A stretch of DNA of 64,000 bases from assembly GCF_000003815.2 (NCBI RefSeq), contig NC_049984.1:16606684-16670683 (forward strand), in the 5' to 3' direction. Positions 1-64,000 of this stretch are shown one piece after another; within the stretch, counting starts at the first letter, position 1; each line of letters begins with the position of its first letter. The notes beneath the pieces are model-generated. The model did no database searches. It saw nothing but the letters and a program-made list of their open reading frames with translations, and was not told the origin of the DNA. Source of the stretch: Branchiostoma floridae (Eukaryota; Chordata; Leptocardii; Amphioxiformes; Branchiostomatidae). The translations under genes were made by a program, and so were the position numbers.

Positions 1-545
1 ATAGTAATGACGATTAAGAATATTTCTCGCCTAATGTTTTCATTACATTTCTTTATTGAGGCTCGTAAACATATAAACTTTACGACTTAGATACCCATTG
101 AATTACTCTCTAACCTCTCACGCGATGGCAGATGAGACATTACGCATTTGCTGGCGAATGTTTGCCCGTGTGATTCGATCAACATTTAACACGCGTCAAC
201 GTACCAGACGATAAACCAACTGACGACAATGGCCCAGTGTCATGCCGAAATCACGCGAGCGCTGTAAATTGCGCTGTCAGTCGGTCTGTGTGGCGTGAAA
301 GATCAGGTGAGTATGCTGGGGGTGTGGCTACCACGGATTCGGTTGACCAGCTGTCCCTACACTGACCTGGCTAGTGATGGGGGGTGGGGGACACCTATGA
401 AAATCCCGTACCTTAAAATTGTACCTTACAACTGTACCTTACACTTACACTTACACTGTACGGGCCCGTTCACAAATGTGTGCGTATATTCAAGAGCGTA
501 TATGAGAGAAATGTTGCTTATTGACAGTTTTTTTTTGGGGGGGGG

Positions 546-830
546 GTAAGTTTGCAAGGAAGAAATTGTTTTATTTTTCAGTCACTCTTGTACAGCCTCG
601 TGTTATAGAAACCAAACAAAACCTACTTCTTTCGCAAACTTTAGCTAATCCCCAAAAAATGTTGAAACGGAATCCATACGGACTTGCAAACGCGCATAAG
701 TTTGAACGGGACTTAGTTTTCATGATAGGAAGCATGTCTGCATTCGTAGCTATCTGCTGTCATACATCATCTTTAGTTGGACTTGTCTTGCCAAAAATGG
801 CCTTCGAATTCGTAGACAGATAGAATGCAG
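546..830. repeat. Dispersed repeat copy (pairs with 22265-22515)
   Basis: Blocks such as aagtttgcaaggaaga, catacggacttg and gaattcgtaga occur in the same order here and near 22265-22515, with diverged sequence between them. This indicates two old copies of one interspersed repeat. The class is unknown and no terminal repeats were found. Confidence 0.45.
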
Positions 831-1742
831 CGGTTAGTTACCAGTGTTTATATCGTCAACTGTACGCCTTGACTCCCGATCCCCGACCGGACAATGACCC
901 GACGAAACCCGAACCGATCCCGAAGATACGCCGACTGCATGCGAAAGGTGTCGAGAACTTATGACGCAAAGTTGTTCCTTTCGGATCACGGACTTTCTAT
1001 TCAGAGAATAGGGTTTCAGCTCATGAGACTTTGAGCGGGATTTTCCACTCGAGGTCTTTGCTTGTATTTCATAATATATTTTCCGTAGAGAACTTCAAGC
1101 AATTCTTTGGCCCACTTCCATTCTGCAGTGAAGTGGACATATATTACCATCAGTAAGTCAGATCTATGGGTAGCGACAAACGTATTGGCTATGCGCCAAG
1201 TCATCACGTGCAGTTTGTTTACTTGTATCTTTTGTCTTTGTAGATCTTGTATGTTATGACTGGCCTTACTCAGAAAGATGGAAGACGATAGCATATTGCT
1301 ACTAAGGCATGCGCGGCGTGGCCTGCGCACTGTTTGTTAGGCTTAGCATTTAAAGGGTTAATCCATGGACACCGTCTCGACGTAAATGTAAGTACAGTGG
1401 CTACGTTGGCCAGACTATCTTGTCATCTTAGAGGAATATGTCGAAATATGTTATTTCAGACAAAAAAAGACTACCACATGCGTTCACCAAACGATGTTAA
1501 CCTTTTCGGGTGACGTATCGTAATTCTCATATCTCTCATGGTATATGCAAATAAGGTCCTAATTTACATAATTTATGTACGTTGATCAATTTTCTATCCC
1601 ATGAACACGGGTTGTTCAAAGAATGAAAGCCGTATATTAGTAAAGGCAACGGGCCATTTAGCATTCCCTCCTGAATCATGTAAATGAGGCCCTGATTTGC
1701 ACGTTTTAGCAAAGTCGGCCCCGGTAGTTCCAAAAGATCCAC

Positions 1743-1765
1743 GGGGGGGGGGGGGGGGGGGGGGG
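1743..1765. repeat. Poly-G run of 23 bases
   Basis: An uninterrupted run of 23 G. Such tracts can form G-quadruplexes and are prone to length error in assemblies, so the exact length should be treated as uncertain. Confidence 0.9.
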
Positions 1766-2280
1766 CCATAACACTTAATGTTGGTCCCCAGAACTACAGA
1801 ACTATCTACCATTCAACAATCACGACCACAGCATGTCCATGACACGAGATATCAAACCCAGAAATTCCGCTGCAGTACCGTAGAAAACTGCTAGGATGTC
1901 AATTATCGAACTTGACCTTCCTTTCGTTCCACAATTCAAATCAAATGTTATAAGGCTCCATTCACAGCCTCTCCAAAAATACACAGACAGACAGACCGCA
2001 CCCACAACACAACCTTGGCGAAAGTAATAAGTATCCGTATCAACATTGTCACGTTTTTGTCCTGTGTTCAATGGCGAGCTTTTCGCCATTCAGTCTGGTG
2101 CAATTTGACCAAAGACCGGCCGCCGTGCTCACAAAGCCATGTCTGTACTGCTGAAACACTGTCCCTACTGACCGCCTTTTTACATAATACTACGCCGACT
2201 TCAATACTGGGTCAGGGTCTCGCTTTTGTCTCAGGTCTGGAACCCTTCCCGTGTCGTTTAAGGTCATTGGAAACATATAG

Positions 2281-2387
2281 CTAACCTAAAATTAGTCACC
2301 TAACCAAAAATCAGCCACATCCACCTAACCAAAAATCAGTCACCTAACCAAAAATCAGTCACCTAACCAAAAATCAGCCACATCCAG
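2281..2387 (+). repeat. Short tandem repeat, unit about 19 bp
   Basis: The unit cacctaaccaaaaatcagt recurs four to five times with small variants. Two copies end in cagccacatc instead, which suggests a higher-order pattern. Confidence 0.85.
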
Positions 2388-3925
2388 GGCACATATGTAT
2401 CGTCTGAAAAGTGTCAGTTTATCAACTTTCCTAAACGTACTTTTTGGACACACAGGAATAACATTATGATTAGCATGTCTGTTTTAGGTTAATTTTTGAG
2501 ACATTGACATTTCTTAGCGTTTTGCATTTCAATGAAGTCTTTTTTGATCTCTTTATATCTGCCCTCTTCTTTTCTCTCTCTCCTTCAATCCATCCGTTCC
2601 CTCGTCCCATCTAGATGAGCAATGAGGTTTAATACTGCATTATGACATATCAAAACTCCTTGAGACGACATAAAAAACATACAGGTATAGTTTGTTCAGA
2701 CCAATTGGCCGTGAAACTGTTGTGAGACGCCCTGCCCTGGGTACGACGAGATCTGTTTCAACTTAACCGCCAACTCCACAATGTTGCTTTGACCTTTCTT
2801 TTGATTGAGTCATTGTAATGAAAATACCGCAGGGATCAAAAGAAGGCACGCTTGCCTGAGAACAGTGTAGGAAGTCGTCTTGTACATATTAGATCATGTT
2901 AGAGCTTCCATGGCTGGACAGCGATCTAATGTCTGCAGACTCACTCATGTGTGTATCTGTTTTACTGAATGATGGATGTCAAACTTCACATTTTCACGTC
3001 GACGAAGATTTAACGTAGACATCCAGGTAATAAGATACTATCTTATGGCACCGGTAAATCTACTTAGAGATTAGATCCTGGACGAGCTGTGATGTTGGTT
3101 TGTAGGTGGTCAATATATGGTGCAAAATTTAGGCTTATGAAGTGTAAAGTTGGGCCTCCTAACTGTTTGCTGTGGATCTGAAAGGATCTGTGCTGATTTT
3201 TGTGTTTGTGTTTGCAGTGGAATATCTTATATATTAACCTCTGGATGGATTGCGATATTTTTCTACTGTAAACGCTTACAGAAACCGATGGCAACTTCAC
3301 CATAATGGCGGACAGTTTAACACTACGTGACTAACTATTTGCAGCCAAAAACCGGCGCTGAATTTGTTGAGAAGTGCTCGTTTTGACAAATATGTTGTTA
3401 ACTGAACTTTATAGCGTTCTCATTATACATTTACGTGTATCATATATGAATAGGACAGTAAGGTTCAACGCGTGTCATATGACACTGAGAAACAATGAAA
3501 AACTAACCCAGTTCAGATCCAAGACGGTTTGGTTAAAAAAAACAGCACTCCCCGACCCTCTTGTGTCTATATATAACTATGGAACAAGGGCAACTAACGT
3601 ATGTCTGTTTGTAAGTGTCATAATGCTTTTATTCACGAGCAAATATCTTGAGAATTAGATATTAATTTATCATGTCACGTTAACGCTTTTGATACCTTGG
3701 TTAGCTTTCAAAACATGCACTTTATACACTGCAAGAAACTACAATTCAAGTGCAATTGATTTTGCTGCAAGGATTCTAATTATTTTATTTATTTTAAAAA
3801 ACATAAACCATTGTTGTATCATCTATAACGTTACAGGTCGCTCGTCTGTGTCGTAGGATTGAAAAAAATTGCCATTTCACGACTGGAGCACGACTAGACC
3901 ACGACTGGAGCACGACTGTGTGAGA

Positions 3926-4010
3926 ATGGATCACGACATCATCGGTGTCTACCGCCGAGTGTGGACCTTCCTCACCATATACGTCCAACTCACACTGTCA
4001 ACCTTAGCGG
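3926..4010 (+). CDS. Lipase exon 1: signal peptide
   Basis: Starts at an ATG in good context (A at -3, G at +4). It encodes a charged start followed by a hydrophobic stretch ending LTLSTLA, then a gtaagc donor in phase 1. That phase joins exactly to exon 2 (G|CT). The join spans a 5.8 kb intron, so the assignment rests on phase and signal-peptide character, not on homology. Confidence 0.65.
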
Positions 4011-7000
4011 GTAAGCAGTTAATGTTTCATACATGTGGCGTTACTAACGGTGTACTATATAGACAATACATAATTGAAATACACTGTTGATACGTGTTGC
4101 CTAAAACTGTTTCTATAAATCTAAGTGTTCCATCACAAACAACATAACAAGCAGACGACCATTGCAATGTACAATGTTCACCTTCTACAAAATCAATTGT
4201 CCTATTTAAGAAGGCTTTGTCCGCTCCAAGCTTGTTCCTCAGTATAAATCTAAAGTTTTGGTTTTGCGGACATTTATCAGCGTCCTCTTATCCTTGCGAA
4301 CTTCTTTGATATCGCCGCGACTACCCTAGCTGCGAATCTCCGTCGAGTCGGGCGTTTAGCTCTGTTTGTCGCAGCATCGTCGACAGTGTCCGTAGAATCG
4401 TCGGCTACAGCGTTCCTCTTGTACAGCCGCGCGAACGGGATGTCAAGCGGCTCCAGCAGTACCGCCACGTCACCTTGCGACTTTGTATACAATTGCACGA
4501 CCTCGTTGTGCGTCATGTTGGAGACGTTCTTTCTTGTGGTTGACTCTGACAATCCTGTCGCTAGGAACCACTGAACTTTGACTTTATTTGTCTACAAATA
4601 TAACTTGAAATAACTTGTAACTTGCAATGTGATAGACCAGCAGCAAGAAGGGTATAATCTCTGAGTGCTCAGTGCCCCAATGTTTCCCTTCCAGGCTGGG
4701 CCATAAGTTAGTGGGTCTGTGGTCATTACTTCACATTCTTCCTGTTTAGAGGATCCGGAAGCTTACAAATTTACTTTTTATGTGCAGCCAAACCCAAACT
4801 CTATATCTAGTGTTGACTACTTGAACTCTACAGTGTGCATATCAGCCCTGGTTCCAGCACCCATGTTCACTGCATGAGAGCCTGTTACAGACTGGGCACC
4901 TTAGTTTACAGTATGGTCCCGGGGAGCGGACTGATTCTCCCTGTAGAGAGAGGTCCTTGTCCACGGCTAGCTGGCCCAGTGGGCGGACTGCTTCTCCGGT
5001 GCACGTGATCAGGTCCGGTTGTCTCTGTCTGCTGGCGGACTGTGTCACCGGTACACTAATGTCCACCGACCTTTTGGACCTGCAATATTGTGAAAATCTT
5101 AACTTGTACTCTGTGTCCTTGATCTACTCGAAACACTAGATATAACCGAGCTTTTACCATCTACCACATCACTGAAAACCATCACAAAACCCACTCACTT
5201 TGCGGGTGCAATTGGGACCTAAGCCTAACCCTAAATCGTGAAGTCGTTTTAACTTACCAAGCAAGGTTAGTCCTCAAAATGGGCCTCCGGGAGGAAGATG
5301 TCTTTGCAAACATCGCCATGTGCGATGACAAAGTCATCTCGTAAAGATTTCTCACGAACATTCACGGATGGGTGGCGCAAAATAACCAAATCGCGACCGT
5401 CGTCGAATTACAAACAATCAATCTCGAGAGTGCATGTATCTCCTGGTTTTTGATGACGCATAATAGTGCAGGTCCGACGTTTTGGCGCCCAAACTCCCAG
5501 CCTGGCTTGGGCCGTTCAAAATCAATTTGCGTCGCAAAGTCTTTTTTTCACTTCCAATCAAGGCTTTGAAATCCCGTTCATACAAGAATTACTCTAACCA
5601 ATCAAGTTTGGCGGAAACAGAAGGTGTGTTTTATTTATAAAGCTCGGGCAATCCGACCGAGACTTAGGAAAAATACAACCATGAGAATCAATGGGTATAA
5701 TGTAAAAGCTTAGGTACTTCTGTAAACCCATATCAAGAAATGATTGAGTATTTCAACTTCTTTACAAATCTAATCGTTTTTATTTTCGGCTTCACAGCCT
5801 CAAACCATGACATGGGAAATATTTTGGAGAGTCAATTCTTCATAAATTTAGCCACCAAAAACCCGCTATGTGCGGGGCAAAAGATCGACAGTAACAAGGC
5901 GCCAAAACAGAGCGACATGCGACGGGCCCGTACAGAACTGGCGGATATGATTACGCCACATGTCATGGAAGTTAAAATACTGCTTATTTGAAAATAAAAT
6001 CCTCAATGTGGTAAATTGTGAGATAGACATATTTTGAAATGGGATGCATGAGGCATGTAACCAGTTTTGATCACAAGTATGGCTTGAAGATCGCACCCAC
6101 CCACCGTGTGGATCCGTTGTTGCAAAATAGAATGGTAATTTTGGTATGAATAAATGAACTAAATATGGCTTGGGCCGTTCAATATCAATTTATTGTTGCT
6201 TCCTATATAAAGGCATAATGGTGTTCCACAATCGGCGCTTGTAGAAAAAAATGTTCTGGAAGTGGACCGCCTTTGTTTGCACACGGTATCGGAAACAGTT
6301 AATGAATGAACTTGTATTTTCTTTTATTTCTGCAGTATTGTAATGTACACGTATCTCTGATGTAATTTTGCTACCATTATTACCTGCATGTATGCAGGTA
6401 TGGTTTTCACGGGCGTGGGAAAATTTGGAAGCTGGGGATTTAGGGCGCTGTATCTCGAGAACGGATGGTGCGAGCACGACGATTTTTGGTACGTGGCTTG
6501 GGGGTGGTGGCCTGTTTGATTTTGGGCCTCCTGGCGCTTGAACTTGACATTGCAGGTGGCATTTTTGGTGTTTTGGGGGGCACTTTTGGCGCTGTGTGTC
6601 CGGAACGATACGCACCATTGCGACGATTTTTGGTGCATGGGTGGGAAGTTGTTGCTTGTTGCCTAGGATTGACTTTGGGCCTTGTCGCGTTTGAACTTGA
6701 CGTGGCAGGTCGAATTTTGTGTCCGGGAGGGGTGTTTCCGGAGTTATATCTTCTGAACGGTTGGTGCGGGCGCGATGATATTTGGCACATGTGTCGGCGG
6801 TGGCTGAATAATTCTCAATTTTGATTTTGGCGCCCTTGGTGCTTGAACTTGACATTTTAGGTTACCTTTTGTGCGGGCACGGGGCGTGCGCTGTATCTCC
6901 GGAATGCAAGGTGCCATTGTGTTGCTATTTGGTACGTGAGTTGTTGGTGGTGTCTTGGTGGTGAGGTTTGATTTTGGGCCTCCTAGTGCTTGAACTTGAT

Positions 7001-10000
7001 ACTGTATAGGTTGACCCTGTTTTGGTGTGGTTGGGGCATCCTCCCAATATCTGCTTGGTTCTGAAAACAGATTACGGTTGGGTGTAGAACCATCATCTGG
7101 CCTGGGGCAACCTTCAATGTATCAGGTTACTTTGTATCCCCTGTACATGTCTTAGTGGCACTGACGGTGTGCCAGATGACGGGAGTGTACCAGATGATAT
7201 ATCTGCTGGTCAGGTATAATTGGAGTTTGCTTATTACTCTTTGTGGTGTTTCTAGAGCTGTATAGTACTGAGTTTAAAGTTCTGGTACAAGTTCCTTTAC
7301 CCTGTTGGCAATCATGGTTGAACTTGAACTTAAACAGAAGAAGATGCAATTTTCTAATGTGGAGGAGAACTGTATAGAGCGTGGGCATAAGAGAAAGGTA
7401 TGTGTATGATTTGTCCTGTGTTTCTTTTTGTTTCTTTGGTAATGCCATTTCCAATTCCATACTGTATACAGGTAATTTGTAGTTTTGGGCTAGTCATATT
7501 CGCTTGGTTTTTGGGCCTGCTTAATCTATAGTACAGGCAGGGTTAAGTGGTGGAGGCTTAGCTTGGTTCTGTTTTAAATTCAGTATCGTTTGTTGCATTT
7601 TGTCGCGGCAAATATATGATGAAATTCCCCTTCTAAGCAACTGCTCATTGGTTTGGGGGGATGTTTGCTGGGTGTTTGCTCTGACTACAACAGCTTCTGA
7701 AGTTTTCAAAGCTTCCATTGCCAGCAGCTTGCCATCTATAAATGGGATTGACAAGGACATTTTTCATAGTAAATTATGCTGTTAAATTTGGCTTAGATAC
7801 TACAGGAGATTTAGATTTGGGTTGGATGGATTGAATGAAAATATCATACCACCCTGGGGACTAACTGTTGCTGCTGCATCATGGGGGCCAGCACTATTCA
7901 TATTGTCTAATGTCTATGGAACTACTATAAAAGTATCATTGGTCAAATTATGCAAGTAACCTTCCGATGTCAAGTGAATAACACCCCAGAAATAAATCTT
8001 TAATGAATATCATTGGAAGAACACAAACCAAGGAGATTTAGCAGCTGCATTAGGTCAGTACATTGAAATAGGAAGATATTAGTACTGAATATATCATGTG
8101 ACAGAGTAACTACATGTACATGGGCCATCTGAGACCAAAAAAAAGGTTGCGTCTCAACAACTTCAAGGTACTGTGGTTGGTTACATACTTAAGAAATCCA
8201 AAATAAGTAATGTTCATCCATGTCCAAACTTACAAATTCAGAAAATGGAATTTCAGACTTTTGCATGGTGCACAACCAACAGCGTAAAAAGCTCATTTTT
8301 CCAACCACGTACCACAGACAAAAAGGCAAAAATACACAATAGGTCTAACGGGGGCCGCCCTAAGACGGTCCCCGTCGTAAGACGGCACGGATTTTTTGCT
8401 GATCTTATTATCCATAAGTACACCGTGTTTGTTGCCACTGACTATGCTGATTACAAAGGTAAATAAACCAAGTCCATGCACACAGCTTTAATTTGCATTC
8501 CAAGTATACTTTAACATATTTACTTCATGTTTTTTTAAGAGCAGAATTCTAACAGTAATGTTGACAGTGCTGAATCACTGCGGTCACCGGCCTCTGCGTA
8601 TTGGCGGCTCGTGTCGCTAACTATACGAACTCATCCAAGCAGTCACACAACTGCCATGATACACATAAATAAATCTCCATAAAACACTATGAATATGGGT
8701 CTTCAAATGTTTGTTGAGTAGAAAAGCAACCAAAAGGAAGCGACATAAACATTGCCACCATTGTACTCCCAAGGGAGTGTGGCCGTGAAGGTGGCAGACT
8801 AGAGAACGCTCCAAAGATTTATTTGACTGTAACAAATGATTCGTGCTGTCTATGAAAATAAGACTTGACAGAGAGATGTAGATGATATTTTCATATAATC
8901 AGACAGAGTTTTGTTGATGTTGGCGGTGTCGTTTTTTCGTAATGGTTTTTTTAGTCGGGCATTCACGATCAGTGCATTCAGCCCATTGCCCGTAAAACAT
9001 CAGCTGGATTGTTCTAGGTACAGCCTTCCTCATGTGAGACAAGAAGTACATACAGTCACGATTTTACTGTCAAAAGAAACCTAAAATATCATACTATTAA
9101 TTTTTTTCTGTGTACTTAGATTTACCACTTACTTCTGAAGAGAGCAAAATATAAAAAAAAGCGTACCGAGTTAGGCACACTGTCCAGCGTGGCACAAAAT
9201 TGGAAGGTTACATACACGAAATTGTCTCTCAGTGTTTGCCGCTCGTAACACGCAGCGCGAAAGGTTCATGAACCACACGAATGCATTTCTTATTCAAGTA
9301 TGTTGTTCAAATCTATGAGTAAAAAATTCAGTCATCAAAATTTGACCACTCTCAGGCAACTAGCGATGGAGCGCCATGAGTTTGAGCGCAAGAAAAAGCG
9401 TACCGTGTTGGGGCACCTCCCGTTACAGAAACCCAATACATTTCATGCAGGCCTGAGGTTTACGAACTCTTGTTTTTGTAGTCTTTCTGCCATGTCCGCT
9501 ATGTGATGTTGAACGGATGCATGTTATGTATAGGACCACAGGGAGAATAGCTAACAGAAATTTCAAGCAAATTATGGATCCAAATAAAGTCAAAGTCAAA
9601 CCTACAAAGCCAGACGTGCTCTTTGTGAAGTTACGTATCATGTCAATCGTCTTGGTCTGATGAACAGTGTCGTTCTTATAGAAGGTGCTTTCCTCAGAAT
9701 GGCACAAACAGGTCAGATTGTGATTGGCAAGTAGCATCAACGCAGTGATCTTTCAAGCGAAAAAGGGAAACGCGTTTGAGACGTTTATACGTTGTTGTTT
9801 TTTTCTGCTGTGTTTCAGCTGGTGCCTCTACCCGACAGGAGGAGGAGCTGTGCATGTCTCCCCTGGGCTGCTTCAGCACCGCACCGCCCTTCTCTCACCT
9901 GCCGCTGCCCTGGCACAGGGACGTCATCAACACAAAGTAAGTTTTGACCTTTCAACTTCTCTAATTTAGAAAAATTGGATGGAAACACTCTCTCTGTGTG

Positions 10001-10016
10001 TGTGTGTGTGCGTGCA

Positions 10017-10057
<41 letters not shown>

Positions 10058-13000
10058 CTGTGTGTGTGTGTATCTGTGCGCCTGTCTTTATGGGTTTGGG
10101 TTTCTGTGTAACTAATTGTTTTGAAACGTTGTCGAAGCATCATTTGCACATTTCAACCTCACACAGGTTCCTACTGCGCACGCGCTCCAACCCAGACGAG
10201 GACCACCAGATTCACTCAGGAAACATGACGTCACTGATGACGTCAAACTTCGAGGACAAGGTTAAGACCTACATCTCCATCCACGGGTTCACCATGTTCT
10301 CCGCCATCCCTGATACGCACTGGCATTTCGAGTTTACCAAACGGTTTGTCCACTGAGTTTTTGGGGTGAGACTTTAACTCTCTTTCGTGTTTTCTCTCTC
10401 TATTCTTTCGTGAAATAAGACTCCAATGAACACGGTGTTATATCTTTACAATTTTCTTGAATCCGCCTAGAGTTCGTCGTTCCGTGTTTCTTTAAGCCTT
10501 CAAGACATTTGAAGATCCAAAGAAGTGTCATTCTCTTTAGTATATTAAACATATCAAAAATCATGACGGTCCGTCCACCTTTTCTGGAGTTATACTCTTA
10601 GAAAGTCTGAAAGAAAATCGGTCCCTGCAGTCCCAAAAGGAGCCGCTAAAGGGCCCAACCCCACACCACTTACTCTCTGTTCCAACATCCACTCAAAACA
10701 CACTACCATAGCTTGTACAGAGCACAAGATATAGAGACCTGCATTACCCTAGACAGCAGCTAGGTGGTCCATTTTCGAACTTGACCTTCGTTCTCCTGAC
10801 CCCAAACCAAAAACAGGTTGGTAGGTCATATGATATAGTAGAGTCTTCTTTTGCACAACCAGTCAAAGGAAGTCAACCCCAATTACAAACCGTGACGAGG
10901 GGGTACAAACTTAGCCACGTTTGGGATTGTCCGATTGTGTTCTCGCCACAAAAGCGCCAACTACATCGGCTGCATATAGCGGCGAGAAGCAGAACTCCAG
11001 TTAGAAGCTCTGAAAAATACGTCGGACAGGCATCGAAACGTCAGCAGGTAAAATTTACTGGTTGTGTAAAAGAAAACGCTTCTATACAGTGACCATTCCT
11101 GTTCAATAGAGTCACATTAATATCCTTTTATAATGTTGGGCTTTTCCACCCAGGCTGCTAGAGAGAGAGAACGCCAACGTGTTTTTCGTGGACTGGCAGG
11201 GCGGCTCCCGGACGGGAGTTGACGCCAATCAGGCCGCCTCGAACGTGCGCGTGGTCGCCGCCGAGCTGGTCTACTTCTGTGAATGGCTACAGGTAACTCC
11301 TCATGACATGGGTTTAAAAAGACAATGTAACGCTGTTACTGTGAGATAGCATAAAGCAGCAACTAGTGCAAAATAGTACATACCCCATACACCTGCAAAA
11401 TTAAGATTATGCGGAATTGCAAGAAGCATGAAGATACTGTATTGTTTTTTCTTGAAATCCCATATGCGACTTGCCTGGGTACCATCCGGGTAGTAGTTCG
11501 CTCCTATATGTTCGCTTCTGCAGAGAAGCGACAGTATATACTAGTGTATGATAAACTTCAGAGCGAAAAGCGACTGCATATAGTGTATAATAAACGCCGG
11601 AGCGAACTACTTTCCTGTTGGTAGCTAGGCTAATATGCGACAAAAGTTCAATAGATACTGTACTGCCAAAGTTTGGAGTTGAACACAGCACAGAAAAAAA
11701 GACGTTCTCTTTGCACTAGTCTTATTTCTGCTAACGTCTTACAGAATCAAACCGGTGTTTCCTTCGAGTCTTTCCACTTGGTCGGCTTCAGCTTCGGGTC
11801 TCAGGTGGCGGGGTTGGCGGGGGGACGGCTCAACAACCTGGGCCGCATTACAGGTGAATACAGCACTCATTCCTTCATTCGTTCGTTCGTTCGTTCGTTC
11901 ATATGTTCATCCGTTCATTCCTTCACCCATTCATTCATTCATTCGTTCACTCATCCATCCATCCACTCATTCATTCATCCATTCTCTCATCCGTTGATTC
12001 ATTCAAAGAAATCGAACTGTTGTATTGACGCCAAGAAAAGAAAACTCAGCAAATCTCTGGTTGCGTCTCTAGTCCTCTTCAGAAATGAGCCAAACCGTAT
12101 CGTCCACTGTCTCTGTCTATCGTTGAAAATAATGTGGAAGTTTGATTCTTTTCGACTCAGGGTTGGACCCGGCCGCCTTCGGTTTCGAGGACAATCCTCC
12201 TGACGCCCAGCTGGACGAGACAGACGCCGTGTTTGTTGACGTCATCCACACTGATGGTGAAATCATCGCAGGCTGGGGTAAGTTGAACGGTTCAGGGAAA
12301 GTCTTATTTTATCTACGGGGGTACTTTTTCAGTCTGTCTGTCTGTCTGTGCCTCTGGAATCCAGAGTGACATGGAGTAAAGGAGGTCAAAGTTGCGAGAG
12401 TGACATAGTAGAATTCAGAGTTGTCAGAGTTAGTCATTTATCAATCTTGACTGACAGCTAACAGACATTCTGGGTCATGGGGTCAAGGGAAGAGGATACT
12501 GATTCATGGGAGGTTAAGGTTTTTGTGTTTTGGCAGCTATTATATATATATATATATATTTAACACAGATCACCTTAGACTTTAAGGGTAGAAAAAAGAG
12601 CTCAACGGATACATGAAATGTCAACCGATATCGTTATCTGCATAATTGATGAGTTACAATCAAACAATATACAGTAGATGCCGCTTAATTGCACGACCTA
12701 TTTACCAGTGAATTTCGTGCAATTATCGAACAGGTGCAATAATGCGAAGTTATCTGGCTGGACTGCACCGGTTTGGGATTTGGGATTCCGTGCAGTTAAC
12801 AGAAGTGTGCGTTAATCCGTTGTGCAATCAACTGGCTTCTACTGTATAGAAGAAACTATAAATCTACCCGAGGTATGAAAATTTCGAGTGGCATAGCATC
12901 TGTAATACGTATACCCCCTAAGAAGTAACTTATGGCTTGAGCAGTTAGGTGGTTGCTAGGTCTCTGACTGTATACGCTGATTTTGCAGTTATTTTCAATC

Positions 13001-15790
13001 AACATTATTGTACCTTATTCCAGGACCAAGTATAAAGCGGCCGATCGGACACGTGGATTTTTACCCCAATGGAGGTCTGAACCAGCCCGGCTGCGATCCC
13101 TGTAAGTTTGACTTTGATTATGTCGTTGACTTTTCTTGTTCGTGAAAGGTAGCCATTTTATTGAGTACATTCTTTGCCACTATTATTGAAGTAGCGCCAG
13201 TAGCCCCTTACTTGTGAGTGGTCGGCACCTGGACCAAAAGGCCTCCAGTTTAAATCTAGACTGTTGTAGCTGATCCGACCCAATGCATGGTTACTGAAAA
13301 GGATACATTCATTCCATTCATTCCAGGATGTGAAGAAGTTGTTTCATTTTCCATTGTACTCGTCGAAAAGTGCTTTGGAAGGTAGCTTGAACAGGAATAC
13401 TGGTATACCATCGACCATGTGTATTTTTCTTGTCACACGATCAGAGATAGGTTGTTGAATAAGTTCTCAATGAAATAAACTCAATCAAGGTACGTGCATT
13501 TATACTTTTATTGTATTTCACCTTGTCTCTAATAAAAGATTTTCTTGTAGCTTTCACAGGAATGGACTGGTACTGTGACCACAGCAGGGCTTATAAACTG
13601 TTCCTGGACACTATGGACCCCACCACGCCGCCACTGCGCGCTTACAGGTGTGACAGTTACGAGCGCTTCCTAGCGGGAACCTGTATGAGCTGCAGGGCGA
13701 ACCGCTGCAGGAACATGGGGATAGACGCCACCAGAGTTCCCAGGAAGAAACACGTCAAGATGTACCTACAAACCGCGGGGCATTCCCCGTACAGAGGTAT
13801 GAAGACCTGTTCCTTTATGACACTTCGTGGAACAATGATTTATTCCACAGGAAAATGGGGAAGTTCACAATGAAATGATGCAAGTGGAAGTTTTCATGTG
13901 CTAGTTGAGGTTACTTGTGTGTAATGCATATAGGACTTAAAATTGCCTTCAACTAATTTGCTAACAAAATACCGGCAGATATCTTGATACTGTAATAAAG
14001 GAATGATAGAAGATTAACATAATTTTGTTGTAGAATGCAATTCATACAACAAAGAGAGAAAAGGCTATGTTTCCCTGCTTCACTACACCTTAGTAATACA
14101 TGAAAATTCATACATGTATTCCTAATGAGTTAAGACAGACCTTTGATTGTAAAACATATCTGTTCCCGTCACAAAGAAGCGAGAAGAAGTCGAATTGACT
14201 TTGTATGTACATGAAAGCTAATGTATATAGTGTACCACTACTCGGTTAAGTACATGAAAGCTAATGTATATACCACTACTCAGTGAAGATACACTTCCGC
14301 GGAGGCCGGTACCACAGCTACAGCGGGACCCTGTATGTCACCCTACATGGGACACAGGGCGACACAAGGGAGATCTCACTCAACGGGTCAGTTCAGACTA
14401 ACGACACAGGGGCCCGGCCGGGCTGTTTGTGGAAACGAAAACGAAAAATAGAAAAGCATACGTAAAAAATATACACAAATAATGCCCACAACTATTCTCT
14501 GTGCGCCTTGTGTAGTTTGGTGTCTTTTATATCATACTTTTCCCGAAAGCTGCCCGGCCGGGCCCCGGTTTAGAAATATGAGGTATGCCTTAGTAGATGG
14601 TTTTGTTTCCTTATGTCCGGGCCACATTTGTAAAACGGCGCCCGGTCATGCAGTGAACAAAAAGAAAGACATAAAAGACAACAAAACAAAAATACGTCAA
14701 AATATTAGTCATCGACATAATTTGTGTATATTTCTTGATATAATCTTATTTTTTTGGTTCCCCCAAACAGTCTTGCCGGGCCTCGGCTTGGAAATATCTC
14801 TGAATAGTAACAAATCCGTGTTTAGAAAATTAGTATCTAAATATGTAAAATCTAAATTAACAGTGACTCTATACTTTAGTTTAGTTTTCTTTGATGTTGA
14901 AATGTTAATGTTGTTTCTTCCATCTATATCGAAGTATGATGTCTTGATATCCAAGCAGATGTTGGGTAAGGGTCTAAACGTTTTCCGTCAACCGATGTTA
15001 CCCTAAGTCTGAAAACATCATAATCCACTGTCCCAGTATTTGCTCGGAGATTTATTGCGTGTCTTTTTCCACAGAGGAGAAATGGCGATAGACCCCAGGA
15101 AGTCAAGAACGTTCCTCGTCACAACGCCGCGATCTGTTGGCAAGCTGCAGGGCGTCACATTCCGCTGGGAGGCGCCCCTACCACCTCAGGAGGATTCTGG
15201 GACTGGCAGCTGGTTCTCCTGGTTCAAAAAGCGTTCCGTGGATAACATATCTCCTCTTCCTGACAACAGACTTTTGTTACATGATAAACAAAACGATGTA
15301 CAACTTCTCGTTAAAGAGAAGGCGAAGGATCATGACGTCAGTGACGGTAACAAAGTACCGTATGTGCGACGTAACCGACGTTCCTCCTCCGAAGACGACG
15401 TCATTTACGTCAGAACAATCAGGATCAAGTCTGGAGTTTCTCAAGAAAGGTCTGTACACATTCAGATAAACACTCTTGGCTAGTATTTACGAGATGAGAA
15501 ATTTATAAAGTATTTTATAGCATCGTTGTCCTATTGTCGAATAGATTACACATGGTTGGCAGAGTGTATGTTTATCAATATCAACCAACAACGCACACAA
15601 AATTTGTCTTTTGTTTCCTTTCTTCGTTTTATTTCTTTTTATCAGTGTCATATTTGAAAATAGTAAGCGTGGCCGTTAACTGTTTCCTTTTTATACATCT
15701 CTTTCCAGGATTCGGTTCTGCAACCCTCGCCAACAGTACCGGACAGAAGGCGTTCCTCCGAACCAAAGTGTCCGATTTCGGGCTTGTTGA
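3926..15790 (+). CDS. Secreted lipase/phospholipase A1-like enzyme, 11 exons, complete
   Basis: Member of the pancreatic/lipoprotein lipase superfamily; by homology it hydrolyses ester bonds of extracellular glycerolipids or phospholipids. Exons: 3926-4010, 9819-9936, 10167-10343, 11154-11292, 11745-11853, 12161-12277, 13024-13101, 13551-13796, 14284-14386, 15075-15449, 15709-15790. All phases agree, giving 542 residues. A signal peptide is followed by the family N-terminal LGCFS motif. The catalytic triad is Ser189 (GFSFG), Asp212 (GLDPA) and His285 ([10 protein letters not shown]). The lid between Cys272 and Cys283 has only ten residues, as in PS-PLA1 and unlike the roughly 22-residue lids of LPL and pancreatic lipase. 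A PLAT domain covers about 355-516. It has a Trp-rich SWFSWF segment, as in the LPL lipid-binding loop, and ends with the family C-terminal cysteine pattern (Cys520, Cys542). Odd feature: a charged insert of about 55 residues with RRNRR at 489-493. Assignment to a named vertebrate orthologue (PLA1A versus LPL/LIPC/LIPG) is open. Confidence 0.92.
4277..4575 (-). CDS. Unrecognised open frame, possible terminal exon
   Basis: About 98 codons open to a TGA at the lower coordinate. The frame has no ATG at its head but could follow an acceptor (aaagttcag, cut near 4575). The product has an acidic, Asp/Thr-rich centre and a strongly basic end ([24 protein letters not shown]). The composition is unlike the AT-rich surroundings. 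I do not recognise it. It may be an exon of an unseen gene, a decayed transposon frame, or chance. Confidence 0.2.
6445..7015. repeat. Degenerate tandem repeat, about 147 bp unit, four copies
   Basis: Copies start near 6445, 6591, 6740 and 6888. Each has a gctgtatctccggaac-like head, a tgcgacgatttttgg-like segment, a ttgattttgggcctcct-like segment and a gcttgaacttgacat tail. The periodicity explains the long antisense open frames over this stretch. Confidence 0.8.
9819..9936 (+). CDS. Lipase exon 2: mature N terminus
   Basis: Encodes the family N-terminal motif ([15 protein letters not shown]) and DVINTK, equivalent to the start of mature pancreatic lipase. It has a tgtttcag acceptor and a gtaagt donor. 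Confidence 0.9.
9995..10072. repeat. (GT)n microsatellite
   Basis: An interrupted GT run inside lipase intron 2, 58 bases after the exon 2 donor. Confidence 0.95.
10167..10343 (+). CDS. Lipase exon 3
   Basis: Encodes [11 protein letters not shown], matching the first beta strand of the family (FLLYTNENP in pancreatic lipase), a possible N-glycosylation site (NMT), and the IHGF oxyanion-hole region. The donor is gtttgt. Confidence 0.92.
11154..11292 (+). CDS. Lipase exon 4
   Basis: Encodes [14 protein letters not shown], the conserved VDW-GGSRT block, followed by the helix leading to the nucleophile. It ends in phase 0 with a gtaact donor. Confidence 0.95.
11494..11610. repeat. Palindrome-ended short element in lipase intron 4
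   Basis: Bounded by perfect 12-bp inverted ends GTAGTTCGCTCC and GGAGCGAACTAC. Between them are two related halves, each running from a gcgac block through a stretch ending in ataaac to agcga. It resembles a small MITE built by internal duplication. Confidence 0.5.
11745..11853 (+). CDS. Lipase exon 5: catalytic serine
   Basis: Encodes the nucleophile elbow [10 protein letters not shown]. GxSxG is intact, but the family's usual GHSLGAH is changed to GFSFGSQ. An NQT glycosylation sequon lies at the exon start. Confidence 0.95.
11867..12005. repeat. Imperfect CATT/CGTT tetranucleotide array
   Basis: About 140 bp of attc/gttc/atcc tetramers immediately after lipase exon 5. It yields a spurious Ser/His/Ile/Phe-rich open frame. 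Confidence 0.95.
12161..12277 (+). CDS. Lipase exon 6: catalytic aspartate
   Basis: Encodes [11 protein letters not shown] with the triad Asp212, and FVDVIHTDG, which is typical of the family. Confidence 0.95.
12540..12559. repeat. (TA)n microsatellite
   Basis: Ten TA units in lipase intron 6. Confidence 0.95.
12672..12844. mobile_element. MITE with CAGTAGA inverted ends and TA target duplication
   Basis: 173 bp in lipase intron 6. The left end reads CAGTAGATGCC and, inverted, the right end reads CAGTAGAAGCC. Similarity continues for about 27 bp to an ATTGCAC block. TA flanks both sides (12670-12671, 12845-12846). The CAGT start and TA duplication fit a non-autonomous pogo/Tigger-like element of the Tc1/mariner superfamily; the family name is inference. 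Confidence 0.75.
13024..13101 (+). CDS. Lipase exon 7: start of the lid
   Basis: Encodes [18 protein letters not shown]. The first lid cysteine (272) lies near the exon end. Confidence 0.93.
13551..13796 (+). CDS. Lipase exon 8: catalytic histidine and hinge
   Basis: Encodes the second lid cysteine (283), the triad His285 in [10 protein letters not shown] and a cysteine-rich stretch ([15 protein letters not shown]) like the equivalent part of PS-PLA1. It then enters the PLAT domain. Confidence 0.94.
14207..14283 (+). repeat. Tandem duplication ending at the exon 9 splice acceptor
   Basis: The block gtacatgaaagctaatgtat...ccactactc occurs at 14207-14245 and again at 14250-14283. The second copy ends cag and is the inferred acceptor. 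The first ends cgg, so it lacks the AG. Confidence 0.8.
14284..14386 (+). CDS. Lipase exon 9: PLAT domain
   Basis: Encodes [18 protein letters not shown], a PLAT beta-strand segment. The acceptor ctactcag has a poor pyrimidine tract and lies at the end of a short tandem duplication (see 14207-14283). Confidence 0.88.
14412..14563. repeat. Pair of GCCCGGCCGGGC palindromes in inverted orientation
   Basis: The 12-bp palindrome occurs at 14412-14423 and 14552-14563. Its flanks (aggggcc, ggcccc) are also mirrored, so the two sites form the arms of a larger inverted repeat within lipase intron 9. A weaker third relative is near 14774. Confidence 0.6.
15075..15449 (+). CDS. Lipase exon 10: PLAT domain with charged insert
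   Basis: Encodes GVTFRWE, the Trp-rich SWFSWFKKR segment, then about 55 charged residues containing RRNRR, and returns to [14 protein letters not shown], which aligns with the LPL block before its FC motif. The donor gtctgt is weak. Confidence 0.88.
15709..15790 (+). CDS. Lipase exon 11: C terminus
   Basis: In the frame set by exon 10 it encodes [14 protein letters not shown] and ends RFRAC then TGA. The paired terminal cysteines match the family's C-terminal pattern. The other open frame through this exon does not fit the phase. Confidence 0.88.
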
Positions 15791-16222
15791 CATCCGATAG
15801 CCATTAGACAATCTCATGTTACAAATCATAGCTAGATATCAGCTTATTGCAGAATCAACAGCAGTTTGAAAAGACTCTGACTCGCCTGTGCCACCATCAA
15901 TGACTTTTAAAATCTTAACAAGTCCATCTATATCTCCAAGTAGATGTTGGTAGATCAGCTTGCGATTTTCCGACTTTCCTCAGCACCAAAAAACAACAAC
16001 AACGCAACCAGCTGCAGAAAAAAACGTCATCGACAACGTACATTTTATGTTAGACTTTAGGTCCTCCCGCAGCTTTGAACCAACATATGCTTAAAGATTA
16101 TTCAGTAGCAAAATCGTGGTGCTCGATTCGTTGATATTGTGGGTGTTATTTTTGTGATAGGTTAGCTAGTTAGTTAGCTAGTTAGTTGATTTTCCTGGAT
16201 AGTGTTGGCTAAGAATTAATCT

Positions 16223-16270
16223 TTCGAATTTCCTTTACCTTGAAGGGGTTCGAATTTCCTTTACCTTGAA
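16223..16270 (+). repeat. Two 22-bp direct copies, 26-bp period
   Basis: The block ttcgaatttcctttaccttg plus aa occurs at 16223-16244 and 16249-16270, separated by four G. Confidence 0.9.
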
Positions 16271-17516
16271 AGTTAGTTGATTTCCTGGATATTGTTGGTC
16301 AATAATTAATTATAATCTTTCGGATTTGACTGATGAGTTGGATACTTATAAGCTTGCTATGTTGAGCGAAACTATATTGCAGAATATTGTTTCATTCAGT
16401 GTCAAACACTGACGCTATGCTAAAACTACTAAGGGTATACTGTCGATTTTCTTCACCAATAACTGAATATTACTGCCACATACAACGTAAACACATTTTT
16501 CACTGCGGTTAACAAAGTTTCCAATGGAAAAGAATATGTTATTTTGTATGTTGCGCGTTCTGCTATGAATTGAGGTGAATTGAGTTGAATTCTACGCAGG
16601 TATTTCCAAAGACCAATTAAATATGCTATGCAATTACAATTCCAAACAGTCTTTTCTTACGTCCACTGGTACATGATCTACTGGTTTTCGCTCGTATTAC
16701 TCAGTATCTCAAAGGGGAATGCGTACACAAATATGACTATACGGTAAAGATGCGACAATGGTATTGTTGCAGCATTTAATGTAAAACCTGTACTTGTTCA
16801 TCCATATATTCACTCAGCAAAATCAGTCATCTTGTTGGACATTGATATCCAAAGGTTCTCGATAATACAGGAAAAGTATCAAACAATATATACAACATTT
16901 AACGGAACATATACACAGGATAAGATGCAACAACTAGCACAGAGGACATCCAGTTAACGAAATTTTCACAAAACTTTTTCAAAGTTGATCTTGTGCAGAA
17001 CACGTTGCCTTGTCACGATACACCATTCTTATGCTGTACCATTTTCAGAAAACCGGTAACTAGTTACTCAAATAATACACGTCAAGTTCAAGCAATATAC
17101 TTCTGCTTATTGTCGCAGAGGGGTGGGTGAAAGTAGCATGGCTAAATTTAGGTCTTTCTGAATGGAAAGGGCTTCACAAGCAAACGTCTTTACGATCTAT
17201 CATAAATTCATAATATACAATTTTATGTACTTCAGTCGTACAGGTAACTGCTGTCCATAGTTAAGAGTGCTAGCTAAAACAAACAAAACGTTTCTTTGTT
17301 CCCCGCACAAATCCCAAGCAGAGTATCGCTACGCGTGCAATGATAACTCATTCAGTGCATGCGACGCTCTTGTGCATGGTGGGAGAAACGAGTCATATAT
17401 ACAAATATTAAAATGGTAAAGATCTACAAAGCCATCTTACACTCTAAAAGATCTGTACTCAGTCAGCCCCATAAACTGACTACATGTCTTTGGCACGCTT
17501 TCGTCTCAGATTTAGT

Positions 17517-17752
17517 CTAGATGCCAGACTGTTTCCAAGGCCTACACTTGCAAGCTCCTTGGCTTCAAAGATAGCATGCCCCCAATGAAATTTTACCACA
17601 GACACCCCTCATTTTGTTTCAGTTAGACGCCGCTGCCCTCAGTCTAAGTGAAGGGTATCTGTGGCGAAATTTCTTTGGGGGCATGTTGGCCCTAGAGCCA
17701 ACCGCTGAGCTGGCAGTTGTAGGCCCTGGAAGCAGTCTGGCATCCAGGCTAG
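17517..17752. mobile_element. Foldback element (long inverted repeat) downstream of GDF5/6/7
   Basis: Arms of about 95-100 bp face each other around a short centre. The outer part reads GATGCCAGACTG on the left and CAGTCTGGCATC on the right. The inner part reads catgcccccaa...ccacaga, and its inverse lies near 17662-17687. A related arm is at 46291-46331. The right arm ends 40 bp below the GDF5/6/7 stop codon, so it may be transcribed as part of that gene's 3' UTR. Confidence 0.8.
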
Positions 17753-17792
17753 TTATCGTCTCCAATTCTATTGTAGCGATCTGACTAGAGGA

Positions 17793-17922
17793 CTACCGAC
17801 AGCCACATTGGTCGGCCACCATGTCGTCGTACTTCTTGTACACCACGGTGTCCTTCCCGTCTATGTACAGGATACTGATGGGGCTGAGTTTGGTGGGCAC
17901 ACAGCAGACCTTCTCAACAGCC
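17793..17922 (-). CDS. GDF5/6/7: GDF5/6/7 exon 3: second half of mature domain
   Basis: Encodes [19 protein letters not shown] through DQCGCR and TAG, with cysteines 4-7. The acceptor ccccccag is strong. Confidence 0.95.
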
Positions 17923-20900
17923 CTGGGGGGAGAAAGAAGAGGAACAAATGCCTTAGCATGAAAGTTCATCTGTGCTGGTTATACCCCTGTCACATTTGTC
18001 GAAAATCGATCGGACGACGATTCTGCTAGCCTCCGTAGCAGGCTCTCTGTGACCTTTTTTGAGCTCATAATACACTTTTGCTGGCCATTTCTATTTGTAC
18101 TCGGTCGCTGATTGCTGTCGTTTTCTGATTGTCGGCCTCTTGCAAAAAAGGCCCCAGAGAGCCTGCTATGGAGGCTACGATTCTGCGGCAATCACCTGAT
18201 CCTCGCTTATGATAATAACTTTATTGCACAACAATTGTACAAGGTACAAAGTATGGCTTTAACAGTGACAGGGATGGTTTTGGGGTGAAAAATACGCGCA
18301 ACCCTCTATCGATCTTAAATATGGCCAATCTTCCATCGATACGCCCGAAGATCGTGGATAATGTGACAGGGGTATAAATGACATTTTGGATAAATACACA
18401 AAACTTTACCTAACCAACACCAAAATTGATTGAAACTCACCCCAAATTTTCAGCCGACTAAAAAGTACTTAATATCTTAGGGAACAAAAGTCGTTAATAT
18501 CATAATGCTGGAGACCTGAAAACTTTGACTGAGGTCACTCCATGGTTGTGTGGTTTTCGGGTATGCACGTGTGTGGTTACGTGGGTGGTCGTCACTATTT
18601 CAGACGTTTTCAAACTATGAGTCATTGAACAAACTTTGCCCATTGGGCCACAATGTAGTAGTATACTATAGAAATGTAAGGATACATTCACCTTTAGCTC
18701 TTGTAGTGAGCGTATGCTGCTTGAAAGAAAAGTATTTCTAGGATAATTTTAAAAATTATTACATCCAAAACAAAAATCGAACGTAACTTAATAATCGTGC
18801 AATCACAGAAAGTCATATGCCTACTGAATGCAAGACATTGCTCCCTTTGATGTCTGTCTGGTAAGTTGCATCTGATAGAGGACATACATAGTAAATATGT
18901 TCCTAATTATCAAGTCCTACTTTGCAGTTTATAGAGTTGACAAGTGCATAGTTGGGAAGGAGATGAATGGGTACAAAATACCTAACAACATATCAAAAAC
19001 ATCCAGACCCGAACCTCTACTTGGAGAATAAGCTCCGTCTATCATATTCCTTCCAACTTCCAGAACACTGTTGGTTTACAACCCACACAGAGATTATTGG
19101 ACCATTAATTTTTCCTTCATGATAGATAACATACATGTTAAATGTCCGTGAGTCCTACCTGGGGTTCATGGAGTTGACGAGTGTCTGTACGATGGCGTGG
19201 TTGGTGGGTTCCAGGTGAGACCGGAGGGGGAAGGAGCAGGCGCCGGCGCAGTAGTGAGCGTCGTAGTTAGTCGGTGCGATGATCCAGTCATCCCAGCCCA
19301 GGTCGTGAAAGCTCACTTGAAGCGACCTCCGCATGCAGCCGTGTCTCCTCGTGCGGCGCGGGCTCGCGTTCTTCCGTCGGGACCGCCTCTTCTCTCTCCC
19401 GCCGGACCCCGCCGTGGCGTTCGTCAGCGCCCCGATGAAAGGAGACTCCGTGATCGATCGTGGCCCGAGCGACTTGGATGACACCAGGAGTAGGGACGTT
19501 TTGTCCGTGTGACGTGAGTTCAACCCGAACCCCTCGTTCACGACGTTCACCTCCCGTCCGGACCGTAAGGACCGCACCACCAGCTCGAAGCAGGCGACGT
19601 CGACGTTCTTCCGCACGGCTCTCCTGACGGCGTGACGCACGTCGAACTGGTACCACGTCTTGGACTCGCCGCTTTTCGGGGACAGGTTTTTGGAGTCTAG
19701 TCTTGCGCGGCGGCGACGCCCCCTGCTGCACGTGTACAGCTCGGCTCGCTCCGGTGGACCGTCCTGCTCCAGAACCGTGAGCGGGGTCGGCTCGCGGAAC
19801 ACCCGCAGGATGGCCGACACCACGTCGTCGTTGGAGAGAGACGAAATGTTGAAGAAGTAGCGATGACGTTTGTCGTGTTCGCCCGGCAGCTGTTCAAAAT
19901 CTGGACATCGAAAGAAACAGGGCGTCGTAAATGAAGACGTAAAAACGATCTGTGGCACAGAAATAAGAGCAGAAAGCTGGAACAAAACATTCTATTCCAT
20001 ACATTACGTACATCGACGTTTGCAATTTTGTTGAATAATGGGCGCCCGTATAATTTAGATCACCAATATCACGATTTTTTTTCAATTCCATCCATGTATG
20101 ATTGTAGACAAAATAAAGGACAACAAAAGCACCTGACCTAAAAAATTGCAAATAGGCTATTGTCTCAACAGGTGAGGAATGAGTCACACGTTAAACCTGA
20201 ATGTACCAACGGAATCAACGATCTCCACCTGACATAGACCTCATTATAACCTTCCACACACTAACCGTTGAAGTACTGGTTAGAACTCTTCTATGGCTCC
20301 ACCAACAGGGGGTTCCTTTAACACCTGAGGTGAACACCGTTAGGTGCCCTTAAGGCTATACTTGAGAACGGTGACCAACGTCAGGACCGCCTTTTCAAAC
20401 ACACCTTGTGGGTGTTGGGTACATGACACGTTTTAAACGCCCTTTCCTTTCCCACGGGACAAATTTGTCGGAAACTTTGACAGAAGAAAATGAGATTTCC
20501 GGTTCTAAAAACGTCTCCTGTGTTTGGGATATGTTTACGTCTTCGCGATAGAAACAAAGTTAAAGCTCTACTTACTGTGTTAAAGTCGTTGAAAGCTTTT
20601 TCTTTAGTTTCTGGTCTACTTGTGTCTTCAAAGGGTCTTCCGTGTTCAGCTCTACTTCTAGTCTGTAAGCTACTGTTGGTGAACTTTACAATAGACACAA
20701 CTAGGAAGCGAAGGTGTCAATGCTGCGGTTTCTTTTTGGAGAACAGTCGAGTCGAGTCTGGTGGGAGACGACAAAACAAAGTGCGGACAAAAACCACTTG
20801 ACGCCGTCCGCAAGCCTCACAGAAAAGCCATCGAGGTCTTTTGATAGTCGGTCGGACCATTTACCGACAAGGACGGCGTTTTGTCCGGATGTTTTTCGGG

Positions 20901-21477
20901 GTATCACGCGTCCAAAAGTGTGCGCAGGTGGTTTCGGGGGTGTAAAGGGTCTACATTATCGTCGCGAGACAGAAAGTCTGGCGGGGAAAGACTATCCACA
21001 AGGGGCTGACTGGGCGGCCTTGTGCCCCTGTCAGTCGGTAATGCACCCAAATCGAAGAGCGGGAGAAAACTGAGCCAAACCGGCAGCTAGCAAACAAGGA
21101 GGACAAGTGAAGACAGAAGGCTAGCGGCCGCACCTTGTCGATCGAACTGATAACGTCGCCATGGTAGCACACATTAGCGCAGACCAAAACTTCCCCGTCA
21201 GAAGATAGCTTACGTATAATTATATCCTACCTACAGCCTTGTCGACGAACGCCCGCACCGTGTCCGCTTGTCCCGCCTCCACGGCTGACACCAGGCCCTT
21301 CTTCCGAGTATACAGCCCGAGCATGTACCGGTAGGGTACCGCTCCTTTACCGGGCTCGTCTTCGGACTCTGAGGGTCTTAAGTTTCCTCGCCTTTCGACC
21401 GCCTCCTCCTTAGCGAGGGATGAGGATGAGATGAAGAAGACGCACAGCGAGCTCAGCAAGAGACTCCTCCACGCCAT
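17793..21477 (-). CDS. GDF5/6/7: GDF5/6/7-family TGF-beta ligand precursor, 3 exons, complete
   Basis: Secreted BMP-class growth factor; family members bind BMP receptors as cysteine-linked dimers and signal through Smad1/5/8. Exons in coding order: 21477-21231, 19900-19159, 17922-17793, with phases agreeing, 372 residues. The signal peptide is [20 protein letters not shown] followed by LA. The propeptide contains [10 protein letters not shown], which aligns with VPHEYMLSLY of GDF5, and three possible N-glycosylation sites. Basic clusters (EKRRSRR, PRRTRR) precede the mature domain and are probable furin sites. The mature domain has seven cysteines. [28 protein letters not shown] and [17 protein letters not shown] are close to vertebrate GDF5/6/7 and separate it from BMP2/4, BMP3, ADMP and Vg1. 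The ATG has A at -3 and G at +4. Unusual: an intron splits the mature domain. Confidence 0.95.
17984..18372. mobile_element. MITE with CCCCTGTCACA inverted ends, in GDF5/6/7 intron 2
   Basis: Ends CCCCTGTCACATT and, inverted, the same, with TA on both sides (17982-17983, 18373-18374); the perfect match including flanks is TTATACCCCTGTCACA. A second inverted repeat of about 35 bp (TAGCCTCCGTAGCAGGCTCT and partner, 18029-18062 and 18139-18175) is nested in its left half. No coding content. Confidence 0.8.
19159..19900 (-). CDS. GDF5/6/7: GDF5/6/7 exon 2: prodomain, cleavage site, first half of mature domain
   Basis: Encodes [12 protein letters not shown], equivalent to RYVFDISAL of GDF5, then the furin-type basic clusters and mature cysteines 1-3 up to VNSMNP. 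The donor AG|gtagga is in phase 2. Confidence 0.95.
19901..21230 (-). other. GDF5/6/7: GDF5/6/7 intron 1
   Basis: 1.3 kb. I see no coding exon or terminal-repeat element. The GC content is moderate towards exon 1. Confidence 0.5.
21231..21477 (-). CDS. GDF5/6/7: GDF5/6/7 exon 1: signal peptide and start of prodomain
   Basis: Encodes the signal peptide and the YMLGLY prodomain helix, ending in AFVDKAV. The donor is gtagga in phase 1; the first base joins AT of exon 2 to give Asp. Confidence 0.93.
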
Positions 21478-22264
21478 TTTGGCCCCTCACAAAGCTCTAT
21501 CCAAACTTGAAGTGTGCGCGCGTGCCGGAGTCCCAAGAACATATCTGATACGCCAGCCGACACAGGAAAACGGGATCGAAGTAACAGAACGCACTGTTCT
21601 CTCGATCACCCCCCTTGCTGAAAAGGTTGTAAGTTATTCTAAGCGGAGAATAGAAAAGAAATCAATCTACCCCTTTCACAAAAGCGCACACTGTTTTTCC
21701 TACGCGTCACAAACCGTGCAGTCCTTAACCTCCGCTGGGGTTACAAAAACTGTACTTCTGAACAAATAGCCAAGAATATCAAAGAGTTCCTGTGTCCGAA
21801 GTGAGGAAATCTTTCCGCTACGTCATCAGAAAAACTGGCCTATCAATCGGGAGGTTTGTACTGGTGGGAAATGTGTCTTGTAAAGGTCGCTGTAATTCGA
21901 TGACGCGGCCATTTCCTGCATCCACGCCTAATGGTGGACGCTGTATCAATCTTTTCTTTCACCGATCCTCGGCCTGAGCTCGTGTTCAGGTTATTGTGGG
22001 GCGGGAGGGATTGTCTTTCCCTTGTTGTTGGCGGTTTAGTGGTAAGAAAGTACCCAACTGTGGTATAGGAACCTCTAACGGGATGATACAGGTGCTACAA
22101 TGTAGATGGTGGGACGAACCCCTATCATCTAAGTATATATACGTTCTCATATAAATTATAGTTTAAGAAACAACGAATTTTGATCAACGCCATATAAAGG
22201 CCCATCCACTATTGTGCGCAGATCCAGGTCCATATGGGTTATGTATTTTTTGTTTGGCTAACTT

Positions 22265-22515
22265 GGTGAAGTTTGCGAGGAAGAGATAATTTTTGCTTTG
22301 ACCCGTCCTTGCACAGCCTGGTCATCTAACCGGAAAAAAAGTCTTCGGCCGCAAACTTTACGTTGTCTATATGCTATACGCAACTCATACGGACTTGAAT
22401 ATTCGAAGTGTGAATAGAGAATAGCCACGTTTCTGATCTCATCTGACACCTGTTCATATTCCCTGTTTGTGAAGTAAATCTTCCGCCCTCACTCGCCAGG
22501 AATTCGTAGATATGT
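22265..22515. repeat. Dispersed repeat copy (pairs with 546-830)
   Basis: Shares ordered blocks with 546-830: aagtttgcgaggaaga, catacggacttg and gaattcgtaga. Confidence 0.45.
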
Positions 22516-24439
22516 TCTCCAAAACATCCTCTCTACTCTATGACACAGGTGCACCTACCACTGTTGAAGAACAGGATTTTTTTTCAAATGATGTTCATAT
22601 CATGGTTCAGATATAAAAACGAGACTTGTGCCACCGATAGAAATCAAATTCTTTCCTTTACGTCGCGGGCACAGTCTACGAACAATTTTGATTTCGTGGA
22701 ATTTTTAAGCAGGCTGTGACAGAACCAACCAACGATAAGGATCTGTTAAACACATCCTTTTCTGTAACAAATCAGCTGAATTTTGTATACGACATGTGCG
22801 TAGCCTTCTCAAGGCTGACATAAATTTGTACCGTACGATTAGCGTATGAGGAAGGTGACCAAGCCCAATCTTCAGTAAGTGGACAGTCTGCTGTGGTCCT
22901 TCCAGCCAAGTCACTATGTTGCCCCACTCTCATCCCATATCCATGGTGATTTGGGGAAGGAATACGATGAAACCAATCCCCATGATATCTCTTTGTTTGA
23001 TGAATCAAGAAGAAACTGGCCTAAATAATGGGGATATTCTTCCTCGTGGGGTCTCTTTTACCTTAGCATTTGAGGAAAGCCACGTGCACAATTAGAGCAC
23101 TTAAAAGAACCCACAACACTTATGGAGAAGAGTAGATGGGTCTTCCCTGGTGTGAGTGGATCTGGCCGGATGTGCAGCTTAAATACTCTTCAGTACAAAC
23201 CCAGTGCTCAACGTCATGAGGCGGTTTACCGGGTATGCAATAAAACAATAATAATAACGTTAAATCTCTAGTACAATAAAAGCAACCCATAGATCTTCTG
23301 TAACAACAGTTGGGTATCGTTTAACAATTGAACTTGTAGTTTGTATATAAGAAGCCATAACTTGAAAGTTCATCTGTATTGGTTGAAGTCGCTCTGGACC
23401 AATTATGATCTGTTATTCCCAACACAAAAAAAATGTACTAACCCAAATTGTCGACTGTTCAACTCCACTCTACCTGCATAACATGACGTCAGAGATATAG
23501 TGGATTGCTCATTCCTCGACAAAAAAGACTGGAGTTTGATTGTCAAAAAAATCGGGTAAGTCCAATTTTTGTGTTTTTAAACTAAAGTAAGCCTCGAAAT
23601 TTGATTCTGTAAGGATCCATGCTCTGGCAGTGCTATGATACAGACACATTCGACTGTTTACTGTCGTGATTTACGATAATTTCTGAATTAATGAAGACCT
23701 TTAATGCAAATTTTTGCCCAACTGATCTAAGTACACGCCACAGCAAGACAAAGCATACATATAAGAGCATCACAGATCTAGTCTAACACAGAAGCGACTT
23801 CTTCTCGCTTCTTGGTATTAAATGGTGAAAATGTAGGACTGTATCGGTTAAGCTATGGTCGGTTTGTCAAAACGCATGAGGAATAAATCTGCCAGTGCTA
23901 CTCATGTGTCTAAAGTGAGTGAATCTACTTTCTATGCAACTAAATAGAGTATCTCTAACTTTGACATATACAGTAAAATCAACAATTAAATAAGATTTAC
24001 TGAATGTACTTTGTGCATTCGAGTGTTTTACATGAAATACTTAATTTAGTATATGTAGCTCAGACGTTTCACATAGGTTTGCGTCATCATTTCCTGATTT
24101 CGTACTGTACTATCATGACACCATCTCACATTCCTTCTCTTACAAAACTGTCATCTAAGATTGTCTCAAATTTCGCAACTCGAGTTCTTCAGGAAGCTTG
24201 CTCGTCCTTCTCCTTCGCATAACTCGCATTCCGCGACTGTCATCATCTTTGGTGACGGGAGAAAACGCCTCAGTAGCCGACTGACACGGCCTCTCGAGAC
24301 GGTTTACCCAAGAGTTTCCGCACAATGGCCATTAAGATAACCAACAATGCCAGCAAGAATAACAACACAACTTAGAACAAAGCGAGAGATCACATTGCCA
24401 GGATTAATGTTACAGATACTACAAAGCGCCTTCTTCCCA

Positions 24440-24950
24440 GGAGAAACTAGGTGGGTAGGTACCGGGGCAGGTGCACACAGGTGGTCGGGAGGGGTATCAC
24501 TTCCTCCGGGCAGCGCACGCCGGACAGCCGCGGGAAAATAAACTCGGGGATTATTTTGATATCGGTTTCGCCAGTTCGGTTACGAGACCTTGTCACGGGC
24601 CCTCTTGGCCTCTGGTGTGTCAATGAGGCTTTTCATGCTTAGCAGAATTGATACCACGCGACCGGCGTGTTCTGTGACCCAACGGGTCGGCACCCTCACC
24701 CCCAAGTGGGGCGAATCCTCTTTGTCAAGGTGTTCACTTGCAGGTGCGACAAAGGGAAACGGGGCTCCACCACTTCGCACCTTTTCAGCGAAGAAGTGTT
24801 GTAAAGAAAGAGCTAATTAAGGGGACAAATTACTCTAAAGAGCCGGTACACGGGCGCGCTTTGTGTGTTAAACACGGGGTTAGGGTACACTGCCGGGTCC
24901 CACGGTCCGTAAGGCGGCCACCCTCACCGTGGCTTCCGCCAGAGTGACAC
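24440..24950. promoter_or_regulatory. GC-rich block with clustered E-boxes, candidate enhancer
   Basis: Stands out from AT-rich surroundings about 3 kb upstream of GDF5/6/7. CAGGTG or its relatives occur near 24469, 24479 and 24740, with a T-box-like aggtgttcac and a homeodomain-type taattaa. It has no open frame with protein character. Regulatory function is inference from composition only. Confidence 0.25.
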
Positions 24951-25033
24951 AGCCTACTTCTGTTGCTAGAAAAATAGTAGAAATTTTCCAAATGGGGTAA
25001 ACAGTATTTCCCAGGTGTTATATTTGTTTCGAC

Positions 25034-25517
25034 TTGCTGGCTATAGAGCTACCAAGGAGGTTTGGAGCTACACACACGGTACGAAGACTAGTATGTAAGC
25101 ATACTTAAACTCAACGTAAATACACTCTTTCCGCAACTTAACGATCCCTGTACATAAGTAAAGATTGCCTTTAATGCGTCCTTCCGTAAGTGTGGACATA
25201 ACGTTAAGTATGTTTCTGCACTTCTTCACATGTCTTTGCGCGGATATAAGATACTTGTAAGCGTCATTAAAACAATATTTCCGTATCCGACGGCTGAGAT
25301 CTCGTACGGAAATCATGCGTACCTTAAGCCCTTTCCGTAATCTTTTGGTCACCTTTACACCCCATTTCCGTTATGACTTCCCCGGGCCACATTTATGAGT
25401 CGTTCATGCAGCCCCAAAGGTTTCTTAAATCCATACCCTTCTTTGGGCTTTCCGTAACCTTTTCACGAGCTTTGATTATATACTTTATTGAAAATTTGTA
25501 GCTCTATGGCCAGCAAA
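25034..25517. mobile_element. Inverted-repeat element, about 484 bp
   Basis: The left end TTGCTGGCTATAGAGCTAC matches the inverse of the right end GTAGCTCTATGGCCAGCAA with one mismatch. The interior repeats ttccgtaa several times. I could not identify a target duplication, so the class is unknown. Confidence 0.55.
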
Positions 25518-25725
25518 GTATTTGCCAATTTGGCCGATTTCCTACATTTTTTTCAGCAAGAAAATGAACTTGGCGACCAGAGATGATGACGTACAAAGCC
25601 AGGCATGCCGGGCCTTCCTGCGCTTTGTCCACCTGTCGGAATGCGGAGGAACTTCAGACTTTGATCTGTCATCACTCAGACAGATGCATCCATCACGAAG
25701 TAGCCGTCATCGTCGTCGGAAACTA

Positions 25726-25897
25726 ATCTCCAAGCAGATTCTACGGTAGCATAAGTAGTATCAAAAGCTGCCAGAGGAGTGAAGCCGACCTAGGAGTGTG
25801 TTTGGCTACCAGAGTGGCTGATGACTCGCTTTGGCCAGCTATACTCCTTAGTCAGCTTTGATACTATCTTATGCCACTGGTAAATCTGCCTAGAGAT
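25726..25897. mobile_element. Foldback MITE, 47-bp arms
   Basis: Left arm atctccaagcagatt...gcataagtagtatcaaa; right arm is its inverse with few mismatches (tttgatactatcttatgc...tctgcctagagat). Most of the interior is also imperfectly self-complementary. The outer motif TCTCCAAGCAGAT recurs at other elements in this window. Confidence 0.8.
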
Positions 25898-26189
25898 GAG
25901 TCAGAAACTAGCTTCCGTTGCAGATCACAGCAGACATTTTTTTTCCAACTACGTGCATTTGCCGAGGTCAGCTAGCCTCTGTCAGACTCTATGTATCGCT
26001 GGTTACATCAGAAAATGGCCAAATATAACGTTACATATAACACTCTTTAAAGAACGCTATAAAGAACGCTTGCAGATAGATGTGCAAAAGTTAGGTGTGA
26101 TGCGTCGTTCGGTGTAATATAACTAGCTGCTGCCGCGCCGCGTGCCTGCGAAGCTGGTGTGTTACGCCGAACGGCGGTTATACTGACTA

Positions 26190-26236
26190 TACAGATACAG
26201 ATATAGATATAGATATAGATACAGATACAGATACAG
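26190..26236. repeat. GATATA/GATACA hexamer microsatellite
   Basis: Repeats of agatac and agatat over about 45 bp. Confidence 0.95.
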
Positions 26237-26326
26237 AACACACCAGAGGAGTTGCCCGGCCCAAAACTATAGCTATAAAAAACTATAAAACATAAGGTGA
26301 TCCCTATTTTCTACAAGTCAAAGCTA

Positions 26327-26460
26327 TACTCTCCAAGCAGATGTTGGTGGGGAAAATCGTGACCTTTTCCTTATAAGTTATGTACCGTATTTTTCGACCA
26401 GCCTCCCTGCCAGTGGATATAAGGTCGCGATTTTCACCGTCAACCTCTGCTTTGAGAGTA
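26327..26460. mobile_element. Short MITE of the CTCCAAGCAGAT family
   Basis: Left end TACTCTCCAAGCAGATGTTG and right end, inverted, TACTCTCAAAGCAGAGGTTG. Pairing continues through ggggaaaatcgtgacc and its inverse, so the arms are about 42 bp. Confidence 0.7.
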
Positions 26461-27503
26461 TCCAAAGCGACACGTGGAGCCTGGTAGAGGCTAGTGATCG
26501 GCAAGTGATCTGCAACGGAGGATAGTTCATACTGTGGCCATACCCGGCAACTGACAAGCAACTTTATCCGCGGAAAGTATGATGCTCAGAACACCACACT
26601 TAATCTCCAAATAAGCCATACCAAAGGTATTAAACTGCACAATACATTGCAAAAAAAGTTTACATATACAGTTAACCAACAACAAGAAGATAAGTTCGAA
26701 AATCAAGTTTGCCAATGGCCCCGTCCGGAGACCGTTATACATCTGGGTAAGGAGCGCTCCCGGTGCCAGCCATATGGGGAGGACAGGCCGGGGAGAGTAG
26801 GCCGGGGAGAGGGGGCCAGACTGTACCATTGTACCTGTAGGGGAGAAAGTACAGCATTATTGCAATCACTTCTATGTCCTCTCAAACACATTTCTGGCTA
26901 GCTATGGCCCGTTTTGGAAGCTAAAATATGACATTTCTTGGATTACCACATACTTATGCTATGGCAAAGTCGGGACTCTTAGTTAAACAAAAAACAACAA
27001 AATTATATAAACCTCTAACAGCGACACCTACCGGAGTGAGTTCCGCTGTTTCCGTCATGTTAGAGCAGCGCACCCTGGCGGAGTCGGAGAGGATGGCATA
27101 GACAGGATGAAGCCCGATGTATTCTCCAAGCAGAGTTTGAGGATTTGAGTCGCGGAGATATAGTAGTAGATAGGATTTTTACCAGCTCGCTCCTTTCCTT
27201 CAGATATAGATAGACTATACCCATGTTCTCCCTAGAGGTGTATCATCATCATGTTTTTTTTTAATAAGAAATAGGAGTGAAGTACCGGTTGTCCACTTTG
27301 CACAGTTTAAGCTTGTAATAGTCAATTTGCAATAGTCCTTTTTGCACGTTAATGGATTTTGGGGGTCTCGATATTAACGGTGATGTATTCTGACCTAAAA
27401 TGTTCATATACTGACTCCTCTGGACGGCCGACTCCCCTACTATACTATTCCCTCTATTTTCTGAATTTCTACTAAACTCGGCAAAAAAAGATTGGAATAT
27501 ACA

Positions 27504-27791
27504 TATATAGGAATAGTGAAAAATAAATATATGTGGAGAAGGAGACCTCAGCCAACCGTTCACACTTACGCCACATCTTCAGAAAAGACGCTGGAGCCGC
27601 ATGTTCCCCGTTTAGGAACTTTATTCGAACCGACACACAACAAATTTATTTGGCCAACAGGCTGAATAAAAGTTCAAAACTTGAACTATGCGGCTCCAGA
27701 TGTCTTTCTGAGGGACGACTGCAGTGTGCAAGATGTCACGGTAGCTTGAGGGATGAATCTACTCTACTATATAGGAATAGTGAAAAATAAA
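27504..27791. repeat. 240-bp hairpin-forming segment between exact 24-bp direct repeats
   Basis: The 24-mer starting tataggaatagtgaaaaat, together with its first bases ta, is identical at 27504-27527 and 27768-27791. Between them an inverted repeat of about 27 bp (core CTGGAGCCGCAT and ATGCGGCTCCAG, 27591 and 27690) can fold into a stem. The class is unknown. Confidence 0.65.
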
Positions 27792-29189
27792 GGAAGGAAA
27801 TGACTAGGATCAATGGGTCATAGATGGATTGATGGATGAACGAACAAACGAACGTTATAATCGTCATAACGCGTTATGCGATCAAGAAAAAAAGTCCAGG
27901 ATGCAGGGGTTTCTTGCAAAGCGAGTGCGTATTAAAGTAAATAATTTTGTGAAAGTATTAAAGTAAGTAATTTTGTGAAACCTTGTATTCCTGAATCATA
28001 TCTAAGACCACACTGAAATCCTCTAGAGACCCCAAAACTAATGCGCAAGGGCATAAAAAAAACACAATTCAGAAAAAAATGCTGCTAAATAACAGAATTA
28101 AACATTCAGTCCATTCTTTTCAAAGTTTTGGGTTTTCTTCTTTTCACCTCTTGACAATCGCCGCAATTTCAACCATGTTTACATTGACATTATTCTCCCT
28201 TACCCTGGGGAGCAGATTTTCTGGCAAAATTCTGATTGACCAGGAATGCAATTAGGTCACATGTGGCCACATTGTTTTGAGAGCAGGCGAAACTTTCTGA
28301 GCAATGTGCGCGTGGATGTCATCCGGCTTGGAATTGGCAAGGAGGTTGAAAAAGGGACCTATGTACAACATATTCACTGTTGGAGGGGAAATGACGTTTT
28401 CACCTTCTTTTGGATTTGAAACAATTTTGTAGTACAGCACCGTTACATTAGAAATGCGTAGCATACTCGCTGTGTCCTACAGGGAAAATGCAAAAAAAAC
28501 TAGAAAGGCCGACATTTGCTTAAGAGCAAATACAGCATATTTCAGCCATACCCCTTCCCACGCAACATTGGACTGTTCCAAATCACCCATGCGCAAAAAT
28601 GGAACATCCTCTTAACAGTACATTATCCCCCAAAGTGGACTGGTATTGTGAATTGATTCCAGGTAAAAACAGAGCTTGCTTCTATTTTTCAGAAAATGAC
28701 AATAATCACACGCACCTTCCATTCAGAAAATTTTCATCATGACTGAAAATTGTTGAATGACTTCATGTAATGTCATTAACAATTTTCAGTACGATAACTA
28801 GGTGTAAGTTTAAAAAAGTATAAGCTCCTTGTGATGTGGGTACATTTATTATTGCAGTGAACTTTTTTTATTCAAGTAGGGCATACGATTTAATAATTAT
28901 CAAGCAGGTGCAGGTACTGTAGGAGCGTTTGTTTTCTTCAAGCTGTAAAACTGTTAAACTGTTTTACTTTGTATGCAATCAGCCATCGAGCCTATTCTTA
29001 TTTTAGTTTAACAACTTCCTGCCAGACCCGGAAGATACGATTGAACCTTGTTCGAGGATTTATTTTCGTCTGTCTGGTCAGTCTGTTCATACCCTGGCGC
29101 TGAGAGTGTTTTATTGGGCTGAAACTCTGGCAGTTTAAAGTTACTTACAATTTAAATGTTCAAAGTTTATGTCAAACAACAACAGCACT

Positions 29190-29340
29190 AGGAAATGTGG
29201 CCACTATAGACAGGTGGTCACTATAGAGAAAATGCTGATCTATTGACTAGGAGCCATACGTTACACATGATTTCAGTACACTGATCATTAATCATATAAA
29301 CATTGCACAGGTAAGCCAATTGTTTAGATGTACAATTAAG
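29190..29340. repeat. Fragment of the element family seen at 33712-34194
   Basis: The block tggccactatagacaggtgg and the downstream acacatgatttcagt occur in the same order in both places. The inverted ends are missing here, so this is a truncated copy. Confidence 0.6.
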
Positions 29341-29739
29341 TTCAAATAATTCTGAAGAGAAATATTGATGAGAAAATAATCATTCTTGCCACTGTCTAAC
29401 TTATAATTACGTATCAAAACTAAACGCAGATTTTCTAACTAACGCACCTTTCGCCGACTTCATCAAAGGACCGCCGGCTATCAATCAAACACGGCTGTTG
29501 ATTAGACTTAGAGTTTTAAACAGTCATGTGCTGTGTGCCAGTTGACAGCGAACTTCATGCTACGTGATGTTTTACATTGCTTGGACCTTCTTTCCTACAG
29601 CGGTGCTTCTACAAAATATTTAGACTGTAACACTGAGTCCCACATGTTTTATAGAATAGAATTTGACGCAGAACAGCGTTTTTTTGCTGGGTATTTTTCT
29701 TGAAACATGTCCGTGGGAATATCAGCGAGGCGGCGACGT

Positions 29740-30000
29740 AGGGATATCAGACCGTCAACAAAAGTCGCACGGCGGCTAACGGCGCAGCGAAGATACTAGC
29801 GCTATAAATAAGCGCTTCAACTAAGGATGGCAACCCGTACAATATTTTTGTATACTGTTGAGCTAAGTAAAGTTTGTTGTTTATGAGGTTTTAGTTGTCT
29901 TTGAAGCTTTGACCCGAAATATTTTAAAGTCAAACTGCTGAAGAGAAGTAAGTGACTGCTACGATTATCGTAGATATGGCCCTAAAAAAACTGATAAAAG
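29740..30000. repeat. Interspersed repeat B, copy 1
   Basis: Begins near gaccgtcaacaaaagtcgca and continues to a gtagatatg block. A diverged second copy lies at 30495-30745. Confidence 0.7.
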
Positions 30001-30030
30001 AAGCCTTCTCAATAGTCTAAAATGCAAGAG

Positions 30031-30140
30031 CTTCCGGGGGGGCTTCGCCCACCTGGGTCCCCCCCCCACAGTGGCCCTGCCCCTGGACCCCGCCAGGGAC
30101 ATTCGGCGGCCCCCGGACCCCTGTCCGACGCTTTGAAAAA
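30031..30140. repeat. GC-rich block with homopolymer G and C runs
   Basis: Contains cttccgggggggcttcgccc followed by C runs and several ggacccc units, sharply different from its AT-rich flanks. It is probably an interspersed-repeat fragment. Confidence 0.5.
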
Positions 30141-30214
30141 ATCCTGGCGAGAAGTCTGTACGGCCTGAGTCTTCAAGTTAACGTATGGTGTGGTCCCGCT
30201 TATGAATATTAATT

Positions 30215-30495
30215 AGCCTTCGCTTTCCTCTTCGCTGATTGGCTGAACCATTAATTGAATTAACTCTTCCTGCCGGCTAGACGCAGGTGCAGATGTCGGC
30301 TCTGTGGGGTGAACGTCCGAAAGGTCATGGCATGGAGAACGAAAGAAAACCAATTTCCCCTAAAAAAAGTGCTGTAATTAAGCCTTTTACAGTACTTTAT
30401 GCCAAAAATTTTACTTGGATCATTTTACCAACTATCTTATGCCTATCTATACCAAATGTTACTCATACCAGGGTACAGGGGTGCAAAATATACCG
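30215..30495. repeat. Interspersed repeat A, copy 1
   Basis: Starts near cctcttcgctgattggct and ends at ataccagggtacaggg. A diverged second copy lies at 31555-31810. Confidence 0.75.
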
Positions 30496-30745
30496 TTATA
30501 AGACCGTCAACAACAGTCGCACGGAGCTAACAGCGCAGCGAAAATACCATCGCTAGCGTTTCAACTTCGGATAACAAGTTATAAGTACTGTTGAAATTAG
30601 TAACGTTAAAGTTTGTTTTTAGTTGCCTTTGACGGTTTGACCTGAAATAGTGTTACGCTAAACTCCTGAAGAGAAGTTAAGTGACTGCTGCGATTATCAT
30701 AGATATGCCCCAAAGAACTGATAACATGCATTGGCATAATACCGG
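30495..30745. repeat. Interspersed repeat B, copy 2
   Basis: Begins near gaccgtcaacaacagtcgca, directly after repeat A copy 1. It is related to 29740-30000 along its length. Confidence 0.7.
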
Positions 30746-31554
30746 TCATAAGCCTTATACCGGTCGATTAAAAATAGTGGAACTTAAAGAGATCTACACA
30801 TGCAACAATAGTTATTTCTGAGGTATGCACACTTCAGACATCTAGGTGTCCAATACATAATTTACAAAGCATCGATAACAATGCATTCGAAGACAACAAG
30901 GCCAAAAGTTTTCAGGTCATTTTCGGGGCAGGCGAGCTCATCGTGGGACAAACACACTGTCACGTTCATCGCCAGATTTGTAGATAATAATCACATGCTC
31001 ACGGCACAAGACGAGCATGATTCAACAGCAATCTTGAATTTCTTTTGGTGACCTACAACTCGTGCAAAAGTGTGAGGAACCGTTGCATTATAGCCCGGAT
31101 CTACGACTGAATGGGTCAAATTGAACGTACGCCGCCATTTTCCCGCCATTTTTAATGCTACGGCCAGCAGTAAAGTTTTACGTCATAGCGGTTATGACGG
31201 ACCAAAATTAAATGAAAATTCTTGTCAGTATACGCCCATTTTCTCATGACTTTTTGTATGCTCATGCAGATTTTTGTTTTGTGCAACTACTAACAGGAAA
31301 GAAAGGAACAACAGAGGATGTATAAAGGTACACAGCGGCAGTTAATTGTGCCGTGTTTCGTTCGGCCGGTATAGTGCACCCCCTTCCAACCACGCGCCCG
31401 TTCTCCGTGCAATTCCGCGGTGTGTTCCAATTACGATATTATGTTTTTAGCAGGACCAGAGAGACAAAATAATTTACACAGAAGAAGTGGCAAAGGTAAG
31501 CTGTAACAGCAACATGTAACTGGAGAAGATGATGCGTTGATCATTTGCCAAATT

Positions 31555-31810
31555 CCTCTTCGCTGATTGGCTAGGTCTTTGATTCAATTAACTCTCCGGC
31601 TGACGCGCACAGGTGTGGCTCTGTGCGGGGTCACGGAAGGTCACGTCAGGAGGCCAAAAGAAAACAAATTTCCCCTCAGAAAAGTGCCAAAATTAATCAT
31701 TTTAAAGTTGTTTATGTCAAAAATTTTACTTGAATCTTGTTACTAAGTATCTAATGCCTATCTATACCAAATTTCAGGTCATTTAATTGTAATACCAGGG
31801 TACAGGAGCC
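31555..31810. repeat. Interspersed repeat A, copy 2
   Basis: Starts near cctcttcgctgattggct and runs straight into the 163-bp tandem array through the same gtaataccagggtacagg end. Confidence 0.75.
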
Positions 31811-32300
31811 AAAAGTGTCCTTTTTTTTGGTCAAAAATTGGTCAAAAATCGCAAAAATAAGCATTTTGTTGCACTGTACACCAAAAGTGTTATTGAATTT
31901 ATATGAAGGGATTATCAAGGCACATCTGTGTCAAAGTTCAGCTCATTCGGTTGCAATACCAAGGTACAGGAGCCAAAAGTGTCCTTTTTTGGTCAGAAAT
32001 TGGTCAAAAAATCGCAAAAATAAGCATTTTGTTGTACTGTACACCAAAAGTGTTATTGAATTTATATGGGGGCATTATCAAGGCACATCTCTGTCAAATT
32101 TCAGCTCATTTGGTTGTAATACCAGGGTACAGGGGCCAAAAGTGTCCTTTTTTGGTCAAAAATTGGTCAAAAAATCGCAAAAATAAGCATTTTGTTGTAC
32201 TGTACACCAAAAGTGTTATCGAATTTATATGGGGGCATTATCAAGGCACATCTCTGTCAAATTTCAGCTCATTTGGTTGTAATACCAGGGTACAGGGGCC
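31801..32300 (+). repeat. Tandem array, 163-164 bp unit, three full copies
   Basis: Units start at 31801, 31965 and 32128, and a fourth begins at 32291 before diverging. Each carries tacaggagccaaaagtgtcc, a doubled ttggtcaaaaa block, a gtactgtacaccaaaagtg block and a tcagctcatttggttg tail. Copies are nearly identical. Open frames here are repeat artefacts. Confidence 0.95.
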
Positions 32301-32308
32301 AAAATATA

Positions 32309-32624
32309 CAGTTTTGGTCTAAAATTGACCAAAAAATCTCAATAAAATCATTTTAGAGGCAGATATGAAAAAACTGAGAAAAAAGCATCAAGGTATTGGC
32401 CCATTCTACCCCTGTGCCAAATTTCAGGTCATTCGGTCCAGGAACGGCGGAGATGAATCACTTGAACAGTTTTGGTCTTAAATTGACCCAAAAAATCTCA
32501 ATAAAATCCTTTTAGAGGCAGATATGAAAAAACTGAGAAAAAAGCATCAAGGTATTGGCCCATTCTACCCCTGTGCCAAATTTCAGGTCATTCGGTCCAG
32601 GAACGGCGGAGATGAATCACTTTG
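32309..32624 (+). repeat. Tandem dimer, 158 bp unit
   Basis: Copies at 32309-32466 and 32467-32624 share cagttttggtct, a long gaggcagatatgaaaaaact stretch and ggaacggcggagatgaatca. It is related in style to the adjacent 163-bp unit: both hold a tttcag(g/c)tcatt(t/c)ggt motif. Confidence 0.95.
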
Positions 32625-32639
32625 AAGATTTGACAGGAG

Positions 32640-32666
32640 AAAGAAAGAAAGAAAGAAGAAAGAAAC
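32640..32666. repeat. (GAAA)n microsatellite
   Basis: About six gaaa units with one interruption, between the dimer and the THAP gene. Confidence 0.9.
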
Positions 32667-32829
32667 ATTACGAATACAATATATTTCACCATACTATGTA
32701 TGGCTGAAATATAATGAAACTGAAAACATTTCAAGATTTACAGTAACAAGTTGACCTTATGACGTCACAGGTCACCCACCTGCCCGCCATATTGGAAGTT
32801 GACAAAAACAAAGCAGAGAAACGTCAAAT

Positions 32830-33222
32830 ATGGTGCGTTGTGTCGTTTGCAGCGAAGGAAGCCAGTCTGCAGAAAAGCTAACCTTCCATAACTTTCCTAG
32901 AGACCCCAAGAGACGTCAAATATGGCTGGCACGCACAAGGGACCACATGGCGAATGGCGAATTAGTCGAATGGGTGTTCAAGCGCCCTTTAAAAGAGTGG
33001 GACGAAATCATAGACACTTGGAAGGTCTGTTCCCGGCATTTTGAGCAGAGATGTTTTCAAGAGTCCACGTTGAAGAGAATGCTGACCCTGACAGCGGTCC
33101 CCACCCTGTTTTCGGAAGAAGAGATGTCAAAGCATAAGCAGCGGGCACCACCAACAACAACACATGCCGAGCCGAAACTCCGGCCGTTGAAACCCAAGGA
33201 ACCAGGGCAAGAGCACATTTGG
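32830..33222 (+). CDS. THAP protein exon 1: THAP zinc finger
   Basis: 131 codons holding the whole THAP module and a basic, Pro-rich linker. The donor gtatgt is in phase 0. Confidence 0.92.
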
Positions 33223-36200
33223 GTATGTTGCTGATAATTTCTGATAACGTAACAAGTTCCCACTGGGATATCAAAGAAGGGAATGTGTTTGGGGGGAAAA
33301 TATAGCATAATTAAACCTCCATTGTTTTTATTTACATGTCATAACTTTTATTGACGTTTCTATTCATTTTAGAAATATATCTACTTGACCTGTAACAACA
33401 ATAACTTAGTATATATGTTCAAATCTTTGCTGTGGTTTTATGTTTCCAGTTTCTGTGGTGACCTTGTAAATGTAATTTTGCCAGTTAATTAGGACTTATT
33501 CCAACCATTGCCAGCACTCCTTTTTTTCGCGAAATTAGGTCCCTGCATTTTACAATTACAGTTAACTGTTAGTTATGCTAAAATACCTGTAGTTGATAGG
33601 GGTTTCTCCATTGTTTCCTCCCAGGAAGCTGAAAGGAAGACTGCAGTAAACACTGAAGATGTGCCTGGGATCTACATTACTAACGTCACCCGCAGGATAC
33701 TGAATGAGGTACAGTCAACTGTCTATAGCGGCCACTCAAGGGACTGGAGAAATATGGCCACTATAGACAGGTGGCCACTATAGAGAAAGTGTTGATCAAT
33801 TGACCATGAGCAAGCTACACATGATTTCAGTTCCCACTAATCTTTCTCACCAAGTAACATTGTCTCAATCGGTAAATAAACCGACAAAGTCTTGCACTTT
33901 AATGCTCAAGGAATGCATACCTTTTGCTAAGGCCAAAATGACCCTGTCAGGAACTCCAAATCCTCGCAAACTACAATTTCAAACTCGGTGCAGGGTGACA
34001 TAAGGCTGCAGTATGGTTGCAATAGGCAGTGTTTTTGTATCAATGGGACCGGAAATCGTATGGCCTTGGCCACGTTGGACAGGTGGCCGCTAAGCCTACT
34101 TCTTAATCATTACAAATCCAAGGGACTGACAAAAAGTGGCCACTATGGCCAGGTGGCTGCTATGCAAAGGTGGCCGCTAATACAGGTTTGACTGTAATGT
34201 TAATGTTGTCATCCAGGTCAGAACAGATCAAACCTTGAATTTCAGTCCGGCCTTGTTAACAGTTGTGTTATATCTAAAGGTGAGTTATGAGTTATGCAAA
34301 ACAAAGATTGTGCTCATTCACTCAGCTGCGTTTTTTAAATGTTACAACATTTCTTTCTAGGTTCCAAAAGTGAAGGAGATTGGGAAAAGGAAGCGATCTG
34401 AAGACACCGCAGACGTGCCAGCAAAGAGTCTTACCCCTGTATACCTGCCGAGTCAGCAGACCCGATGGCAGGGCGCCTGTAACACACTGGAGCTCACCGA
34501 CGACCAGATGGCCAAGTTCCTACTGGACAGGCAAGTTTATATACTAGTTTATAGTATACTAGTATGTCAATGGTTAAGGTCCCTGAGACATAAACAAAAC
34601 ACAATCTTGACATGTAACAACCATGGTCTAGTCAAGAGCTGTTAACAAGTTAGGGCCTTCACCTATCACCCATACTACCAATGATGCATCTCGCTGCACA
34701 TGTGCAGTTTTGACCATGAGAAGGCTTATTAAAGTCATTCATGAGTTATTTCACTGCATTGAAAGTAGTTCAAAAATACATGTCTTACAACATACAAGCT
34801 TTATTGACACAACAAAAAGTACATAAACTTTTGTATGGTCAACAATAAACTACAACAACAAAAAAGAGAAAGGATACAGAATACATCTTACAATGGCTAG
34901 GATAGCAGACATGAGATTAAGAGGTCACAAGTTCCATTTCTGGCAGTATTGGACCAGATGTACTGTCTTTTGGAAAGACACATCTCTTGACTTTCCTCAC
35001 TCCATTTGTAAATGGGTACCTACATCAGTACATGTATATGCCTTTTAGTCATGTTTTGCAATATTGTCTGAGTTGACTTGACTCTTCCCCTAATAAAGAA
35101 TAAACCTCTGTGACCTCAGTGTATGGAGGTATTATTTCTGTGTTCCTGTTTCTTAGATTTTAGAACTCCTGTTCTCTCTATTGGTTATATATAACTGTTC
35201 ATTTTAGCACATAGCATCTTAATCTTTAGTTTACAAAGGTAGCCACTGGGCTACCAATTCTCTATTTGAGATTTGAGGATAGGCATCAGGGAGAAACAGT
35301 GAAATAGTATGAACTTCAAGATTGTTTGTGTTTTTCTTCACTGCAGATATTACAAGGGAGACAAGTCGGTTTCAGCCTTCACTGGCAGTCAGATTACCCA
35401 CAAGACACTGCTGCTAGACCGTGGGTTGCTGACTCTGTGGAACGACACCATGGACGCCAAGGGCTTCAGCAGCGATAAAGACTTCCTCTGGTTCCTACTT
35501 CTTGGGCCACAGAAGTCAGTCACAAACTGTGAAAGGTGTACTGTCAAAGATCGTGTGGCCTCTGATGAATGTGTACCAGTAAAGGTAGATTACATAGGGC
35601 CTGGTTGTGCAGTATCGTCAGATACCAGCCAAGACTTGAATGATGCTGCGAATCTTCCGCTGATTTTACAGCCACCAGCACAGAAGCCTGGTCTCACACA
35701 GAAGAAGAGCGTCACCGAAACTGTGATGACCAAACCAAAACCTGTGACTTTGATAAAATCCAACATGGAAGTAAAGAGCAATGAAGTACAAAAGCCCAGA
35801 CAAAAGAGGAAAAGAAAGAAAGTGCAAGAAGTAACAAAAGATGATCCAGTATTTCTTGAGAGTTCATACAAGGACAGCAGTAATGTTGTGTGCAATTATA
35901 CAGCTCCAACTCAACAGAGTGTTCTTAAAGTTGGAGGAACAGAGAAAACGTTGACATCTACTCAAACGCTTGACCTGGTGAGAGATCCTAGCGACACCCA
36001 CCCACCCAAGAGTACAAAGACCAGAAAGCAAGTACAACATGTATCAATACCAATGGACAAACCTGCCAAGAACTTGGATAGTTGTGAAAGCACTACAACA
36101 AGTTGTGATGAGGACTTGAAAGAGGAGCATGAACTAGAGATAGACCTAGATAACTGTCACCGTACTGTTACATCTCAGTTAAGTTCTGATACCGTCAACA

Positions 36201-36592
36201 ATCCAGAAGACAGATTTGAGAAGAAGATAGTCAGTGGTGACAACCATGTTCCGTCTTCTCAGCTAAGATGGGCTGCAGTAAAAATTAAGGTTGAGAAGGA
36301 AGATGGAGTTGAGAGAGACCAAAACACATCATCATTCCCTCACCCTGGCATTCACGTTAAGGAAGGATATAGAGTAGATCATGACAGTTGTGACATGAAT
36401 ACATTTCAGTCGAGTTGTGATACCGTGAACATCAAAGTTGAAAAGGAGGATGAACTAGAGGAGAGCTTTGGAAGTAACGGTGGCATGAATGCGTCCACTG
36501 ACTCAAGTTTTGATACAGGTGACATCCAGGAAGAGGAACTTGAGATGCATCTGAATATGGCAATCATGGCGACAGCAAAGCACCTGGGCTGA
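32830..36592 (+). CDS. THAP-domain protein, 4 exons, complete
   Basis: Probable sequence-specific DNA-binding nuclear protein. Exons 32830-33222, 33625-33708, 34361-34530 and 35347-36592, phases agreeing, 630 residues. The THAP zinc module is N-terminal: C4-x2-C7, then C67-x2-H70 (VCSRHF), with HNFP and the closing AVPTLF at 89-94. The spacing of 59 residues between the second and third zinc ligands is longer than the usual 35-53. Residues about 197-275 (LELTDDQMAKFLLDRYYKGD onward) form a second compact, helix-like block I cannot name. The tail is acidic and Ser/Thr-rich, with a basic cluster (KRKRKK) and two IKVEKED motifs near 528 and 578 that fit the SUMO consensus. There is no transposase domain, so it is not a P-element-type gene. 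The ATG has A at -3. Confidence 0.9.
33625..33708 (+). CDS. THAP protein exon 2
   Basis: 28 codons (EAERKTAVNTEDVPGIYITN and eight more), phase 0 on both sides. Its donor gtacag overlaps the edge of a MITE. Confidence 0.8.
33712..34194. mobile_element. MITE with CAGTCAA inverted ends filling THAP intron 2
   Basis: Left end CAGTCAACTGTCTATAGCGG and, inverted, right end CAGTCAAACCTGTATTAGCG; both continue into GCCAC. TA flanks both sides (33710-33711, 34195-34196). Internal ggccactatag/caggtggcc motifs recur. It is non-autonomous and Tc1/mariner-like by its TA target. A truncated relative is at 29190-29340. Confidence 0.85.
34361..34530 (+). CDS. THAP protein exon 3
   Basis: Encodes VPKVKEIGKRKRSED, a possible nuclear localisation signal, through MAKFLLDR. 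The inferred donor is AG|gcaagt, a GC-AG intron with an otherwise perfect consensus; the phase fits exon 4 (AG|A). Confidence 0.85.
34531..35346 (+). other. THAP protein intron 3
   Basis: 816 bp, AT-rich, with a GC donor. No repeat structure was recognised. Confidence 0.6.
35347..36592 (+). CDS. THAP protein exon 4: C-terminal half
   Basis: 415 codons including the end of the unnamed block (TLLLDRGLLTLWNDTM), the basic cluster and the acidic tail with IKVEKED twice. It ends KHLG then TGA. Confidence 0.92.
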
Positions 36593-39500
36593 AGTTGTGA
36601 TGAAATTCATAAAAAAAAGAAACAACAGAAGAACTTTAGTTATTGTAGAAGTGCCAATACCACAGTATCTTGTCATGATCATGGCCATTACACTGGTATG
36701 AGTGAGGAAGCTGAAGCACTGTATTTTGGTAATAGACTTGTCCCATAGCCCCAACATGTCCATCAGAACATAGAAAGTCAGAAAGTACATGAAAATACAA
36801 AAGTTTGATGGACATGCAGCCGGTCTCTCATTGGTTGAACTAGTAACTGCCATGCTATCATTGGTTGAACTGATAATTGTTATGGACAGTCAGGATCGGT
36901 CTGTTGTGATCCAACCAATACTTTGACTCAACAAGCCTGCGCCTCCTCTTTCAACCTCCTTGCCTGCGCTTAAGAACATTCCAACTACTGCTAACTTATT
37001 ATGTACAATGTATACAAGTCTATGGTAATATATTATGTGTGCCAATTGTTATAATTATGTTGTGTGTGTTTATTCTGTTTGTTGGATGGTTGGTTTATGG
37101 TTCTGATTTTAACAACTCCTGATTTCGACAAGTAAAGTTGAAGCAATGATGAAAGGGAGGGACCAGTGATTACTACTTGAGTTGTGCATACCCTCAATAG
37201 ATTTTTTGAAGTATTTTTAGTATTGATAACTTTTTTTCTTGAACAGATTTTGCTCAGAAAGGTCCAGTTTCTTTCTATGATGGACAAATGACTGAACATA
37301 TAGAGTATGGTATACCGAATAATAGATTATTTTTGTTCTTTGACTTTTGCACTGACTTTTTACATTAGTAGCCCTTTTTAGAAATATTTTATTTGCAATT
37401 TGCCCATTGTGCAGTTGCTTTGAATGATATACAGTATGGTCCAAAACGTGTTTTCGAAAACGTGTGTTTTTTTTAAACGGCCAAAAATTGATATGTGTCC
37501 AAGGATTTCTATAATTAAATCATCAGGCTAGTGCAGAACCACAACTTTTGGAAGAATGCCAGCAACAGTGAAACAGAAGTCTGGGAGGAGAAGGAACGTG
37601 TACATGTAAGTAAATGTAAGACTATTCATAGATGGGTTCAATGCCTTGGAAATGCATAGAATCCTGATGATAAATCCTACCAGTGGGATGAGATATTTGG
37701 ACACCGACATGTGCGGAGCCTGCTGCTATATCATATATGGAGGCAACTGAAAGCCATCTTGTTTCCAAGGCTACCATCAAGCGCCCCACCTTGACATTTT
37801 AGGTGCGACCTCATGCGGAATGCTTCTGAAGGACAGCTTTTAGTTTTACTCATGATCAAGACAAATACATTAAAGCAAGCCCAAGCGTTCCCATTTGAAC
37901 TGAAATGTTGACACCAAAAGTAAAGATTAGGATCAGTTATGACGTAAGTCAGTCTGTCTGTCTGTAACTTGCGTCAAAATTTTGGATCGTCGTGAAAAGC
38001 ATTTTTATATGAAATGTCAGCTCCACAGGTCGCATTTCTAGACAGCTAACATGGTCCCTTGCACGGAATAACGACAAAATGTGAACCGCTTTAAATTGCC
38101 AAGAGAGAATTTGTTGTAAATTCCTCGCAGACTTGATCGTCTTACGTGTGAACCCTACTGAAACGGGCTTTGGTTTTGCAGACACAGGTACCGTGAAGCC
38201 TTTCTTTAATTTCGTCCTCTACGCATACGATACATGGCATGGCGCAGTTTTTTATATCATTGATTATTAGTGGTTTATAGTCAAGCAACCTGTTCCAAAT
38301 ATGTTCAGAACTTGGAATAGACAGCTTCATCAATTCTCACTCGGAAGCAAACGCTCTATATTTCTATTTCTGTAATGTGAAACTTGTGATATTTAGAATC
38401 ATTCATCTTTTATAATCTGGAAGACAACCTAATAATATATAAAGAGGAAAAGTGTTTTTACAGTTGTTGCTCTTTTTTTTTTAATTCTAATGTTCTTTAA
38501 TTAGCTTCTTTTCGTGGCCTACGTTACATGCATCCTAAATAATACAAGTACAATGTATAATACTAACGTTACATGTATTATCTACGTTATTCTGCGTCGG
38601 GAACAATAACTACATAGTGTGCACAGGAAACACTACTAGTATCTCAATAAAAAAATGTTTACGTCAGCAAATTGACCCTGTAGATTCGCGCCATACACTC
38701 CATACGCGTGCCTTGTGAAGGTCGAATGGTGTGTGTCACAGTGTGTGTGACGTAGTTTATAGCCAACGAGGTTAGTCTAGCGTCGAATCATACGTCATTC
38801 TCTCAGCCTTGAATTGTGCTGACAGATATACTTAGCCTTTAGACTTCCACTTTTTTTATCGGGATAGGCGATACACTAGTACTGCACATACATGTACAGC
38901 ATTGAGTGCTATGCCGTATCTGTTACAAATCACAGTTTAAGTAGCTATAACACCGTATTAACCACTTTCACTGAGCTATCGTACATGGACCAACATTAGG
39001 TGTATGTATACGTACTTTTAAGGCCATGTTTATCTGATTACATGGATGACATCCACCCAGAAACTGATGGGAGCGTGCAAATTAAATGGTAAAAAACAGA
39101 CCCCTTCATCATAAAATCTAAGTGGTCAGGTACTAGTATACGTGTTCTTTATGAAGCAATCTGCGGCATATCTTTGCTCATATTATCAAATCAACATGGC
39201 CTAAATTTGGCGAAATATCTAAACATTGGATGTGTGTGACACTTCATTCATAGCTGAAATATTAGGCAAAATATAAAAGTATTATTCAAAAGACGGCAAA
39301 ACACACAAATCTTACAAACTCGTTCTTTATGTATGAAATTCGGTGATCTGATAAATCTTTGGTCGCTCATGGGTCGTAGGGTGGTCACAGCCTGAAGTGG
39401 AAATTTATGCAACACCGTTACCACCAGACGGCGATCACTCAGCAACCGTTCAGCGACTAACAATAACGCTTTCTTTCCGTAGTTAGAATATGATGCAATA

Positions 39501-40294
39501 GGTAAAATACGATTCTATTAAAGACAACAAAACACACAAAATGTTCTTGAAAAGCGCCCATAATTTATGAAATTCATTGAACGATCCGGATCCTACGATC
39601 TTATAGACGCTCAGTGGTTGGTCAGCGGTCATAGTCTCTACTACAAATACCTAGGTTCACACATACCTATTCATGGAATAGGTATAAAGACACACTAATT
39701 AACGTTACACTGCCAACGTTAGAAAATGCTCTCGTGCAACCCAGATCCAAGAAAAAACGGTGTTTTGATAGTGATAGACAGATAGTAGGGATCGATCAAT
39801 GGCCAACTGTGGTATGTTACCAAACGTACAATCGAAATCTCGGCCATGTCGGCTGACCTTTCTAACTATCGGATGTGACTTAAAGGTCCGGTTGTAGTAC
39901 AGTCATTATCTGGCACCTGTCGTGGCAAGAACCTAATCACTAGAGATCGTATTGTCCAATCCGGTGACCGGGAATTTGGAAGAAAAATCCCGACGCAGAG
40001 AGCACCATAGTTCAATGTAAAAGTAGAACTAAGTCACCTTGATAGTTTAATGCTTATGCCATTAAACGTTAACATTTCTCTCTGACTCTGTTTCAAAGTC
40101 TTTCGAAAAATGTGTGAAACCGTTCCTAGAACTTAAAATGTTAACCATATGACAGACAGACATAATGTATGTGTCTTCAACATGCCACGTACATGCATAT
40201 TCTTGTGCCAAAGTCCCCTTCCCTCGTACATCACATTGATCGTAGACGCGGTCTACGCAACAAGGATGTGGTACGATAATATGTGACTACATGC

Positions 40295-40479
40295 AATCTC
40301 CAAGCAGATGTTTGGAAAGGAAAGATCATAACGTTTTCTGATTGCCCCGGTTTACGTTACCTTAACACAACCCCGAGTCAGTCATAGTCAGAAATGCTGC
40401 AATCCATCGGTACTTTATTCTTTATGGGGCAGGTAGTCAAGAAGAAAGAATTGTTCCTCTAAACATCTGCTTGAAAATT
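40295..40479. mobile_element. MITE of the CTCCAAGCAGAT family
   Basis: Left end AATCTCCAAGCAGATGTTT and right end, inverted, AATTTTCAAGCAGATGTTT. No coding content. Confidence 0.65.
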
Positions 40480-41210
40480 GATGTCTCTGTTTTGTGTCAT
40501 CAGTTCCACAGCAATCACGCCCGACTGTAATCCAACCACAAACCTTCCCGTAGGGTCACGTAAGGACACCTCACGTGAAACAAGTGCAATCCTCTTTAAT
40601 TTGCATAATCTTGCTCACATCACCGGTACAGGTTACATGCTATTACACTCAAAAGGCATGCGAGTACAAAAGATGTACTTTGATACTGGCCTTTTGATAT
40701 CATGTAATATTTTCGATCCCATCTTTTTATGTTGACATTGGGTGTTAAGTCGATTGCATTTATATCTGTGCCCCCGACAGCGTTATAATTCAAGCAGTCA
40801 CGAGAAAGAAGTTGTATCTCTAAGAAATATATGTATTCTAGCTTCTACAATCAGAAACAATAGTGTAAGAACCGTGTCTATTCTATATCTGACGTCCTCT
40901 GATCGTTGAGTAACTCGATACGCGATGTTTTATGCATGGGCATCACAAGGTGTGTGAGTCTACGCCTGAAATATGTTGCACGTTAAACTTTACCCCTCTT
41001 CCCCTTCAACTGTTCAAATGTCTCTCCAAACCAACAGTTTTATTTCAATCGTTACCGTGCTGGTTTAAAAGACAGTATAACAGAGTGTGGCGTGCAGAGA
41101 AGAGGTTATTGTTGAGATGACGAGGTGTGAAGAGTCGACAGACAACACGGATGGGCGGGAGGAGGAGGAGGGAGGTGTCTGCTGTGTGCGCAGCCGCAGT
41201 CCGCCCCGCC

Positions 41211-41221
41211 GCGCCATCTTG
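41211..41221 (+). promoter_or_regulatory. YY1-type site
   Basis: GCGCCATCTTG matches the YY1 core (CCATCTT). It lies 35 bp before the proposed ATG, where YY1 sites are often found just downstream of start sites in CpG-island promoters. Confidence 0.5.
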
Positions 41222-41255
41222 TTCTGTTTGTTTGCTTGCTTGTTTGGTCCCCATC

Positions 41256-41295
41256 ATGTCTCGGCGCAAACAGGCTCTCCCCTTCAAGCTCCAGC
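41256..41295 (+). CDS. RREB1: RREB1 exon 1: MSRRKQ micro-exon
   Basis: Encodes [13 protein letters not shown], then gtaagt in phase 1, which matches the AG start of exon 2 (C|AG). MSRRKQ at the extreme N terminus is the NuRD-recruiting motif of SALL, FOG and BCL11 zinc-finger proteins. The ATG has A at -3 and sits in a CpG island. The link to RREB1 spans 16.7 kb and rests on phase, strand and motif type. Confidence 0.65.
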
Positions 41296-44200
41296 GTAAG
41301 TACACCTTCCCATTTTACACCTGTCTCCTCTCTAAGACCTCGATCTCCCTGTTTGAGTCACTTTTGTAGAGTTTGGTGGGAGTTTATAGGGGCTACATCA
41401 CTTGTAAAAACCCGGGCACCGGCTGCGATCGACATCTCCGGTGTTGTCGATCAAGTTATCCGGAGGAGCCGTCCCTCCTGACCCTTTTGTGCGGATGCAA
41501 GGCGTTTCCATGGCCCGCCCGCATCCCCACCGCGCGTCCTGGCGTTTACGACTCGGTAAACGTGTCTCAGACCGATGTACCAGCACGAATCGCGGTGTTA
41601 GGGCGCTCGGGGAAACTTTTCGGCGCGGAGATGGGGGCCCGGCTGGCTTCCTCCTTCTCCTTCCGGGATCCGGTGTTCGCATCCCCGATTCTCCCGGCGC
41701 GGTGTCTGGCGGTCCGACAGGGTCATTAAATATGCTGCACGTCTGCGGCGCGACACGGCAAAACTCCGGCACCATCAATCACTCCCCTGCCCTTGTCACG
41801 AATTTGGGAACATTTTCGGCAAGGTCGATTTCTTACGGGATGGAAAGAAACTCTCCATCTGTTAGGTTTTCAGAGGGGGGATCGGCGCCACCGGTCCCGG
41901 TAGCGGCCTGAGTTGGACATTGGCACTCCTGGCATTTTGGTCAAGGAGAAAAGTACGGGAGCAAACAACATGGCCACCAGATGCACCTAGATGTAATTTG
42001 TTTGCCCCCAGGAGATCTAGAATTAAAGACTAATGTCTCTTTCCTTCTGAGATGGCACAGTTTGAAGTGGTTGAAGGATCCCACCCCTGCTTGAGAGTAG
42101 TTTGAGTTGAGAGGTTGGAAAGCAAGGATGGGGTACACCTGGTGAAACAAGTGCCCCACTGGACAAACAAAAAAGAAAACTTGGCCAGCATCCAAAAACT
42201 CTGAATAGCACACCTTGTTGGGGCCTCCTCATTAAACCCTTTGTTGGGAGGGGGGATCTCGGCTGCATCACCTAATCTCATTTTGTCTCCTCTTACGATT
42301 TTCTCCGTAGGTGTGTGATTTTTGCTGGTCTTTTCTCACCAGCGGCTTTTATTTGTGCGGCTGGCAGTGGGAAGAAAAGGTGGGGGCGGTGCCAAGACTA
42401 GGCTCCGTCAACACCATCATTGTGTCATTTCAAACAGGAACCTTGCAAAAGGTAAACATGCACAGAGGCAGACTATTCCGCCATTCAGCCCACTGATGGG
42501 TAATTATTCAGGTTCAAGCTTTTCAGGCTGATTGATTTTTGCCTCCTCTATTTAGAATGGGGGACCCACTGACTGTATCATGTTTCCTGGGCACTGTGCT
42601 CCTTCCTCCATTTCCTGCCGAGCTTCTGTCCCCTCACCCAGTAACCAGTTGTCAGCAGTTCCCTTCTCTAGTGGTGGGTTTTTCACTGCCAGGTTTTCCA
42701 TCAGATGTGCCAAGAGATGCTGAAAGCCATACATCTATTTTATGACTTACTTATCGGGCCATATGTAAATGATGGCTAGATCTTAAGTCTACCTTCTGGT
42801 GGAATTTGACCTTCGCATGTCAAGGGCAGGCCAATGATATGTTGTCTCTTGTTGTAGAGTAGGGAGAAAAGAGACTGCCTCTCTTGTCTCTTCGAATGTA
42901 GATGAGGGCTGGAAACATCACAAATACTGTAGTCTTCTTGATTTCTACAAGAAGTGATTTGTTTTAGAAGATATGTTTCTTTTTGTCTGCACAGCTCAGG
43001 TATCTTTGTTGTGAAATGATCCATCCGTTTCTCAGGTGTTTTGGGTTGTACCTGCATACCTGTGCGCAGGGCCCCCAGACTCTAATCTCCAATCAGGATT
43101 GTGGCCCAGGTAGTGTTTCCACAACATCAGAAATATATCATGCCCCAACCTTAAAACTTATAGCATCTCCCTACACCAGACAATGTAAACACTGCACACA
43201 CACACATACGATCCAACCAATGAGAGCAAGCCACGGTGAAGAGGCTACAAGATGGCATCAGGTCAACTGTTCAAAACACTTCTCTTCATCCTCTTTGAAT
43301 TGTTCTTAGCTCTCTTGCAGTTTACATGATGCTGCGTGTCTGCCACATATTAATGTTATTGATTAATTGCAGGAGGTATCTTTGGTGGGATCAGGAATGT
43401 AGGCTGTTGCTAGGCAGCCCTGACCTCAGGTCTACTGTCTGTTATCTCTGGCTGGGAACAAAAGGCTGGTAGATTTCTACACTTTGGGGCAGATCCAAGT
43501 CAGTTCAGTGGACCACATCAGCATTCATACCAAACAATTCGAAGATTTTGCACCATAATGTATCAAAAATTTGTTGTGAAAATTTAAACCATAGAACTAG
43601 ACCCAAGAAGCGGTGGAGGAAAAATGACAGTCAGCCAAAGTTGCATCATCTCTGAGACCACATTTTCGTTCTGCAATGTTCTCTTTTACTATCAAAACCA
43701 AGGAGAAAATACCAAATGAGAACTGAAGTTGACCATTTTCATTTCCTCTTATAAATGGTTGGATTGGTCTTAATGTAGTATACAAAAGAAATATACAGAG
43801 TTGCAATGTTATAGGAGGCATACACACCCCATTATGTATCCTACATTCTTTAATAAGACTTTATAGTCCAGTTAATTCCAGTGAAGCTTTACAATTCAAT
43901 ATGGAATATGACTCCATAAATTCCAATGGCTTGGCTTGCTGTGGCAATTCCAAATAAGTGGAAATGAATATCCATTCTATGAAAATAGCAGCATTAATTA
44001 TACACTACAGAAATCCCATAAAAAGTCTACACATATTTTTCTAGTTATTAACCAGATCTACTTTTACAGTAAATGCAAAAGCATTCTCTAAGTCTAGAAT
44101 AACTTCATTGCATTTAGCTAAAATGAACCCCAGTAACTCTTGTTATTCCTCCTAATCCATTTAGTAGCTGCTAATGAGACATATGGGAGGCGTTAACGAG

Positions 44201-47200
44201 AACCAGAGTAGTCCTTATTCCTGCCCCCTGGGGGTGGAGGAGACACCCATGTCAGAGGTGAAGGTAGATGAAAAGGTTGGGACTTGACCAACCAGTTTTC
44301 TCCCCATTGTCTTGTCATGGATTGATAGAGGATGCTCTAGGCGAGGCATCTCTTTCATCTGGATGTGAATGTGCGCATGCAACAGGCTGGCGGGTTTTGT
44401 TATTGCCCCCTGGGTCTTGATAATTGATAAATTGCCTTGGCGACAAGAGGTTTGGCTATTGAGCTCTGTAAGCCACTGGAACAAATGTGGGAGGGACACA
44501 GTAGCAACTGTTTGCTCAGTCAAGTCCCCAAATTGAAAATTATTCGAGATTTTCGGTTTTGTACCATGTGATCAGAGGATTTCGTGTTATGATGAGCATT
44601 GTCTTTGTAACCAAAGAACTGTGTAAAAAGTATCTGGGTATGCTGGATTGATAAAGAATGTTAAACAACTCTTCTTTTGACCCTTGCCAGACCTCTAAGC
44701 AAGTCTGTTTCATTTGCAAGCATTTTACCACTATCAAGTATGGACCAAACATTTCTTATAGAGTTTAAACTAAGGTTTTAATGTGCATAGATTTGAAGTA
44801 AGACTACATGGTAAATTTACACGTATCAGTATGACTTTTAAAAATGCAAATTCCGGTTCAAATAAGGCAAAACGACTGAGATTTCCTGTAGATCAATGAT
44901 GTCATCTTCAGAAAACTAGCAGTTAATCTAAATTGCAGTCCTCTATAGCTCTTAAATAGCAGCAAACCATTATTATCTTCCTAGTACCTGCTGACATTTG
45001 AAAGTAGCAGGCTTTGATGTTGCCTCTAGGTGTGTCACTCCTAAATCGTCTGTCAAGAGGGCTCTTGCATGGCTCAGTGTGCTTTGCTGTGGAGGAGAAC
45101 TTGGAAATTGTAGTCTATTGTCTCCTTTTTTTGTGACAAGATGCTTCAAGTTTACTTATTTGTTCAGGGATGGGGAAAATGAAGCTTACCTCCATACACA
45201 GCTTTAGGAATTAAACATAGATACAAAATGAAGTTTGTCTTACTGGGTATCCCTTTGTTTTCATCTTCTTGCCATTCTACAGCAACAGCTTCTTTCCTGA
45301 GATTGCAAAACCACGGAACTCTCTCGATGACTGTTTCCCTCCTTTTTGCAACATTGAAGCCTTCAAAACTAGTACCAGCATTTACCGCTGTCTCCGAGCA
45401 TAGTAATTTCACCATCCATCAACTAAGTTCACTATCTAAAAGTAGTAAAATGGCCTTGCATTCGATACAAACCGGTTTAAAAAATCTTTTGTTTTTTTGT
45501 TTTATTTTTACTTTAAGATGTCAATGCAGTATAAGGTTGTTGTACCAAAGTCTTCTAGGCCTGTACAGATAACTCTGATCCTACAAAAGTCAACAAAAGC
45601 CTTTTAAACAAGGGGACAAAGATTGATGAACTGCAGTGAGCCAAGTTGATTATTAAGTCAGGTGGAATGAAAAGAATAAACTGTGCATATGTATGAACTT
45701 TGTCACTATTACCATGTCATTTAGAAGTAGGTGAAGTTTGAGTGTGTTTACTTTTACTAACTACCAATAAGATAGTCCACTAATAACTACATTGTTGTCA
45801 TGAGAATCCTATGTCATCAGATTGAAGAGGGTACCGGGTGAGTTCTTTCACAAAATGGAAAGAGGCCAGTTCGTTCCACAAACTCGATCCTAGAGTATGG
45901 GTTTCCAAAGTCAAATATTAGCACAGTCACAGATACCTTGTTACCCCAGTAGAACTAGAAGACTTTGTCATTTGCAGATGGGATGCATATGATATACAGT
46001 AAAACAACAGGCATTCTCTGTGCAGTTATTCCATGTGTTGTTGTTATGCTTTTCAAACGAAGGGAAGAATACAGGACATGCACTAGAAACATGTAACAGG
46101 GTGGTAGTGTATAGTTGAGGTCTCCAAGTTCGTACTCAGCAGGCATTTCTATGTTGGAGTTTGATAGATGCATTTTCGATAAGAATTAGTCAATCCGGAT
46201 ACCAGAACCTTGGCCCAATCTCAACAATATATATGTATATTTAAAAGTAGACTTTTCTGGGAGTATTTTGCCCTTGAGCTGAGGACTTGGTCTGCTTAGG
46301 CTCTGGAAACAGTCTGGCATCCAGGCTAGATGAAAGTATCAGAGAAAACCCCCTTTGTGGTGACAATTTTGTAACTCAATAAGCTCTTTAAAGCAAAGAG
46401 AAGCTGTGAACATATAACATTGTGTACAATACAGGTATCCAGGACTCTCTCTGGCTATATTTTTTCTGTCGGACCCATTTGTTTGGGAGCCCATGTTGTT
46501 GGTTTTCCTTGTTAGGTATGTGGTTTTAAGCTTATGAAAATGATACATTTTGAAGTTCAGCCATTTGGGACGGATGGGGTAAGATTTTTCTGTCCCAACT
46601 AGCAAATTTCCATCCTGGAATGGAGGGGCGGGTCCTGGAGACAGCCCTGGTATTGTGTGATACTGGTACTAAAGATGGTCATTGTATTTTCAAACAGGTC
46701 TTTCTAGATGGAAGCATGAGAAAATCTAGTTTCTCCATCCCAGTGAAACACCTGACACCCCAGACACAGGTCACAGTGCTGTCTGCCAGGCCCGGCTGTG
46801 ATGATATGCAGCCCTTTAAACTCCTCTCCTGGCAACAGAGTAAATAGAGCACCATTCAGGGGTGCAGCCCATTGTGTTGTATAAAGCTGGTATAGCCTTG
46901 CCTGAGTTCCAACCTGGAGGAAAGAAAACATAGTTTAATGGTGGAGCACACAAAAATGTGTGCACAGGGTGCAGGTAGAGACACAGATATCATACTCCAT
47001 GAATACATCTATCATATTACAGCCTATCCATATGGCAGTATATCTCTCACATATGCATATATGGAAGAGTATATGATGATCATCTTAAAAGCGAGGAGAA
47101 GTTGAATCTACCCAGCAATAGTCTCATTTTGTGTCTGTTACCGTATCTTTTCAACATGTCTTGTTGTGACCTGTACCAAGGAAGTTGAAAAAAGGCTTGC

Positions 47201-50200
47201 CTGTATTTAGCCTGGTGTGTAAAAAATGTGCAATATGAATAAAGGTCGTAATCTTATATCAGGACATACAAGTTTGTACCTAGATGTATATCAAACCATC
47301 ATAGACATAGACATGTGTGCATTTTTTCTTGGGTCATAATTGAATGGAAAGTTACTTTTTTTTTGCATTTGTAGATGAATACATAGCATTTTCCACAATC
47401 AACCAAAATGCCAAAGACAACAATGCCATATGCAAGACAGGTCCCTGTGCCAGAGAGCGGTAATATGAGCCCTCTTCACTCAGCAATGCTTGCTGTGCAG
47501 TAATTCACCTCTATTTGATCTTGACACAGCCCCCACTCTTTGCCCAAGCATGCAGGTAATGAGATTTGTCACTGTCGTCTACCTGGTGTAGAGTGGCTGA
47601 GGGAAAGAGACATTCCAAAGATGTGCAGTGTTCAAGTTTATGTACATGTGTTCTACTGCTAGTAGTACATTGTACATTTTAGGTTGCAGTGTCCACTATC
47701 CGTCCCTCTTTCCCAGACCAGAAATTTGCCTCTTGCGATAGACCAAGAAATCCATGTATTCCATCCCAAAAATCTGAATTTTATGACAGGAATTGATGAG
47801 ATTATGTACTACCCATAAATTTTTGGTTCAGAGTGTGCTTACATTTTAGGTTGTGGTGTCTAGTAGTACCCATCTCTTTGTCCCTGCCCAAAATGTTGCC
47901 ACTTGGGATGTCTACAAAAAATTTGAATCCTTCCATCCCAAAAGTCTGAATTTCATGGCATGAAATTGATGAAAATGTATTTTCGTAAGCATAGAATCTC
48001 AGAATTAGCACCAAATGTTAACGACTTAGACTCCCGAACAATGAGGGGGGTGGAAAAAAATTCAAGTTGGTCTAGGAGATTTTACAGCTACAATCCGAAC
48101 CTGATTTTATAGGGATTCCCACATGTGCCATTTAATTGCAGCTGTTGCACAATTGTACAGCAGTGCAAGATAACAAATGGAGCCAGGTGGTGATGCAAGG
48201 GTCATAGGTCACTGGACATAAACTCTTCAGCTCAATAAATGTAAAAGACAGAAAGCACAGCCTCAAGTAGTGTCTCTTTCTTCTTTGAAAGTCCCATGTA
48301 GACAAAATAGTGTGTCAGTAGTAAGTGTTAGATCCTAAAGGCTACAGAAACGAATCTGCCCACATAAAGTTGGTGTAAAATCTGTTTTCCATCACATCAG
48401 TTTGGTTATCGAGACAGAATGTAACTTGTGTGACATTTTTATGAAGCTTTTCTTTGTAGTCGCACATAACAGGCTATCTTCAACAAGAGATGTTGAAGAT
48501 TACAAGTTGATCAAATTGCGTACAAGATCAAGTGTCCTTGGCAAGGGCTGTTGCATCTCAGCAAAAGCTCATCAACCCAGGAGGTGACTTGGCCTTCTGT
48601 GCAGCATCTTTAGCATCAGCTATTTATAGAAGGTGTTAGGCTGGTGTCTTGGGAGGAGTCTGGCTAAGAGTAAGAGGGTCACTCCATTTTGAGGGGAGGG
48701 GGGATGGAATGATTTGAAGGATTAAAACATCAAATGCTAGTTTTGAAAGCAACTGGATATGATTTTGGAAACAGACATTTCAGACTCCATTCTATGTTTG
48801 TAGTCAGTGAACTATCATTTGGCATATCTTATTATGTGGATGTCTAAACTTCATCAATGTCATCTAATTTTAAACATCACTTTGCCTCGGATTTTCTAAC
48901 CTTCATCCGATTTAAAACTCAGTATACTTTTCACTGTGAAATCTAGGCTCCTCACATTAATTGGACTATGGTGACTGAAAAATCCAACACTGCCCTTCAG
49001 ATTGTGTTGAAATAGCCAAGAAATTAGTGAAGTTCAACGTATTTGTTGTGATAAGAGACAGTTTTGAATGTATCGTTATATGTTACAAGCTTTTGGCTGA
49101 TCTTCAAGTTCAGTATCACATGATGGCTGCTTCAGTAAATTTTGAAATGTCCACCTGCCTTTGTGTGTACAAGAAACAGTAGTTTTTCTCTGTATGGCTT
49201 TGTAGTGTGTATGCACATACACGGTGGAAATGTGTACAAACGTCAAAGTCCATCGGAACAGTATTGGACCATTAGTATGTAAAAGGTCACTGCATCTTTC
49301 GGTTCACTTCTAGCTGCACATAGAGAACCCGCTATTGTTGTTGTATAGTCGGGTGATGGTTCGTGCATTTGTCATTTTGAATGATGCATACTGAAAATTA
49401 CTGATTGGCATTTGAAAACTTGGGTTGCAGAAAGTATCACGAAAATTGTTGTAAAAATGCATTCAGAAGAAAGGTATGTGACAAGTACATGTCAGCCACA
49501 CATGTATTATGTGAGCATTCCCAAGGACAGTCTATATTGCTCTTAGTAGGTTTTTATTTGACCACGTTGTGAATGATTAACTATGTGATGGTTGTTTGGT
49601 ACATAGTTCCCCCTGACTGTAGTTGTATAGATGGATTGTACTAGGAAAGATAGGGGGAAACTGAGATAGATGAAAAAAGAATGGTAGCAAATGGAAATGT
49701 GGCACAGCAAAAAAATGAATTTGCACAAACAAATGTGAGAGAGAAATGCCCTCGAAAAAAATAACCACATTGACTTTAACTTTAACCTCCACGAGACTTT
49801 GCTAATAGCTATCTTCAATGTTTTACCGTTTCCAAAAGCATACCCAGTTGCTCGAGAAGCTGCCTTTTGGTGTAATTTTCTATAGTGTTTTGCTACTAAG
49901 CTTGAGGATACAGTACACTATTCTGTCCAGGTAGATTTAATTTTCAGATGGTAGTATCACAATGAATTACAACATCCAAAATTTGCAGTCAACATCTATG
50001 GCAATTTCTCCTGTTAAATATTATCCACGCAACCAAAACCACACCTGTTGAAAGAGGCTATGCATCACCTGTTTCCCCTTGTCTCCACGATCTGTCACTA
50101 TGGTAACGCATCCTGGAGCACCCGGGACAAAAGATGGGCCTGAATTATTGATGGACCGGCGGTACGGTTACCAGGCAACCATCGGAGTGAAGAGGAGTGT

Positions 50201-53200
50201 TTCTCATTGGTGCTGAACAAATTCCCGTCCGAGGTCACAAGAAGAATGCGAAAATAATATTGATGGTCTGACAGCTTTTATAATGACTCCCTTTCTAGAT
50301 AGATCATATACAATATAGATGAAGGATAAAATGATAAGAAGACATACATACTGATACTGGGCTAAATTTGAGCAACATCTTATCCACCCATTATAGCAAA
50401 TGAAAGGACTAGAGTAAAGATATCCCTTCACTTGTGGAGGATATAATATATGCTAATGTAGCAAAATACAATGTGATACCAATTTCAATTTTTTTGTAAG
50501 GTAGATCATTCCAAAAAAGAAATGGCTATAGGTGCCTTTTTTACTAGCTTACATTTTTAACGTAGTGGAATAACTCAGTCTCTTAATTAGTCAGTCTCTT
50601 ACATGAAAGCTTTTATTTGACATCAGCATTATAGATGGCTGTAGTTGGTGTGATGGCTATTGTTGTATGTTCTCTTGGGGCCTCTTTTGCTAAGCATCTG
50701 TTTTCTGTTGTATCCTTGTCAATTATACTCCCCATACATATGGTATCCTTGCCACTGTTGGCAGTAATGCCTCCCTCTAGGCATCTAATTAGCCAGTAAT
50801 TGCTGTAAAGACTTGGGATGGAGGGGGGATTTTTTTAGAATTTTGTTTCCGCCTCCAGGAAAAAGAAGTAAAAGAACGTAGGATTAAGGTTTTGTAAACA
50901 AATACCTGTGACAGGTTGGAAGGAATGTGCTTTGTCTTTATCAAGTAGTAGTATGATAATTATGCTTCAACTGGTATGATTGTATAGTATTTGCTGTCTC
51001 CAGCTTTCATTTTTTTTCCGTCTCACTAATTGTTTGATAGCCCATTTGTTGATTTTCATCAATCTCATGTACTGGAGTTCAAATTTTTGGGAAGGATGGA
51101 GTGCAATTTTTGTCTGTCCCAACAAGCAATTTTTGTCTGCCCCTTCCATAGACTGGAAAAACAAGGTATGTTTACTGGAGGTAAGGTTGTCAAATTGAAA
51201 TCAGCCTCCCTGCATGAACCTATCAGCCTAGGTAAAGCCTTTCTGACAATGTAATTAAGTCTGCTACCATGGCTACAGGGGAAATGTAAGGAGCACAAAA
51301 TCAGGAGAGAGGTGAGATCATGCTGTGTTTAGAGCATGGGGTGATGATAAGCTCCAAGATGCAGCTGGGAGAAGTGCCCCTTTTCTTTTGTTGATGTCTC
51401 TCTTCTTGTTGTTGATGAGTGGTGGGGATGGGAAAAAGTGCACCACTAGATTTAAAATGTTTAGGTTCGGAAAAAAAAAAAAAAATGTTGTGATCTAGTT
51501 TCAGACTTGCAAAAAAAACTATCTTTCACTCATATTCTGCTTCTAAACCATTTAAAACCTTCCATAGACTGGAAAAAGATAAAAACATTGCAGCAGTTCT
51601 TGTGTTTATGTCTGAGCTTTTGCGTTTACTACTTACAAAGTTACTGTATTTAATTTTGCATGTACTGTATTTTTTTTTTTTTGCATGTAAAATTTATATC
51701 GGAATCTCTTGACCTGAATTCATACATTGTACCTGAACCTCAACATGAGGTACTATGAAAATGAGGTACTATGCAGCACTACATTTGTAAGACAATTGAC
51801 CAATCTATATTATTACAACAGGTTTGGTTGCTGTTTAATCAAGTGAATATGAATCATAACACAGGGTTTTTGTATATGTATTAGAATTTGAGGGGTTTAA
51901 TGATAGTTAATCAGGACTTGGGAGGTGCATTGCCTTTTTACTAATCTAGTGATTGTGTACTGTCATATTCAAACCACAATCAAATACTGGTTTAATCATT
52001 ATCAACTGTACATGTAGCTGTTGAAGTTGTTGAGTCAGGGCTGTGTTATTTCAGAGGATTGAGTGAGGAAGTGTGCAGGTGTGGCATCCTGTATGGGTGG
52101 TAGCCAAAATGACGTGGCAGGGAGGAAGAACAGATAACAACTTATTGGTCTTGTCTATCCACAACAGTTGTTTGCTTTTAGTTATTCAGCATCAATCATT
52201 AATCTATTAGTTTTGTACAGTTTGTCCTTTTTAGTCTAATAAGAAATCATTTTGTGTATATTTGTATTATTTGTAAAAGTTGATCATTTTGTTGTTGTTG
52301 GACCATAATTCCTAATCCTTTGTCAGAAAAATAATCTGCTTTGTTGGGTTTGTGACCCAAAGATTTGGTCCCCAAGTCTTTTATTTTGTTTTTAAACTTT
52401 TTATTGTCAAGTCTAGGTGTGTTGGTACAGTACACTAGAAATTCAGCATACCATGTCATGGCTGAAGTGGACCTGTCACTATCCAATCTTTCCCAAAGCT
52501 TAAGTAACTTGTTCATCTAAATAAGTATTTGAAACATGAATAAGAGACAACAAGAATCATACACAGGATCCATCTACCCCCTGCTGCACAAGCATTGATT
52601 GGTTTGATGCAAAAGGTGATAAGATTAGTCTGAGCCTTTTGGGGGGACATGCATATTCATGAGCTGGAGGAAGAGTCTGGAAAGAGTCAGCCCGATCTTC
52701 AGCACCCTGCCCCCACCCCCAGCATCCAGCCAGTTGGTACGTGCTGACATGTGAGTGGCAGGAGACTGATGCGGATGTAGACCAGGGAGCCAGACACACG
52801 CGCACATGCCAGCAGCCTCCTCATGCCTCCTGGGTTCTCCCGTCTCCCCGTACCAGGCTCCGGGCTGCACTCCATCCCCACCGCCGCCACGCCCCAGCAG
52901 AGATGAGTGGCCTCCCCGCACTCTGGAAACCAGGTCGTTCTTTCCTCATCTTCCTAACTTCTAGCAACAAACACCCTGGGAGAGCCCCTTGCTATCTAAA
53001 CCACTCAGCCTGCCAGAAGTTAACCTGATAGCTCTGCTGAAGCATTCATCCTCACTGATGCCCAGATCTTCTGACCCGCCAACCTCGCATGCACACAAAG
53101 AATTCCGTCAGCCCCTTTGTTTCAGTGTGGGGAAGGAGCCCAGCTCAGATGGGGTAGGAAAGGTGGGACAGATGTGGAAGGGAGGGAGCAGCTTGCACAG

Positions 53201-56200
53201 TGATTAGGCAGCAGAATCTAGACTAGTCCAACCCGTCACCCCGAGGTCAAACCAGCCATGTGGAGACTGCTGATGGGGCCCACGGAAGGGAAGAGGAAGA
53301 AGTGAAACATCCCTTCCTGTCCAAACCTGTTTGCTCACACATTTATCCTCTTCCTGCTACAGAGAGGCAAGCTCTGGTATCAGGCTCCATTTTAAAGTTA
53401 GATGTGTGTGTTTTGAAAACTTGATTAGTACAACCCTCCCCCTCCCATCCTTTCTTTGAGTCCCATCTCAGAAGCATGTGTGCTGAAACCTTGCACCACC
53501 TGGTGACATGCAACACCTGGTAGGCAGGTAGAGGGGTCACCTGGGGTCCCACGAGGATTTGAGTCCTCTCTATACACCTGAACAAAAGGAACCCTGCAGG
53601 CCGCCTCTTCTGGATGCAAACCTTGGCTCCTCATGGGAAGGATGTGGTGTGGTGCACTTTGATCACGTCTGGTATTTGGAGCATGCCATCCTCTCCAAAA
53701 GGGTGCGTGTGTGTGTCCTCGCTTTTCAGGTTTGCACATCAACTGTGCTCACACCTTTTGGCAGTGGCACGTTTTTTTACCAGAATAGCATAAGGGCCCA
53801 GATGTACACTGTAAGTCCCTTAGTCACTCTTCAGAGTGAAAAATGGAGCTAGGGTTTGCAGAGGGATGGACAGCACACTTGACACCACATGTCCAACTGA
53901 GCGGCCCCAGCTGTCAGTGGACCATGCAGACAGTCTTCGTGGCCTTTTGTAACCCTTCCCTTACCCCAGGTACATCTCTGCCTGCTTCCCAATTTATTTG
54001 CATAATAAGGCCATGATAACCACACACACAACTCAAAATGAAATAGGGCCTGGAAAAAAATTAGAGTAACCATTAATCGTAAGGGATGAACTTGAAGTTC
54101 ATAGTTTGATGTCATCCTTTTAATCACTAACATTAGGCTATGAAAACCTTTTCCATTGCAACTGCATGGTCATATACTCACTGCTGGTAGCAGCCTTTCT
54201 GATACTCCATTGAAAGTTATTAATTAATAACACTGAGAGGGGCATGTAAGGTGATGTCTATCTCAATCCTACCCTGGCTCATGGAAATACCTACTGATTA
54301 TGTCTAGTATCTGTTCAAGCCTTATCAAAGGTAAATTGGCTTTATTTCTGGTGTGGAAATATGACTATAACTTAAGATGTATAATGACAAAGATACGTTG
54401 ACTTGGGAACCCAGAAAAAAGCCCACATGTCTAGACTCAGACAAGGTTCAATCGACATCACATGTAGTCATAGCTTATTATTAGAACATTGAAAAAACAT
54501 TACACAATGGGTTTCCTTATAAAGCTGTAATTATAGTATCAATATGGCTGTTCTTCATGAATTTTGAATTATGATTTTCTTCATTATTATTATATCTAAT
54601 ATGATTGTCAAGAAATCTGTCAGCCTTTGTTTGACTTTTGATAATGTAAACAAATTTGAAGCAGCATAACTTTTTACCTGGGGCCTTGCAGAGCATTTGT
54701 TTTCTTTATGCTGTGAGTTTCAATACCAGTTACAATTCAGAGACATGTCAGAGTTTGGTATGCGGCTTGTGAGTTATACGAGGGGCATTCAATAAGTAAT
54801 GCCCCTAACCCACTGCCAGTTGTCTGATCTAGATGAAATTTTGCATGTGTAATGAGTCATATCTCTATTGGTTATGTTACAAAAAACAGCTCTGAACTAA
54901 TTGTGGTTACTGATTTACTGGTGTTTGAACTGAGTCAGGTGTGAAATGGACCAGGTGTGAAATTGAGCAAGTTGAGTGTCGCGCAGTGATCTGGTTTTTG
55001 TATTTGAAAGGACGCACACCAAAAGGGACTTTTGATGAAATGAAAAAAAACTTATGGTGATGATGCCCCATCATATGACCTTGTAAAACGCTGGCATCCT
55101 GAATTCAAACAAGGCCGGAAGTCTGTGGAAACAGCTCCCAGACCTGGTCGTCCCTCTTCTGCCATTGATCAGGCATCTGTTGGAGGACCAACCTGGGATG
55201 TCCTACAAGAACGGTGTCCAGAGCTACATCAAATGATGGGAGAAATGCAAAACTCTGGGTGGTTCCTATGAAGAGAAAGACTAATAACTGTGCCAAGTTT
55301 CATTAATCTCCTGCTATGGAAAATGGGTCAGGGACATTACTTATTGAATGCCCCTCGTAATTACATGTGTAGGGCTTTAGATAATGGACTATACGGTATA
55401 CCAGTGAATAACTATCACTATATAAGGTATGGCAACCAGGTACAAATTTGTATCTCAGTTCTGTATCTTTTTGGATTGTTGGCAAAGTCTCTCTTGATTT
55501 CATAGATCTATCCGCAGCTTGTAACGACATTGTGCTCTGGCCAAAACAAGGTAGTTTCAACAATGTTGAAAACAGACTAATCAGTACTAGTGAATCTCCT
55601 TTGGACTGAATTAAACAGTTACACGTACCTGTGGCAGTTTCAGGAATTATCTAATAACTGAATAACCCTCCACCTGCTGAGATAATCTTTTGGCATCAGG
55701 TTTGTATTGATTACAAGTTCAGATAGTAGCATGAAGGTTGATACAGTTTAACCTGGGCACTTACACTTAATCTAGACACGGTTTTTCCCGATATCGTCGA
55801 ACCGACAACCTCTCGCCGACAGCTTTTTTTCAGCGTCTAGATGGAACTGCAATATCGCCATAAAGATATCGGCAGAATTTCTCTCGAAAGGTCCGGAAAA
55901 TTCGTACGATAGCTCAGCAGGGGTCCCCGATAGCTTGGCAGGGGTCCCCGACAGCTTCCGCGCACGTGTAGATGTGTCCCGACTCCGGGAGGGCTCATCA
56001 GCATATAACGCGGGCTCATTAGGCTATATAGCTGTTTATGACTGCAAGCGCCACGGGTCTCCCGTGGCCAACGTTCCAGATCCCTCCCGATACATCCACA
56101 GATATTGGCAAAAACTGTGTATATATCGTGCCTTATACTGAAGGACTATCTGACAAATGTGACCACTTTTTTTGTTGTCCCCTAGAATCATAAGTTAGAT

Positions 56201-59200
56201 AGTTTTTCCCATTGAAAAGAATCCTATCTATTGTGGTGACAATCAGTACATAATAAAAATAATATAGGCCAGATTTTACTAGACCCTGAGTTGTCTTCTT
56301 GGGTAGTTTTTTATGCCTTTCAGCCATCAGAATAATCTATAAATGTTGTAATATACAGTCACTGAGGTCTGTATATATACACAGAGCAGGCAATATAAAC
56401 AATGCCAGTTATCCTATCTGGTAGTTTGTCTAAGTTCTGGATGTGCGATTTTAATGTATGATGTGTTTACCATAACCCAGTGTACTTAGTTATTCGTTCC
56501 TGGGAAGCAAGTTCACTGCACATATTTCAACTTGCAGTTCCAGATGATTCAACAGGATGTGCTGAGAATACTGATGAGAATGCATTGAGTGTAGTGTTAC
56601 ATTTGTAAAACACAAGACATGTGGAGGTGTAGGAATAGAACTTTCCCAGGGCTCGAAATACCACCTGCATATGCAGGTGCAGTAAAATTGGAGCTGTGCA
56701 GGTATTTTTGGTGTCTACCTGCACCTAACCTGCACTGTTCCATCTACTGGGTTTTATACTTAAATGTCCTATAATGTAGGTGTGTATGGATTGTTATTAG
56801 CTGTATTGACTGTTACCACCTATAAAGTATAAAAGAAAAAATATCAATGGTTCCTGAACAATTTTAGTATGATCCATGCTTCTTGAATTCAGAGTGGTGC
56901 AGGTAAAATTTGTCTGGTGGAGGAAATTTTCAATGTTACCTGCACCATTGCAGGTATGCAGAAAAAAGTATTTCGAGCCTTGACTAGGCATGTGGACGTG
57001 TAGGAAGAAAACTTTCCATATTGTTGACTGTTTTGTCTTTGGTGTGGGGCTTATACTTATGTTATAGCGTCTTGTGACTTTGTTCCCATGTCGCCAGGAT
57101 TGTCAATATGGAAAATAGTGGACTTATTATGACAACAGTTTCTGACAATTTGATGTTGACACATTATGTATGTATGAATATGTTCAAACTTCTTAGACTT
57201 GCTTTACAAGTCGTCAAATAACCACCGGTTAGATGAAAAGAAAAAGAAAATCTCCTTTCTGTTGTCCTTCTTGTGAGTTACATAATGTAGATTTAATGCC
57301 CCCTAAGTAAGAAAGGCACACCCAACTCTTACGTATCATTAGCTGGCCTTGAAAGCTGCCAGAAGGCCTTGTGTGTGTGTGTACATGTACTATATGATGT
57401 AGGTTGGGTCTTGTCTAGCTGGTGCCATGTCAGCAACATTTGGCAGATGTTTCTGCCCTACTTTTTTGTGTTACTGCTTAAGTTAAACGACTGTCTTTGG
57501 CACAGATTTACTGGTCACAAGGTTTTTGGTTATGCTGCAGTGAAAAGATGGACAGATAATTTCTGAATTAATATTTGGATCATGTGCATATACAGGTACA
57601 TATTTACTGTATATGCATTTAATAGATGGTCTATATTTTCAGTGTATTTCAGAATTTAAAGTGACCTAATGTTTGCATCCCAGCAGATTGGTAGATACCG
57701 GTATTGACAGAATACGTAATTAAAGGTTAATAGAAATCCAGGTAATAAGATACGCAAAGTAATAGTAGCCAGTCACTGATGTAAAGACATCAGATGCTGT
57801 CTGAAATGTCTGGCAGTTTCTGAATTATATCCAGTTGCTTTAGTGATAGTCTGTATAACGCAAACTGCACCATTAACTGGCCCCTCCTTGCAGCAGCTGG
57901 ATGTTGGCAGCCTGCTATAAGCCCAATCAATCAGACTACTAGATGTAACTGTCACCTTGCATGTTCACAATATAGCTTAACCCTTCAATACTAATGGCCA
58001 CTTCTACTATTGTGTTTTGCAGAGGGCACTGGCGGTGAAGGGGAGCCCCTCGGTGAGACACAGTACCCAACATTTGACGATCTATACGACAAAGACGATG
58101 AATTCCTTCCCCTACAACCCCAAGAACAAGAAGAAGACCTCGAAAACCCTGAAGACCTCTCCACCACAGCCACAACAGAAACAAACATCACCATAGCAAC
58201 AGATGCCAACCAATCAGCAAACGAAGCAATGCTTGAGACAGAGGGGTCTTCAGAAGGCCTGTCTCAGAACCAACCAAATAAGTGCCTGATGGAAAATGAC
58301 TCAGAAGTGCCTGATTCTTCCACATCTACAAGTGGTGTAACCAATAGAAACCAAGCTGCTGCTAGTAGTAATAGTTCCATGGAAACAAAAGACTCCAATA
58401 ACAATGCAGATGAGGCAAGGTCGCCTTCAAGGTCATCTGATGAACTAACGATTGACCTCAGCGTGAAGCAGGGTCCGTCCTCGGATGTTACCGGTGGTGC
58501 TGGTGACGCTTCCTCCTCTTCCTCTGCGTCAAGTCGTCCTGGCAGAGGAAATGACGGGACAGCATCCAAGAAGAAAAAGCGGAAAAAAGAAGCCGAAATG
58601 GACGAGAATGGTGCATACCCAGTGAAGGTAAGGAATTTATTTTGAGACCTTGTCTTTTAAGACTAAAAGAAGTGGTTCATTGTTCAACGCATATACACTC
58701 TTCAAAGTAACTAGGAGAATTCCCTGGTATAATATACAAAATGTAGATGCATATGTAATACTCTAAGATGTTCATGTGCGGTCTTTCCTGATTACAAAAC
58801 AAAAAATTGTCAAAAGATATTTACTATCCAGAGCATAGCTCTTTTAGATTATTATGAACAGCAGATGATAAGCTTTTTTCCATCTTAAATGGATCGAGGT
58901 ACTAGTACACTGAATTTTTTTTCTTTGCATTTACTGGGGATTGCATACAAATTTTGTAGAAGCGATAAACAAAAAATCATTCAAGTAGGGTAACTTATAG
59001 CATATTTTTTGGGGGGGGAAGGAGTGAACAGTTTGACTATGCACTTTCTCTTGATACGAATGTAACTATGTCTTGCTCAACTTCTCTTTCCCACTTGCCT
59101 CTTTCTGTGAAATTTTCTTTTTTTCCATTCTCTCTCTCCATCAATCCTTCCTGATCCATCCCTGAAAGGTGTTTCCATCATGTCTCCCTGGTCCAGTCTC

Positions 59201-62200
59201 TGGGCTATCCAGGTATGTTTCCATTTATGTTTTGCCCTCCCTCCTTAGGTCCAGGGTCGGAACAGGTTCAACCCAGATAAGATGGAGGCTGGTCCATTCC
59301 CCTGCCAGGTATTTTAAAAATTAACCAGATCTTTTTTGAGAGAGTGTTGTGTATTATTTGTTTATAATCTATTAGCCTTTTAATCCTGAATCCCACGTCA
59401 ATTCAAAAGTGTTTTGACTGTTTTGAGAGTCAGACATCACATGTCCGAACTTGAATTCCGCAGAAGACTGCATAGGACAAGAACTCTATGAGCCAACCTT
59501 TTGTATTTGAAGATGGTTTAGCTCAGTAAATTTTTTCATACATTTACATAAGTTAGCAATCATACATGTCAAATTAATAAATCAACAAGGCATAGATTAA
59601 TACTGTTGAGTCAAATGTTTCAGATATCCACTTTCCTTCTTGCCTGAGCATGACATTGGATGCTGTCTGAAACATCTGGCTCTATAGATACAAATGTGGT
59701 TTCTCCAGTTGCTTGATATATTTTTACTTCCTGGAAGGAGAGTTCACCTCCAACGGGGGTACTGTTTCTGTTTGTGTGTTCATAACTCAAGATCCTTTTG
59801 ATGGATTTGTTTGAATTATAGCATGTTGGTTCTGATGATACATTACGTGGCAATTTTTCATTATGTAATGCCCAAATTTCTCTATCCCAAGATAGTCTTC
59901 AAACTTTTTTGTATCTCCCTAAATGTGTGATAGTCACTTGACTGCTTTTTCAAGCTTATCCCAACTACCGTTAGCGAGAAAGTGTGACGGAAGTCGGCTG
60001 TGCTGGCAAAATCATACACAGCACAGTACATTAGAAGTGGGTCCATATGGGCATACTTGGGTTATTGTCAGAAAGACAAATAAGGTAACTTTGCGAAAAG
60101 TCGGGTGCATTTGTATCCCAAAAAATATCATCTACCTTTAACCTACATACATGCATGTCTAAGTTAAACCTTCATTAAAATACTGTACATTTTCCTTTTT
60201 GTTCCATTTTAATGTAGTTGAAGACTGCAATAACCTAATAAAGTCACCTTGTGTGTAGGTGTGTGGGGAAGTGTTCCAGGCGCCCCACGAGCTCACCATC
60301 CACATCCGCCAGCACAACATGGAGGACAACTCCGGCTCCCACACCTGCAAACTGTGCGGCAAGACGCTCAGCTCACAGAGCAGTCTGGACAGGCACATGC
60401 TGGTCCACTCAGGGGAGAGGCCCTTCAAGTGCAAGGTGAGGCTTCTTTTGTTTCATACTAAGGTTTGCTCTTGAACAAAGTTGAGGGCTAGATCAGCCTC
60501 TATACTAGGCTCCACGGGTTGCTGGAAATGTACCGTAGTAGTAATTGGTCAGATAGACAGATAGCCAGCCAGATGAGTTAGCTGGCCAAAGAGTAATGTT
60601 TGCAAAACTGTAGAAATGTTTTTCCAACAACCTGATTCTACTACTAGGCTCCATAGATACACAGACCTGTCAAGCTTGGTAGAGGCTAAGGCTAGATCAA
60701 ATCAGGTGTACGAAATGTAAAACTGAATGAGGATAAAAATTGTTAAAACTAAGTCAGACAACTTTAGTTCAGGACATGGACATGATAAGGTGCTTAGTGA
60801 CCGCCTTAATTTACACAATTCACAGAAGGTTATACTATACAAATGTATGTGTTGAATATTGTCTGTTTCAAAAGATACAGATACTCAAGAACATCGCTCT
60901 AAATGCTGTAAATGATATGTATTGGAAATTAACCATCAATAATTTTAGCCATGTAGGTGTGTTATGCATTTGAGCATGCATGTGAGTAAAGAAAGATAGT
61001 ATAGGATATAGATTTAGGCTGTCTTGTAATGATAAGTATTGTATCAAGTTTTGTACTAATGAAGAATTAATACACAATTTTATCCTTGCTTTACAGGTGT
61101 GCAAGATGGCGTTCACCACAAATGGCAACATGAACCGCCACATGCGTATTCACGAGAAGGACGGCGAGCTGCCGCCCCCCACCCCAGAGCCCCGCCAGCG
61201 CACGCCTTCCAAGCGCCCGTACTACGACCAGGACGAGGACTGGTCGCCCAGGAAGAAGGTGCCGTCCCTGGGGAGGAAGTCTCTACAGATGGATGGAGAG
61301 AAGGAGGGAGAGGATGAGAAGGAGCCAGAACAGCTGGCCTGCCCCATATGTGCGAAGACTTTCATCTGTCGCTTCGGCCTGCAGTCCCACATGGAGACTC
61401 ATCCCGACACCTCAGTCAGGTATGCTCAAGACAAATTTGTCGTTTTTTTTAGTCCCTTCATCACACAATCAACACATCTGGAACAAAGCTTCAACATACA
61501 TGTATGTCCATATAGTTAACACACATGTATCAGTTGCTATCATAAACATATACTAAAGGTTGTCTGTTCTTGAGTATGAGTAGATGGAATGTTGTGCTTG
61601 ACTTGATAGGTTCTGTCAGTAGGTCATGAGAAAGTATCACTGAAGTACATGTAAGGCCACACCAGTATACATTCTACTTTGTTGGATTTTAGAAGAGGAT
61701 CTTGAATTGAAATATCCATATTGAGTTTGATGCAAACCCTTGTACAGTTAGACGTAGAGCAGGTGCATAATAGTCAGACAAAAGGTGGCTAGATTTACAC
61801 TGAAATTGCCAACTACCAAGGAAATGAGTTGATGTGGTCTAAGGGATTGCAAAAATCGTATGGCACTAACATTGGTTCCTTTTTTCTTTGTTTGTTCCAG
61901 GTGCAACCTGTGCCATTGTGCCTTCCGCAATCATAGAGGCCTTTCCAAGCACAAAGCGATGGTTCACAAGCCCAAGCTCAAACCATCCTCCTCCTCATCT
62001 CGATCCTCCTCCCCATCCCTCAACGCTAACAAGCAGGCCGTCATGGGCTTCCAGGAGCTGGGCTTCACGGCCTTCTCCAGCCGCAAGTTTCCTCTCATCG
62101 TCAAGACGTGGTGCGAAAACAATGAACACAAGTGCAACAGTGCTTTACCAAAGTTTGTCTGTCAGGATTGCGGAAAGTCCTTTCCCCTTCCTAAGGCCTT

Positions 62201-64000
62201 GCTCCTCCACAGGAAAGAACACACTGAAAGTGGTATAAAGAAGGAAGCGGTTACCAATGATGAGAATGACAAGTCGGCCTTTCTGAAGTCGCTGAATCTC
62301 TGCCCCCAGGGTAGCAGGTCTCCTCCCAAAGATGAGCACATCCCGTTAGATTTCTTTACGAAGGTGAGAGACTCCGAAGTCGTGTTCCCGGTCCCAACAA
62401 ACGGGCTGCGACACAACAACGTGCCTTTGCCTAAGCTGGTGCCCATCCTTCCTAAGATGGAGCCAGGGGCGGGCGTGGCGTCCCCCATGAACAGGTCGAC
62501 TCTTGGCACGACGGCGGACTTCGCCGACGTCCAGCAGATGCTGAAGGTTGCCGCTGACGCCACCATGCTCACCGCCCAGCCGGATGCCTCTGCCAAGACG
62601 AACCTGAAACCCCTCCCTCCACTGCACCGTATCCCAGTAACCCCTCCCCACGCATCCCCTGTGGTACTCCGTAAGCAGCCCCCGCCCCCTCCCCTGAAGT
62701 ATATACCAAATGCAGGCAACCAAATGAAGGGAACAGTGCCTGCAAAGATAAGACCCATCCTGCCAAAGCCTACACAGACCTCACACACTAACAGCAATAA
62801 TGTGAAAACAATTGACGGGAATATCGAAGAAAGTCAGCCTCAGTCAGATTCTGACAAGGAAGAGTTACCCGAGGATGTAGCTCACGCTAAGAAGGGAGAC
62901 GTGTACGTGTGTGAATATTGCAGCGAGAAATTTCCCCTTGCCCGTGCCTACAAGAGCCATGTCAGGACCCACCTTGGTCTGGCTCCATATCAATGCAGGC
63001 AGTGCAACTACGCAAGCCCAGACAAAAGTACCTTGGTTCGACACCTGCGTACCCACAACGGTGAACGCCCGTTCCAGTGCCTTCTGTGCCAGTATGCCTT
63101 CACGACCAAAGCCAACTGCGAGCGTCACGTCCGGAAGAAGCACAATCGGTTCTCAAAGGAGGACATAGAAGAGGTCATCACCTACAACCAGTTTGTAAAG
63201 GACCCTCCAATCGGTGCTGAGACGTTCGGCTCTCCTGACACCGTCTGTAAGTACTGCGGCAAGGATTTCCGTTTCTTCCGCGCCCTGCAACACCACCTGC
63301 GCTCGCACAGCAGCTGCCGTAAGAAGCCATACCAGTGCCGCTTGTGTGAGAACGGCTTCTCCACCAAAAACAACTGCATCCGCCACATCCTCAAACGCCA
63401 CGAGAACGTTGACCAGAAGAAGATAGACACCTATGTCAAGTTCCAGATGCGGATGAAGACAGAAACGGATGATGGCGAACAGATATATGATCATGAAAGT
63501 GTAGAACCCCAGTCTATAGCACTTAGTATAAAGCAAGAACCTTTGGATTATGAGCTGGAGAGTGCTGAAGGCCTTTCTGATCAACCGTTGGACTTCAGCA
63601 TGAAAAGTGGAAGGAGTACAGACAGTAGCCACCTGGCTTCCCCTGTTGCCCTAGTCATCGATGCTGGAGACTTTGAACAACCTTTAGACTTGAGCTTCAA
63701 ATCTACTGACGACTCCAGGAGTGAGTCAAGCATCTCGCAGTCTGCAAGTGAAAGTGCACCAACAAATACAAGGAAGTACCGCTTCAAGGCGGAATACCAC
63801 AAGTACTACAGCAACGACTGCGATCAGTTGGTGTGCCCCATGTGCCCAATGAAGTTTAGCCGGGGTGGGAGGTTGGAAGAACACATCCGGTCTCACACCA
63901 AGGAGCGACCGTTCCAGTGTCCACAATGTCCGTCTGCCTTCACCATCAAGTCCAACCTGGATCGCCACATGAAGAACCACGGTGTATCTCATCCTTCACG
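41256..64000 (+). CDS. RREB1: RREB1-type C2H2 zinc-finger protein, 5' six exons, cut by the window end
   Basis: Nuclear transcription factor homologous to vertebrate Ras-responsive element-binding protein 1 (Drosophila hindsight/pebbled family). Exons 41256-41295, 58023-58627, 59249-59308, 60259-60435, 61097-61419 and 61901 to beyond 64000, all phases agreeing, about 1,101 codons so far. Thirteen C2H2 fingers are visible. Order and linkers match RREB1: [33 protein letters not shown], and the RREB1-specific [16 protein letters not shown]...TWCENN block between fingers 5 and 6. QPLDFSMK (about 963) and QPLDLSFK (about 995) are CtBP-type motifs; SIKQEP is a SUMO-type site. Exon 2 is acidic and Ser-rich and ends in a KKKKRKK cluster. 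Introns cut fingers 1 and 3 at the same place (C-x|V-C). The protein start MSRRKQ is discussed under exon 1. Confidence 0.92.
46291..46331. repeat. Single arm of the foldback family
   Basis: The stretch ending in aacagtctggcatccaggct matches the right arm of the element at 17517-17752. No opposite arm is nearby. Confidence 0.65.
50030..50200. promoter_or_regulatory. Candidate enhancer with a perfect RFX X-box
   Basis: GTTACCAGGCAAC at 50167-50179 is a two-half-site X-box with one spacer base. Nearby are a RUNX-type accaca, an octamer-like tatgcatc, an E-box cacctg and a Pbx/Hox-like attgatgg. It has no protein-like frame. Function is inferred from motif clustering. Confidence 0.25.
52903..52933 (+). 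CDS. RREB1: Possible alternative first coding exon of RREB1
   Basis: In a GC-rich island (52690-53000) an ATG gives [10 protein letters not shown], then a phase 1 break at gtcgtt that would join exon 2 in frame. The donor is weak, and the phase would match by chance one time in three. If used, the product would lack MSRRKQ. Confidence 0.2.
54779..55357 (+). mobile_element. Internally deleted mariner transposon
   Basis: Inverted ends of about 28 bp (CGAGGGGCATTCAATAAGTA at left, same inverted at right) with TA on both sides (54777-54778, 55358-55359). The interior keeps a decayed piece of mariner transposase N-terminal half, readable as [20 protein letters not shown], with stops and deletions before and after. 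579 bp against about 1.3 kb for an intact mariner, so it cannot move by itself. Confidence 0.92.
55775..56121. mobile_element. Probable MITE with ACACNGTTTTT ends
   Basis: Left ACACGGTTTTTCCCGATATC and inverted right ACACAGTTTTTGCCAATATC match at 16 of 20 positions. The interior is CpG-rich with repeated gatagct/gacagctt and aggggtccccga units. Exact ends and target duplication are unclear. Confidence 0.5.
56650..56979. mobile_element. MITE with GGCTCGAAATAC ends, rich in CAGGTG/ACCTGCA
   Basis: Perfect 12-bp inverted ends GGCTCGAAATAC and GTATTTCGAGCC. The interior repeats the acctgca/tgcaggt motif at least seven times, including palindromic acctgcatatgcaggt. No coding content. Confidence 0.7.
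57785..57850. repeat. Dispersed repeat fragment (pairs with 59651-59720)
   Basis: gatgctgtctgaaa, a tctggc block and ccagttgctt occur in the same order at both places. Confidence 0.5.
58023..58627 (+). CDS. RREB1: RREB1 exon 2: acidic N-terminal region
   Basis: Acidic and Ser/Thr/Asn-rich, without fingers. Includes [10 protein letters not shown], a weak CtBP-like IDLS, and a terminal [11 protein letters not shown] cluster. The donor AAG|gtaagg is in phase 0. Confidence 0.88.
58628..59248 (+). other. RREB1: RREB1 intron 2
   Basis: 621 bp, AT-rich, with a run of nine G near 59011. Nothing else recognised. Confidence 0.6.
59249..59308 (+). CDS. RREB1: RREB1 exon 3: start of finger 1
   Basis: 20 codons, [20 protein letters not shown], phase 0 on both sides. 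The Cys is the first zinc ligand of finger 1; the vertebrate equivalent is a short lead-in ending YNC. Confidence 0.85.
59309..60258 (+). other. RREB1: RREB1 intron 3
   Basis: 950 bp. Holds the dispersed repeat fragment at 59651-59720 and no exon-like sequence. Confidence 0.6.
59651..59720. repeat. Dispersed repeat fragment (pairs with 57785-57850)
   Basis: Shares gatgctgtctgaaa and ccagttgctt with the copy in intron 1. Confidence 0.5.
60259..60435 (+). CDS. RREB1: RREB1 exon 4: fingers 1 and 2
   Basis: Completes finger 1 ([10 protein letters not shown]) and encodes finger 2 ([20 protein letters not shown] plus H), then the SGERPFKCK linker and the first Cys of finger 3. Confidence 0.95.
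60436..61096 (+). other. RREB1: RREB1 intron 4
   Basis: 661 bp, AT-rich; nothing recognised. Confidence 0.6.
61097..61419 (+). CDS. RREB1: RREB1 exon 5: fingers 3 and 4
   Basis: Finger 3 ([19 protein letters not shown]), a basic/acidic linker ([19 protein letters not shown]) and finger 4 ([20 protein letters not shown] plus H). The donor AG|gtatgc is in phase 2. Confidence 0.95.
61420..61900 (+). other. RREB1: RREB1 intron 5
   Basis: 481 bp, AT-rich; nothing recognised. Confidence 0.6.
61901..64000 (+). CDS. RREB1: RREB1 exon 6: fingers 5-13, continues past the window
   Basis: Open for 2,100 bases without a stop. It contains finger 5, the [13 protein letters not shown] block, finger 6, a Pro-rich stretch ([22 protein letters not shown]), fingers 7-9, fingers 10-11, the two PLDxS motifs and fingers 12-13. 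Confidence 0.95.

Follow-up and report, generated by a model that had tools for sequence, protein, structure and literature searches.

We find that positions 41256-41295 of the Branchiostoma floridae DNA analysed here (a single stretch of 64,000 nt, hereafter the window) probably encode the first coding exon of the lancelet RREB1 gene, and that this exon would give the protein an N-terminal docking peptide for the NuRD complex. We put the probability of the whole proposal, including splicing to RREB1, docking of the peptide on RBBP4/7 and thereby NuRD, and recruitment of CtBP by the same protein, at roughly 84%. What we observe directly are the sequence and its frame, a complete gene model, a motif match, the likeness of this exon to other first exons in the genome, and a CpG-depleted unit. 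The in-frame join, the genome census and the CpG unit together lead us to assign the exon to RREB1 and to the known class of NuRD-docking starts, an assignment that is very probably correct; the functional, NuRD-docking reading of the exon is likely.

The RREB1 gene model and its first exon

The gene model and its sequence motifs are as follows.

41256-41295, + strand: exon 1, the first coding exon; 13 codons plus one base, ending in phase 1
41262-41282, + strand: RRKQALP, which fits the N-terminal NuRD interaction motif RRKQxxP (consensus from PMC11602157)
41296-58022, + strand: intron 1, 16.7 kb, GTAAGT...TTTTGCAG, by splice-site reading
58023-58627, + strand: exon 2; its first 62 residues are acidic, with 18 D/E to 1 K/R, and a basic KKKKRKK segment is also present
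59249-59308, + strand: exon 3 of the gene model
60259-60435, + strand: exon 4 of the gene model, zinc fingers
61097-61419, + strand: exon 5 of the gene model, zinc fingers
61901-64000 and beyond the window, + strand: exon 6, most of the zinc fingers; the stop codon ends at 66395 in continuous numbering (base 2395 of L002)
63585-63599, + strand: PLDFS, CtBP-type sequence motif
63681-63695, + strand: PLDLS, CtBP-type sequence motif

Read from the window and the adjoining 10 kb of the genome, the six exons join into a single 1,899-residue open frame that encodes 20 C2H2 fingers (counted by regular expression) and both PLDxS motifs that a first-pass annotation of this DNA had noted. The RREB1 name is a lead that rests on this architecture and on likeness to human RREB1: 53 of 85 residues (62%) are identical to a human RREB1 fragment of approximate sequence. 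When the finger region is used as a query against the genome, the window's three places alone fall below 1e-30 and the next match is at 4.4e-16 (among the matches listed; 132 of 3,708 candidates scored), and a single RREB1 orthologue appears among the matches listed. When a portion of the finger region was compared with the PDB, the best 60 of 160 matches were generic fingers, with RREB1 absent from them.

Exon 1 reads ATGTCTCGGCGCAAACAGGCTCTCCCCTTCAAGCTCCAGC, followed by GTAAGTAC at the donor, with C/GTAAGT at the exon end (the slash marks the splice site). At the acceptor, TGTTTTGCAG followed by AGGGC (58022/58023), two bases complete the split codon CAG for Gln14, and exon 1 joins exon 2 in frame in phase 1 (41295 to 58023). 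The first-pass claims of a 40-base NuRD-motif exon and of an in-frame join to RREB1 exon 2 over 16.7 kb thus both hold: the stretch reads as such an exon with a phase-1 donor, the frame fits and the six-exon gene model is complete. Going upstream from the acceptor, the exon 2 frame reaches a stop before any ATG, and after residue 1 the joined protein has its next methionine at residue 83. Because there is no earlier methionine, an upstream coding exon is needed if the first 69 codons of exon 2 are translated. Pfam detects no family on exons 1-2, and the first 21 residues matched nothing in a sequence search of the PDB.

The weak point of the exon 1 donor is its exon side, where -1 is C instead of G. 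With a simple PWM it scores 5.6, and the other four donors of the gene score 11.3, 5.6, 11.2 and 8.7; an equal or higher score is found at 71 of the 1,199 GT dinucleotides in 40000-58000. Candidates that run from an ATG to a phase-1 donor at least as good number 27 in 36000-58022. Only three of these lie at GC of at least 0.45 and CpG observed/expected (o/e) of at least 0.6, and two of the three are exon 1 itself.

We estimated chance expectation on both strands with a first-order Markov model built from the window. The model predicts 0.0015 occurrences of MSRRKQ and 6.7e-5 of MSRRKQxxP in the window and, when extended to the genome, about 12 and about 0.5, respectively. A relaxed pattern for NuRD-type starts matches exon 1 alone in the window. 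On the same strand, the only C2H2 patterns 3' of exon 1 in the window are those of RREB1. Another zinc-finger gene within intron 1 is ruled out by a same-strand C2H2 pattern search that gave zero matches there, and one reverse-strand ORF in the intron has no Pfam family. A second copy of the exon 1 region is likewise ruled out, the region having a single place in the genome in a search that skipped very common words.

Candidate MSRRKQ first exons across the genome

N-terminal NuRD interaction motifs (NIMs) follow the consensus RRKQxxP and internal ones the consensus RK(x)xxPxK/R (PMC11602157). Zinc-finger repressors with an N-terminal NIM include FOG-1, FOG-2, SALL1, SALL2 (isoform E1), SALL4, BCL11A, BCL11B, ZNF827 and ZNF296 (PMC11602157, PMC6644156, PMC7937961). 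The RREB1 peptide carries the complete RRKQxxP in a C2H2 zinc-finger protein, right after Met-Ser and at the N-terminus if the ATG at 41256 is the start codon, and the motif first described as of the SALL/FOG1/BCL11 type agrees with the published consensus (PMC11602157). Like its counterparts in this genome, it sits on a short first coding exon of its own with a phase-1 end, a trait of the class that we observe here and that is not part of its published definition. The RREB1 peptide differs from the class in Lys11, with which the internal consensus fits too, as in the tighter-binding ZNF512B motif. By eye, this double fit is found in two of the seven motif exons described below, RREB1 and L038.

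In the host genome (513 Mb, 431 contigs) we counted 83 pattern sites, compared with 59 for the reversed-pattern control. MSRRKQ is encoded at 19 of the 83. Nine of these 19 have proline at +3, far above the roughly 0.5 expected, and the remaining ten are at about chance level. An accepted phase-1 donor follows seven of the nine MSRRKQxxP sites (L010, L028, L030, L031, which is the window exon, L033, L037 and L038). Donors were picked by visual inspection, and phase was taken into account for donors and acceptors alike, so that the uniform phase 1 partly reflects selection. The donor lies after 40 nt in L028, L030, the window exon, L037 and L038, after 52 nt in L010 and after 73 nt in L033; it reads C/GTRAGT in four of the seven, and six of the seven have leucine at position 12. 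In L030 a second consensus donor, this one in phase 0, follows after 69 nt. We left out of the accepted set L016 (MSRRKQLEP, no donor listed) and L043 (MSRRKQEEP, a weak phase-1 GT), and a Fisher test of 7/9 versus 1/10 is given no weight, the donor calls being by eye.

Among the six other accepted exons, three lie ahead of exons with C2H2-type fingers, and a fourth belongs to what is recognizably BCL11. We take L010 to be BCL11 by the DHDLLTCG...FIEHK block in its next exon, which the C2H2 regular expression misses, and L028 to be ZNF423/521-like by its first finger. L037 and L038 each lie ahead of an unnamed zinc-finger gene on the same strand, the next exon of L037 being a candidate. L033 is presumably SALL-like by its start, and a C2H2 pattern search of about 14.5 kb downstream of it found no finger exon; the same search of about 25.5 kb downstream of L030 found no match. 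In each of the four loci with a candidate next exon (L010, L028, L037 and L038), that exon has a phase-1 acceptor, and phase-0 acceptors occur as well in L010 (one) and L038 (three). The NuRD-type start of L038, which is on the reverse strand with its candidate exon 2 beginning at base 4473 of the reversed locus, is MSRRKQQNPTRLA; its motif RKQQNPTR fits the internal consensus with arginine.

The window exon is an ordinary member of this genome's MSRRKQxxP exon set. A recent copy of a sister exon was considered and rejected: the window exon has 20-25 of its 40 bases in common with the other six, and the third positions of the six shared codons, alike at 1 to 5 of 6 per pair, show little trace of recent copying. 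The window exon and L037 agree at 5 of 6, and a kinship between these two is possible.

These counts bear on the reading in which RREB1 starts elsewhere and the exon is part of another gene or open by chance. The chance expectation of about 12 MSRRKQ in the genome and the 10 of 19 sites found to be without proline speak for such a reading. Nevertheless, we regard it as highly improbable, since several features concur: the proline and Leu12, a length of 40 nt, the phase, a CpG boundary described below and a sole same-strand C2H2 gene downstream. A chance open frame in particular is ruled out by the chance expectation, the census and the CpG boundary.

CpG profile, start codon and possible alternative first exons

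Four further features surround exon 1.

41001-42000, no strand: stretch rich in GC and CpG that contains exon 1 and is probably its promoter region; GC 0.52 and 0.58, CpG o/e 0.77 and 1.06
41151-41153, + strand: in-frame upstream ATG, 105 nt 5' of the ATG at 41256; its use would put the motif 35 residues inside the protein
41213-41220, + strand: GCCATCTT, a YY1-like element by sequence match, 43 nt 5' of the ATG at 41256
42001-58022, no strand: CpG-depleted stretch, nearly the whole of intron 1; CpG o/e 0.29 overall and under 0.4 in 28 of its 32 500-base bins

On the 5' side of this stretch, CpG o/e is 0.95 (38001-41295) and 0.99 (41296-42000); on the 3' side it is 0.54 (58023-64000), so that a weaker depletion extends into the RREB1 exons. 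Viewed at a resolution of 200 bases, the step at 42000, about 700 nt 3' of exon 1, is sharp. Methylated gene bodies that are transcribed are marked in invertebrates by a loss of CpG; because of this, the depleted stretch seems to be the body of one transcribed, methylated unit that starts at about exon 1 and runs into RREB1. The informative feature is the fall after 42000 rather than high CpG o/e itself. Values of at least 0.75 are common upstream in the window and occur in 52 of its 128 500-base bins, whereas GC of at least 0.5 together with CpG o/e of at least 0.6 is uncommon (11 of 128). High CpG o/e is also no mark of the seven motif exons, because 4 of the 12 other MSRRKQ sites (L016, L039, L041 and L043) share it at 0.82 or more. 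Milder falls in CpG are found behind L028, L033 and L038, a partial one at L030 and weak ones at L010 and L037.

Two ATGs could begin the protein: that at 41256 directly precedes serine and the motif, and that at 41151 opens the same frame upstream. YY1-like elements follow a placement rule near transcription starts, and the element at 41213 suggests that transcription begins close by. Together with the A at -3 of the ATG at 41256, where the ATG at 41151 has C, the element favours 41256 as the start codon. Translation from 41151, which would leave the motif inside the protein to bind RBBP4 weakly or in the manner of an internal motif, is unlikely on these grounds, even though the frame is the same and RKQALPFK fits the consensus RK(x)xxPxK/R too. 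In-frame upstream ATGs are, moreover, also found ahead of two of the six other motif exons, L033 and L037. The YY1-like element recurs 95 nt before the ATG of L010, the presumed BCL11, and is present in two of the seven motif exons.

A further alternative, which we consider possible and hold to be the less probable reading, is that exon 1 is real and is one of several alternative RREB1 first exons, with NuRD docking restricted to certain isoforms or tissues. SALL2 offers a precedent, in that its NuRD motif lies on a first exon found in isoform E1 and missing from E1A (PMC7937961). The 25 other candidate phase-1 starts in 36000-58022 are compatible with such use, as is Met83 in exon 2, which could begin a motif-free form. 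At 55501-56000 a lone CpG-rich spot (o/e 0.93) breaks the depleted intron 1; it could be an alternative promoter or a repeat, and no further copy of it is present in the window or in the other loci extracted. Against alternative first exons, none of the candidates in intron 1 passes GC of at least 0.45 with CpG o/e of at least 0.6, and the intron is CpG-depleted from 42001 on, as expected if it is already transcribed through.

Proposed corepressor recruitment by RREB1 and its possible evolution

Based on the exon, its motif and the gene model, we propose that transcription would start in the GC-rich stretch just 5' of exon 1 and that exon 1 would be spliced over 16.7 kb to exon 2, giving the 1,899-residue protein with the NuRD peptide at its N-terminus. 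The peptide would dock on RBBP4/7, in the same acidic pocket that accommodates the tail of histone H3, with Arg3, Arg4 and Lys5 as the charged contacts, and would bring NuRD to the sites bound by the zinc fingers, presumably for repression. The central PLDFS and PLDLS motifs would bring CtBP and thereby LSD1/CoREST. RREB1 would thus be an added member of the zinc-finger class with an N-terminal NuRD motif, and RBBP4 binding is predicted. Arg3, Arg4 and Lys5 of the motif contact RBBP4, and the BCL11B substitution R3S, which is causally linked to craniosynostosis, raises the Kd for RBBP4-MTA1 from 0.13 to 1.16 uM, a nearly tenfold weaker binding (PMC6644156). The ZNF512B motif has a Ki of 19 nM versus 1,200 nM for FOG-1 (PMC11602157). 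By analogy, Lys11 may raise the affinity of the RREB1 peptide for RBBP4. The peptide also has Leu12, a residue that modelling of BCL11B puts near MTA1.

Lancelet RREB1 probably shares with vertebrate RREB1 and Drosophila Hindsight/Pebbled the zinc-finger family (by its likeness to the human fragment), and it shares CtBP-type motifs. To our knowledge, vertebrate RREB1 is without a NuRD-type start and the human protein begins otherwise. FOG proteins carry a CtBP motif and act as GATA cofactors. FOG (ZFPM) resembles the RREB1 proposed here in having an N-terminal NuRD motif and a CtBP motif in one zinc-finger protein; the two differ in that FOG acts through GATA factors, whereas RREB1 binds DNA itself. 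The NuRD and CtBP pairing is not new in itself, because FOG proteins combine both. The double-corepressor design first suggested for this gene therefore stands in that NuRD-type and CtBP-type motifs are both present, and it was overstated in that FOG already has such a pairing. Lancelet RREB1 has 20 fingers by regular expression, versus 15 in the human and 10 in the Daphnia protein (PMC2889900).

The recorded partners of human RREB1 count partly for and partly against the proposal. In its favour, BioID places human RREB1 with the CtBP1 complex, and the protein co-elutes with RBBP7 and HDAC1/2, in a SIN3A-KDM1A complex (PMC7495420). It has also been placed in the CtBP complex (PMC7085234). Against the NuRD reading, the partners on record are SIN3A, KDM1A and CtBP, the word NuRD has no occurrence in PMC7495420, and PMC3964310 ties RREB1 to KDM1A and HDAC3. 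RREB1 has no mention in PMC11602157, and literature listings gave no open-licence paper linking RREB1 to an SRRKQ or NuRD motif.

The seven MSRRKQxxP starts in one genome suggest a single, shufflable ancestral exon. Tentatively, and as a conjecture that may well prove wrong, the NuRD-docking first exon could be an old, shufflable module of about 40 nt in phase 1 (MSRRKQxxPxxL, often with C/GTRAGT) that early animals placed before several zinc-finger genes including RREB1. In vertebrates, RREB1 would subsequently have lost it and been rewired to SIN3A/CoREST, lancelet RREB1 would still couple NuRD to CtBP, and Lys11 might bind RBBP4 more tightly than the FOG-1 motif does. RREB1 is a RAS-responsive zinc-finger factor whose haploinsufficiency leads to a Noonan-like syndrome (PMC7495420). 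If true, a NuRD-docking start in the RREB1 of an invertebrate chordate would mean that corepressor wiring changed in chordate evolution, and it would allow a peptide-level test of one factor's choice among NuRD, CtBP/CoREST and SIN3A. With similar motif exons in one genome, the spread of a docking motif among zinc-finger genes becomes testable.

The window also holds neighbouring genes recognized by Pfam: lipase exons (11655-13870, + strand), a TGF-beta ligand with its propeptide and part of the mature domain (19158-19991, - strand) and a THAP domain (32803-33231, + strand). A second CpG-depleted stretch at 31501-38000 (o/e 0.43) spans the THAP-domain reading frame and is probably another transcribed, methylated gene body.
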